In this document: piece by piece, positions 1 to 64,000 of the stretch
How positions within the stretch are numbered: position 1 is the first letter of the stretch
Layout of the letters: the number at the start of each line of letters is the position of its first letter
Assembly: GCA_020055645.1 (NCBI GenBank)
Contig: CM034546.1
Span: 72,478,001 to 72,542,000 of the forward strand
DNA from: Tomocerus qinae
Lineage: Eukaryota; Arthropoda; Collembola; Entomobryomorpha; Tomoceridae
Direction of reading: 5' to 3'
DNA: 64,000 bases
Notes under the pieces: generated by a model
The model's database searches: none
The model's input: the letters and a program-made list of their open reading frames with translations, nothing else
What the model was told of the DNA's origin: nothing
Program-made: the position numbers and the translations under genes

Positions 1-402
1 ATACATTAGTCAATAAGATAATGCTTATTAGAGTCAGTTTTTGCTTTCTAACATTACACACATAAATATTTATTACCATCATAATATTTTATTTGCTTCC
101 AGACTTAAAAGTTAGATAGAAATGTAACTGATAAAAATACTATCTTTGTAAACAATTGTTCAAAGATGATCTTGTCAGAATGAAGCCACAATGAAAATCA
201 TCTATTGTTGGATTCTAATTGAAGATCTGGTTTAAAAAATTTAATGTCATTTTGAGAGAATTAGTTATTTCAAAAAGGATCACAACATATTTATTTTCCA
301 AAAAATTATGCCAAAAAGATTATTATAAATTAAGCCTGTTCCAACGTTGTATATATTATTTAACAATTTGTAATTCGCCACAATATTAACACGAAGATAC
401 TA
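1..402. other. Region 3' of the polyketide synthase stop codon
   Basis: AT-rich sequence immediately downstream of the minus-strand PKS gene. It probably holds the 3' untranslated region of that gene. I see no other gene or clear repeat in it. Confidence 0.5.
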
Positions 403-2150
403 CTAATTGTAGTTAATATTTAACTTCCTAAAAATTCCTTCTGTTTTAGCAAACTCAATCATAAGTTTGAAGGTTTCAGATGCAGGAGGAATCACGTTAT
501 CAATATTGGGAATGATTTCTGACAATTTGCTACTTGGACGATAAATGTTTCCTTTTTCTTCCATTGCATGCCTCAATACCGGATTGACCCCAGCTATGAT
601 TTCACTAACATCTCTTTTCCCCATTGCTTCTCTAAACATTTCAGTTAATGGATTTTCGTCAGCTAGTGCTCTTTTTTCGAATTCATCGACATCAGTTACT
701 GTAAGTTGCAGACCAGAATCGTTTGAGACTCTAGCAAGATCATTTGAAGTTACAGAACTGGAGCCAACAAAATTATACAGACCTAAAGCTGCTTGGTTAT
801 TAAAAAGCAATGATGTAGACAATTTTGCAGCACAGTCAACGGGTAATGAGTACCACCCACCAGGAATCAAAGGAAAAATTTGCATTTTTAAACCACTAAG
901 AATTAAATTCATTAACCAATTTGTATCTACGGTAAAAAGCCCAGTTCTACTATTTCCTGATAAAATGGAAAATCGTAGAACTTGGCAAGGAATTCCACGC
1001 TTAATTGCTTGACTCATCAGTTTCTCCCCTACAAATTTTGTAAATGCATAACCTTCACCTAAATCTTCGCCATTATTTGTATCAGCCGGTAAATTCTCAG
1101 AAATAAAACCATTACTATCTAGCTCAGTGGCGGCACTATAGCTGGATGTAAAGGCTACCCGTTTCGTGCGAATAGTTGATGCAAATTCTAGTACTTTAAT
1201 AGTTCCTAAAACATTTACTGAACGAATATCCTGGGTGGTTTTAGATTTTTGATATATTTCTACGTGGTTGGCTTTAACTGCACAATGAAATATTGCATCA
1301 ATTGTGTTTGCCAGTTCATTATACTGACTAATACCCATTCCAAAATTATTTTCAGTGATATCGCCCAAAACAATTGAAATCTTACTACTTTCTAAAATGT
1401 GACTTAATCTAAACTTTTTAAGACTCTCTGCTAATTTCTTTTCTGCTGAATTTATCGATTTACCGCGGATCAAACAAATAATGTTAAGATCATTTTTCTT
1501 TGACAACTCCTCCAATAAATATGGACCAAAGTGACCAGTGGCGCCTGTTACCAATATGCTTTTTACCATCGAAGGTTTAACTGGTTCACCTACACTTTTA
1601 ATATGATCTGGGAGAACGGAATCCTCTTTTACTAGTTTACGTTGTTCTTCAAGAACAATTTTATTGTCCACATTCTCTGAGGACTCATTGGCGGACATTG
1701 TTAATTCAGCTAGAAATTTACTAAGAGTTGCCAATGTAGGATAATCCAAGAGAGAAGTTGGATTCAACTGTAACCTTTTTCCAAAAGATAATTGTAACTT
1801 ATTTCTCATTTCAACTGCCATTAAAGAATCCAATCCCATGTCCGAAAATGTTTGGTATTCGTCAATAATTTCTGATTCAGGAAGCCTTAATGTTTGTCTT
1901 ATAATATCCTCGATACATTTCTTAATGTATGTTGATCTTTCCTCTACATTCATATCCTTAATATCGTTCCAAAACTGATCCGCTTGAGCTGATGATTGTG
2001 CCTTTGTAGTTTGTTGCCCAGCAGTTAGTTCTGATAAAACTTCCGCAGTACTTGGAAATGCTTCAGCTAAAGCAATGGGGTCCAATTGTATTATAGCGCA
2101 TTGAGTGTAAGGTTTACTCATGATGAACTTTAAGGCTGCTATCCCCTGAC
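403..2150 (-). other. PKS acyl carrier protein and terminal thioester reductase
   Basis: The last exon begins in phase 1 with GQGIAALKF. The ACP has the phosphopantetheine site Ser in DMGLDSLMAVEMRN near 1840. After a linker, the terminal reductase opens with SILVTGATGHFGPYLLEEL (NAD(P)-binding Rossmann motif near 1555), followed by TSSYSA and YAFTKFVGEKL, the Tyr/Lys pair of extended short-chain reductases. This is the release domain type of NRPS/PKS thioester reductases and carboxylic acid reductases. It cuts the chain from ACP by NADPH reduction instead of hydrolysis. The frame ends at a stop at 403-405. No thioesterase is present. Confidence 0.88.
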
Positions 2151-5100
2151 CTGGAAATATCAAACATATTCATCGAGTTTCAGTTTTATCTGATACCATT
2201 TCCTGCTTGGGCCCTCCATCACCTATTTGAAAATTCCTAATCGGTACTATTAATTGCTATATATAATGAAAAATTATTACCTGGGCTGAAAGGAGTGACA
2301 CCGAAAGCTCCTTCCTTGCCATACACAGTGTTTGTTGCCGCCCCGATTTCCGACCACGCTAAATTGGTAATATTTGTTTGTATTTAGATAAATAAATGTG
2401 CCGTAAATATTATTACTTTAAAGTTTTGCTTGATATTTCAACTTACCTCCCCAATTTATTGTTTGTGCTGGTAACCCCATCGAGTGTCTATAATGGGCAA
2501 GCGAGTCTAAAAACATATTTGCGGCTGCATGATTGCTTTGTCCAGGTGGGCCTAAAATGGCAGCTGCAGAAGAAAATAAGACGAAGTGCTCCAAATTCAT
2601 TTTCTTAGTCAAGTTGTGCAAATTCCATCCACCATTCACTTTGGCATTAAACACGGCTTGGAATTTTTCCCAGGTCTGATTTTCAAGCACTGAATCAGAT
2701 ATTAGACCCGCTGAATGAATTACTCCCCTTAATGGGGGCATTTCTGTTTTGACGATTTCAAAGAGTTCTTGGCATTGATTCCAGTTACCCACGTCAACTT
2801 GCCTAGCCAGAACCTGAACTCCTTGTGTACTTAACGATTTCAGGACTTTCTGTGTTTTTTCATTTGGAGCTGTTCTACCGACCAAAACTACATGTTCGGC
2901 TCCACATTTAACCATCCACTTTCCAACTTCTAAACCAATTCCACCTAATCCACCCGTCACTAAATATGTAGAGTTTTTGCTGAACAACAAATCATTACTA
3001 TAATGTTTTCCTAGACTTTCTTTTTTCTCAGGTGAAACTACAACTATTTTACCAATATGTTGGGCCTTCAAGAAATAATTTAAAGCTTCTTTAATTTCAG
3101 ACATTACAAATCTTGTAAATGGCAAAGGTTTCACTTCATTCCCAAGGAATTTTTCATTCATTTTCGCTATTAAATTTTTCATTTCATCATCCCCAACTGT
3201 CTCCAAATTTACAATTGTATATCTCACATCTGATCGAAGACTTTCTACTTCTTCTGGCTTCCAGATATTTACTTTTCCCATTTCAACAAATCTTGCATTA
3301 TATGCACAAACTTTTAATGAAGTTTCTTTAAACCCGGCACCCGTCAACGAATTTAAAACTAGATCCACTCCCCTACCATTTGTAATCTTTTGTATTTCAT
3401 CTCCGTATGTCAAATCACGGGAATGGAAAACATTTTCTATGCCTATCGCTCGAAGGTAAGCTCTTTTCCTCTTACTACCGGCAGTTGCAATGATTTTGGC
3501 CCCGATTTGTTCGGCTATTTGAATGGCGACTAATCCTACTCCTCCTGAAGCTACGTGAATTAAAATCGTTTCATTCAATTTCAATTTACCCACCTCGACT
3601 AAGCAATAATAGGCTGTGAGGTAGACGGAAGGCAAAGTAGAAGCCTCAGCGAAAGAAAATTGCTTGGGTTTGTGAAGAATGAGATCAGAAAGGACAATGA
3701 CGTGACTTGCCGCAGAACTCGAATTGGAAATTCCAAAAACCTCATCCCCAATTTTGTATTTCATGACTTTACTACCAACGCGAGACACAACTCCTGAAAA
3801 ATCTGTTCCTACAGCATCAAATAAAGTTTTAAACATATCTGGTTTAAGAATGACGAAAATGTCCCTAAAGTTCAATGCCGTCGCCCGTACTGAAACTTCA
3901 ACTTCATTTTCTTTTAAATTATTAACTTTCATGACTTTAAAAGTTACATCATTTATCTTTTTGGATTTAGGAATAACTATTTCGTAATTAGAACTAGGCA
4001 AGATCAAAGGAGCCGACATAGGAGGTAAAGGAGAACATCTAAATACAAACCGTTTGTTTTTTCTATAAGCTGTTAAATAATCAGCATCACTGTGCCACAA
4101 GTGAAAAAATATTTGTTTGCTCTCTGATATTGGGTCGATATTTTCGGGATCCAAATCAATTAGGCAACTGTTAAATAATGAAAATTCATTTTTACAGCTT
4201 TTAAAGATTCCCCAAATAGTTGCCTTGGACGGAATAACTCTGTTTTGATCTCCAATTAAGTAAACTCCACGAGTAGCAATTGTAATGTTTGTAGTGCTGG
4301 CAAAGGCGCAAATATTTTTGCACATATACAACATAGTTTTTGCCAAGTATTCTTGATCGTCAGTTTCATCTAAGCCTATTAGCAATATGTAACCTTTAAC
4401 ATCGTATTTAGTATTTAATGATACTTTCAAATTATTAATTTCCTGCTCGCTGCCGTAATCTAGAAAATGGTCAAATATTGTACTATCAATATGTTTGGTA
4501 TGATCACAATCGCCCACAAGTACAGCGGCGTCACCAGTAGTTTCAATAAAGACTTTTAATTGCTTAGCAACAGAAGAGTCATAACCTGAGAAGATTACCC
4601 ACCTTGGCGTTTTCTTGTCAGTGTCAACATCAGAAGTTCTAAGTGTATATACATGATTTTCGGGTGTTGCTCGTGCTACTATTACGCCGACCATCTCCTG
4701 TTCATTGGAAACATTTGTTGCACAAGTAAACCCATTTCTATGCATTATACCACGCCATGTTTTCTCGTCCACGCATGGATGATTTGGTCGTATATCATAA
4801 TCCTTAAAGCACCAATAACCTTCAAGACATCCAAATATCATATCGATATGTCTTAAAGGAGTTAACATTTCCATTAGTACAAAAACTCCCGATGGTGCTA
4901 AAAGCTGACGAACATTAATAATTGACGACTCTAAGTATTCTGTAGCGTGTATTACATTGGATGCCACAACTACATCGTAAAAATGTGGAGCAAATCCTTG
5001 CCGTTTAGGATCTTTTTCTATATTTAGCAGTTTGTAATCCACAGCTGAAATATGTTTGAATGTTTTCTCTGCTTCCGCCAAAAAATGTGGGGAAATATCA

Positions 5101-8100
5101 GTGAATGTATATCGGAATTGTATCCCTTGCTTTTGAAGACCATTGATGATTTCTTTGGATGTAGCAGCACTTCCGGCTCCTATTTCCAAAATTCTCACTA
5201 TGGAACCATCTCCCTTTGTTTGTGACAACAACACTTGCAAAGAAGCACTTAACCTAGTATTAGCTAATTTAGCGGCTACTACATCAGTGTATATAATTAA
5301 AGGGTCTATTTCGGTGTCTTCGCCAAAAAGTATATTGACTCCTGACACATTTCCACAAAGATGCTCGCTTAGTAAACCGCCACAATGTTCAGCAATATGT
5401 TTTTCTACAAATTCAAAATTTTCAATGGAATCCATTTTTTTCAAAGAAACATTTTTGAGTTCAATGACTTCGTTCTCTGGTAGAGGTTCCTTATGGACTA
5501 CCCACTCAGTAGTATGTTTGGAAGCACTGTTGAGCAAGTAGTCATTTTCTGCCAATATAGACAACCCTAATTTCACATACGACGCACGGTCGACGGGTAT
5601 TGTAAGCTGTGTCATTAATGCTTCTGTTGAAAATCTGTCCCCCAATTTTGGTTTCCAACCTAGCTTATAAAATGCTAGGATGAAGTAATAAGGAGTGAGG
5701 GCTGTTTGAGAAATCTCTAACCCTTCTGCCATAGCAGGATAAAATTTAGAGTATTCTTGCATAATTGGGTTCAAATCCTTTATCAGTTCTGAAGTTGTTG
5801 GAAGGTTCGATAAATTTACTCTGGAATGAAATGGAGCATCTCTGGATCTCCACACTTCGTGATTCATCCCTGGGAGTTTGTTTTTAATGCCAGTAATGAC
5901 ATTTAAAAACGAACCAATAGATGTCTTTACTAGTTTGACGCCTGACATAGAAGCCAGTAAATCCCCTTTGTCGTCATATAAATTGATATTTCCACCTTCT
6001 TTAGCAGCATGAACAATAAAATGTTCAGTAGTTGTTTTTGATACCATAACAAACTTTGAAATTCCTACAGGAAGATGCAAATCGGATTTATTTGTGTCTA
6101 TCGATATGGCAAAACATTGAAGCATTGCATCTATTACAATTGGATGATAAACATATTCATTCATGTTACCCGCCTGGATTGGTATTGGAACTTTAGCCAA
6201 AAGTTCATTATCCCCCTCCCATACTGTGGCAATACTTTGAAACGTTTCACCAAAATTGATGCCTACCTGAGCTGTCAACTTGTAAAATTCTTCGGGAGAT
6301 TTGGCTTCCAATTCAGACTGCATTTCAGTAATTCGTCTTTTATTGATTATCTTACTTTCCCTGACACAATTGGAACTATTTACTGAAACATTAGCGCTGG
6401 CAAATTGTTTCCATCCTTTTTCATCATTATATCCATTAGCATGTTTGTATACGAATACTCTAATTAAAAATGAATGATTCTCCTCCACTTCAGATGCCAC
6501 TATTTGAATTTTATGATCCTCATTGTTGTCTATTTCCATTGGAGCCTCTACGACAAAATCTTCTACAAGTAAATAAGTATTCTCAATTTTTGCGACATTG
6601 AAAACTTCTTTTCCTGTAGCTAAAATTAGCTCTAAAAATCCTGCTCCTGGAAATACAATTACGTTTGCAACTTGATGATCTCTTAAGTAGGAGAAATCTT
6701 GTAAATCCAAAGAGTTCTGGAAAACTTGTTCCTTAACTACGGCCAAAGAAACTTTTCTCCCAAGCAATGGGTGTAATGGCTTACAAAGCTGTTCAGATGT
6801 TGATTCAATCCAAAATTTCTGCCGTTGGAATGGATAATGAGGCAAGTCAACCTTTACTCGGGGATAACACGATTCCATCTTTTCCCAATCCACATCTACA
6901 CCATTTACATACAATTTAGATAAACTGTCAAATATAGTCAACCAATTGTCCTCATTCTTTCGTATGGACGGAAGCCATAGAGATGTCTGCTGTTCTTCAA
7001 CAGAAGAATTGTTCAAACCCAGAGCCAATAAAATGGGATGTGCTCCTATCTCAATAAAAATATTGCACCCTTCTTGATGTGCAAATTTAATTCCTTTCGT
7101 GAAATCAACAGAATAACGTGCATGATTTAACCAATATTTTGCTGTCATGTCTTCTAAGCCCAGGATCTTCCCGACAGATCCAGATATATATTGACATGAC
7201 GGAAATTTATAATTAATTTTTCCTGCAGCTTTACTGAATTCATCTAACATATCTTCCATAGCCCGAGAATGAAATGCATGGCTGGCTGCGAGCATTTGGT
7301 GTTTTATATTATTAGCTGTGCATAATTCTGAAAATTTTTTTAAAGATAGTAGCTCTCCAGCAACCACAATTTCGTCCGAACAATTGACGACAGCAACATC
7401 AATCCATTTATCTGTGGAAGTGAATAGCTCAATAAGTTCTTCCACTTTTTTCTTTGAAGCTCTAACTGCCAACATTCCTCCATTGGGTAACCTATTGATC
7501 AGTCGACTTCTTTCTGATAATAAAAGTAGAGCCTCTTCAAGTGTCATTACCCCAGATGCTACAGAAGCAGCGAATTCTCCGACGCTGTGCCCTAACACAC
7601 AGTCAGGCTTAATTCCAAAGCTTTCCCACAATTTAAATAAACTGTACTCAATGCAAAAAATTGATATTTGACTATAGATTGTATCGTCAATGTTATAGTT
7701 TGTACCCAACCCCCAAAGTATATCCACAATGGATATACCAAGATTATTTGAAACTATCTCGTTACACAAATTAAAAGCATTCGCAAATACCGGACTTGTT
7801 TCATACAATACCTTACCCATTCCTAAATATTGGGAACCTTGCCCTGTGAATAGAAAAGTAAATTTTGGTTTTTCGACTAAAACCGGCTCAGAAGGAAATA
7901 TTGGTTGTCCTAACTTATTTTTCAAGTCTTTCATATCTTTACAAATGGTAGTGAAACGATATTTTAAATGAGACCGTCCGGTATTAGCAGTAAAGCAAAT
8001 GTTTTCAATCCCTGTTGATGCATTCTGACTACAAAAAGACGCATAACTAGAAACTAAATCTTTTAAGGCGTTTTCAGATTTAGCAGAGAGTGTCAACATG

Positions 8101-11100
8101 TGGCATGGCCTTTCTTTTTTGTGGTCTATTGTAATGGCATTTTTAAAGACTTTTGGCGGTTCTTCCAAAATAACGTGAACATTTGTTCCACTAATACCAA
8201 AAGAACTTATTCCAGCCATTCGTTTTCTTTTATTATTTTTGGGCCATGGAATAGGATTTGTAGGAATTAAGGCCGGAAGTGAATCCAAATTAATATTTGG
8301 ATTTACATTATCCAAATTTCTATGGATTGGGATAATTTCATTTTCCATGGCCAGAATGACTTTTATAATGCCTGCCAATCCCGCTGCTGATTCCGTATGG
8401 CCAGTATTTGTTTTAACTGAACCAATAATAATCGGCTTTTCTCTTTGGGCTTTATATCCCTCTGAAATAGCAGCAAACTCAATGGGATCCCCAATAGGAG
8501 TTCCTGTCCCATGAGCCTCGATGTAATCAACCTCTTCTGGATTTACTCCCGATACTTTCAAAGCGTCCCGAATTGCAATTTCTTGACAATATTTACTCGG
8601 AGTTCCAAAACTGGAAGTAGTTCCTTCGTTACTAATACCAGATCCTCGAATTATCGACAGAATTCTGTCTCCATCTCTAACTGCATCGGAATATCGTTTG
8701 AGTACAACAACAGCAATTCCTTCTCCACGAGCAAATCCATCGGCCTTTTCGTCGAACGTCTTACAATGACCATCTTTAGCCAGAATGGGGACATCGCAGT
8801 GTGGGAAATGGGCAACTAGCAAATTGGCACCGGTAACGAGGGTCAAATCCGTTTCTCTTTTCCTTAAACTGTCACATGCCAAATGCAGACTGACCATTGA
8901 GGAAGAACATCCGGACTCAGTGGCCACATTTGGTCCGTTTAGTCCAAGAAAATACGAGACGCGTGCTGCAGTGGCGCAGAAAGCATTTCCAAGAATGACA
9001 TGATGAAAATCTCGTCCTCTGTTTGTATTTTCGTTCACTAACCGTTCGTATTCTTGTGTCCATACGCCTGAAAATACGCCCGTGTTACTTCCTTTCAATT
9101 TCGCGGGATCAATTGAGGCGTTTTCCAAAGCCTCCCAAGCTACCTCGACCATCAATCTTTGCTGGGGATCCATAAACGCGGCTTCCCTGGGACTAATCCC
9201 AAAAAACTTTGCGTCGAATTCGTCAATTGGACACTTTAAAAATCCCGCCTTAATAGAAGTATAGCGCGGATCTTCGCTGAAGCGTTGGGGAAGACGTTCC
9301 ATTGGAATTGAGCTTATTCCATCCGATCCTGTCTCCAACAACTCCCAAAATTCGTTGATATTATTTGCTCCAGGAAATCGGCAGCTTTGACCAATAATTG
9401 CAATTGATTCTTTAATGTCATTATGCCGTTTTTTGTTAATTTGTTCATTGTAATTTATTTTTTTCAGATTCCGGGTATCAAGGTTTTCAATGTTAATCTA
9501 ATAGTACAAAACCATTCATTGAATATAAAAATGTTTAATTGATTTATGAATAATCTTTATTCATTTGCAATCAGTAAGACTTAGTACTAATAATATATAT
9601 TATACTGTAAAATGAAATATCTGTTACCTCTAGTTCATTAAAACATGGGAAGACGTCGTTTGTGAATATATCTAACCAAAATCTCAAATAAGGCTGAAAA
9701 TATAATTAATTTCGTTTTAGTAAGTCGCGTATTTTGATTTTTATAAATTGAAATTAAATCAACTCTTTTCTTGAACATTAGTATATTCTTACGCAGCATT
9801 TTTCTTCATTTATATCGTTTAGTAGAAGCCAAGGTTTGATATCTACCAAGTTCAATACTTTAGCTGCACCAGTCGCCAACCTTTTCATACAATTGTAACA
9901 ATTACAATTTAGGGCCATAAAAATGTCAGTGAGGATAAGATCCTATGACTTATTAGCATCATAATCATAGTGCTGTAAACGCAGGTACCTTATTAATATT
10001 AAAAATGTATGCATGAATTTAATAAACAATTTAATAATTAGTCATTAAATACTAAAATATAAGATTTTGGCTAGTATATTTCGTAAAATTAATCAACTAG
10101 TCAACTAAAGTCGAAGTTGCCAAAAATTTTCTGTTCTACCAATGAAATATCAATTACAAATAAAAAGTAATCGGCGAACATCACAGCCATACTATACATT
10201 GAGTTTTTGTCGTGGTTGAGCTCCTAGACTTTGTAAACTATCTCTCTTAATTCAGATATGGTTTTTTAAATTTATTTAAGATAAAAGAAAGTATATACAT
10301 ACAGTTCCGAGTTGCATCCGTTTGGGATTCTCGCCACAATATCCGATCTAGCTGTTTTAATATTTGATCCAAGTTGATTAATATATTCCCAGTTGGTGGC
10401 CAAGTTTTCATCTGTTTGAAATTGAAAAAGTTTTATGGTAACTGTCTGCGAATTTTGTGTCATGAAAAATAAAACACAATATAATGACTATATCGGAATA
10501 AAATTGGCAGAGTAGGAGCCAGAACATTACTTCAGGAAGGAATCGCTGATCTACTATACCTTTGTAAAAAATTAAATCATTTTAGAGAAACTATTCCAGG
10601 AGTTTTTCCTTTTCAAGTAAAAATTTTGCTAGAAGGTCTTTTTGGACTCCCTTGCAATCATTTCTCATATCAAATGGTACTTGCCTAGAGTTTCTATGAT
10701 ATTTATATTGAAAACCATTTTTGTTGTCTAAAAATAATAAGAATTTTACCATATGAAGTTACGTCAATTGTAGATAGCATATTTATGTAGACTTTATAAG
10801 AAGGGTCAGCTACTAGTAGCGTAACGTCATTGGCAGTGTCCACAATAGCAAATGAACTCTCCAAATCAAAGAGTTCGTCACAATTCTTGACAACCTGAAA
10901 AATATTTAGTGAGCAGCATTAAAATTATGACAATGAAGGCAGGAAATTTAAGAATGTGAAACAATAATTTTGAGTTGGTCAATATATACTGCAGCCAATT
11001 AATTGTAATGTTAATAATTAATAATAAACATTTTGCCATTTAGTTTCTTATTTCTATCTAATGCATAAAGGCTTAACAGAGGTTTACAAAAAATGTGGCT

Positions 11101-11877
11101 TACAGAAGAGAATCAACATAAATCAATCCGCCGATCATCATTTATTACTCTAAAGATACTGTCTGAAAAAACTCTAGATATAAATTCCTCTTTCATGTTG
11201 GCGACTCTATTTTAGATTTAGTGTTTACCGTATTAAATGGACCAGGATTCTTAATAGTTTATAAATTCTCAATATTCTGAATAATAATTCTTAATTATTT
11301 GACATTTTCATGAAAAATTTTATAATTTGTTAGTGCGCTTAATGTTTGCATTTTTAATTACGCACTAATTACAATTACATGTCTTTTAGATAGTAAAATA
11401 ATATGTATCTACGAACTATATAGTATGCCCACTCATATCCACTTACAATCAAATGAGGATTAAGAAGAATGCATTTTTGATACATAGTTAAGCTCCAAAT
11501 AAACATTCTTGCTTGATCCAGGGGTGACAATTCAATCGGTTTTTCAAACTCCGTTTGCAAGTTTAGGACGACATCAAAGACATCCGACAACACAATACTG
11601 TTGAATTGAAAAGAAGGAAAATCACTTTTTTGAGCTACTAGTTTTTGTAAATACTTAAAGCAAAGTTTCTGCAACAATTACTTACACCTGACACTTGTTG
11701 TCACTAAAATTCAATTTGGAAATATTTCTTACCGAAGAGCCTGTTTCATATTTTCAGATATGAGCACAACGATTTTGGCAGTTGTGACAACTCGCCGAAG
11801 AGACTTGGCCAAGACGAGGGCTTGTATACAAGTTTCCTCGTTGTAGGCCACTGTCACCCAGGCAAAATCAGATGCAA
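403..11877 (-). CDS. Glycogenin-like domain fused to a reducing type I polyketide synthase with terminal thioester reductase
   Basis: Nine exons were placed from GT-AG signals: 11733-11877, 11447-11597, 10750-10894, 10303-10411, about 9793-9918 (its 5' edge is uncertain), 9628-9693, 2447-9497, 2281-2358 and 403-2150. Phases agree at every junction except the one between 10303 and about 9918, which I could not close. Exons 1-6 encode a GT8 glycogenin-like domain; the 7-kb exon begins with the end of a linker and then KS. Order after the GT8 part is KS, AT, DH, C-methyltransferase, ER, KR, ACP and a terminal reductase. The product would be an iterative megasynthase of roughly 3,200 residues, making a methylated, reduced polyketide released as aldehyde or alcohol. 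The first coding exon upstream of 11877 was not found; that exon starts with two bases of a split codon, though an open frame runs on to 11992. KS-to-reductase assignment is secure; the fusion is inferred from phase and homology. Confidence 0.85.
2281..6800 (-). other. PKS dehydratase, C-methyltransferase, enoylreductase and ketoreductase domains
   Basis: DH starts at LHPLLGRKV near 6775, with RDHQVANVIVFPGAG giving the active His (the family HxxxGxxxxP has Asn for Gly here) and a later VIDAMLQ Asp motif. The SAM-binding motif LEIGAGSAATS lies near 5190. ER spans about 3970-3090 with TALNFRDI and the NADPH motif HVASGGVGLVAIQIA. KR starts with YLVTGGLGGIG near 2965; its FSSAAAILG Ser is present, but the position normally occupied by the catalytic Tyr reads His (GQSNHAAAN, near 2531). 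The KR end crosses a phase-1 intron into exon 2281-2358, giving NWGAWSEIGAATNT. Residues are read directly; activity is inference. Confidence 0.88.
6880..9497 (-). other. PKS ketosynthase and acyltransferase domains
   Basis: A linker, starting INIENLDTRN at 9497, leads into ESIAIIGQSCRFPGA, the usual KS start. The KS catalytic Cys lies in ESGCSSSMVSLHLAC (codon 8907-8909); the two His are in EAHGTGTPIGDP and NTGHTESAAG. KS closes at SSFGISGTNVHVILEE. The AT starts at FLFTGQGSQYLGMG near 7860; its nucleophile is the Ser of GHSVGEF. The HAFH motif (AASHAFHSRAM) is the one usually associated with malonyl-CoA rather than methylmalonyl-CoA. Methyl branches would therefore come from the internal methyltransferase. 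All catalytic residues I can identify are present. Confidence 0.9.
9628..11877 (-). other. GT8 glycogenin-like (probable pseudo-glycosyltransferase) domain at the N-terminus of the PKS
   Basis: Exon 11733-11877 encodes FAWVTVAYNEETCIQALVLA followed by KSLRRVVTTAKIVVLI, which aligns with the glycogenin N-terminus (FVTL...GALVLG.SLR...T.KLVVL). Exon 11447-11597 has VFDVV, then FIWSLTMYQKCILLNPHLI, matching glycogenin's [21 protein letters not shown]. Exon 10750-10894 has NCDELFDLE, matching the conserved V-D-E-L-F-D. The split codon between 10750 and 10411 gives SYGDEN, aligning with SFDGGDQG. Exon 9793-9918 has GAAKVLNLVDIKPW, matching GASAKVVHFLGRVKPW, and exon 9628-9693 has FWLDIFTNDVFP, matching LWWNIFTTNVLP. 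The DxD metal motif reads N-P-H, and the metal-binding His before the KPW motif is Asn. Family comparison is from memory, so residue equivalences are inference. Sugar transfer looks unlikely; a structural, docking or regulatory role is a guess. Confidence 0.82.
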
Positions 11878-12027
11878 CTGGAAAACAATAAAGAAAATTA
11901 AAAAATATATACCTAAAATTACATAGATATAAATATACACTAAGTTGGCATTTCGATAGGGGAATTAAAAATTGACTAATACAGTAGGTCAATAATTATT
12001 ATAGGATAAATCGTATTAATCTTAATT

Positions 12028-12152
12028 GTACCGAATTGGACTGAATTGTACCAAACTGGACTAAATTGGACCCAATTGGACTGAATTGGACCGAATTGGA
12101 CTGAATTGGACCGAATTGGACTGAATTGGGCCGAATTGGACTAAATTGGACA
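12028..12152. repeat. 20-bp tandem repeat
   Basis: Direct tandem copies of a unit reading roughly TTGGACTGAATTGGACCGAA, itself two related 10-mers. The copies degenerate at the left edge. There are about six copies. The array lies upstream of the GT8-PKS gene. Confidence 0.85.
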
Positions 12153-15100
12153 TAATACTGAAGAAAAAGGACTTTTAATCAAAAAATGGTAAAAACCGAA
12201 AAAACATCACGCTTCGCGAGAAAATGTTGCTGGCTAATATTTTTTGCTGTGTCTCCTTGATCAAAAAGATGCCTGAGTAACAGTGTTTATCAATATCCAT
12301 GTAATTTACGGCTTCACCGGCATGAAGCATCTGGAAATAATTCACGGCATACCGATTTTATACTCTGAGACTAAGCCACACACGGCTGATATCTTGTTAA
12401 TGCAAGAAGTGGACGAAATATTAAACTATTCAGTAATTTTTGGGATTTGAATTACTGACCACAATTTTTTGGATATTATCCAAATAAATTCCTTTTTCGT
12501 TAAAAATAAGCTTACCATTTCGGACAAAATTCATCAAGGTTTTATAGTGGTTTGTGTATTAGATTATTTGGATTTATTATGTCCATTTTTAATCCTGTGA
12601 TTATCTTACGCCATTATACGTATCATAAGATTTAGATATTGATATTTTTTGATTTATTAGAAACCTATAGGCACGTTTATTGAGTTTTTAAGGTGTATGT
12701 TATTACTGTCCAACCCCAATGCCTACATAAAATTATTTCTTCCTATGTCGCAGGTATATAACTATCTATGCCATGGATGATGCGGCTTTTGGTTGCAACG
12801 CACTTGCGCGTATACAATTCATATTTCATAAAATAAGGAAGTCAAATATGAGTGAACATTAGCTTATTTCGAAATTAAACAATGTTAACATGGCTAATTA
12901 TTCAGCAATAGTATTGGGGGAAGATGCATGGGGAAATTTTACTTTGATATTAGCTTCAAAACCCTTACTTTTCCAAATGTACATTATAGTGGTAAATTTC
13001 TTATCGAAAAAATTGGTTTTCAATTATGACATGACCATGCGTCACGCACAGTAAATAAATTATGCTTGGATTATTTATCAATCAAATTTCCTTCTCCCTA
13101 GTACATTGTACATTATAACTCCTATTTAAAAAATTAACGATTATTTTCTTCATTTTTTAAAATGCCAGTTTCAAAATTTATGATGCATTCTAAAATATTA
13201 AATATTTCGTTGAAGTTTCTATGGATGACAATATTACAATGGTTGGCTTAATTACTTTAAATTGATGGATTTTATTTGGAAGATGCATGGCAACTTTTTG
13301 TTGCAAGCCGCTTCCGAATGTCTGAGTAAATTAAACGGAGTATTGATGGAATACATGGTTATACATTTGTTAATGCAAAAATATTTACCTGGCATGCTGA
13401 AGTTTTCTTCAGACGGATTAAAAATCCAAATGGTGTCAAGTATTTAAAATGACTTCTTTTGAATGCAAAATATCACTTGAATAAGATTTTCTCAGTTGGA
13501 GAAACTGAACTGGGTTTAACCAAGAGGATACTTATGCTTTTATACACTTTTGGACTTTATTTATAGATAAATATTTTATGCATAAATTCGAGTGGAAAAA
13601 ACAGATCCTAGCTACTACTTCCAGTAAATGTGATAACCCATTGGACACTATCTATAATGACGCAGAAAAGTAAAAACGTGTGAACTACTTTTAAAACAAT
13701 AAATGATTAAATAGTAGCTTTGTCCTTAAACAAATAGAGCAGGTATTTGGTACTTACTTGAATTAATTCTGACTTGACTTAGGTAGTCAAAAGTAAATTA
13801 AAAATCTCTATATTATAAGCACAGAAGAGATAGAAAGCAATAAATTTACCAATCTATATACCTAGGCATATTATATTATACTAGTGAACCCAGCTAAGGG
13901 GCGAACCTGGCACTCAAGAGAAATTAAGCAGGCCAGAAGGCCACCCATCACAGTAATAAAAACAATTCCGGATCAAATGGAAAAATTTCTAAACCAAAAT
14001 AATAATTGTATTTCGTATAGTGTCCAATACAGGGAATAATAAAAATTTTTCTCTATTTTTAATAAACACTACAGAATGTTCCCCTTTAAAATCAGAAAAA
14101 TATGATTCCGGGATTTTGGAAAACGGATTGTCTTCTTTAGCTAATTATTTCTAATCAATCACCAATAATCATCTTATATTCTGATGTTATAATAATATGA
14201 AGCAACTCATTTCGTTGGTTTAGAGGGAGGGGGCATGCGTATTTTGCTTTCGTGCTTTCAAGGAACGTGCATATATTACGTTTATAGTTGAAGGGAGGAG
14301 GCGATGTCCAAAAGAGTTACAGCTAGCACTTGCGCTACACTTGGGAGAGGGGGTTTTACGTTACACGTAATAATATATGAAGGTATCTTAGGCTCTTCTA
14401 CCAAGACATAGATAGTCAGGTATTAGTGCGATTATATTATAGAATTCGGTATAATATGTATGTCTGGTAGGGAGAGCCTAAATACGCAAGCGCTTATGCT
14501 ATGAATATTACATGAAACAATGAACTACACTCTGTGTTAACATATTTCAAATAGCATGTATAGATTTCGAAATTAAAGCAAATATTTTTACACGGAAATC
14601 TTTTGGAAATGAATAGTAGCGCTGGTAGCCTAGTAATAAATAATAATAAAGATGATCTATAAATAATATTACAATGCCATTTTTATATTGGACATTAATC
14701 GTGACTATTGTATTGTAGTACTTAGTATTTAAATGAGCAAATTTTTTTGTTTTAGCTCATTTACTACTTAATTACATAATAATATTATCAATAATATTTT
14801 CAACAAGCAAAACAGTAGTAATAACTTTTTCTCCTTTTTGCCAATAAAAATCAGACCTCTATACAAAGGTAACGCCAATCAGTGCTTTTAAGTATTAGTC
14901 GGAATTAATCTTTAATTGGTGTAAATGAGGTGTAATTTTATTATGTTTATTGAGTTTCTCATCAATTTCTAATCCGATATTTGTATTCGTTGGTCGAATA
15001 AAATATACCCACGTCAATATTTTGCACAAGTCTTAATTGCCTATTCTATGCTGTGTCTGCGGCTCTGACCTTCAACTTAAGAAGCACTCATTGACGCGTC

Positions 15101-17411
15101 AGCATCATAGAAGTTGTAAGATTGCAATTTCAGTTCAACATTAGCAATAAATTCATTAACTGATTAATCCTTACAAGTAAACTAATGCAAATAATTCGTT
15201 GTTCAGTGGATTGTATAAAGATAGAAGTTTATTTATGGTCTCCTTTTTCTACTATTGGCGTCACATTATATCATACTTTTCCTCAGTTATCACCGCAACT
15301 TCGGGAATCCTGACGTTGGTTTATTTTAATTGCATGAAAACCAAATAAAAGGGTTATAGGAAGGCAGAAACTCATAAACAAAATATAATTAAAAATATTT
15401 ACTCAGTTGATGTTAACTTTACAATTAATGTGAGGCTTCTGTCATTAAACATTTTATGTGTTGAAAATTTCTCATAGATAACATGAGAATAGCCGTGAAC
15501 ACTGATCTACTAATATACTCCTATATATTATTTTCTTATTAGTCACTCGTATAAATAATGGTATAGCAAGTAGCAAAATTATTTTGTTAGTTGAAGAAAA
15601 ATCTTGGCAAACTCCAGATATTTCAATATTATAGTTTATAGATTTTCAACATTCTTACACTTAGGTCAAATAATTCATTTCGAACCTGTATTGAATCAGA
15701 TTGGGCTAGTTTTTCGCTGATTCATGGTGTCCTGCAATGAACCAGGGAAAAACGAAATATAACAAAACGCATTTCCAAGCAACATAGCCCACAGTACCAT
15801 AAAATAATAGTAAATATAAATGGTGCAGAATTATTTATCTCCCTATTAAAACGAATGTATGGCTAATACAAATTTTAAACGTTTGAGTTCATAATTATTT
15901 CCAATATAACAAATTATAATTGAGAATGATATAGCTATACGCATCAAGAGAACATAATATTATTCAGGTCCAAATAATGTACCAAGAATCAAAATAGTGC
16001 TTATAATAGATTAAAGAGAATCAATAGAGTTGCTTTCAAACAGCTTTGATAATTATTCGACATGGCCTTCTCTTGTAATAAGGTAAGAATGTTGGAAAAC
16101 CATAAAGTAGTTTCAGTATTGCGTGCATTGTTACAACTAACTACAATTAATATGAATCCTGTATTTGTAACAATAATAGTGAATACGGAAAAGTCTATAC
16201 TACAGAAATCTGACACATAAGCTTACATAATAGAATAGAAGTTGGTTAATGGTAATAGTATACTAAGTAAAGGAGATATTTGAACTACAACGAAAAACAA
16301 TATCCCATAAGTACCTAATAAATAGCTTTACCTTGTAATTCAAACCATATCACAACTTTGAACTTGAACCATAAAAATATATCTACCAGGTTTCAGAAGA
16401 GTTGTTTTATGTTTTACCTGTCTATTAAGAGCTTTATTACCTAAGTTCCTAACCATATCAACTGGAAATACCCATAGACCAGTGAACTACATTAGTAAGG
16501 TCTGCTTCATAGGTTTACACTACTAAAATGTTTTATTATTTCAGAGTCGACATCAATGCTTTTGCATCACCAAGAATTTCCACAGTTGTAAATAACTAAA
16601 TACATAGCAGTCGTGTTATAAACGCATTTATATGTGATCCGTGTGAAATAGTAAAATATTCAATCTCAACCCAAGTTTTATACATGCTGACATTAAAGAC
16701 ACGGAAAGGCTAAAGGTTTGCGGTAATTATGATTCAATTGTATTCAATTGTTTCAATAAAATAATAAATTTAGCCTTAGTAGCCAAACGCTTCTGTATTA
16801 TTTGTATAAATCTAAGGCACTATGGTATGGAGAGTTAAAACATAAAAGGACGTTATTTATATGCGTCCTAGATTTCCGATACTCTAGTCTGAAATAAATA
16901 AAAATGGTTATCTTTATAACACAACTAGTTCCACTCTAGTGACTTTCCCCAAGCCTGAGAATTTGAATGTAAAAATATTCCGATCCTTTGTTATTTAAGG
17001 TAGCATAGCATTTTGTACATTTTCCTGTTTAAATCAAAGTAAACCATAATTATTACATAATTACTATGCTTCCACTTTCCAGTGACAGAAATTTATGCCA
17101 GACAAAATAAACTGTGAAGATTGAATTTAGTTTTTATTTTTATTGCACAATAGTAAACATTTACCACACCATAAACACTATATTATAACATTTATAGGAA
17201 TAGGAACGTATAATTTGTAATAGCAAACTAACTACACATATATTTTATGTTGATAGGTAGGAAGGTACATATTATTATTTAGGTAACACATTGATATCTT
17301 CATCACACATGACACAGGAATATTTTATTATGGAATTGGAACATTTTGAGAAATCATTCGGTCCAACAACCAAAATTCATTACACTAGAGTTTGAAGTCT
17401 TACTCGTAACA
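12153..17411. other. Gene-poor region upstream of the PKS and downstream of the acidic repeat gene
   Basis: Only short chance frames are present on both strands. It must contain the promoter and any unseen first exon of the minus-strand PKS, and perhaps the end of the 3' UTR of the gene that stops at 18074. A stretch near 12310-12385 resembles the end of the MITE at 33052-33636 (shared ACGGCAT...TTTATACTCT). A short open piece near 13340-13447 looks protein-like in one frame, but a stop cuts it and I do not recognise it. Confidence 0.5.
13881..13970 (-). repeat. Dispersed repeat copy 1 (possible Helitron-type 3' end)
   Basis: The sequence starting CTAGTGAACCCAGCTAAGG at 13881 matches, in inverted orientation, the segment 56664-56744, with about 49 of the first 54 bases the same. 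Read on the minus strand both copies end ...GGGTTCACTAG followed by T. A CTAG end before T resembles the Helitron 3' end rule. The upstream hairpin is weak (CCAG/CTGG in this copy), so the family call is tentative. Confidence 0.55.
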
Positions 17412-17530
17412 TGAACAAAATCCATTGAAAAATATTATCTTACCTCCTATAAACAAAATTCATTGAAAAACATTATCTTACCTTCTATAAACAAAATTCA
17501 TTGAAAAATATTATCTTACCTTCTATAAAA
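17412..17530. repeat. 40-bp tandem repeat, three copies
   Basis: Three near-identical copies of a unit containing ACAAAATTCATTGAAAAA and TATTATCTTACCTTCTAT. The array lies beyond the stop of the acidic repeat gene, perhaps in its 3' UTR. Confidence 0.8.
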
Positions 17531-18073
17531 ATCAAAAGAACATTATAAACTACATACTGACCTCTAACATTTAAAATAAACTACAATTAGCACATTTATA
17601 AGATTTGTCACAAACATTTTCTTACACATCTAAAGATTGATATAGCTTTATAGTTGACACGAAACCACATTTAATTTTTCAGAATCACATAACACATAAC
17701 TACTCTTCGATCAAAAAACATTTCGATAAGTATGAAGAATCAAAATCATACTAAGACAAAAAGGTTATTCGAAAAAGCTAAGAAACTCTAATATGAAAGC
17801 TAAGATTGAATATTCTGAAGTACAAAAACTGTAATTCTTCGTGCTGCTTAAAACTGCTTAAAAGGTGATTACTTTTAAACGCTTAAAATCATAGTAGTGG
17901 GAAATCCTCCCCAAGCCTTCCCTTCCGTTAAAATAAAAATACCATGTAATAATCTTTACAAATCTATTGATCTTATAGTAAACATCTAAATACACATAAA
18001 AAGTTAGAGTACTGATTTTTTGGCTGATATTTCTCTAGTAAGATCTTTCTGGAATTTTGATCATCCTGGGAGC

Positions 18074-21000
18074 TCAAGGACCAGCATCTTCCTCCTCGTC
18101 CTCCTAGACAAATAAAATAGAATTAATGAAGGTAAGCAAAATTGGTAATTATTATTAAACTCAGCAAATAATTTAATAAATAAACAAGGATATACCTCAG
18201 TTTCCTTCACTGCATGAGCTCCAGATCCAGATGCTTCATCATTGACCTTGGCACTATTGCCATCAGGGATCTGTAAAAGTAGATTATTATATAGATAATT
18301 TGTACCATCTACAATACTCATAATATTTTATTTACAATCCAAAATAGTAAAATAACGCTTATAAATATAGTTAAAAGTAAAAATATAAATATCATTTACA
18401 GAAATTAACGTAAGTATATTAAATATTATGTAGCTGGCTGTCTGTTAAATTTTTACTCACCGAGTTAGCAGAGTTAGTCATCGTATTCTCACTCGAATCG
18501 TTTTGATCGTCATAAGAATTATTACACACTGGTTGATTTAAATAGGTAGGACCATTTAGATAATTGATTTTAGCAGTATTAGACAGATGTGGAAGTAAAT
18601 CAAGACTAGTATTATAGAGGCAGTAGATCAACAATTTTTTATTACCTAATGGACCTTCATTCTGGATATTCTCTTGATGGGGTTTATTTTGAGTAAACCA
18701 TCTGCAAGTATTAAGGAGTTGTTCCACCGTGTCGGGTGGGAGTGGATGGTCTTGGACAATAAGAGCGGATTCAGCTCTAACAGAGTTACCGATGCTTGTG
18801 ACTTGAACCGGAAGAGGTATGAGTGCCTTATTTTGGAGGTTGGAGTTAGGCGGTGCAAGGGTGATTTTCAACTTTTCTTCAGGCCCCTCTCCTAAGATAA
18901 CGGAGGTCCGCATCATTGAAGGATGGTCCATTTGAACACAAGGAGTTCCCATTGTACTGATTTCTTGATTAGGAATCGTGGCCACATAATAAAATTGAAC
19001 GCTTTCAGGACTTGTATTTTTGTCCATTATTTTCATTCCAATGGATTCGGAACTTACGAGTCGTAATTTTCCAGGTGTTCCGGTATTTTCATCCTTGGGC
19101 TCCATCGTAGCTTCTGCCACGGCATACAAAACGACAAAATCGTTTTCCAATTGTGGTTTTTCGTGGTTCATTGACTGGTAGTCTTCATTTGTGACGAAAT
19201 TTATAACTTCAGGTTTTATTGCACACGAGAATGATGTCCCGGGACAAATAAAATTAACATTTGACGTATAATCATGGTGTACGATTCTTTTAATAAGGGT
19301 ATCCGACAATGTAGGGCTTGAAAGGTCAGTTGAGGAAGAACAACTTTTTGTTTCGTTGGTGTCCTTATCTTCCGATGATGGACAACGAGAATTCAAAGAT
19401 GGTTGACTGACTTCACAGCTGTTTGAGGTTCCATAAGAGATTTTCTTTTCGGAGCCCATTTTCTCGAGGCTGCTACAACTTTCCACGCTGCTATAACTTT
19501 TCGATGTCGATGCTTTTGATGACGATGATTGGCAATTATTTTTGGGAAAGATTTCCAAGGTAGATGGCATCGAGACAGTCTCAATCTCCGGATAATAACC
19601 ATTCACAACATTCGTTCTCGAGGAATTAAGTGTCATCAGGGCGAGTTCACTCCTCCTTCTTAAAGGTTCTAGGCGACTGGCACGCTTGTAGCGGTTTTCT
19701 CTGCTGACTAACGTGCTGAAGTAACTGGAAAAATCAAAATTATAAGCCGCACGATTATTTTTTTCTAGTTCGGCTTCCTTAGGTGGATTATTACTATGCA
19801 GGTTGCTTCTATCACCGGATAATGAAACATCAGACCCCTCTTTAGTCTCTTTTTGCTGCTGTCCCTCCGATCTTGAATCTCTGTGTATATTTTGCAACAA
19901 TAATGCTCTCCTTTCAGCCCTCTGTCTTTCTCGATTCAGTCGCGCAAGATAATTCCTAAGGAAACCAGAGAGAAGTCAAATCTATAAATTAAATTTTCCT
20001 GGGAAGGATCGCAGGTTTTATCTCTATTAAGCGTTATAATATTAAAGTACCTTGAAGTTTCAGGCACGTGGTCTTCCACTGCTTCTTCCTCCACATCCGT
20101 CGTGGGAGTATCGACCATCTTTAATGGTTCAGGAACATCGTTAGGGTTATGAGTAACAACTGCATTACTATCCAGCATATTTAGGGACACCTCAATACAA
20201 TCCCTAAGTTCGGGTAAATGTTCGATTCCTTCGATTCCTTGGTTTTCTAAAATGTCAAATGTAGGAAAGAGTCTGGATTTTGCCCACGTTTCGGTAACTT
20301 CATTAATGATTGAATTGATATTCCATTTTTTTCTTGAAGGCCCCTTTGCCATTTGATCATCTGTTTTGAAAACTTCTCTATTTTCAGAAGAGCTGTCTTC
20401 TTGTAAAATTGCTTTTAATCCTTCAATGATTTGTTCTGAATCTTCATTTTCCCCTTCTTCTTCGGCCAATTCAGCTAACGATAATGCAACTTCTACTTCA
20501 GTCATTTCTTCATATCTTGGTTTCTCTACACCTTCGGTTATCAATTGACTTTCCATAGCATTTTCATTCGTTTCAGGTGGTTCCATATCAGGAGAAATGT
20601 CTGCATCTCGACTAACAATAATTATAATATTATCGGATATAAATTCATCCGTTGTGTCAACAGCCATTTCAGAATTATGTCTCTCCGAACTCTCGATCTG
20701 TTTTGATTTCAAATCCTGCTCTAAAATTTCGGGAAAATTTTCACTTCCTAATTCTGGGAGGATGCGATTATTCCCTTGTGGAATTTTATTGTTACTTCCG
20801 CTTAAATGATTTACTATTCCAGTAGTTTCTTCCATGATTTTTTTCTTGTCGACCACTGGGTGATATCCCTGCTGGGCATAGAACAACTTATTTAATTTAG
20901 TGTCTCTAATTTTCTTTTTTGACTTTTCTTTCTCACAAGATTCATTCCCAATTAGTACTTGGCGTGCATTCTTAACTACATAAATTCCGTTTGTTTCCGC

Positions 21001-24000
21001 TGCCTCGGTTTCCTTGGGATTTTTCTCTATGAATAGGGCAGACTTATTAAACTCATCTACATTAGTGATTTCATCATTGATACTTACGTTTTTCTGAGAG
21101 AATGAAAAGTTGGCTCCTCCACGAGTATTTTCTGAAATGTTAGCACCGGTTTCGATTTCTACACTTTGGTGATTGTCGGTTAATGATTTGTCTTCCACCG
21201 TCGGCTTTGTTTTATCCGCAGTATTCGCTTCGTCAGGCTGATTTTGGTGATACGCATCGTTCAGTTTTGATAATCCTGCATCGCCAGCTTCAAAAAATTC
21301 TTTATTTTCCAATTCTGAACGAACTAAAGTTTGACTATGTACAAATTCATGCACGTCGTCCAAATTAGTCTCTTCCGAAATCGGTTTTCCGATCAGAGCT
21401 TTCAATTGAAATAAGTATAAATCGTCATCCGAATCAGAGTCCTCCTCATTTGGTTGTATATCATCGCCAATATCTCCAGTTGGTTCCTCAACTGTATTCC
21501 CTTCTTCATTGATAGTTTCAGGTACTATTTTTGAATCTACACCTTCAGAACTGCTTTCATTTTCCTTCAAATGGCTATCTGAAATATTTGAACTACCTCC
21601 GCTTTCAGAACTCCTTTCAGATTCGTCACACACACGAGAGACACTTTCCAGATATTCTAATTCATCAGGTTGAATGAAATAAACATTTCCGTTTCTAAAT
21701 ATGCATCTCATATCGTCAGTAGGATAGTAATGGAAGGTATCGTCCTCGGCTTCATCGTTCGTTGTTGTCGCATATTGATTGATTTCTGCAAAACCTGGAT
21801 TGCCAGTAGCATTAAATTCTTCATTTTCCATTCGTTCAAATGCGGCGTTCCATTCCCAATCTTCAATGGAACTTTCTTCCTCTACACATCTGCTACTGCT
21901 TGGCATGTTGTTTTCTAATTCTGAACAAGCAGAAGATCCTTGGTTTGTACTTTCACCTGAACCTTCGTCAGTAATTTCAACAGTTTCTCCGAGATTAAAA
22001 TCATTTCCTGAAAATATTTCACCGTTCTCCAAATTAATATCATCGGTAACTCTTTCAACAACTGCATTTTCCAAATATTTTTGTTGATCTTCAGTTTCCA
22101 GATTTTCAGTTTCATTTCCAACCATTTTTAAATTTGTTTCCGAAGAACTTTTTACCAAATCTGTTTCAAAATATTCATCTGTTTCCAAATATATACTTCT
22201 AATTGACAATTGGTCACTTTCATCTGGTATTTCGTTTCTAGTATCTACAATATCTTCGGTATCAAAATCTTTTTCGGACGTCATTTCGCCTTCTTTAAAG
22301 TCAATATCACTTTTCTTCGTTTCCAAAGAATCATTTGGCACCTTTGTTTCAGTAGAGACCTTTGTTTCGAAATTATCAGCAGACTCTTGATAATTGTTGG
22401 AAACCTCCTCTCTGGTATCAACAGTTTCTACGGCATACAAATCTTTTTCGGAAGATATTTCGCCCTCCTTCAAGGAAATATCACTTTCCTCCGTTTCCAA
22501 AGAATCATTTGGCAATTTTGTTTCAGAAACGACATTTGTTTCGAAATTATCAGCAAACTCTTTATAATTTTCGGAAACCTCCTCTCTGGTATCAACAGCT
22601 TCTACGGCATCAAAATCTTTTTCGGGAGATATTTCGCCCTCCTTCAAGGAAATATCACTTTCCTCCGTTTCCAAAGAATCATTTGGCAATTTTGTTTCAG
22701 AAACGAAATTAGTTTCGAAATTATCAGCAAACGCTTGATAATTGTTGGAAACCTCCTCTCTGGTATCAACAGTTTCTACGGCATACAAATCTTTTTCGGA
22801 AGATATTTCGCCCTCCTTAAAGGACATATCACTTTCCTCCGTTTCCAAAGAATCATTTGGCAATTTTGTTTCAGAAACGACATTTGTTTCGAAATTATCA
22901 GCAAACTCTTTATAATTTTCGGAAACCTCCTCTCTGGTATCAACAGCTTCTACGGCATCAAAATCTTTTTCGGGAGATATTTCGCCCTCCTTCAAGGACA
23001 TATCACTTTCCTCCGCTTCCAAAGAACCATTTGGCAATTTTGTTTCGAAAATATCCACAGACTCTCGGTAATTATCGGAAATCTCTCTGCTTTTAACAGT
23101 ATCTTGAACAAGGAAATCTTTTTCGGATGTCATTTCGTCTTCATTAAAGTCAATATCACTTTTCTCCGTTTCCAGAGTAGCATTTTGCAATTTGGTTTTG
23201 AAAATATCCGCAGACTCTTGATAATTTTCGGAAACCTCCTCTCTTGTATCAACAGTTTCTACGGCATCAAAATCTTTTTCGGAAAATATGTCGCCCTCCT
23301 TCAAGGACATATCTCTTTCCTCCGTTTCCAAAGAACCATTTGACAATTTTGTTTCAGAAGCGACCTTTGTTTCGAATTTATCCGCAGACTCTTGAAAATT
23401 TTCGAAAGCCGCTTCTCTGATTTCAACAGTTTGTCCGGCGCCAAAAACTGTATCGGACACTATTTCGCCCTCCTTCAAGGACATATAACTTTCCTCCGTT
23501 TCCAAAGAACCATTTGGCAATTTTGTTTCGAAAACATTCACAGACTCTCGGTAATTATCGGAAATCTCTCTGCTTTTTACAGTATCTTGAGAATGAAAAT
23601 CTTTTTCGCATGTTCTTTCGTTTTCCTTTAAGTCAATATCACTTTTCTCCGTTTCCGAAGAACCATTTTGCAATTTTGTTTCCGAATTTGTTTCGAAAAT
23701 ATCCGCAGACTCTTGATAATTTTCGGAAACCTCCTTTCTGGTTTCAATGGTTTCTCTGGCATCAATATCTTTATCGGACGTCATTTCGCCTTTATCATAG
23801 ATAGTATCACATACATCGGGGTTTACTCCCGTTTCCAAAGAATCATTTGGCAATTTCGTTTCGAAAGTTTCCTTTGTATCGAAATTATCCGCAGGCTCTT
23901 GATAATTTTCAGAAACCTCCTCTCTAGTTTTAACAGTATCTTTGGCATCAAAATAATTTTCGGATGTTATTTTGTCTTCCTTAAAGTCAATATCACATTC

Positions 24001-27000
24001 ATCGGTGTTTACGCCCGTTTCTAACGATTCATTTGACCATTTTGTTTCAGAAGCAACATTTTTTCCCAAATTTCCAACAGACTTTTGATAATTTTCGGAA
24101 ACCACCTCTCGAATATCAACAACTTCTCCGGTATCAAAATCTTTTTCGGGAGATATTTCGGCTTCATTCAAAGACATATCACTTTCCTCCGTTTCCAAAT
24201 GACCATTTGACAATTTTGTTTCAGAAACCACATTTGTTTCCGAATTCCCAGCAGGCAGTTTATCATTTTCTGAAACGACCTCTCCAGTTTCAACAGTTTC
24301 TCCGCCACAAAAATCTTTTCCGGACGGTATTTGGCCTTCCTTTAAAAACATGTCACTTTCTTCAGTTTCCAAATGACCATTTGACAATTTTGTTTCAGAA
24401 ACGACATTTGCTTCCGAATTCCCAGCAGGCAGTTTATCATTTTCGGAAACGACCTCTCCAGTTTCAACATTTTCTCCGCCACAAAAATCTTTTCCGGACG
24501 GTATTTGGTCTTCCTTTAAAAACATGTCACTTTCCTCCGTTTCCAAATGACCATTTGACAATTTTATTTCAGAAACATTTGTTTCCGAATTCCCAGCAGG
24601 AAGTTTATTATTTTCGGAAACGACTTCTCCAGTTTCAACAGTTTCTCCGCCACAAAAAACTTTCCCGGACTGTATTTGGCCTTCGTTTAAAAACATGTCA
24701 CTTTCTTCCGTTTCCAAATGACCATTTGACAATTTTGTTTCAGAAATGACCTTTGTTTCCCAATTCCTGACAGAATTTTGATAATTTTCGGAAACTTTTC
24801 CTCTGGTTTCATCAGTTTCTCCGGTATCAAAATTTTTTTCTGACGTTATTCCGCCTTCATTCAAGCCAATATCAATATCATCCGTTTCCAAATAACCATT
24901 TGACAATTTTGTTTTAGAAGCTACTTTTGTTTCTAAATTGTCAATAGACACTTGATAACTTTCGGAAGCCTCTTCTCTGTTTCCAACAGTTTCTCCAGCA
25001 TCAAAACCTTTTTCGGGCGTTATTTCGTCTTCCTTACAGTCAGTATCACTTTCATCGAGGTTTACGGCCGAAGTACTATTAGCCAATTTTATTTCATCAA
25101 CGACATTTGTTTCCAAATTCCCAGCAGGCAGTTGATAATTTTCGAAAACCTTATCTCTGGTTTCAACAGTTTCTCCGGCATCAAAAACTTTTTGGGACAT
25201 TATTTCGTCTTCCTTAAAGTCAGTATCACATGCATCAAGGTTTACGCCCGTTTTCAAAGCACTGTTAGGCAATTTTGTTTCAGAAACGACCTTAGTTTCA
25301 GAATTTCCAACAGACTTATGACAATTTTTGGAAACCTCCTCCCTGGTTTTATCAGTTTCTTCGACACCCAAATCTTCTTTGGAGGTTATTCCATCTCCCT
25401 TCAAATCAATGCCTTTTTCACCGTGTTTTAAATCCGTTTCTAAACCCCTGTTTGGTAACTTTGTTGTAGAAACGACCTTTGTTTCCGAATTTCCTGCACA
25501 CTTTTGACGATTTTGGAAAACCTCCTCCCTGGTTTTGAAAGTTTCTTTGATGTCGAAATCATTTTCAGATAATATTTCTCCGTCTTCCAGACCATCTATA
25601 TACTTATCAGCAGCTGTAATTTTAATTGATTTTGATTTCATCAAGTCTTTCGGTATTGAAGCTCCATGAATATTTAAATTATTTATTTCCGAATTATTCG
25701 TCAGCATTTCTGTCACAGACGATCTTACTATCCAAACTGAATCATCATCTTCTCCATCTAAAGTATCCTCGCGGGTGTCACCAATATCTTCGAGATCCTC
25801 TTGTGTTTCAGACAATATTTCGCCCTCTTCCATATCAGTATCAGCTTCATCGATGTTTAAATTATTTTCGGAGGGACTACTGGGCAACTGTGTTCCAAAA
25901 TCTGTATATATTGAAACTTGATCTCCTTCGGAAAATTCTTCAATATTTTCTTCCCAGTCCTCTTGAGCTTCAATGGAAAATATTTCGCCGTCTTCCAAAT
26001 TAAAATTAATTTCATCGACTTCTAAATCCGCTTCTGAAAGATTCTTTGGCACATATCTTTTTAAATCTATGTCAGCTGAAAATTGGCAATTTTCATCTGA
26101 AATTTGTTCACTGGTAGTGGTAACAGTATCATCATCTGAATTGAAATCTCTTTCGGATAATACTTCGCCTTCCTCCAAATCAAAATCAGTCATTTGTCCA
26201 TCAATAAATCCGCTTTTCTTTAGCTTTGATTCAGCCCCTGCTGTTATTGTTTGAATCTCAATTAGGTCAGTTTTTAATTTCGTTTCAGAATAATTCATGA
26301 CATTCTTTGTTTTTAACATGTCATCCGGGACATTTTCTTTGACGTTCAGTTTTTCATTTACAGGAATAAATGAACATGTTGGGGTAGCTAGATATGCCAT
26401 ACCAGCAAGAGCATTTTCAGATGTAACTTGAGAAATTTCTTCGAAATCTTCTTGTATGCTGGACGATATTTCTTCTTCAAAATCAGTGTCAACAATTTCA
26501 TCATTTCCTCCTTCCGTTACTGTTACATTTTCTACTTCTGTAATTGCTACTTCACTTTCTCCTTCCGTTACTCCAACTTCATTTTCTCTCTCCGTTACTA
26601 CAATTCTATTTTTTCTCTCCGTAACTGCCACTGCCTTTTCTCCTTCCGTTACTCCAATTTCATTTTCTCCTTCCGTTACTGTCACTTCATTTTCTCCTTC
26701 CGTTACTGTCACTTCATTTTGTACTTTCGATACTCCAACTTCATTTTCTCTCTCCGTTACTACAATTTCACTTTCTCTCTCCGTTACTACAATTTCATTT
26801 TCTCTCTCCGTTACTACAATTTCATTTTCTCCTTCCCTTACTATTATTTCATTTTCTCCTCCCATTACTGCCACTTCATTTTCTCCTCCCATTCCTACAA
26901 CTTCATTTTCTCCTTCCGTTACTGTCCCTTCATTTTCTCCTTCCGTTACTGTCCCTTCATTTTCTTCTTTCGTTACTCCAACTTCACTTTCCCTCTCCGT

Positions 27001-30000
27001 TACTACAATTTCATTTTCTCCATCCGTTACTATTATTTCATTTTCTCCTCCCATTACTGCCGGTTCATTTTGTCTTTCCGTTACTGCCACTTCATTTTTT
27101 CCCTCCGTTAATGCCACTTCATTTTCTCCTTCCGTTAATGCCAATTCATTTTCTCCTTCCGTTAATGCCACTTCATTTTCTCCTTCCCTTAACGCCACTT
27201 CATTTTCTTCTTCCGTTAATGCCACTTCATTTTCTTCTTCCTTTACTACTACTTTATTTCCTCCTTCCGTTATTGCCACTTCATTTTCTCCTTCAGTTAT
27301 TTGAGAGTCACCTGCATTTATTTTTAAATTCGTTTCCGAATCAATCATTGGCAATGTTGTTTTGGAAACTTGTTTCTGATCCAAATCTTGGTCAAGTGCG
27401 TGTTGAATATTTCCATTTGATTTATCTTCGCCTGTTACAACAGCATTTTGGGAGTTGAAATGTTTTTCGAGCAAATCTTCGATTTCCTCCAAATCAATAG
27501 GGGTTAGATTAATTCCTAAATTCATTTCGGAAAAAGTATGTACCGAACGTGTTCCAGAAAAACCTTCTGCTCCCAAATCTTGATCAGCTAACATTTTTTC
27601 ATTTCCATCGTTGACTTCCTTCCTGCTTTCAATAGCATCGTCCACATCGTTTTCTGTTAAAAAAAATGTTGGATATTTTTCCGACTTCAGTCGCTTAGTA
27701 TGACGGGCAGTAAATTGACTCCCTTCAGCTTGCTTTTCTTGGCATAGAGTTCTAAAATTTTGAGCTGATCTTTCTTCTGAATTCTCGACTGTATTTTTAG
27801 CTTCTGAATTTTCAATTACATCTATCATGTTACGAATCACCTCAATTTCTACTGTATTATTCTCAAATACTTCATATTCACAAATGGGATTTCCTTCAAC
27901 AACATTTTCATTTACATCATCTGTGTACTGACAGCATAATGGTTTGCCTCGATCATCAAAGTTTTCATTTAAAACCTCCCCTAAAACCCCTTTCTCCGAA
28001 TCCTGCTGGACGATAAATGAGTTTTCGGTTGATTTGCAATTTGTTGTGAATTGACTTTCTGCATCTGAAGGACTTATTGGGCCAGAATTATTTTCAGCTG
28101 CATTTTTAGCTTCTGCATTTTCAATCATGTCCATTATATTGTGGACCACCCCAATTTCTATTGAATTATTCTCAAATATTTCAGATTCGCAAATGGGATC
28201 TTCTCCAACAATAATTTCATTTACATCTTCTGTGTAGTGATAGGGTGATGATTCTCGATCATCAATGTTATCATCTAAAACCTCTCCTGAAACACTTTTC
28301 TCCGAATACTGCTTGGCGAGATATGAGTTTTCGGTTGATTTGCAATTTGTTGTGAATTGACTTTCTGTATCTGAAGGACTTATTGGACCAGAATTATTTT
28401 CAACTGCATTTTTAGCTTCTGCATTTTCAATCATGTCCATCATATTGTGGACCACCCCAATTTCTATTGAATTATTCTCAAATATTTCAGATTCGCAAAT
28501 GGCATCATTTTCAACATTAATTTCATTTACATCTTCTGTGTAGTGATAGGGTAATGATTCTCGATCATCAATGTTATCATCTAAAACCTCTCCTGACACA
28601 ATTTTCTCCGAATCCTGCTGGACGATAAATGAATTTTCGGTTGATTTACGATTTATTATGAATTGGCTTTCTGCAACAGGAGGACTTATTGGAACAGAAT
28701 TATTTTCGACTGTATTTTTAGCTTCTTCATTTTCAATTATATCTATCATGTTACGAATCACCTCAATTTCTACTGAATTGTTCTCAAATATTTCAGATTC
28801 GGAAATGGTATTTTCTTCAATATCTTCATTTACACATTCTGTGTACTGACAGAATAATAATTCGCCTCGATCATCAAAGTTTTCATTAAAAACCTCCCCT
28901 AAAACCCTTTTCTCCGAATCCTGCTGGACGATAAATGCGTTTTCGGTTGATTTACGATTTGTTGTGAAGTGGCTTTCTGTAACTGAAATTAGGCCAGAAT
29001 TATTTTCAACTGCATTTTTAGCCTCTGTATTTTCAATCATGACTATCATGTTGTGGACCACCCCAATTTCTATTGCATTATTCTCAAAAATTTCAGATTC
29101 GGAAATGGTATTTTCTTCAATATCTTCATTTACACATTCTGTGTACTGACAGAATATCGCCTCGATCATCAAAGTTTTCATTAAAAACCTCCCCTAAAAC
29201 CCTTTTCTCCGAGTCCTGCTGGGCGACAAATACGTCTTCGGTTGATTTACGATTTGTCGTGAATCGGTTTACTGTAACTGAAGGACTTATTGAACCAGAA
29301 TTATTTTCAACTGCATTTTTAACTTCTGCATTTTCAATCATGTCCATCATGTTGTGGACCACCCCAATTTCTATTGAATTATTCTCAAATATTTCAGATT
29401 CGCAAATGGCATCCTCTCCAACAATAACTTCATTTACATCTTCTGTATAGTGATAGGGTAATGATTCTCGATCATCAATGTTTTCATCTAAAACCTCTCC
29501 TGAAACACTTTTCTCCGAATAATGCTGGGCAAGATATGAGTCTTCGTTTGATTTACGATTTGTCGTGAATCGGCATTCTGTAACTGGAGGACTTATTGGA
29601 CCAGAATTATTTTCAACTGCATTTTTAGCTTCTGCATTTTCAATCATGTCCATCATGTTGTGGACCACCCCAGTTTCTATTGAATTATTCTCAATTACTT
29701 CAGATTCGCAAATGGGATTTTCTTCAACAACATTTTCATTTACATCGTCTGTGTGCTGATAGGATAATGATTTGCCTTGATTATCAATATTTGCATTTAA
29801 AACCCTTTTCTCCGAATGCTGGTGTGCGATATATGAGTTTTCGGTTGAAATACGATTTGTTGTGAGTAGGCTTTCTGTAACTGGAGGACTTATTGTATCA
29901 GAATTATTTTCGACTGCATTTTTAGCTTCTGCATTTTCAATCATGTAAATCATGTTGTGGACCACCTCAATTTCTATTGAATTATTCTCAAAAGAATTAT

Positions 30001-30954
30001 ATTCTTCGCTTGGCATGTTAACCTCTTCAATATTTTCAGTTACGATATTCAAACCCTCTGAAGAATTTACATCGTCGTGTGAAACTTTTCCTTCCCTACA
30101 TTGTGAGTTGTGTGAGGGATTTTTAATTAACTGTTTGTCTTGCTCGATTTGCAAAGCATTTAAGTCATCTCCAGTTGTCCCTATTTCTGAGCAAACAACT
30201 TCAATATCCATTAGCTTTGACTTGGATATAGCAGTTAAACTCTTTGTTTCTAAATCTAGGCCAGTTGATTCTTGATTATTTTCTTTAGCTTCTCCTGTAT
30301 CAATGATTTGACACGAGTCACTCGGTTGCATGCCTTCTAAATTGTAAGGAGTGTCATGCTCTTCTACTGATTCATTCGGTTGATGAACAGATGTAGTTGT
30401 TATGACAAACTGGCCAGATTGTTCCATTTCATTTGGAGTGTTAGGAAGTTCGACTTTTTCTACTTCTTCATGAGCCAATTCAATTTCTTCACTATTGGCA
30501 TCTAAAAGTACAGTCGTAAATAACGGGATATTTTCAATAACAATTTCTTTTCCCAAGCTTATGTCATAATTTTCAATGACGTTGTCAAACTCTTCTTGAA
30601 TCCTTGGAATCAATATTGCAGAAGCATCCTATACAACACAATAATTTAATTTCACGAAAACAAAACATTGACTACAAAACATTTTAAAAATTATTTCGGA
30701 TGCTAAAAATTAAAGTTAGACGTTGTTGTCTCTCTAACCTGCGAAATAATTTCATTGTTATCAGTTGAATAATTTTCCAATGCTTCGCTCGTAGCAATAA
30801 GACGGACGTAAGAGTCTTTAAGAACCTTTTCCGCAAAATATTCATCATCGTTAGAGTTTTCTGGTGTCCCGAAACTGGATGAGACTCCCCCGTTTGTAGT
30901 AGCCATCGTTGAGGACGAAACATTTTTATCAGCCTGGAAAGATTGAAGTTCCAT
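18074..30954 (-). CDS. Giant acidic tandem-repeat protein, function unknown
   Basis: Five exons: 30739-30954 (start ATG at 30954), 20051-30628, 18461-19955, 18196-18270 and 18074-18103, ending KETEEDEEEDAGP and a TGA. Junction phases are 0, 2, 0 and 0. The product is about 4,130 residues, very rich in Glu, Asp, Ser, Asn and Thr, with no signal peptide or membrane segment. It holds three repeat blocks, entered separately. Between them the motif EEGE-I/V-L/F-S recurs (for example DMEEGEILSETQ, DLEEGEVLSERDF). Near the end of exon 2 a more normal segment reads KKWNINSIINEVTETWAKS. Exon 2 is out of frame with itself by 5 bp at about 29151-29160 compared with a sister repeat; the exon lengths only fit if those bases are counted. 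That may be an assembly error, an allele or a broken gene. I do not recognise the family. Confidence 0.7.
22220..25570 (-). repeat. Coding repeat block of about 55-60 residues per unit
   Basis: More than fifteen imperfect copies of a unit of the type ETKLSNGHLETEESDMSL, KEGEISSEKDFDA, ETVDTREEVSENYQESADN. Neighbouring copies near 22380-23000 are nearly identical at DNA level, pointing to recent unit duplication, while those near 25000 are more diverged. Confidence 0.85.
26500..27310 (-). repeat. Coding octapeptide repeat block (VTEGENEV type)
   Basis: Around thirty copies of an 8-residue unit with consensus V-T-E-G-E-N-E-V/I, encoded by 24-bp tandem DNA. Two sub-types alternate (EGENEV and ERENEI). 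Confidence 0.88.
27760..30010 (-). repeat. Coding repeat block of about 90-100 residues per unit
   Basis: Seven or eight copies of a long unit that contains SIEIGVVHNMMDMIENAEAK, NAVENNSGPISP, TNRKSTENS, SEKSVSGEVLDENIDDR and YTEDVNE. One copy pair (28843-28875 and 29143-29170) differs by a 5-bp gap that shifts the frame. Confidence 0.85.
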
Positions 30955-31638
30955 TTTTAATTACTTTTAAAAGTTTATAGGAACTTGCTTACAATGATAA
31001 GTTGATAAGTTACATAATCGTTTATTTTATAATTCAATTCCTTTTTCCACAAATTTCAATCAAATTCGGAGTTGGTCCTCCTTACTGTTCCAAGATTGGG
31101 ACAAATTTTCATTTTGTTATGATCTTGGAATGGTATGGAATGATTTTTTTCAAAAATTTTACTGAACAACTATCGTTCGCGAATTTTTTCACGGGGCTCA
31201 TTAGATTTGCAAAATGATTTATTTTAAACTGAAAGTTTCTTAACACTAACCGTCAAAGAGGACTCTTTTGGGATGGGAACAGATCACTTGAATTCAAATA
31301 CCTCAATACAAATAAATACTCCCTAATTAAAAAATTAGGTTATTATTACTATGGAAAATATCACCTACTACTTTCCAATTTCCATGCCTTCGACAAAAAT
31401 GCATTACTACAATGCATTTCAGCGTCATTTCTACAAAAAGGACGTTACTTGAAGAGAAAAATATATTTATTTATATTTATTAAATCCGCTGTGATTTATT
31501 TACAATATTTATGTATTATTTTCAAATTGTTACCTGTAAAATGTAAACGGAAATGACTAAGAAATAAAAGAAGTTAAAAAGACGTGAAAAGTTGAAATAA
31601 TAAATATAAAAATAATAAAGTGGATTCGTTTTGTTGGA
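30955..31638. other. Intergenic region with the putative promoter of the acidic repeat gene
   Basis: AT-rich DNA between two minus-strand genes. It should contain the 5' UTR and promoter of the gene that starts at 30954 and the 3' UTR of the zinc-finger gene. No convincing ORF or repeat is seen. Confidence 0.5.
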
Positions 31639-34600
31639 TTAAGTTATGTTAGTAGGCTGACTAAAATTTTCTACATTGGTATGGTTGATTAAATAAAATT
31701 GCAATTGTGAAGCGGGGAGTATTTTTATTGGACGGATTAACTGTTTAGTGAATTTGATTATCGTTTTAGATTTACTGTTTTGAATTACCGTTTTTAGCTC
31801 TGACTTGCTTTTGACGTCCTTTTTATTCTTAACAGAACCGGAAGAATTTTTGCCAGTAGACGACTTCTTCCGCTTCCGTTTACACAGCGCCTCTATATTT
31901 TGAACTGCGTCTTTGGTTACTGAATTCAACTCCGTCAATCCATTTACATCTACACATACAATCCGATTTGCAGCACAGTCGATTGCATATTCGTACCGAT
32001 CACAATTTTGGGAAATGTCATCTAAATTGTCTGGGAGAATATACTCATCTGTAAATCATAAAATATAAAACATGATTTCATTACATTTCATGATTTCAGC
32101 ACCTACATGTCAATTTCCTACAACTGCGGGGCTAACGAAATAAAATGCATTACCCTCTGACTTTAATTCGGCCGAAGTGGATGGAGTCATTAAAGTGTCC
32201 GAGATTGCGGTAGATTCCAGAAAGCTATACAAGACAATACATTTTACATTTTGTTTAAATATCGGAATATGTCATAGCCAGGGTTGTGGGTTGGGTTTTT
32301 TATGGGATGGGGTTTTTTGGGTTTTTTTGGCAAAAAACCTACCCCGATTCACTTAAAAAATCCCGGTTTTATTAAGTATTTACAAAACATACAAAAATGT
32401 TCACTAAAGCTCCATCTAGATAAACAAAACATACTAATTTTGTCATATTTCTATTCAAAAATGAAAACAAATGCATAATCAGGTGGAAAAAAGACAGCTT
32501 CTACACTTCTAAGTGCAATTAATGTATCGTGATGTGATTACTATATATTAGTTTTAATTATGTATACTTTAGTCATTGTGAAGATTATATTTATAACATA
32601 ATCTTGTACTCTTAATTATGCTTAATTTTAACTAACCACGACGTATTCATTACTGCAATGCTTCACAATTAAAGCTCCACATTAACGAAGGAATAGTTTC
32701 ATAATGTCAGTATAATCAGTAAAATATTATGCTTAATTTTTCACTAGTTGTTATCAAACAGTAATAATAATATATGTATTCACAAAAATTATACTGCGTG
32801 TTGTTTGCTACGTTACAACATGTTAAAATTAAATTTTTATGCTTTAATTTTTGTTTTCATTGACGTAAATAATAGTAATTGACATAGTTTTGGTTATTTT
32901 CAGCTGTAGTTTTCTTATATGGTTTAGTATAGATAGGCTTGCATTTATGCCTATATAGTTATATAAAAAAAACCTCAAACCCTAAAAAAACCCGGGGTCG
33001 AGGGTTTTTCCCTAAAATATCCGGGTTTTTCGATACCTTGGTCATAGCTATCCAGAGTATCCCGTGTGCCGTAAATTCCGCATACCGTAAATGGCGTAAA
33101 CTAGTTTCGAGTCACAAGAAGCAGTAGTTTCCTCATATTATGATAATACAATGCATTGTATGTCATTCCTCGCAATAATGTCAGAAATAAAGTTAATAGT
33201 GTCTGTTTACTATTAATTGTGACTTTAGTTAGCGAAACCATTTTTGGTTTTAATAAGGAACAAGTAAAATGAGTAGATTCAACTGAAAAAATGAAAAGTT
33301 AATAAATATGTTATTTTACTATGTTTAAAGTCAAGATAATTTCCTAGGAGATGTTACTGGGACTTATTTCATTTCCATGGACATCAGAAGGGCTATCCCT
33401 ATCTCTGTCATATCAGTCCCTATCTCACCCTTGGTTTACTTGCATTCATTTTGGTACACAATTGTCGAATTTTGTACCAAAATGAAAAAAATTGGATTTC
33501 AATTGTTTGCCTCTGACTATTAGGCTACCTGCTACCTCATCCCAGTCCTAATAATAATCACTAAGGTAATTATCTTGGTTTAAAGTAGTTTACGGCATTG
33601 AAAAATAGTTTACGGCATGCCGACTTTATACTCTGGCTATAACTATTATAAACTAATTAACGATTTATTACAGATAGCTATTATACCAGAGTGTCACAAA
33701 AACTTAGAAATACAATTGCAACTCATTTGTTAAACGATCATTTTCAGTTGATTGATATAATTAATATTATTATAATAGATACATACGTGTCATTGGTATA
33801 TATTGCGCTTCTGTTTCCTTTATTCGAAGTCACATCAATTTCTTCCCCTAGGACCAAAATTTCTTGGTTGTAGGGACTGTCGCTTGCTGCCATTTCGGAT
33901 TCCATTTTGTTATTTTCGATATCTTCATTTGGAGTTATTGTGTTTGGAATTTCTGTATTCCTTGTTTCATTTTGCATACTAAGACTTCTAGTTCTTCTGT
34001 CTTCAACTATAATGTCTTCAGAATTTTTTCTATTTGGATTATTTCGATTTGTGGTCTTCATACCTTCATTACCAGTTCCATTTGGAACATAATCGTTCTC
34101 AGTTTCTCTATTTGAACGACTAAGACGTCTATTTTTTCTATTTGGCACTACATTTTTGTTTCCAGTTTCTTCATCTCCAGTTTTCCTGATTACAATTTCC
34201 TGATTTCCATTTCCCACGTTTGGAATTTCGTGATTATTTGTTCTCCTATTTGCATCTTGGTTGTTTTCAGTTGGTGGATTTGTATTTTGCTGTGCCTCTT
34301 TTAATTTTTTATATGAAGCTTGTGCTTCTTTTGCCAGTCTTTTTGCCTCTTCCTTTGAAAGTGAATGTGTGTTTTTTATATGTCTCGTGAGGTTATCATG
34401 TCGTTTGAAACCTAATGAGCAAATAGGACATACTTCCCCTCGTTCGTCTATAAAACATTATAGTCAAAGTATTCATTAAAATAAGTACTATGTCGTGGCT
34501 TGTACAGCGGTAGAATATCAGGCTCTAGCGGGGCCCGAAAGTCAAGATAAAATGTATTCGTCTATAAAGGAAGATCAATGTTAATTTATAGTATTCTTTA

Positions 34601-37600
34601 TCGTCAACTACACTACATGCATTGATTTTATTTAAGATTTATTAAAAATTTGCTTAAGTGACGAAAGCTAACAAGATATTCATTTTATCCTGACTTTCAG
34701 ACCCCTTTGTACACACTAAGAAATATACATACTAGATGCAGTAAAATATCATACTAGATCAAGTATTTCAGTAATCGACCCTAAAAATAAGTAAACGTTT
34801 ACTTAGAGCTACAAGTAATTTGATTTACTTTTAATATAGTAAAGCGACTATCCTTGTTTCAGTAAAGCGATTTACTTTAGTGGGAAGTAAATTTTTACTT
34901 CAACCAAAGTAACTTGATTTACTCTAAAATAGGTAAAAATTTTACTTTAAGTAGAGTATACAATTTACCCTATCAAAAGCATAAAATTTTATGATTATGA
35001 TGCAGTGATGCAGTCGCAGTCTGCACATTACACATTAACAAAGCATGCAGTCTGCATCTTACACATTAACAAAGCATGCAGTCTGCATCTTACACATTGA
35101 CAAAGCATATGCAGTCGGCACCTTACCCCACAGCATATACAGTCTGCACCTTACCCATTAACACAGCATATGCAGTCTGCACCTTACCCATTAACACAGC
35201 ATATGCAGTCTGCACCTTACCCATTAACACAGCATATGCAGTCTGCACCTTACCCATTAACACAGCATATGCAGTCTGCACCTTACCCATTAACACAGCA
35301 TATGCAGTCTGCACCTTACCCATTAACACAGCATATGCAGTCTGCACCTTACCCATAAACACAGCATATGCAGTTGCAGTCTGCACCTTACCCATTAACA
35401 CAGCATATGCAGTCTGCACCTTACCCATTAACACAGCATATGCAGTCTGCACCTTACCCATTAACACAGCATATGCAGTCTGCACCTTACCCATTAACAC
35501 AGCATATGCAGTCTGCACCTTACCCATTAACACAGCATATGCAGTCTGCACCTTACCTATTAACACAGCATATGCAGTCTGCACCTTACCTATTAACACA
35601 GCATATGCAGTCTGCACCTTACCCATTAACACAGCATATGCAATCTGCACCTTTCCTATTAATATTAACGCAGCATATGCAGTGTGCACCTCACATCACA
35701 CACAAACATAACTGAAGCAGTCAATGTTTACCGTAGCACGTCAACAATTGAAATGACAGACAAAAGTAAAATGCAGATGCTTATATATCAACATATTGGC
35801 GCGCAATTGGTGAATTCTGTACTTAAAGTAAAACTTGCCGCGAACTAGTTTTAGGATTACTATACTTTAAGTATCTGAGTGGGGTACTATTTTTTGCAGT
35901 AATAGTTTACTGCTATTACAGTAGTAAAATATATTTTATTGTAAAGACAGTATTTACCAGAACTACTTGTAGGACTAAGTAACGTTTAGCTGTAATAGCA
36001 GTAAGAAAAAATGACACCTTACTTCTATTGTAGCTAATTTACCACTTACTTATATATAAGTAAATGCGATTTTTTAGTGTGTAGCCTGACATTCTACGCC
36101 TGGATTCCTCAGTAGTATTGTATTAACCTATAGTAACAATAAATGCTGAATAATTACAGATTTGTAGAAAGGTAAAAATCAGCACCATATTATCTCATCT
36201 AACCTTGTTCCTCACTCAGGCTAAACAACTATAATTCATATCTTTCAAATAATCATATCTGGGGATGTCAAACAGGGCAAATTGTGAAGACTGGTATTAA
36301 ATCCGAACCTATCCTCGCACATTGTTTTGTAATGTTAATGTTGAAACAAGTGCAATTTTATTGGACATTATCCGGAAGGGCCAACCTGATGAATGTGATG
36401 AATTAATAACTGCTCAACAGCTTTGATTAATAAATCTAGTGTATCCTTAATCCTTATCAAGGACGTATTTAGAGAGGGGAATTATAGGGTGATTATATAT
36501 AAGAATCAGATTTCCTTTAAACACTTTAATATTTTTTAAATTTAATAAAAGTAGTTTTATGAAAAATCTTGTCATAGTTTCAAGCACCCTTCAAATTTGC
36601 TTTCTTGATACGCCCTTGGATTCCCTATCATTGAGCATAAGAAATTTATTTTTTGGAGGTACTAAAATATTCACGGTTAAGTCATGCTACAGTTTTATAT
36701 TTACAAATATTGAACTGATTATTTGTAAATGCATTCTGTCAATGATTATTACTATATTCGTCATAATTACTCCACAATGTATTGTTTCTCTATTTTAAAA
36801 AGAATTATTAAAATTAATAAATTACCGGAATGAACTTTCTTATGGCGGATGAGGTCCTTTCGGTAAGCAAATGATAGTTTGCAACCTGGAAAATCGCATT
36901 TAAAGGGACGATTCATATTGTGTGCAAAATTGAAATGGATTTGTAAAGACCATTTACAACTATAGGTTTTGTTGCATCCAGGTTCGGTGCACGGGAAATT
37001 TCGTTCACCTATTAAATAATTGATTCATTAAATATTATCATACTATGTCCAAAGCGTTCCAGAGTAGCTGCCGAAGTGAACGGACACGACATTGTCGTGG
37101 TCCTCATATTTTTAAATTTTCCGGCTTATTTTTGGGCCTATTTTTGCCCAAAAAGAAGTGCTGTGCATAGAGTGAAGAGGCCTGTACACCCGGGACAGAA
37201 TTTAGTGCACGAAAGTGGGACAGAATGTCCGAATTCGGTGTTTTTTGCTTGAAGCAGCCCACTGAAATACCATTTTTTCTGTTCTGTGAGTGGAATTCCT
37301 TATCGCGGAGGACGGCCATGGATGCTAATTGGGTCTGGCAGCGGCGTGAACAGTGGCGGTATGCAGATAAGAAGATAAGACGGCCTTCGAAGACCTGTGC
37401 TGCCTACTACAACCGACCAGATTAGTAGTGCTTTTCTTACTAGTCATTCTCATGTTGGCCCTGCGACTGTCTTCTCCGCTATCAGTGTTCCAGCTATTCA
37501 GCAGGATAACAAGCAGTGTAGCATCAATAACATCGTCAAGGTATAAGGGCCGATCACTCTGTGCACAGTCTACTCATCAAATTATTGGCTAATTTACATT

Positions 37601-38788
37601 CTGTCTCCATAAAGCTACTCTGGAACCCGCTTATGCGTGAGTATAGGCGTAACTTCTGTATTAAGGTTATTTACATATACCTATCTATGCATATTACTTG
37701 ATCTTATGTATTTCTGGTACTAAATGAGCTTTAGGTTTTCTCTTGTGTACTGGTGGTATAATTAAAGATTTCCCTAGGACGGTGCTTCCCTGTCCCATGT
37801 CTATGACTGTTAGCGGTGCAGGTTTCTGTCATTATGTGAGGCTATACCTATTTTTGGCTGTTGGTTAGTTGTAATACAGTGAATACTTGGATTATTGTAA
37901 TGTGTTTGTAATAATTTGAATATCTGTAACATGTATTATTTTGTGTGATGGGCGACAGCCCGCTGGAAGCGCAAATAAAACCCTACTACTACTACTACTA
38001 CTACTATGTCCAAAGCGTCCTCTAGCAAGTGCAAAATATAGTGTTGTATTTTTCTTCATTGCGACTTACAAAACTACAAATAGTTCAAAAGAATATAATG
38101 CAGATAGTATAACTTTAATTATTTTTGAAATTTTCTTCGGGAGGAATATATTTGAAATTAAAATGCACAATCTAACTGGGCTTATTTATATCATTTCGTT
38201 TAGGTAAAAGCATAAATTCGTCAGTTATCAGAAATAGCAATAAAATGAGATAATATTTTATCTTACCAGTGTGAATGGTAATATGCCTGTTAAGACCCAC
38301 TGCCGACGCGAATGTCTTGTTACAAATTTTGCAAACAAATGGCCTTTCGCCATTGTTATGAGTTCGTTCATGGATTTTTAACGCGTAGCAGATTTTAAAA
38401 CTGCGTCCACAGATTTTGCACTTAAAGGGCGCTTCATTTGAGTGTGTCAGCATATGACGATTTAGTTTAGTTTTCTGATAGAATGCTTTGCCACATATTG
38501 AGCATTTGTAGGGACGTTCCCCTGACAGGAAAAATCAAAATAGCATCAAAATAATTTCTAAAATAATTACAATTACATAAATTTCAATGTATTTATCTTT
38601 ACCTGTATGCGTTCTTCGATGGTATTGGAAATGACTGCCGCTTATAAATCCACGGCCACACTGCGAGCATATATAAGGCTTTGACACCTTTTCGCCAGGC
38701 TTCTTATCGCAAAACCCATGGTAATAACTATGTACTCTGGTTTTGAATGATTTGTGGCATGGAACACACTCGTATTTCGGAGGTTTGC
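31639..38788 (-). CDS. C2H2 zinc-finger protein, about eight fingers (5' end not found)
   Basis: Exons 38603-38788, 38267-38521, 36826-37008, 33787-34447, 32154-32224 and 31639-32048 join with matching phases (1, 1, 1, 2, 1). Fingers in order: a degenerate YECVPCHKSF, YICSQCGRGF, YKCSICGKAF, FKCKICGRSF, FVCKICNKTF, two with four residues between the Cys pair (FPCTEPGCNKTY, FKCDFPGCKLSF), and EVCPICSLGFKRHDNLTRH. TGERPYKC-type linkers join several fingers. After the fingers comes a long Asn/Glu-rich disordered region, then a basic stretch (CKRKRKKSS, a likely nuclear localisation signal) before the stop. It is presumably a DNA-binding regulator in the nucleus. The first exon joins an upstream phase-1 donor that I could not find, so the start codon is missing here. 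Orthology is not assigned. Confidence 0.82.
32279..33040. mobile_element. Non-autonomous hAT-type DNA transposon (MITE), 762 bp
   Basis: The element starts CAGGGTTG and ends with the complement of CAAGGTAT. It is flanked by a perfect 8-bp target duplication GTCATAGC at 32271-32278 and 33041-33048. Its ends carry G/T-rich imperfect inverted repeats (GGGTTTTTTGGG type). An 8-bp duplication with CAGGG-type ends is characteristic of hAT elements. It has no transposase and sits in an intron of the zinc-finger gene. Confidence 0.85.
33052..33636. mobile_element. Second MITE, 585 bp, with CCAGAGTAT terminal repeats
   Basis: The 9-bp inverted ends CCAGAGTAT and ATACTCTGG are exact and flanked by CTAT on both sides (33048-33051 and 33637-33640). 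Inside each end lie copies of a TGCCGTAAA motif. It begins 12 bp after the hAT MITE, so two elements landed side by side. The superfamily is not assigned. A related end is seen near 12340-12385. Confidence 0.65.
34712..36081. mobile_element. TA-flanked non-autonomous DNA transposon, 1.37 kb, carrying a satellite array
   Basis: Ends are CACACTAAGAAAT and the complement of CACACTAAAAAAT, each flanked by the dinucleotide TA (34710-34711 and 36082-36083), as in Tc1/mariner-type insertions. The flanks inside the ends are full of AGTAAA and its complement. The centre is the 33-bp tandem array at about 35105-35690. No transposase is present. It lies in an intron of the zinc-finger gene. Confidence 0.7.
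35105..35690. repeat. 33-bp tandem repeat array, about 17-18 copies
   Basis: The unit contains GCATATGCAGTCTGCACC and TTACCCATTAACACA. Copies in the middle are identical; the edges are degenerate and one copy has a 6-bp insertion (near 35370). Because 33 is divisible by three, long open frames appear on both strands with an 11-residue repeat; I do not regard them as genes. Confidence 0.93.
37058..38002 (+). mobile_element. 5'-truncated LINE copy, 0.95 kb
   Basis: It is flanked by a perfect 16-bp direct repeat ACTATGTCCAAAGCGT (37042-37057 and 38003-38018) and ends in AATAAAACCC followed by a (CTA)n tail, the hallmarks of target-primed reverse transcription. A short open stretch near 37310-37425 ending AAYYNRPD may be the C-terminus of the element's protein. 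No reverse transcriptase domain remains. It lies in an intron of the zinc-finger gene. Confidence 0.8.
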
Positions 38789-38879
38789 CTGCAAATTAAA
38801 TAAACAATAATAAACCATGTACAAATGGATGTAAAAAAGTAGCGACAATAGAGTCAAACAGTGTCTATTTTTAGTTTAA

Positions 38880-39690
38880 TAATGTCCCTTAAATCATTCT
38901 GATATCAAACGAGGTATTAAACGATTTTTGAGGATGAATATAACGGAAGTTACCTTCATTTTTATATTTTTACCCCCTTCCTCTGTTAGGGGATGACTAT
39001 AACCTACTTAAAAGTGTTCCTTAAATCATTCTGATATCGAACGAGGTATTGCATGATTTTTTAGGATGAATATAACAGAAGTTACACTATTTTTTGTTTT
39101 TACCCTCTTCCCCTGTTAGGGAATGACTGTAACGTACTTAATAGTGTTCCTTAAATCATTCTGATACCGAACGAGGTATTAAACAATTTTTAGGATGAAT
39201 ATAATAGAAGTTACACTACTTTTTGTTTTTACCCTTTTCCCCTGTTAGAGAATGACTGTAACGTAATTAATAGTGTTCCTTAAATCATTCATATACCGAA
39301 CAAGGTATTACACGATTTTTTAGGATGAATAAAACGGAATTTACGTTAATTTTTTGGTTCTTTTTAGGTTTTCACCCACTTCCCCTGTTAGGGGATGATT
39401 GTAACCTACTTAATAGTGTCCTTTGAATCTTTCTCATGTCGACCGAGTTATTACATGACTTTCTATGACCCACAGAACGGAAGTTACATCAATTTTTAAT
39501 TTTCGAACCCCACCCCTGGTCAGAGGGGGGTGGCCGATTTTGCCCATTTACGAACTTGATCTGTATTTTGACCCCTAAAATTTGTAAAAAAAAGTTTGAA
39601 CGGATTATCTCATTCCATTCGAAAGTTATCGTGCTTACGGACAGACAGGCAGACAGACACACAGACAGATTGGGCATTCCTATAAAGCAG
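38880..39690. repeat. Degenerate tandem repeat of about 130 bp, five copies, with an (ACAG)n end
   Basis: Copies begin TTCCTTAAATCATTCTGATA at about 38885, 39018, 39148, 39277 and, more diverged, 39419. Each contains ACGAGGTATTA, GGATGAATATAA, GGAAGTTAC and CCCCTGTTAGGGGATGA. The last copy runs into a segment with CCATTCGAAAGTTATCG and a GACAGACAGGCAGACAGACA stretch near 39640. It is probably part of a dispersed non-autonomous element. Confidence 0.8.
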
Positions 39691-40709
39691 CTGCCGCTAC
39701 TTAATAAATAACCACCCTTTTCAGAATAAAATTAATTTTAAATCAATAACCCCTAAAATACTTATTTATTATCCAATTTGTACAACCAAAAATTAATTTT
39801 GAATTAAGAATACACAAGTAGCATAACATAAATAGACCCAAAGAAAGTTTAAACACAGGGAACAAAAAGGTAGTCTTTAAAAAATTAAATGAGTCATTTT
39901 TTGCCTGATTTACATGTAACGTGGAAGTAAATGGAGCAAATTGCTACATCAAAAAAGCAAAAAAGGAATGCTTTTATTAAAAAAAGTCACTCTTATCTGT
40001 TTTATAAAAAAGGCATAGAAAACAAAAAAGTTCTTTTTTGTTCCCTGATTAAGAATAGGAACTGCTGAAAAGCATCATAAAAAATTCTTTATGCATAAAA
40101 TGCCTATGCCATATTAGTCATGAGTAAGTTTATTTTTTTGGGGTGACTATACTAAGTACGTGAATTTAAAAGCACTTGCATGACCAATATGTACCTATTT
40201 GTTTTTCTGGAAACATGATCAATAGACTCCCGTTGACAAAGTTTAAATATATTATGGCTTGTTCAAGGCTACCCAAATCCCATAATACCGCATAGTAATT
40301 ACTATTACACTTATGTGGGATTACAATTTACACGTATGCATGTGATACAACACGGTACAACAGATATATACCGGAGACAGTATCACAGTATCAGTACCTG
40401 TCTATATTATATGATATAGTAAATGTGAAATGGTGAGGTGGAGGATAGGACAGCATTAATTTTTATTTCCCTCTTCCCAAAGAATTTGTTTCTGAGAAAT
40501 ACCAGTGGTGTAAGCAAAAGTCACGGATAGAATTTTTGGTGGGCAACTGACATAGTAGCTCCATGAAACTTCATTATAGGAATATCTTTCTCATGCGCTT
40601 GGTTTCATTGTCAGCACAATATAAGACGACTTTCAAATGAAAACAAATTGGTAACCAGTGTAATCGAAATTGGAGTGCAAAATTTGATCTCCAAAGTTGG
40701 GATTGCGAA
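39691..40709. other. Region upstream of the receptor gene
   Basis: No ORF or clear repeat is seen. It should contain the promoter of the plus-strand gene at 40710 and might hold a missing 5' exon of the minus-strand zinc-finger gene, but I find no convincing candidate. Confidence 0.4.
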
Positions 40710-43130
40710 ATGTTAAATACAAGAAATTTAGTGATTACAATGTTGAGTTTAGAATATTATTGTTGCTTGGTGTTGGTACTTTGGGCCGAGTTGACTTTTG
40801 GGTGGACGTTACCGAAATTGTTGCACTTGGAAAAAGATTGCTACATTAATTTGATATTCCAACAAAAACCTTATGATAAACATTGGGCAGAGTCATTAAA
40901 TACGGATCTGCAAAAAGTGGAAATTCCATTTTCAGTCACCAATTTAAAAATTAACGAAAGAGATTGCGGTTCAGGAGGATTGATTACAGCTGACAGAAAG
41001 CGTCGCCAGCTTGAATGTGAGAAGTTGCTAAGAGGGAGGAAAATATCTGTACCTGAAGTAATAAATCGGTTTATTTGTGTGGTTCACATAATTGTCAATT
41101 TCAATCCTGACAATTCTAGAGATATTGATTACATCATCGGACATTTTCGCATCGATAAATTACATCTCAGGCCATCTATACATTACAATAACGTAGGAGA
41201 ACATTCAGCAATTTACTTGTTTGTTGCACGAGATATTTTGGAAATGGCCAAGTCAAATTCCATTTTTCTTCCCAATGATCAGAAAAACAGAATTTTTCTT
41301 GACGAGCTTTTCTGGTACAAACCGTGGTTTATGTTATCTTTGACAGATGAGCATGATCAAGGTGTCTATTTTATTTGTCCGGAGTTGTATAGGAACAAAG
41401 AGAAGAAAACGAAGCAATATTTGTACACTATGGTGTTCTTGTGTTCTGGGAAGGAATGCTTTGAACAAAAATTGCGAACAATGGCAATAGAAAACTTTGT
41501 TCAGCAAAGCAGTGTGGCTCTAAACGCTGCACTAACCATAAATGATGACACCTACAAAAAATTTACCAACTTTAATCCATACTGTGGACCTCCTCTTCGT
41601 AAAAGTTATTTTAATAAAATAAATTTCAAAGGGGAAAAAAGCCCTTCGTATGCATTGTCGTCGCTTATTTTGGAAAGCTTACCAAACTCCACTATAGGAC
41701 AGCATGCTCCAAGCTGTTTTAAAGGAGATCGGAAGTACAAATACGCGAAACTCCATTTCCAAATGAGTATTACGGATATGAAATCTGCTATGTTATATGG
41801 TAAAAGGCCCTTCGGTATTCTAACGAAAGAAAGTTCCTTCAATATTCTCTCCTGTACCGTTTTGGAAGATGAGAGTCTTTCTTTCTATGGATACATTCGA
41901 CCTTTCCAACCCTACGCTTGGCTAGGCATTATAGTGACACTGTTTTGTGTCATTTCATTCATCTATGGTGTCTCATATTGGAAAGGGGATGAAAGTAAGA
42001 TTCCAATGCTGATGATCTGCTATGCATATGCATTGGAAGTCAGCTACTCTTTACCACCAGAAGCAGAAAAGAGATTCTGGGTCAAAATTGTGATCGGGCC
42101 ACTGTTGCTCATGCTCATCGTATTGACAAATGGGTACAAAGGAATTGTTATCACAGATATAGTAGAGCCACGTCCAGTGAAACAAATCGAATCAATTGAA
42201 CAATTGGCCAATCTATCTGATATCACATTATTCGGTACAGTTGGGGAGAGTGGGCAATTTGATCCGTTCCGTTTGGATACATATAGGCAAAAAGTTGTAC
42301 TGAGAAGATACTACTGTGATCATAAGAATCAAAATAATACAATGTCATCATATTATGCTAGTCAATGTCGTAATTGTTACCAAAATTATGAAAAATTATG
42401 TCGTTTTATACATATGAAAGATAAAGTCGAGAAAGCTATTCAACATTTTCAGAATATCCACCGAAAAGAGTTTGAAAACATTTTCAATAGTTTACGTTTG
42501 TTTGAATTCTACAAAAATGGTACTCATTTTCCAAAATTGTCAAATATCTACCAAAAAATAAGAAAAATGTTTCGATTTCCACCAGGATTTTATTTTACCA
42601 GTCCTCTCAATTGGATTTCTGAGTGCAACAATTCCGCACTCATTGTCTCTGACACTCACCTTCATCGACTACTTAATGATTCTCACTGGAATCCTGACGT
42701 TGGTGGGATTAAACCATCCAAACATTTGTATTATAGAACAGAAGAATTGTCGATGTTGAGGAGACCTATTGTCACGTATATAGAAAATAAGGACATTCCT
42801 TTAATCAATCCATTTCTGAAGAAGAGGTTGGCCACTCTCAGCCATTCCGGCATATTTCACATATGGCTACACCATTTTCAACTCCGCAATTTTACCACAT
42901 GCAGCACGTGTTATGGAAATGACCTCCCACGACCTGTCACATTTTATAACTCAAATATTGCCACAATATTTCATATCAGTTTGTGCGTTGCATTAGCCTG
43001 GATTGCAACAATTACTTGGGAAAATCGAAAAAATTTAAAACATTGCATTGTTTTATGGGCGAGTACTTGCAGAATGGCGTTTAAACGCACTAAAAATACA
43101 ATTTTTAAGGTTGTGAGAAAATTCTTCTAA
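40710..43130 (+). CDS. Divergent ionotropic-receptor-like membrane protein, intronless
   Basis: A single exon encodes 806 residues. A hydrophobic N-terminus (about 10-31) suggests a signal peptide or anchor, followed by a long Cys-containing extracellular region. Membrane segments lie at about 402-424 (AWLGIIVTLFCVISFIYGVS), 457-475 (KIVIGPLLLMLIVLTNGYKG) and 749-771 (IATIFHISLCVALAWIATI). That pattern, with a short hydrophilic loop where the pore helix would be and a large second extracellular lobe before the last helix, is the M1-M3-M4 plan of ionotropic glutamate-like receptors. The usual SYTANLAAF motif is replaced by LTNGYKGIVITDIV, as in highly divergent chemosensory IRs. The last 36 residues are a basic cytoplasmic tail. 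Ligand unknown; a contact-chemosensory role is inferred from the family. Start ATG chosen because it gives the hydrophobic leader. Confidence 0.72.
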   Translation: MLNTRNLVITMLSLEYYCCLVLVLWAELTFGWTLPKLLHLEKDCYINLIFQQKPYDKHWAESLNTDLQKVEIPFSVTNLKINERDCGSGGLITADRKRRQLECEKLLRGRKISVPEVINRFICVVHIIVNFNPDNSRDIDYIIGHFRIDKLHLRPSIHYNNVGEHSAIYLFVARDILEMAKSNSIFLPNDQKNRIFLDELFWYKPWFMLSLTDEHDQGVYFICPELYRNKEKKTKQYLYTMVFLCSGKECFEQKLRTMAIENFVQQSSVALNAALTINDDTYKKFTNFNPYCGPPLRKSYFNKINFKGEKSPSYALSSLILESLPNSTIGQHAPSCFKGDRKYKYAKLHFQMSITDMKSAMLYGKRPFGILTKESSFNILSCTVLEDESLSFYGYIRPFQPYAWLGIIVTLFCVISFIYGVSYWKGDESKIPMLMICYAYALEVSYSLPPEAEKRFWVKIVIGPLLLMLIVLTNGYKGIVITDIVEPRPVKQIESIEQLANLSDITLFGTVGESGQFDPFRLDTYRQKVVLRRYYCDHKNQNNTMSSYYASQCRNCYQNYEKLCRFIHMKDKVEKAIQHFQNIHRKEFENIFNSLRLFEFYKNGTHFPKLSNIYQKIRKMFRFPPGFYFTSPLNWISECNNSALIVSDTHLHRLLNDSHWNPDVGGIKPSKHLYYRTEELSMLRRPIVTYIENKDIPLINPFLKKRLATLSHSGIFHIWLHHFQLRNFTTCSTCYGNDLPRPVTFYNSNIATIFHISLCVALAWIATITWENRKNLKHCIVLWASTCRMAFKRTKNTIFKVVRKFF

Positions 43131-44119
43131 AGCAATTTCGACAATTGACAATGGAGATTATGAAAATTACGATGAAATAAGAATTAATATTTTTCTCTGC
43201 CTGTATTAATTCTTTTTATGTGGTCATAAAACATGTCATGATTCTATATGGTGACATAATATTATCACGATGCTTTCTTCTATCGACGGGATTTGTATTT
43301 TCTCATCATTCTACAATAGTGATCAAGAACCCGGATAACGTCTAACGGAATTTATCAAATATAGTTGAATAAAGTTGAATATGTCTTTTTTGTCACTTAA
43401 TAAAACTAACTTTGAAATAAGTTTAGTGTCAGTCAATATTCTTATAGGACCAAAAATCTCGCATAAGGACTAGGGAATGGACGATTATCTCATTCGTTCT
43501 GAAAAATGAATCCAAATGATTCTCTTTCCTAATCCCATTTTTGGGGAAAGTAATACACCGATCCTCTTCCATTGTACATTGTTATCAACGGAAGTGAAAA
43601 CCAACCGACAAAAATATCAATCCAAATTAAGATGAAAATTGTCGAGTACTCTGTCCATGGATATCTGAAATATGGGTTGCATAATATAGAGTTGGCAAGC
43701 AGTCTATTATTTGTAATTCTATTTGCTCATTAATTTTAAATTAATCGACAAGGCTTAGCGCCAATGTATTACTTTCTATTCATTTCATTTATTCGTTGCC
43801 TGTTATAGTCAATAGATTAAAATACTATACCACTTAGTATTTATTTAATCAAACAAACAAACGTGGCATTAGTAATTTCATTGTCGTGGGTGAAAAAATC
43901 GGCAAGCTTACCCTTCCCTATTCGAATTATAAGGGAAACACTAAACTGTGCATTTTACAAGTGAATATCAACTCTTTATTGCGATTCATGTTAATTACGA
44001 CAAAGTAGTGAAATAACACCGGAGATCAATTAATATTTTTTGTATTAGCATAGAACGAAAAACGTTTCATGCATTCTGTGAAAATAACTATTCAATTAGG
44101 AGGTACAGAGTAATGAGAG

Positions 44120-44270
44120 CAGGGTTGCATATTGTCCGGACGAAATAAAAATAGTCCTGGATGAAACCAATTTTGTCCACTTTTGTCCTGGACGAAATTA
44201 ATGTTATCCAGGAAGAAATTGATTTTGTCCAGTTTTAACTATACATCCTATTTCATCCACCGCAACCCTG
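44120..44270. mobile_element. 151-bp hAT-type MITE
   Basis: Exact inverted ends CAGGGTTGC and GCAACCCTG are flanked by a perfect 8-bp duplication AATGAGAG (44112-44119 and 44271-44278). Internally it repeats TTTTGTCC and GGACGAAAT. It is too short to encode protein. The ends resemble those of the 762-bp element at 32279. Confidence 0.9.
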
Positions 44271-45490
44271 AATGAGAGTATATTATTTGTTTGTTGTATG
44301 GACGGTATCCACAAAATGAACAATATTAAGTTCGGATATCATTCAAGAAAATAATAATTAAGACTGGCACTGACAATTTCCGTCTGTTTTTCTTGTCCAT
44401 TGTATTTATTCTATTCTACCAAATATTGTTAGAATATTTTAGTATACAGGCATTTTTGAGTCCAGGGCGACAAAAAAATGAGTATAGAAAATATTGAAAT
44501 GTCAATGGTTTCCCATTATTACAAATATTTATCCACATGATTTTGCCATGGGTGTAATATTGCCTGTATTGTTGAAATCTTTATTTAATTTTAATTTTAA
44601 AAATTAAATTGGGATTTAAGATAATAAGTACGATATTAAGTTTGGATTGAATTTTAAGGTATTAATATTCGATTTTAAATTGAGCTGGAATTTAAGAAGT
44701 TAAGATTCGATATTAAGTTTGGATTAAATTTTAATATTGAAATGTGTATGATTTTAAAATGGTAAGTTTGGATTTTAAAATTGAAGATAATAAAATGTAC
44801 AATAATGAAATGGTATAATACATGCAGTTCTTATTTATCACTTGATTATTTATGATTAGAGTTTCTTAGAGATTAGTTAGTGATTAGATCAGAGTTGATT
44901 TTTTAAATATATGTTATATTATAGATAATATTTTTGCCGAAATCAAAAAAATGTTTTTATTTTTTGCCATGTTTGGCAAATTTTTATAACTATTTTTTGT
45001 CATTTTTGATAAAATTTTATGAAAATATTTAGCCTTTTTTTGGTAAATTTTCGTGTAAATTCTTTGCGATTTTAAATAAATGAAATTTCGACATAATATT
45101 AGCCACATACAATAGCCATGCCGGCTAGCATGGCTATTCTTTACATATTTTTTATTAAATCTCTTTTCAATGCTTCTCATGTTAAAGACGATGTCTGCAT
45201 TTTAGTGCTCTAAATATTGGGTTACGAATTAAAGTTTATGACTATGACACACAGGGATTTTGTTACGGCAAGAAATTTTAGTAAACAGTCGTACGTATAT
45301 GGTGTGTTATAGAAAACCGTTCGAATTTTTCTGGTAGTTAAATTCCATTTTTTTAAACTTTTTTACTTTTGTTAACTATTGACCTATTATGTCCAATAGT
45401 TAAAACACCACAATTTATATTTACACCATAATGAGATTTTTTGAGGCACGTAAAGACTTTCACCAAAAAATTAATGATTTTAATAATGCA

Positions 45491-45600
45491 CCCCAAAGTA
45501 GTTTACCCGAAGTCCACTATAATCAAAGTGACTTTAACGGGTAACTTCGGAAGGCACAGGCACGTTGCGTGTGTTGGACGTCGGATAAACTGCTTTGGGG
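45491..45600. mobile_element. 110-bp foldback element
   Basis: Inverted ends of about 25 bp (CCCCAAAGTAGTTTACCCGA at the left, the complement of CCCCAAAGCAGTTTATCCGA at the right) enclose a loop of about 60 bp. It could form a long hairpin. No clear target duplication was found. Confidence 0.7.
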
Positions 45601-45782
45601 TTTATAATTAAAAACATTTACTCTATAGAATATTTACGATGTATATATTCGTCAAAATAAAATGAAGATGTAGGGAAAGTGATATTTATGCACTTCCTTA
45701 ATTACAGATGTGAATGATAGGAAGAAAAATTTATAATGGAAAATAATGGGAATTTATAAGGGTGCCAATTAATTTGTATGGC

Positions 45783-46345
45783 ACACACATGACTTTTGTA
45801 TGGAGGATTTTTTTGACATTTAGTGTGACTTTGTATGGTGTGTTATGACTTACCTAATGAACTTGTATGGAAACAAAGACTGTGTCTGGTGATAGTTTTT
45901 TATAAGTTGTAATAATACACATTGTAATAATATATATCACCATAGGTTGGTAAATTTATTCAAGTCTACAAATATATTGTAGAATGATAAGACTCAAGTA
46001 GAAACTGAACAGTCATGCAGAAAGCATGGTTGGTTAGTTATGCGTGTACAGTAAAGTCTCTGAGCTCCGATGTTATCTCATAATTAGCATGTTACCATCA
46101 TTTTTCCAATCTGTACATTTCATCTCCTCCGCAATTGTGTTTGCTTCATTTTGTTAAAATTGCTTATGAGTGAACACAACTACCATGGCCGGGATAATTT
46201 ACCCATTGTGTTAAATTAACTTAATATTGCCATACAAAGTCATAAATCGCCATACAAAATCATAAATCGCCATACAAAATCATAAACCACCATCTAAAGT
46301 CACACTATCTATTTTTAGCTCTCCCATACAAAAGTCATGTGTGTG
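45783..46345. mobile_element. Foldback or MITE element of about 0.56 kb
   Basis: The outer 22 bases (starting CACACACATGACTTTTGTAT) are an exact inverted match between 45783-45804 and 46324-46345. Weaker symmetry continues inward (TAGTGTGACTTTGTATGG against its complement). The right arm carries three tandem copies of CCATACAAAATCATAAATCG type. It ends just before the stop of the basic Ser-rich gene. Confidence 0.75.
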
Positions 46346-46382
46346 GCATTCTTATTCTTATTCAATTTATTTATAATAGAGT

Positions 46383-49300
46383 TTAATAATGGAAATACTT
46401 AGTACCTGGAATTACAGCAATGTGATCAGGAAGTGGACGGCGTTTGCGTTTTTTCGGTTCCTCCTCTTGATTTTCAGTGTCAGCATTATTTGTGTTGTTA
46501 GAGGATGATTGTCCATTTGGATTTCTATTCCTCCGAGGGAGTGGTCTTGTAGATATAGTTCTACTTCCTGAAGACGGGCCTGCTACTTCAGTACTGTACG
46601 TATGTGAGATCATATTTCCACAGGCGTTACTGCCGGATTCGGTTGAATCCTTTCGTGGTTGCTTTTTTGACCTGGATTCCGTTTGCTTTTTATTTGAATT
46701 TGTAGGTTGTGTAGAATTAAATCTGATCGCCGAAGAAGGGCCTGGTATTTCTATACTGTAGGTATGTGTGATCTTATTTCCATTTCCGGATGCGTTGCTG
46801 ACGGATTCGGTTGAATCTTTTCGTGGTTCCTTTTTTGACTTAGATTTCGTTTGTTTTTTACTAGAATTTGAAGGTTGGGTAGAATTAGATCTGATTGCTG
46901 AAGAAGGACCGGCTACTTCTATACTGTAGGTATGAGTGGTCTTATTTCCAGATGCGTTGCAGACGGATTCTGTTGAATCCTTTCGTGGGTCCTTTTTTGA
47001 CTTGGTTTCTGTCTTCTTTTGATTTGAAGGTTGCGTAGAATTAGATCTGAATGCCGAAGATGGTCCTGCTACTTCAGTACTGTACGTATGCGGAATTCTA
47101 ACTGGATTTCTGGATGAATTGGTAAGTTCTGCTGAATCCCTTCGTGGTTTCTTTTTTGACTTGGGCTCTGACTCTTTAAGTTTGGAATTTGAAGGTTGTG
47201 TAGAATTAGATCTGATTGTAGAAGAAGGTCCCGCTACTTCAGCACTGTGAGTATGTGGGATCTTTTTTCTAGATGCGTTGCTGACGGGATCGGTTGAATC
47301 CTTTCGTGGTTCCTTTTTTCCCTTGGTTTCTGTCTTCTTTTGATTTGAAGGTTGTGTAGAATTAGATCTGAATGCCGAAGAAGGTCCTGCTACTTCAGTA
47401 CTGTAGGTATGTGGGATTCTAACTGGATTTCTGGATGCAGGTGAAAGTTCTGCTGAATCCCTTCGTGGTCCCTTTTTCGACTTGGGTGCATGATTTGTAT
47501 CATTTCCATTCAAAACACGTGAAGTTGCTACGGAAAGATGTACTGCTTTCGAATTGGGATTTTTTGTGGTTTTAACTTGATTTTTGGATGAGGTTTTGAT
47601 ATCAGGTTGGGTTGAATCACTTCTAGATCTCGACATGGGTTTAGGCTTTGTGTAATTTCCTTTCGGAGATTGTGCTGCAGTAGGCTTGATCGCTGAGGAA
47701 GGACCAGCTACTTCTCGAGTATTACTTTCTAATGAATTCTCTGAATTTCTAGAAAAGAAAAAGAAAGGAGTCTTTTTCTTGGTTTCTGTACTACTATTAT
47801 CTTTGGACGGAATAGAAGACGACTGTGGTTCTTTGTTAAAGCTCTGAGATAGCCGGGTACGTTTTCTTCCATTTGCTTCGATAGACATGGGAGTTGGTGG
47901 TATTTCTTCGAGTAAAGCGCCTGGCTTATTTTTGGTATTTCCAAGTTTCATTGTTCCTTTATTCGGAATCGAAGTTTTAGAATTCTTTGGCGTGGCTCCG
48001 TTTGTCAGGTTTTTCTTTTTCTCACTGCCTTGAGTATAGGCATTCCGAGGCGGTGGTAATATGTCTTCATCACTACTTTCCCCTGGGTTCCCTCGAGGAA
48101 AACGTGAGCCTATTTGGCTCTTCTTTGGAGGTGGACCATTATTTTTGGAAGATGATCCAGGAATTGCACGAAGAACAGCTGACGAAGCCATCTTTGAGTC
48201 TTCGACACATTTTCGCTTTAGACTTTGTCGGGAAGCAACTCTGTTGTCAGGAAAATGAGATTGAGATGAGATTCTGGAGACTGGAGTCTTTACTTTTGGA
48301 GTGGCCTGGAAATTCACAGCAGGTTCCCAGGACTTTTTTGAACTTGTATTGGCATTCGGTATATTTGAGATATTTCCATTGGAATGTGATGCATTGGAGA
48401 TCTTTGGAGTTACTTTGACACGTGGGTTATTTGTGATGTTTGTATTTTCATTGGCAAGAGAGACATTAGAACCATTTGTAATTGAAAGTCCATCATCTGC
48501 TACATTTGACGATTCCCTTGTTTGAGATGCATTTGATAAACCCTGGCTTCCGAGATCACTCAAACATTCTTCTTGTGCAGGAGTTTGATTCGGCGTTGTA
48601 ACACTTGTTGAAGTACCTAGTAATAATAAAAAAACATTTTAGTTAATATATTAATAGGGGGCTGGGGAGACACGGGGCCCTCTAAATTTCTAGAAAAAGA
48701 GGATTTTTTGTCAAAAATATCAAAATAAATTTCGCTATTCGCGCGAAAAGATAATTGATGGAAAATTGGAAAATTCCTGGATACGTGACTGCTTGTTGGT
48801 TATTAGTATACGTAGGGCCAAGTGTGATTCTTATAAAAAAGCTTCATCTGAGGACCTACTGCAGACACGAAACCCGAACACTCTAGACCCGAAAACCAAA
48901 TACTCCAGATCCGAAACCCGAATAAAGCAGATCCGAAAACCGAACACCCTAGACCCAAAAATTTCACCACCAGAACGCCGGACACCGGAAAATTGCCAAA
49001 AATCTCGAATTTGAATACCCAAGTGGTCAAAATGGTCACAAACTCCAATTTGTCCATCTAAGTGTTTAAAATGAAAAACAACCTCCAATTTGGCCGCCCA
49101 TGTTGTCAAAATGTCCAAAACTTCCAATTTGAATACCCAAGTGGTCAAAATGTCTTACACCTTCTAATTGGCCACGCAAGTGATAAAATTGGAGGCTTTT
49201 GGATTGGAGGTATTCGTGTTTCGGGTCTGCCGTATTCGGTCTTCGGGTCTAGATTATTTCCAGTCTGCAGCAGTCGGGTTTTGGGTCTGCAGTAGCTCCC

Positions 49301-50766
49301 GTTTCATCTGGCTGGCGTCTGGATTTACGGAATATGGATGGATATTATTGTTATTTAATCGGGAATTTAAAATAATATCTACGAGACAACTGATGAAAGT
49401 AGAAATACTACAATGGTATTTAAAAATTGGAATAGTCTCCAAAAGACTTTAGCCGCCAGAGAACGTCTAGTCTAGTGTCGAGGTTTGTGTACGGGTATAT
49501 TTTGCTGCCCAACTATAAAAAAGTAAGTTATGTACAATGATGAAAATATTGTTCCTAAAACTAAATACCACAAAAATCTTCATCCTCATAGCTTTTCCAT
49601 GGTTATATATTGATATTTTAATGGAAATTACAATTACAAGTAAGCTTAAGTGTGTGTTGGAGACATGTAGAAAATATTTTGGCGGAGCTATTTTTCACGA
49701 CTTGTTGGTTGTCAGTGGCAAGCACGTATTTAGTAGGGGGCGGGGGGGGGGGCGCAGCGCCCCCCCTAAATTTGAGAAAAAGAGATAACTTTTCTCAAAA
49801 ATGGCCTAAAATTGCAAAATTTTTTCGCGCTCCGCGCGAATATGTCTTATTTTTGGTATGGTTTTTGCTTCCGCCCCCCTTGAACAAATTTCTAGATACG
49901 TGCCTGGTCAGTGGCTACATTTTCAAAGATCAAAATATCAGAAAATATTGTCAGCGAAAATTACTGTAGCCACCAAATCCCATTTATAATCTCAAAACTA
50001 AACCTTTACTTGGCTTTCACATTTATATGATTAAAAATTAAGTCAAAGCACATTTTTCTTTTATAATTAGTCATTTTCCCTCGGTATTTGTCACTACAAT
50101 ACAAGCTATAATTTACGACACACACCTCACACTAACAAACAGCAAATGCTCGTGCCTTGTCGGCCGTGTGCCCCATCTTTAAATTACCTAGACCCATCCT
50201 TTATAAAACACCTACAACAATATAATAGAGATTAATATTAATTATTTTTTTTCCTATTGTGTTTGTGTTTTCGGCCTCCAAATCCTTTTTTAAAATGCTT
50301 TTCCACGGCGATCAACAATTCCAGAGCTGGACCATTGGCCCGCTTGTCGTTCGTTGAAAAAAGTAACGATTAAACCAATTATAGTTTTTATCGCTACTGC
50401 TATAATAATATTATCCATATTATTATACTGTTGTAGATATTATAATGGATGAGCCGGGATGTGTAGTGAAATAAAGATTTATATGGTGGGCAAGTGTAGG
50501 ACCGCATATTACGTCGGGGCGTTTTAGGATGGCTGCTAGCATGGCCGTACACCTCAAGCTCTTATACAGTTTAACGACAATTAAAATGCATGCGGATTAT
50601 TGTTTTTTAAATAGGAGCTGTAGTAATTACCAGGTAGTTAACTGACAGAGGTCAATTTTTACTTACTTTCTCCGGATTGGTATTTTTTGGTGGGAATAAG
50701 CTCATTTTCTCCATTTGTCTCCCGTTTTCCTGTACTACTCCCACCACCATTGCTTTTTCGGTTCAT
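46383..50766 (-). CDS. Basic, Ser/Asn-rich low-complexity protein with about six tandem repeats
   Basis: Two exons: 50667-50766 (ATG at 50764-50766, beginning MNRKSNGGGSS) and 46383-48616, joined in phase 1 across a 2.05-kb intron. The product is about 777 residues. The first half is disordered and Ser/Lys rich (SLKRKCVEDSKMASS; GESSDEDILPPP). From about 47700 to 46550 the protein repeats a unit of 50-57 residues: HTYSTEVAGPSSAFRSNSTQ, a Lys/Glu stretch, then KKEPRKDSTESVSNAS. The C-terminus has EEEPKKRKRRPLPDHI, a probable nuclear localisation signal. There is no recognisable fold, signal peptide or membrane helix. The repeated RKDSTE and RRDSAE sites look like possible basophilic kinase targets. 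It may be a nuclear scaffold or chromatin-associated protein, but that is a guess. Confidence 0.72.
48650..48790. repeat. Partial copy of a G-rich hAT MITE family
   Basis: The stretch GGGGGCTGGGGAGACACGGG, followed by CCTCTAAATTTCTAGAAAAAG and a TTCGCGCGAAAAG motif, resembles the complete copy at 49719-49906. The right side reads GGATACGTGAC. No left terminal repeat is seen, so this copy looks truncated. It lies in the intron of the basic Ser-rich gene. Confidence 0.55.
48856..49295. mobile_element. 440-bp foldback element with ACCCGA-rich arms
   Basis: The left end CTACTGCAGACACGAAACCC and the right end (complement of CTACTGCAGACCCAAAACCC) are inverted copies. Both arms are studded with AGACCCGAAAACC-like hexamers. 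The centre has repeated CCAATTTG-AATACCCAAGTGGTCAAAATG segments. It lies in the intron of the basic Ser-rich gene. Confidence 0.65.
49719..49906. mobile_element. 188-bp hAT-type MITE with GC-rich core
   Basis: Ends CAAGCACGTAT and the complement of CAGGCACGTAT are flanked by a perfect 8-bp duplication GTCAGTGG (49711-49718 and 49907-49914). Inside are a run of G and a matching run of C that can pair, plus TTCGCGCTCCGCGCGAA. The same family occurs at 55851-56031 and, truncated, near 48650. Confidence 0.88.
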
Positions 50767-53592
50767 GTTGGTGTGGTTGGTGAAAACACGGACGCTGAGA
50801 ATTTAGACTTGACTTGAGACGCGACAAATTCTAGCTCTACACTACTTTCATTCTACTTCTACACCAGAAACCACTCAACGACTTACACCTACACAACTGC
50901 ATGTCTTACTTAAGCAGATGTTTTAGCCTCTTTTAAGATTAGAATTTATTGTAGGCGTAGGAATAGATTTTGCAAGCTTTGGGATAAAAATGTTACTAAT
51001 AAAAGAAAACGAAATTCAATGTTAATATAATGTTAATAAAGTTTTTGACTTTAACGAAGCAAACAACATAAGTACTTGAAAATGTTTGACTGTTCGATTT
51101 AATTTCGCAATTCTGACTCGGAAAATTCGGATTGTAGGTGGTTGGATTAATTCCCCCGCGGCTTCACTTTTCCCAGGTACACATGTGATTTTGCTTTCCC
51201 AGAACGTAGGCCGTCGGCCGTCGGTCGGTTTTTCACCGAACAAACTCTGACACGGCCTCTCAATTCCGTTTCCGTTCGTTTTCCAAGAATTCTACGCCAG
51301 AAAGACTTGTACGGCCTCCGCTTTTCTCTTCCATTTGCACTCTTCTCTCTCTCTCCGATCTCCGACTCCTCCGCTCCGACTATGACTATGACTCACAATC
51401 TCATCTATAATACGTATATCAAGCTTCCATTTTGCATCAGACTCCTTCATCGTGGTCTACACTCTCCAACACGGCAGTCAGTTCGGTGGTTGTATAATAT
51501 TATATTATTTGTACAGTAGTAGGTTGGAAATTGGAAACCAACGATCTCGACTGGCCTCTAAAGTCTCGTTCTCGGTTCTTCTGTCGAGACGAGACAGTCC
51601 GTGCTGGAGAAAGAAATGTCTGCCCAGGCCTGTGTCTGATTTTAATACAATTACAATAGTCTTCCTGTTGTTCCCCTTAGGTCTCCTTTTCATTTGTGGT
51701 CTGATTAGACACCCGTAACTCCCACCTTTCACTCTACACCTTGTCACCCACTTGTCATATAATATTTGCCATTTCCCTATTCGGATCTTCGGTTCATAGG
51801 ATTTGTAGATAATAAATGCGCGAATGTCATCAAATGTGTACTTCTACGCAACGCTTACGACTACGCAAATTTTGCAGGTTGAAGATAAGACGAAGCAGGA
51901 AGGAGAGTATCTTTTCTCTTCATGTATATTGTGCATCTGTCTTTATCTGTTCAAGTATATAGCTAAATAGTAATAAATACACATAAATCATACACAGGAC
52001 ACGGAGATAACTTATACATGAGGTTTTCAACCACCCAGCCAGCCCCTCCCTCCTCCTGCCCTGATTTATCCTTCTTCAACCAATTCTATTCTCTGCCATT
52101 ATTTAACGTCATTCGTCTACGACGCAATTTATCGTGGATACATCAAAATAATATCATATCAATACCCATCTCATATTGTTCAACTATGTACACTTGTGTA
52201 GGTATATTTTTACCATATATACTCATATACTTACTATATGTACATAGCTGAACAAGTCCATATCTGACTGAACAATTCCCGACTTTCTGTTCAACCTGAG
52301 ACATGCAGCGTGTACCTATCTTGTATAGGTAGTTCCACTTCCGTGTATTTCTACCGATATTAGATTTTAGATTATACTCTATAGGATTATGACAGAGGAA
52401 ATGCAACAAAAATATTTTTTGGTATTTTTCATGTTTTTTTGAAAGCAAGGTGTCAAAATAAAATAATAATTCTTTCTACTACTTCTCAATATAATTGGAT
52501 TGTTGTAGGAATACAATATGTACCGATATTTCAGGAAAAAATAAAAGCATTTTAATGCATTTTTGGCCACTTTCACCACTTTCAGGTGTTTAAAAGGGTT
52601 ACATATCACACGACTTTTTCTACAAGTTTCATGCAGATAAAAGCAAGTCAAACTACTTCAGATAGAGTAAACATCAAGATACTATAAAAACATAAAAACT
52701 TAAATGTTTTAGGCGGAATTGAAGTAATTCGCGTTGGCGACAGAAGAGTTAAAATGGAGGTGACACTTACGGGTATTTCAGTTCTTCAGAGATGATAGGA
52801 TTTGGATCTAGTTTAGAGCTTTTGCACGTTTATGGAAAAGTGAGACAACAATTTCATTGAATTCATTCGGACTTGGTAGTTTTCTGAGACAGTCTTCGTC
52901 TCATAGAGATACCTAGATGTATAGGTTTCAGGAGACTTTTATTCTAGCTTCTAAAAAAGCATCGGTACTCATTCTGGCGGTGATACTGTAATACTATGCC
53001 AATAACGACCTTGGAGAAAAAGTCTTTTGCATGTTGAAAAGAAGCAAGTCGGGAACTTCACAAACTAGGCAATAAAATGTGAACAGAAAATTTTAAATGG
53101 GAAATGGAAGGCGCTATATTAAATCTGAGATAATTTAAATGGAGTATAATTTAAATTTTAAAACAGACAGAACTTTCGTGTCGTGTACTACTATGCCAGG
53201 TTTTTGGCAATATTTAAGAAAACTTAAATGCATTTTATTAAATAATTTCGAATTTTTAAACAAAAAGTATGAAATAAAAGTCCAACAGTGAGCTGCAGTA
53301 CAATTCTGAATTTTTAAATAAATAGTATGAAATAAAAGTCCAATAATGATCTGCAGTACAATTTCGTATTTTTAAATAAATAGCATGAAACAAAAAGTCT
53401 GCTAGGATCTGCAGTAAAATTTTTCAATACTAAAGGATCAGTCTTGTAGTCTCTACGGTTTACGAAATATTTTATACAACTTAAATATCAAATTGAGGTA
53501 AGATGCTTAAATTTGGAAATATGTAAAGCTATAATGAATTAATTCACAACAGGTAACTGTAACAAATTACGAATACCGCTGACCGCTATCAA
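50767..53592. other. Intergenic region upstream of the basic Ser-rich gene
   Basis: The part next to 50766 should be its 5' UTR and promoter. A GC-rich patch near 51150-51320 and a CT-rich stretch near 51330-51370 stand out against the AT-rich background and could be promoter-associated. No supported ORF. A tandem repeat at the far end is listed separately. Confidence 0.45.
53235..53425. repeat. Tandem repeat of about 64 bp, three copies
   Basis: Three imperfect copies of a unit with TTTTTAAATAAATAGTATGA, AATAAAAGTCC and GATCTGCAGTACAATTTCG. It lies just beyond the 3' end of the BRCT-Myb gene. Confidence 0.8.
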
Positions 53593-56500
53593 TCACTTTT
53601 TTTTTAAAAACATTTTAGTATCTATATCAATGGGTGCTTCAGCCACTCGCTTATTATGTCGAAGGTATTTTTGTGCCTCTTCAAATTGTTTTATAACGGC
53701 ACTATCCAGTTTGAACCGTTTGATATTCGGTCCAATTTTCTTGCGGTAGTGCTCCTTCAAGCTTTGATAAGTCCTGTTGGGTAAGGTCTGTAACATTTAA
53801 TTTATAAAAACTTTAATCAGTAAACGGAAAGGCTTTGGTTACAGTACTATATTAATATTTTAATTTTACATTTGAATTGAAATTATTGCACAAGCTTACG
53901 TTTTCAAGCTCAAGTTGCATCCAAATTTTGTTACCCCTCACGTACCTATAGAAGGAGTTGTCAACAATGAAATCTATGATTTTAATCCGGTCTGACTCAG
54001 TGTATTCCCGTCTAAAATTCATTACAATAGCAATTAATTATTGGAATATCATTAAATATGCATTTTTGTAAAGCCAATGAATATAATTGACACCTGAATA
54101 CAGTTTTAGAGCTGGTGGTTTTGCAAGAGACGTCTGAGTCGGAGTCGAAATCCAAATCGCTAACAGGGGAGCCAAGGGGTGATTCAGGCCGTGTTTTTTG
54201 TCTTTGTGGAGTCGGTTCAGGTGAAGGTGACGCATTCCCGCGCACCATTAAACGGACCCTACGTGCCGTTTTGCTGAGTGCTGTTGGTTTTGTAGGACCT
54301 GTTTTCTTAATTGTATTCCTTCTAGTTGTTTCGAATGACTTCTCATTTTGTCTGTCCTCCTCTGCAGACTGAATCGACTTTTCCATTGGTTTGGTCTTTG
54401 ATCTTTGTACGACCGTTTCTTTACTTTTTTGTAGAAAATCAGACTCTCGATTATCTTCTTCACTTATTTCGGTGGAACTGTCATCACTTTCTATGACTCT
54501 CATACTTGAATTACGATTCCATGTACCTTTGGCACTTGACTTAAAAGCATGGTCCTTTTCGTTGATTTGACAATATTTGGAACACGTTGGCTTTTGATTG
54601 TCTATAACTGAAGTACTAAGGGGCGTCACTCTAGAAGATCTAAAAATAATAAAAAATATAATGCTACAAATATAGAAGTTATACAGAAATAGCAGAAATG
54701 AACTAATATGTAGTCATACCTTAGAAACCTTTTTGGAATTACAGCAGTGTTGTCTGAATCATAACCTTCAGAATCAGAACTGTGGTTGGGGATACTAATG
54801 GGAGATTCAGTTTGCGGTTTCCGTTGATTCGATTTAGTTTTGGTGGCTGGCATTGGTTCCCATCTATAGTCTTTAATACTGGGGAGTGGCATTGGTTCAG
54901 GGGTAGATGAATCCCTCTTTTCGAAAATTCGTTTTCGACCTGAATTTGTCCTTTCACTTAATTTTAGAGGTGTTGACGTTCTTGGATAATTTATCGCGCC
55001 CTTCGAAGTTAGTTTAGAGGATCTTAGTCCTTTTTTCGTTGGTGAATGATGCGATTCCTCCCTTGGTTTGCTTTTAACTTCTTTTTCCAACGGCTTTAAT
55101 GGAGATTTTGACGATTTTCCCCTTTCATTGCAATTTGGATTGACATCTAATCTTGGAGACCGTTTTACTGCTTGCTTAGATGAATTATTCTTTTTGGTAT
55201 CTTTCACCAACAATACAGATGATTTTTCTTTTTCATTTTCCCCGTTTGATCTATCCTTTTGTCTTTTTTTATCTTTTTTATCCACAATGGATTTTGAATG
55301 ACATGGCTGTCCATACTCGTCTTCTGAGCTTTCAAACGCTTCGGATTCGCTTTCTGTGCAATCTAAAGCCTGTCCTATTTCATCAGCTGTGAATAATTCC
55401 TTGCTCTTTAGATTCGATCCAGATATGGAGGATTTGACCGCGTGGCTACTTTTTTCTATTGGTTCCAAGGTAATGTTTCGGTTCTCCACAGTTGGCTTAG
55501 CTAGAATCTTAGCATTATTGCTTTCATCAGCGAGTTTAGATGATCTCTTTCCCGAATCGATCATTGGTGACTGACATGGCGTTCCTTTGTAATCGGGTCT
55601 TCGCGTTGGGTTAGGCGACTCAGGTTTCCTCTTAAGATCTGACCACTTTCGTTTTCGGTGAAGAATCTCATTTGCATCGTAAGAAAAAAATAAAGATGGG
55701 CCAATCCTGAATTTTCAGTTATAAAGACATCTGATTACAACATACTATTTATTATGTGTTAAATATTATCACTTATATTATAAACACCGTCTTAGATAAA
55801 GCAATAAATTTACCTACCTATTTATGTCACTATATGTGGTAGGTCGAACTCAGGCACGTAACCAGAAATTTGGTCAAATGGGGGCCCCACAAATGGTTAT
55901 GGAAGAACGTAATATATTCGTGCGAACTGCCAAAAATGTTTACGGGATAGGTCTTTTTGGGAAAAACTTTTCTAGGGGGAGGGGGGGGGGTTGCTGCAGC
56001 CCCTCCATCCCCTCTACTAGTTACGTGCTTGAGCGAGCTAGGATTATACCAAAAAGCAAATGGAAATGTTTCATAATCAGCAACCTCGACTCTGGACGGC
56101 GTGAAAATGAAAAGTGTTTTGCTAATGTCTTGGGCATGGTTGGTGCGGTTAGATTTAAAGTTTCATTTTTGACTGCTTATTATTATAATACACACATGAT
56201 TTGTAATTAAGGTTATACGTGGCATTTTCAATTTAATCTGAGCAATAGGTATTTCGTAATGATCGTAATGTGGCTTATTAAATAGCATTTAAAAACTTTT
56301 AATACAAATTGGTTATGCTATATCGACAAACTTAATATTTTTAGTAGAGCTGGGTTTACGTTTTTACTACCCTTTTAATTCTTTTGGCAGTTGGCACATC
56401 TGTTTGTAGAATTAAATAACAATACTGGTTAACTAACTTTTCTTTAAAAATACTTATTCGTAAGTAATTTTTCAAAAATGGAGTCTTTCATTTTTCCCTG

Positions 56501-57490
56501 CACTTGAATCTACGATCAACAGTTATTATTTTGGTTTAGGAAATTCCTATTTATCATGAAGTTGGGGCTGCAGCTAATTTATCCACCACTAGAGATTAAA
56601 GTATTTTAATTTAAATATACTTTGGTTTACAAGGTTAACATAATAACCAAATGGGATGTTTTCGAAATTGTTTTTAATACTGTGAAGCATGGCCTGCTGA
56701 ATTTCTCTTCAGTGCTAGATTTGCCCCTTAGCTGGGTTCACTAGTATCACATAATATTATTTGCCTGCAATAAACTTTTAAAGCTTGAAACGGGAAATCA
56801 GCTGATTGTAATAAGTAATACTATAATTCATTTAAAGTCAGCATTTGGCATTTGGTGACATATTAACAAACAATAGTAAATAAAGTAAAAATGGTACCAA
56901 TTCTTACCGATAATTATTCAAGTCTTTTAATTTTTGGGCTTGAAATGAATCTGTCACAAACTTTACGTCAAAACGGTCGTAACTTCGGTCCCTTGTGGAA
57001 ATTTCATTGTCCAAATCTTCATTATTATTGCAGATGACAATTGTATGTGGATCGTCTTCAAATTTATTAATAAAGTATCCTCCTCGACGCTACGAAATAA
57101 GTTAAAACACATAAATAATGGCAGACAAATTCAGGTAAACCAAGATTTATGAATGATCTATTTTTAAAACGTTGAAGGTTAAACAAAATGACATGAATGA
57201 AAGATCATAATATTATTTTACTAATAAGGATAAAAATCTATAAATACGGGAAAATATCTATTAATTTCAAAACATTTAATTTACAGATAATGACATTTCA
57301 CATTAAACATTTATAATTTATAAAATATACTATTCAGTTTCCCACTCACGTTAATCATCACTTTAACATCTTGATCAGGAGTAGAGTTTTTTGAATCGAA
57401 ATAAAATATCATTGATTCCTCAGCGCAATGGCCAACATGGCATAAAAACAGTTTGGTCCTCCACGGGAGTTTTTCCAACGTCTCAGTCAT
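53593..57490 (-). CDS. BRCT plus Myb protein, probable Rap1/TERF2IP-like telomere protein
   Basis: Six exons with agreeing phases: 57350-57490, 56908-57089, 54720-55706, 54094-54639, 53900-54011 and 53593-53787, giving 720 residues from ATG 57488-57490. Residues 1 to about 107 look like a BRCT domain (KLFLCHVGHC, IFYF, RRGGYFINKF, TIVICNN, YDRFDVKFVTDSF). Residues about 108-617 are a Ser/Lys/Glu-rich disordered linker. Residues about 618-690 form a Myb-type domain: REYTESDRIKIIDFIVDN, GNKIWMQLELEN, then RTYQSLKEHYRKKI, matching the Rap1 pattern of T.-D...I..(Y/F)V, GN.(L/I)W..(M/L)E and (S/T)(Y/W)QSLK.(R/H)Y. BRCT followed by Myb is the Rap1/TERF2IP order; in vertebrate TERF2IP the two lie close together and a C-terminal RCT domain follows. 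Here the linker is very long and I see no RCT. Likely role: shelterin or telomere/chromatin binding in the nucleus. Confidence 0.68.
55851..56031. mobile_element. 181-bp hAT-type MITE, same family as 49719-49906
   Basis: It starts CAGGCACGTAACCAG and ends CTAGTTACGTGCTTG, with a G-run and C-rich core. The flanking 8-mers GTCGAACT and AGCGAGCT match at only five positions, so the target duplication has decayed or the insertion is older. It lies in an intron of the BRCT-Myb gene. Confidence 0.72.
56664..56744 (+). repeat. Dispersed repeat copy 2 (possible Helitron-type 3' end)
   Basis: Inverted partner of 13881-13970. It ends TTAGCTGGGTTCACTAG followed by T. It sits in the second intron of the BRCT-Myb gene. 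Similarity begins near GAAATTGTTTTTAATACTGTG. Confidence 0.55.
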
Positions 57491-57849
57491 TTTTTAACCA
57501 AGGATAGGGTGTAGGGTCATCAAAATCTTTGGATTCTTATTTATAGCTCTTTAAGGTGTTGCTGACAGCTGTAGATTTTTTATGACGATTAACGTTGAAC
57601 GTTAACTACCTGTCGACAAAAAATCAAACTAAGAGTTAGTTAATAAATTGACAAATAATTAAGTTTGAAGCAGATGTGTTTGGTAGTCAGTAGTTATAAG
57701 TTAGTTACATGACAATGACAAACTAGAAATGCAATGGACAAGACACAAGAAAAAGGGCAACTACTAACAACTAATGTTGTATTATACCAATATCAAATAT
57801 CAACAGCAACAATCAGTTCTATTCTAATTTCCTTTTAGATTTTAGGTGT
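57491..57849. other. Putative promoter of the BRCT-Myb gene
   Basis: AT-rich sequence directly upstream of the start codon at 57490. No ORF, repeat or recognisable core element beyond general AT-richness. Confidence 0.4.
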
Positions 57850-58140
57850 CAGTCAGCCGTCAGAAGTTTGTTTTCCCGCACTACTCGGGCTCATCCTATT
57901 TACCGGACACCCGACGGCAACCCACCCGACACCCGATACCTACCAACCCGACACCCGACCGCGAAAATCGACTTCCCACCAGACACCCGACGGCAACCCA
58001 CCCGACACCCGACCGAAAAAATCACCTTCCCACCCGATACCCGATACATAAATACCAGATACCCGATACCTAATTACCCAACACTCGAAACCAACCCACC
58101 CGATACGCGAACCCTAACTACCCGACAACAGACAACCATA
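57850..58140. repeat. ACCCGA/ACCCGATA-rich low-complexity repeat
   Basis: Many direct copies of ACCCGACACCCGA and ACCCGATACCCGATAC interrupted by CGAAAATCGACTTCCCACC-like spacers, about 290 bp in all. The same hexamer family occurs in the arms of the foldback element at 48856-49295. It resembles a degenerate satellite or element arm, not a gene. Confidence 0.8.
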
Positions 58141-58439
58141 AGTTTTTCCAAAAATATTTTAATTTTATTATAACCAAATGTTGTAATGAACCAAACGGAG
58201 ATTATAATAATATTTCGGTTTAATAATAATCAAATCCCAATGCCACAGCTATTGAAAAGTATTATTAATCATATACCATTCGTTTTATTTTGCCTATTGC
58301 TTATTAAGCACCATTAGTGGTATTGGTGACCACAATTTACCATACATAACCTAAACCTTTCTTGCATTTTGACCGAATAAAGAACTTGAGTCTGCAGTCT
58401 CCTCAACATTATTTGAGTAAAACTATTGAGTAGAAAGTA

Positions 58440-58806
58440 AGGGTCATAGTATCGCTCAACGTGGGAGGGTATGGCATAGGCACCTTATACATAGAAAGGT
58501 AACGGATAGTATCGCTAAGCATGGAAGGGTAAGGCATAGGCACCCTCTACATAGAAAGGCACTGGATACTATCGCTCAACACGGAAGAGTGTAACACAGG
58601 CACCTTATTCATAGAAAGGTAACGGATAGTATCGCTCAACATGCGAGGGTACTGCATAGGCACCTATACATAGAGAGGTAAGGGATAGTCCCGCTTAACA
58701 TGTGAGGGTATGGCATAGGCACCCTCTACATAGAAAGGCACTGGATACTATCGCTCAACACGGAAGAGTGTATAGCACAAGCACCATATACATAGTAAGG
58801 TAATGG
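58440..58806. repeat. Tandem repeat of about 60 bp, six copies
   Basis: The unit contains AGTATCGCTCAACATGGGAG, GGTATGGCATAGGCACC and TACATAGAAAGGTAACGG. Two sub-types alternate (GGTAACGGATAGT and GGCACTGGATACT), suggesting an earlier two-unit duplication. Confidence 0.88.
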
Positions 58807-59433
58807 TATCAATTTAATTAACAATTATATTTCACACTTGGGAGCGCACGCGTTGAATGCTCTAACCTCTCAGATTAGCGGTCACAGACCAAGTGCTCAT
58901 ATAATCAAAATTATTGACATTCCATCCTGCGCGCGGGATCACAGGCTATCGCCTGCTATCAAATCCGCGCACAGAATTCTATGCCAATAAATATATAATT
59001 ATATGATATCAAGATCATTATATTATCAATATAGTTAGTATTATTATGTTATGTATTATCTTATATACTTATTATCTTATATACTCGTGTCATTTTAATT
59101 ACCTACAAATTTAGTGAAATAAAATTAATATTAAAACTGATAAATATATTATTTATGATATTTAAATTAACAAAGTTTACACGATTTTTTGATCTTTTTT
59201 AACAGAGTCCAAATTTTCTACAGTATGCACGCAACTGCTACTGCATAATCCTTGACTATCCCTCTTAATTACTTTGATGGGTTTCCCTGCAGCAAAAGAC
59301 GTTGCGGAGAGACATACTAACAGCAGACAGCAATCTGCAATACTATTAATCTACTTGCTAACTAAAATATAACATTAATTTTCATATTTAATTTTGATTT
59401 TCGAAGATTAACTGGCATCTATTTCATTAATAA
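58807..59433. other. Intergenic region with nothing recognisable
   Basis: The first 180 bases are more GC-rich (58840-58980), with an element-like GCGCGCGGGATCACAGGC stretch; the rest is AT-rich. No ORF is supported. Confidence 0.4.
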
Positions 59434-59778
59434 TTAACTTATTGCCAGGTAAATACTCCCGGAAAACTTCAAAAGTTTTTCGTAAACGTCTACGAATCTT
59501 GTGTGAATCTCCAGAGCAGACTCGTACACGGTCATCCGATCCTTGGTTAGCACAAAGAGCGAGGTATGTCCATAGCTATCATTGCCATCGTTCCAGGAAA
59601 AGTCAACAGGAACAAAAACGTGACCACGATTTCTGATTTTTGACACGATAATTTGAATAACTTTGTATTGCAACATATTGATATGACTGGTGATGAAACC
59701 ACTTGAGACAATGTAACGTCTTTTTAAAAATTTTAATGTGTCCAAATACTTGTTTATTGGTATAATGACACAGACCAA
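59434..59778 (-). CDS. Unrecognised ORF with faint cysteine-protease (Ulp1-like) resemblance
   Basis: An open frame of 114 codons with no in-frame ATG at its 5' edge. The segment HVFVPVDFSWNDGNDSYGHT, then SLFVLTKDRMTVYES, faintly recalls the His region of C48/Ulp1-type peptidases (H-W-x-L-x-V...xxYDS). The Cys region is absent. It could be the end of a longer gene or an old element remnant. No splice partner was found with confidence. Confidence 0.3.
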   Translation of the reverse strand: MVCVIIPINKYLDTLKFLKRRYIVSSGFITSHINMLQYKVIQIIVSKIRNRGHVFVPVDFSWNDGNDSYGHTSLFVLTKDRMTVYESALEIHTRFVDVYEKLLKFSGSIYLAIS

Positions 59779-59814
59779 TACTTTTCCATATTAATTGTAC
59801 ACAATTTAATTTAG

Positions 59815-60036
59815 TTAACTAGTTGTTAATTCAGATTTATCTCCACAAACTTCATCATGGCTCTTTGTACAGTTCAATAATGCTTTAAACAAATTTTTGC
59901 TCAGTTTAATATAATTAAATTCTGCATTATGTACCATTCTTTGAAACATTTTTATGCATTCGGTTGATAGTTCTTCGTCTTCAGTAGAGTCAATATTTGA
60001 CTCTAAATTCTTGGCTCGCGTTTTATGCAGCCGCAA
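59815..60036 (-). CDS. Unrecognised short ORF
   Basis: Up to 73 codons, basic at the start (RLHKTRAKN) then acidic (DSTEDEELSTE), ending CTKSHDEVCGDKSELTTS. It lies 36 bp upstream (on the minus strand) of the 59778 frame. It does not match a family I know and may belong to the same unit as its neighbour. Confidence 0.25.
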   Translation of the reverse strand: MRLHKTRAKNLESNIDSTEDEELSTECIKMFQRMVHNAEFNYIKLSKNLFKALLNCTKSHDEVCGDKSELTTS

Positions 60037-60378
60037 ACTTTTCCTGTTACTCGCACTTTTGACCTTTTAAAAATTTAGTTTCCGTGACTGCCAAATCGTC
60101 GATTTGGTTAATTTTACTATAATTTAGATCTTTTTACGTCTAGTCATTAAAATCTAATCAAAAAGTTCCAGATTTCAAGCCTTTTTAGTCTTTTTGAATA
60201 TTAGTTTTTTTAATTCCAAAAATAGAAGTAGGTCAAGAAGGGATTTATACGAGAAAATAGGTTAAAAAAGGTTGAAACAGGTAGGTATTTTTCGATTTCA
60301 AATACCACAAATCGTTGGTAGTCTTGAGAAAGTCTTGGAGTGGTAGCCTTTTCAGGAAAAAAGTTTTTTTACTCAACC

Positions 60379-60405
60379 TGATTGATTGATTGATTGATTG
60401 ATTTT
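60379..60405. repeat. TGAT microsatellite forming the LINE 3' tail
   Basis: About six TGAT units directly abut the 3' UTR of the minus-strand LINE. They read (ATCA)n at the element's 3' end. Confidence 0.9.
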
Positions 60406-60470
60406 ATTTAAATGTTCTCTTCGGGCAAGTGGCCCATAGAACATGACTTCAGCAATATTTTACAATTGTA

Positions 60471-63400
60471 TTATGACAGAAGATCATTTTCCAATTCATC
60501 AATAAATTTAATCCTATTTAAGGCGGAGATTAGAAATGTTATTAGGTTAACAATTGTTTTGAGATCATATGAATCTAATAATACATTAAATTGGTCTTGA
60601 CTTAACTTAGTTAGATATTCGACATTGATCCTACTATGGATATTACATTCACAGAACAAGTGGTATATACTATTAGGCTTATTCATATTACAATAAGTAC
60701 AGTAATCAGTATCTTTAAATTCGAACAATTTCTTTTTGAAGTAAATCGAGTCGCAGTTCAATCTCATTTGCGCTAATAGTATACGATACGATCTAGACAA
60801 TTTTAGCTGCAGCGACGGTGGTTTACAGCCAGTTAGTACATTAATAAAATAAGTGTAATAATTATACCCTGCATATGTAGTAAGTTTATCAAGATCTTCC
60901 TGTTTTGTTACATCTAAGATTTGTCGGTGTATATTTACATAACTTTTAGCGAGATTATTAGGAGTCAGATCTTCCCATAGATAAGACAAGTTATAATACT
61001 CTAATATTATCCTACAACGGAGAGCCCAATTATAATTTGGATTTTTATCCCATTTAGTTAACCGTACAAGTTCCAGAAAGCAAATTTTGGGATATCTATT
61101 CTCCTCCATATTGAGTAGTTTAAATATAAACATTAGTAACTTTTTTATTACCTCTACCTTAGTTTTAGTACGCAAAGTCTCCAAGCGAATCACACAGTTA
61201 GGTACTGTTGGTTTTACTCCCATTACAAACCGCAGAAATTTAGATTGACAGACTTCTATTTCATTTAGATAATTGAGTGCCCATATTTGGCTACAGTACA
61301 ACAAGGAGGAGCGAGCAATTGAATCAAAGAGTTGAAACTTAGAATTTATATTTCCCATTTTACCTTTCAATATGAGATCATTCACGGCTCCCTGCGCTTG
61401 GTAAGTTTTGCTTTTGAAGAATTTCAGAGCTAGAGCAAACTTTCCTGACGATGAGAACGGTACTCCTAAGTAGACGTATTCTCGGACAATTTCAATTGGT
61501 TTTCCCATGTAAGTAAATCTGAGGTTCTTCTCTAGACGACCACCTCTTCGGAAGACCACAATTTTTGTTTTCCCCAGGTTTACTTCTAGTTCAAGCGATT
61601 TGAAGTATTCTTCTAGCTGCCTAATTTTTCTTTGTAGGCTATATTTATTATTCGACAACAGCACGGCGTCATCCGCAAATAGGAGTATGTGAATCATACG
61701 CGTTTGGCCAATGGGGACACCTCTCCACCCTTTTTCTTGCAATACCTTTTCAATATCATATATATACAGGCTAAATAGGAGGGGCGAGAGTACTTCCCCT
61801 TGGGCCAAGCCTCCGGTGATTTGTATCTCATCAGAAAGTCCATTCTGCAGTCTTGTTTTGGTTGTTGAGCTCTCATAAATCTTCTTTAGAATCCTGATGA
61901 TTTTTCCCGAGACACCCATGTCAAAGAGCCTATTCCATAGCTTTTCAAATTTTATTGACGGAAATGCACGGGCAAAGTCGATGAATAGTGCGTAAACTTT
62001 ACTAGAATTTCTAGTTCCTATTTGGATTGCACTGTTTAAACTAAAGATGTGATCCTCACAACCCCTTCCCCTTCGGAATCCTGCTTGTGCTTCTGGAAGA
62101 ATATTTGCTTTGTTGGCCCACCGAAGTAGACGCTCATTAAGGATTTGGGTAAACAATTTTAACATTGTGTTTAGTAGGGCAATGGGCCTATAGTTCTCTG
62201 GATTCATTATTGGTCCTTTTTTGTGTATCATGATTGTTATTGATTCACCCCATTCTTCAGGCGGAAGTTCTTTTTCAAGTATGTCATTAAAGATTTCAGT
62301 GAGCCAAATCCTACTTTCCTTGGGTGAATTTTTTAAGAATTCATTAGTTATCTGATCTGGTCCAGGGGCTTTGTTGGATCCGAGACGCTTAATCGCAGCT
62401 TCCATTTCACTATTTGATATAGGAGATGTCAATATTTCATTCCCCGCGTCAGTAAATAATGTGTTATTTACGGTTTTGGGTGGCATTAATTTTCCGTAGA
62501 AGGCCAGCCACTCTTGATTTGGAATGCTATTCTGTTGGATTTCTCTCCTCCTCAGTCTTTTAACAACTTTCCAGAATGGGTCCTTTGTAGAATTTAGGAT
62601 TTCACATTGCTCATTCCAAAATTTTCTCGCTTTAGCTTTTCTGCAGTTTACATACTCCTTCTTACGACTGATGTAAAGTTTTCTCGACTCGTCATTCCAG
62701 TTCATTTTTATAGCTTCAATTCTTGCCAATTTACAGCTGTTCAATTTCTGCCGGCACTCCGAGTCAAACCACAAAGCGTCAGGTATTTTCTTTCTCCAGC
62801 TCCTCATTTTGGCAATTTCCGCTGACTTAAGGATTGCCTCCTTGAATGTGTGAAGATCGCAGGTGTTCTTTGCTGAAGACCTCATATTTACTTGGTAAAT
62901 TGTAGAAAAATTGTTTTTCCATTTCAATTTGCTCTCTCCTCCGTTGTCATTATACTTAGTTATACCTAGATCTGCAGAAATAGGTAGATGACAAGACTCA
63001 TTAGTTTCCATAATTTTAAAATCCGTTAACATATTTAGAGCCCGATCATTTATAATCATATAATCAATAACGCTCTTGCCATTATTATTAATAAATGTAA
63101 AGTTACCTAATTGATCACTTGGAGTTTTGCCATTGGCTATTGTCAAATTATGCTCCTCTAGGCAATTTATCAGGAGCTGCCCATATTTATTACATACTTT
63201 ATCAGAGGAACACCTGTGAGCAAATTTTACATTAGCCATCTGATTAATATTATTATTAAATGTACCTATCCTAGCGTTGAAATCGCCACCAAACATACAA
63301 GGGTACAGTTTACAAACATTCGATTGACTCAATAAATGATTAAACTCAAGAATTTTCCTTTCGTAATTGTCATCAGCTTGGATGTAAACTGTACCCACAA

Positions 63401-63746
63401 TGTAGTTTTTTCGCGAAAATAAGCATTGTATTTCACAGATAATCCAGGAATTAGTGGTGCTTATTGTTCTAATAATTTTAACCTTAGCTTTATTAGTCAA
63501 CAGAATTATCCCTCCCTTAGCTCTACCTTTGATATTATACTTCACCGCTTTCTGGCATATCATTTCAAAATTACAAAGATAACTGGGTATTTTAGGAACA
63601 TTTTGTGACCATGTTTCGCATAGTCCTATAACACTAGCATTATTCAAAATATCTTTCTCACTTGGGGTTATGTAATATAATTTATCCATACCTTCTAAAT
63701 TCCAATTTACAAATTGTACATGGTGCTCATATACCAGGTTCGTCAC
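60471..63746 (-). CDS. LINE ORF2: endonuclease and reverse transcriptase
   Basis: 1,091 residues. The N-terminal AP-type endonuclease (about 10-255) starts with VNWNLEGM and has CETW, FGGDFNARIG near 153, SVIDYMIIND and SCHLP. The reverse transcriptase (about 500-790) has NYRPIALLN, AGFRRGRGCEDHIF, FIDFARAFPSI, GLAQGEVLSPLLF and the catalytic FADDAVLLS near 691. A C-terminal Cys/His motif (YCTYCNMNKPNSIYHLFCEC) lies near 1015. All key residues are present. The frame has no ATG before the endonuclease start; the first in-frame Met (GMDKLYY) falls inside the domain, so translation probably depends on ORF1. Confidence 0.92.
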   Translation of the reverse strand: MTNLVYEHHVQFVNWNLEGMDKLYYITPSEKDILNNASVIGLCETWSQNVPKIPSYLCNFEMICQKAVKYNIKGRAKGGIILLTNKAKVKIIRTISTTNSWIICEIQCLFSRKNYIVGTVYIQADDNYERKILEFNHLLSQSNVCKLYPCMFGGDFNARIGTFNNNINQMANVKFAHRCSSDKVCNKYGQLLINCLEEHNLTIANGKTPSDQLGNFTFINNNGKSVIDYMIINDRALNMLTDFKIMETNESCHLPISADLGITKYNDNGGESKLKWKNNFSTIYQVNMRSSAKNTCDLHTFKEAILKSAEIAKMRSWRKKIPDALWFDSECRQKLNSCKLARIEAIKMNWNDESRKLYISRKKEYVNCRKAKARKFWNEQCEILNSTKDPFWKVVKRLRRREIQQNSIPNQEWLAFYGKLMPPKTVNNTLFTDAGNEILTSPISNSEMEAAIKRLGSNKAPGPDQITNEFLKNSPKESRIWLTEIFNDILEKELPPEEWGESITIMIHKKGPIMNPENYRPIALLNTMLKLFTQILNERLLRWANKANILPEAQAGFRRGRGCEDHIFSLNSAIQIGTRNSSKVYALFIDFARAFPSIKFEKLWNRLFDMGVSGKIIRILKKIYESSTTKTRLQNGLSDEIQITGGLAQGEVLSPLLFSLYIYDIEKVLQEKGWRGVPIGQTRMIHILLFADDAVLLSNNKYSLQRKIRQLEEYFKSLELEVNLGKTKIVVFRRGGRLEKNLRFTYMGKPIEIVREYVYLGVPFSSSGKFALALKFFKSKTYQAQGAVNDLILKGKMGNINSKFQLFDSIARSSLLYCSQIWALNYLNEIEVCQSKFLRFVMGVKPTVPNCVIRLETLRTKTKVEVIKKLLMFIFKLLNMEENRYPKICFLELVRLTKWDKNPNYNWALRCRIILEYYNLSYLWEDLTPNNLAKSYVNIHRQILDVTKQEDLDKLTTYAGYNYYTYFINVLTGCKPPSLQLKLSRSYRILLAQMRLNCDSIYFKKKLFEFKDTDYCTYCNMNKPNSIYHLFCECNIHSRINVEYLTKLSQDQFNVLLDSYDLKTIVNLITFLISALNRIKFIDELENDLLS

Positions 63747-63764
63747 GTTTTTGGGCCCGGCTCG

Positions 63765-64000
63765 TCAGATCTTTCTTCCTGCTTTTGCCATGACACGTCC
63801 CCCTTCCCCAACAATGTAGCATCCTTCTCGTTTACCGTTTCGGATCACAGTTAGTTGCGAACCTCGAATTCTAGTAATGACGTCTTTGTCGGCATCACGA
63901 ATTTCTTTGGCCTTTTCCCTCAACTTGGCTTGGGTTTTTCTTTCCTCTCGGGTCAAATCGTCGTTGATGTATATACCTTTTTTCAGTTGTTTTTTCTTTC
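63765..64000 (-). CDS. LINE ORF1, C-terminal part (continues past the window end)
   Basis: The visible end reads KKGIYINDDLTREERKTQ, then KLREKAKEIRDADKDVITR and GRVMAKAGRKI, then TGA. The I-x-I-x-D-D-L-T-x-x-E-R pattern followed by a basic coiled region is seen at the end of ORF1 proteins of several LINE groups, which bind nucleic acid. The frame is the same as that of ORF2, with only the TGA and six codons before the nominal ORF2 start. Confidence 0.75.
   Translation of the reverse strand, partial: KKKQLKKGIYINDDLTREERKTQAKLREKAKEIRDADKDVITRIRGSQLTVIRNGKREGCYIVGEGGRVMAKAGRKI

Follow-up and report, generated by a model that had tools for sequence, protein, structure and literature searches.

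Metazoan glycogenin (GYG1/GYG2), a GT8 protein, is described as a dimer (PMC9188544). The springtail Folsomia candida possesses horizontally acquired type I polyketide synthases (PKSs), which are not of the FAS-like kind (PMC5490193; OXA62418.1, PMC10764717), and the available parts of PMC5490193 and PMC10764717 report neither a GT8 nor any other sugar-transferase domain in them. These two papers and PMC10531068 make up the springtail (Collembola) PKS literature considered here. The animal FAS-like PKSs (AFPKs) are likewise type I megasynthases found in animals, and a few arthropod AFPKs also end in an R domain (PMC10764717). In the accessible text of the literature searched, no PKS carrying a glycogenin or GT8 domain was found described: the glycogenin and the polyketide synthase of PMC12014239 are genes of different species, and the fused glycosyltransferase domain of one published case belongs to a squalene-hopene cyclase.

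The locus described here lies in a 64-kb window (the whole stretch of DNA analysed, 64,000 nucleotides) and is best read as one minus-strand gene, running from about 12534 to 403 and encoding a chimeric megasynthase with a degenerate glycogenin domain at its front. For the fused gene together with a dead GT8 domain we estimate a probability of roughly 0.7. The predicted domain order is GT8-KS-AT-DH-MT-ER-KR-ACP-R, with ~3,200 residues.

The GT8 part is encoded by six minus-strand exons (11877 to 9628), in which the sequence-only reading had seen glycogenin motifs in their proper order. Their borders are GT-AG throughout, and the phases chain without a stop in 234 codons and run stop-free into the KS exon at 9497, which bears that reading out. 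Exon 1 (11733–11877; ASDFAWVTVAYNEET...MKQALR) ends in phase 2 and is defined by phases, HMMER, tblastn and coding score; exon 2 (11447–11597; FIWSLTMYQKCILLNPHLI), where the DxD position is now NPH, by phases, HMMER and tblastn; and exon 3 (10750–10894; VVKNCDELFDLE...) by phases, HMMER and coding score. Exon 4 (10303–10411; ...SDIVARIPNGCNSEL, compared by eye with TDIRKHLPFIYN) was assigned from phases, coding score and join enumeration and has the weakest homology of the six. Exon 5 (9793–9880; LATGAAKVLNLVDIKPW) has a weak acceptor and an uncertain start, with 9942 or an extra exon at 10185–10223 as alternatives. Exon 6 (9628–9693; PYLRFWLDIFTNDVFPCFNELE), the last, is in phase 0 on both sides and is defined by phases, HMMER and tblastn. 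The junctions of exons 5 and 6 with each other and with the KS exon in phase 0, also claimed earlier, were confirmed as to phase, with the weak acceptor at 9880 as noted. A candidate first exon, MNFVRN, may lie at 12516–12534 on the minus strand and ends in phase 1; its donor ATGGTAAGC scores 9.37 bits on our own consensus profile, the best of six ATG-started candidates with a donor score of at least 4.5 within 11878–15500.

The PKS part occupies three exons on the same strand. A 7.05-kb exon (2447–9497), supported by phases, Pfam and motifs, contains a ~30-residue linker, KS, AT, DH, MT, ER and most of KR, and is joined in the model to a short exon lying towards the KR end (2281–2358; AWSEIGAATNTVYGKEGAFGVTPFSP). 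The last exon (403–2150; Pfam, motifs) carries the end of KR, the ACP (DMGLDSL) and the thioester reductase R, with the stop codon at 403–405.

The homology with metazoan glycogenin spans the catalytic domain, beginning at its first strand and reaching its last helix. A phmmer search of the spliced peptide against the PDB gives glycogenin-2 as the best match (E=1.1e-16), and 19 of the 20 distinct PDB sequences matched at E<=1 are glycogenins. In a tblastn search of the 64-kb window with rabbit glycogenin-1 exon 2 ranks first (E 0.008), ahead of exon 1 (0.028) and exon 6 (0.76), and scattered matches listed at E>=1.7 follow; exons 3, 4 and 5 are absent among the matches listed, as is any second glycogenin copy in the window. 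Global alignment of the spliced peptide reaches Z=14.6 against 500 shuffles, and its second half alone Z=5.0. The alignment of FWLDIFTNDVFP with the last glycogenin helix, LWWNIFTTNVLP, which had been taken as established, was recovered as a weak second HMMER segment. A Pfam match of the spliced N-terminus to GT8 (PF01501), to which the earlier reading had also tied its case, was not obtained, with 0 families matched at E<=10 and a rabbit control at 1.7e-17; this miss probably reflects divergence, because the single-sequence search matches glycogenins clearly. A search of IMG/VR with the GT8 query gave three pattern matches and no relative. In the comparison of introns a human GYG1 border, which we take to lie at c.481, was left out. 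The phase-2 end of exon 1 falls on the residue aligned by HMMER and tblastn to glycogenin residue 48, which is also the position and phase of the border at human GYG1 exon 2 (PMC7463053); MAFFT and the pairwise global alignment place this conserved border four residues later.

In contrast to metazoan glycogenin, the GT8 domain looks catalytically dead, to judge from its aligned residues. The DxD metal-binding motif is lost (FMDADT is aligned to LLNPHL), and the metal His is replaced by Asn, KVVHFLGQTKPW being aligned to KVLNLVDIKPW in both global alignments; we take this residue, His212 of glycogenin, to be metal-binding. In the alignment WPDC is missing, and NDVT stands in place of FNSG. The region of the auto-glucosylated Tyr195 is missing from the simplest splice model, and several of the eight uncertain joins of exons 4 and 5 contain a Tyr. 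A 39-base micro-exon (9950–9988; acceptor 2.7 bits), with a Tyr-x-Tyr resembling IYSYLPAFK by eye, was considered as a candidate for this region and set aside because its donor, TAA|GTCATA, is by eye far from consensus. The C-terminal glycogen-synthase-binding helices are absent, and the ~30-residue linker and the KS follow the GT8 domain instead. The first strands, the last helix, recognisable core motifs and the similarity of the first half are kept. In human GYG1 the single change D102H abolishes autoglucosylation in vitro (PMC5203857). The roles previously suggested that need a working glycogenin are not supported, given the NPH at DxD, the His-to-Asn change and the missing tail.

The remainder of the gene appears to encode a single reducing PKS module with a thioester reductase at its end. 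The domains KS, AT, DH, ER, KR and ACP of a reducing type I PKS are present with their active-site motifs, as found by Pfam and motif comparison (KS Cys-His-His, GHSVG, HAFHS, the DSL of ACP and the YxxxK of R), with two exceptions when judged against the usual KR Tyr and DH HxxxG: the KR Tyr is a His (SNHAAAN), and the DH motif reads HxxxN. Whole-query PDB scores are highest for mycocerosic acid synthase (784 bits) and CurL (738 bits), as opposed to 498 for the best fatty acid synthase, 434 for EcPKS1 and 374 for EcPKS2. Probable polyketide synthase 16 (9nju), an entry from outside the bacteria and presumably an amoeba protein, scores 611 bits, above the fatty acid synthases. In the collections searched the PKS thus scores nearer to the bacterial enzymes than to the FAS-like ones of animals, and these whole-query scores speak against grouping its KS in a clade with animal FAS (AFPK). 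The earlier designation as an animal PKS therefore holds by host only. The best bacterial identity seen is that of KS-AT to a Nostoc plasmid PKS (44.4% over the full query); for MT-ER-KR and ACP-R the best-ranked plasmid matches are 31.7% and 27.6% identical. A scan of a genome contig collection with KS-AT returned 28 pattern matches at eight loci, all bacterial, the best of which (36% over the whole query at L001, 37% over residues 3–500 at L002) are less close than the plasmid matches. Horizontal transfer of the PKS seems likely, because of the closer scores to bacterial PKSs and the uninterrupted core exon of ~7 kb, though the 611 bits of the non-bacterial entry and the low identities of MT-ER-KR and ACP-R make a bacterial source less certain. 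Unlike bacterial and cyanobacterial PKSs, the gene has eukaryotic introns and an N-terminal glycogenin relic. Among nine neighbouring open frames, three have Pfam matches at E<=0.01 (reverse transcriptase, zinc fingers) and six have none, and an Rfam search at gathering thresholds gave 0 matches.

The GT8 domain is in frame with the KS-AT-DH-MT-ER-KR-ACP-R gene and most likely part of it. In all six GT8 exons the assigned frame has the top score, although that score is negative for exon 6 (-0.07) and exon 4 has two open frames. The coding score per codon averages 0.143 for these exons, 0.183 for PKS pieces and -0.167 for 144 open noncoding pieces (sd 0.14, max 0.19), on a score trained on the PKS pieces and with noncoding controls drawn mostly from the stretch that doubles as background; the codon usage of the GT8 exons resembles that of the PKS. 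In simulated neutral decay of a 234-codon glycogenin to 30% identity, none of 60 runs remained stop-free (mean 12.6 stops), which argues that the open GT8 frame has been kept. An in-frame stop immediately precedes the KS exon, and the exon has no Met before residue 66, which already lies inside KS, so it is implausible as a first exon and needs an upstream one; the last GT8 exon fits it in phase 0.

We infer that the genome acquired a PKS of bacterial type, which became linked to the 5' exons of a duplicate glycogenin gene; the promoter, the start codon and the splice sites would have come from the latter. The glucosyltransferase activity and the glycogen-synthase tail would then have been lost, with the reading frame retained. 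The GT8 domain most likely would still fold and form an N-terminal cap dimerising atop the KS dimer; a scaffold role, taken by itself, has somewhat less than even odds. The PKS would take malonyl units, C-methylate and release an aldehyde or alcohol through the R domain. The full account, with an acquired PKS domesticated through a captured glycogenin promoter, start and 5' exons and a pseudo-glycosyltransferase now working as a structural domain (dimeric cap or substrate-gating) of an animal megasynthase, is offered tentatively, at less than even odds.

It is rather unlikely, if far from negligible, that the gene is fused and the GT8 domain has no role, being a tolerated leader left from promoter capture; the gene model is that of the best explanation, so that the odds of the two overlap. 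The lost catalytic residues and a divergence past the reach of Pfam agree with a leader, and a stop-free frame is expected of it as well, because a leader must stay in frame for PKS expression. The retained core motifs and first-half similarity, however, would be needless for a mere leader.

An arrangement of two genes, a truncated pseudo-glycogenin upstream and a PKS transcript starting within it, is improbable. Such a transcript could start at ATG 9918 (MALNCNCYNCMKRLATGAAKVLN...), from which the frame is open through 9793 and in phase with 9628–9693 and the KS exon, so that only the GT8 tail is kept; it is one of eight exon candidates ahead of the KS exon that begin with ATG and are in phase 0. 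At 0.92 bits the acceptor at 9880 does not stand out from random AGs, its score being equalled or exceeded by 57.8% of 294 noncoding AGs; the acceptor at 9497, matched by 16% of noncoding AGs, is of middling strength, and three of the six donors are below 4 bits. By enumeration, exon 4 can be joined to exon 5 in eight ways that keep the phase and meet no stop; among these the one chosen in the sequence-only reading ranks fifth by combined score and fourth by protein score. An AATAAA is present at 9561, within the last intron before the KS exon, together with further poly-A-like hexamers, but these are common here (11 in 9498–12600). Against two genes, exons 1–4 look intact and coding, yet would stop short of the final part of the domain, and for the exon 4 donor at 10303 there are partners in phase both at 9880 and, by way of small exons, at 9942. 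The one-gene GT8-PKS of the sequence-only reading is favoured by phases, homology, coding signal and the need of the KS exon for an upstream exon, and is weakened by the poor 9880 acceptor, the middling one at 9497, the low-scoring donors, the eight possible joins, the AATAAA at 9561, the Pfam miss and the absence of exons 3–5 among the tblastn matches listed.

A GT8 domain still active as a sugar transferase or sugar-binding domain, glycosylating the polyketide or its starter, would fit the kept frame, first strands and last helix, but is highly improbable given the changed metal ligands, the altered WPDC and FNSG motifs and the inactivity of the human D102H protein in vitro (PMC5203857). An assembly artefact or chance exon-like matches, conceivable for one sequence without a second genome, can hardly account for the agreement of tblastn ranks, phases, codon usage and intron position.

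If the domesticated chimera is real, it would show concretely how a bacterial-type biosynthetic gene can come to be expressed in a eukaryote, namely through splicing to the 5' exons of one of the host's housekeeping genes, and a pseudo-glycosyltransferase would join the list of PKS domains. The chimera would offer a directly testable case for dead enzymes as scaffolds.

The gene modelled on the minus strand, from about 12534 to 403, joins a glycogenin-like GT8 domain to a polyketide synthase (PKS). The six GT8 exons (11733–11877, 11447–11597, 10750–10894, 10303–10411, 9793–9880 and 9628–9693), which the sequence-only reading took to carry glycogenin motifs in phase into the KS exon (2447–9497), bear this out: located by their flanks, each of the six is preceded by AG and followed by GT, the phases and lengths of the set link up stop-free, and exon 9628–9693 runs in phase 0 into the KS exon, which starts at 9497. 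Directly before the KS exon stands an in-frame stop, the TAG of its own acceptor, and the exon has no methionine before residue 66, which already lies within the KS core, so it needs a phase-0 upstream coding exon. Exon 9628–9693, across a 130-base intron, fits this need. The PKS may still have a different first exon, since eight ATG-started phase-0 candidates lie in 9498–12600; the most serious of them begins at the ATG at 9918, and its transcript would carry the GT8 tail only. For the gene start, six candidate first exons were compared and 12516–12534 (MNFVRN, donor 9.37 bits) came out best; it gives a predicted protein of 3,199 residues, with the stop codon at 403–405. The presumed first intron then holds a tandem array with a 10/20-base unit (AATTGGACCG) at 12024–12151.

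Searched by phmmer, the spliced peptide, the 234-codon translation of the joined GT8 exons, has glycogenin-2 as its best match (E=1.1e-16); the E values of glycogenin-1 sequences run from 4.1e-13 to 1.8e-11. Glycogenins make up 19 of the 20 distinct sequences matched at E≤1, the remaining one being another sugar transferase. The best-matching stretches span at most query residues 2–137, and the C-terminal helix appears as a weak second segment only (0.2 to 2.5 bits in four phmmer alignments). Global alignment with glycogenin gives Z=14.6 against 500 shuffles, and Z=5.0 for the second half alone. When rabbit glycogenin-1 is searched by tblastn against all 64 kb, the top three matches are exons 2, 1 and 6 (26%, 32% and 40% identity), collinear with its residues 55–107, 2–48 and 245–264; later matches are scattered with E≥1.7, and exons 3, 4 and 5 are absent among the matches listed. 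A profile search had been proposed as a check, and here the Pfam GT8 model gave no match to the spliced peptide even at E≤10, with the rabbit control found at 1.7e-17.

The donor of the first GT8 exon is in phase 2, and the exon's last residue falls on glycogenin residue 48, ungapped, in tblastn and four phmmer alignments; MAFFT and pairwise global alignment place a four-residue gap just before and put the exon end at residue 52 instead. Skipping of exon 2 in human GYG1 results from the variant c.143+3G>C (PMC7463053, excerpt), whose name sets the end of that exon at base 143, in phase 2 of codon 48. Should the ungapped alignment be the right one, GYG1 and this gene share intron position and phase, in support of an origin from a genuine animal glycogenin gene.

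The acceptor at 9880 is the weakest splice site, with 57.8% of 294 noncoding AGs scoring at least as high, and the scores of three donors are under 4 bits. When joins were enumerated, those through three exons subject to score thresholds, eight stop-free in-phase connections from exon 4 to exon 5 emerged; the join first proposed ranks fifth by combined score, the top one adds a 39-base exon (10185–10223), and others begin exon 5 at 9942. The GT8 domain is thus linked in frame by several possible routes and the middle of the model is uncertain. This rank, the exons missing from the tblastn matches listed and the alignment-dependent intron match concern details in the middle of the domain and leave the 9628–9497 joins untouched.

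By codon log-odds trained on the PKS exon versus noncoding DNA of 12000–18000, the assigned frame scores highest in all six GT8 exons, and in five it is the sole open frame. Their mean is 0.143 per codon, beside 0.183 for pieces of the PKS (the training set) and −0.167 (sd 0.14, max 0.19) for 144 open noncoding pieces, the majority from the background stretch itself; exon 6 alone scores weakly (−0.07). Simulated unselected decay of a 234-codon glycogenin to 30% identity gave stops in every one of 60 runs, 12.6 on average. The simulation shows that the reading frame has been kept open. An open frame alone is not proof that the fold is under selection, since a leader, too, must stay open. The main alternative to the role of dimeric cap, set out below, is a GT8 part that is a leader, merely tolerated.

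In the alignments both DxD aspartates are gone (FMDADT of glycogenin corresponds to LLNPHL), the KVVHF histidine is replaced by Asn, WPDC is deleted and FNSG has become NDVT. The available text of PMC5203857 describes the DxD motif as essential for Mn2+ coordination, and human D102H by itself as abolishing autoglucosylation in vitro. The position of Y195, the glucosylated tyrosine, falls in a gap under the simplest splice model, and the KS linker stands where the glycogen synthase-binding tail (residues 300–332 in human) would be (both features from an excerpt of PMC9188544). Judged from these residues the GT8 domain probably has no enzyme activity, and the losses make glycogen docking and sugar-linked starters, both suggested earlier, unlikely, as well as priming.

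Pfam and motifs identify KS, AT, DH, MT, ER, KR, ACP and thioester reductase domains, with the KS Cys and both His motifs, AT GHSVG and HAFHS (the latter characteristic of malonyl specificity), together with a SAM-type motif, ACP DSL and R YxxxK. The usual KR motif is NYAAAN with a catalytic Tyr; here it is SNHAAAN (2537–2517, minus strand), with His at that place, and the DH motif (6680–6648, minus strand) is HxxxN, not HxxxG; part of the reductive activity may be lost. The 7.05-kb exon 2447–9497 is free of introns, and two lie near the KR end. Across the full query KS-AT shares 44.4% identity with a Nostoc plasmid PKS, and the top ten of 1283 plasmid records matching it are cyanobacterial; similarity is lower for MT-ER-KR (31.7%) and ACP-R (27.6%) in the best-ranked plasmid rows. 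Whole-query PDB scores, over the best 60 of 280 matches and with unequal match lengths, are 784 bits for mycocerosic acid synthase, 738 for CurL, 611 for the non-bacterial Probable polyketide synthase 16 (which we take to be an amoeba protein), 521 for lovastatin synthase, 498 for the best fatty acid synthase, 434 for EcPKS1 and 374 for EcPKS2. Within the collections compared the PKS looks bacterial in type, and its horizontal transfer is likely. In the springtail Folsomia candida, type I PKSs make up 30 of 36 predicted biosynthetic clusters, most genes of which are also called horizontally transferred (PMC5490193, in the part available).

Elsewhere in the window, a minus-strand frame of 3085 codons (19939–29193) overlaps tandem arrays with periods of 174, 306 and 348 bases, and the frames flanking it (18422–19975 and 29129–30628) have no Pfam match at E≤0.01. 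A 33-base tandem array at 35016–35662 (19.7 copies, 93% matches) has several frames open, a single plus-strand frame of 829 codons (40641–43127) is without a Pfam match at E≤0.01, and a minus-strand frame of 1097 codons (60474–63764) encoding endonuclease and reverse transcriptase domains resembles a LINE-type element.

The favoured mechanism is that a bacterial-type PKS was spliced onto the 5' exons of a duplicated glycogenin gene and gained from them a promoter, a start codon and splice sites; the part derived from glycogenin would have lost catalysis and been retained as an N-terminal domain. KS domains are dimers. Glycogenin forms dimers too (PMC9188544, excerpt), and for these two reasons a dimeric cap over KS would be the most natural role for the GT8 domain. 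In the open-licence PMC papers, as far as their accessible text goes, no description was found of a PKS that carries a glycogenin or GT8 domain. Arthropod PKSs and their horizontal origin are already known; what would be new here is a glycogenin-derived GT8 domain on a PKS.
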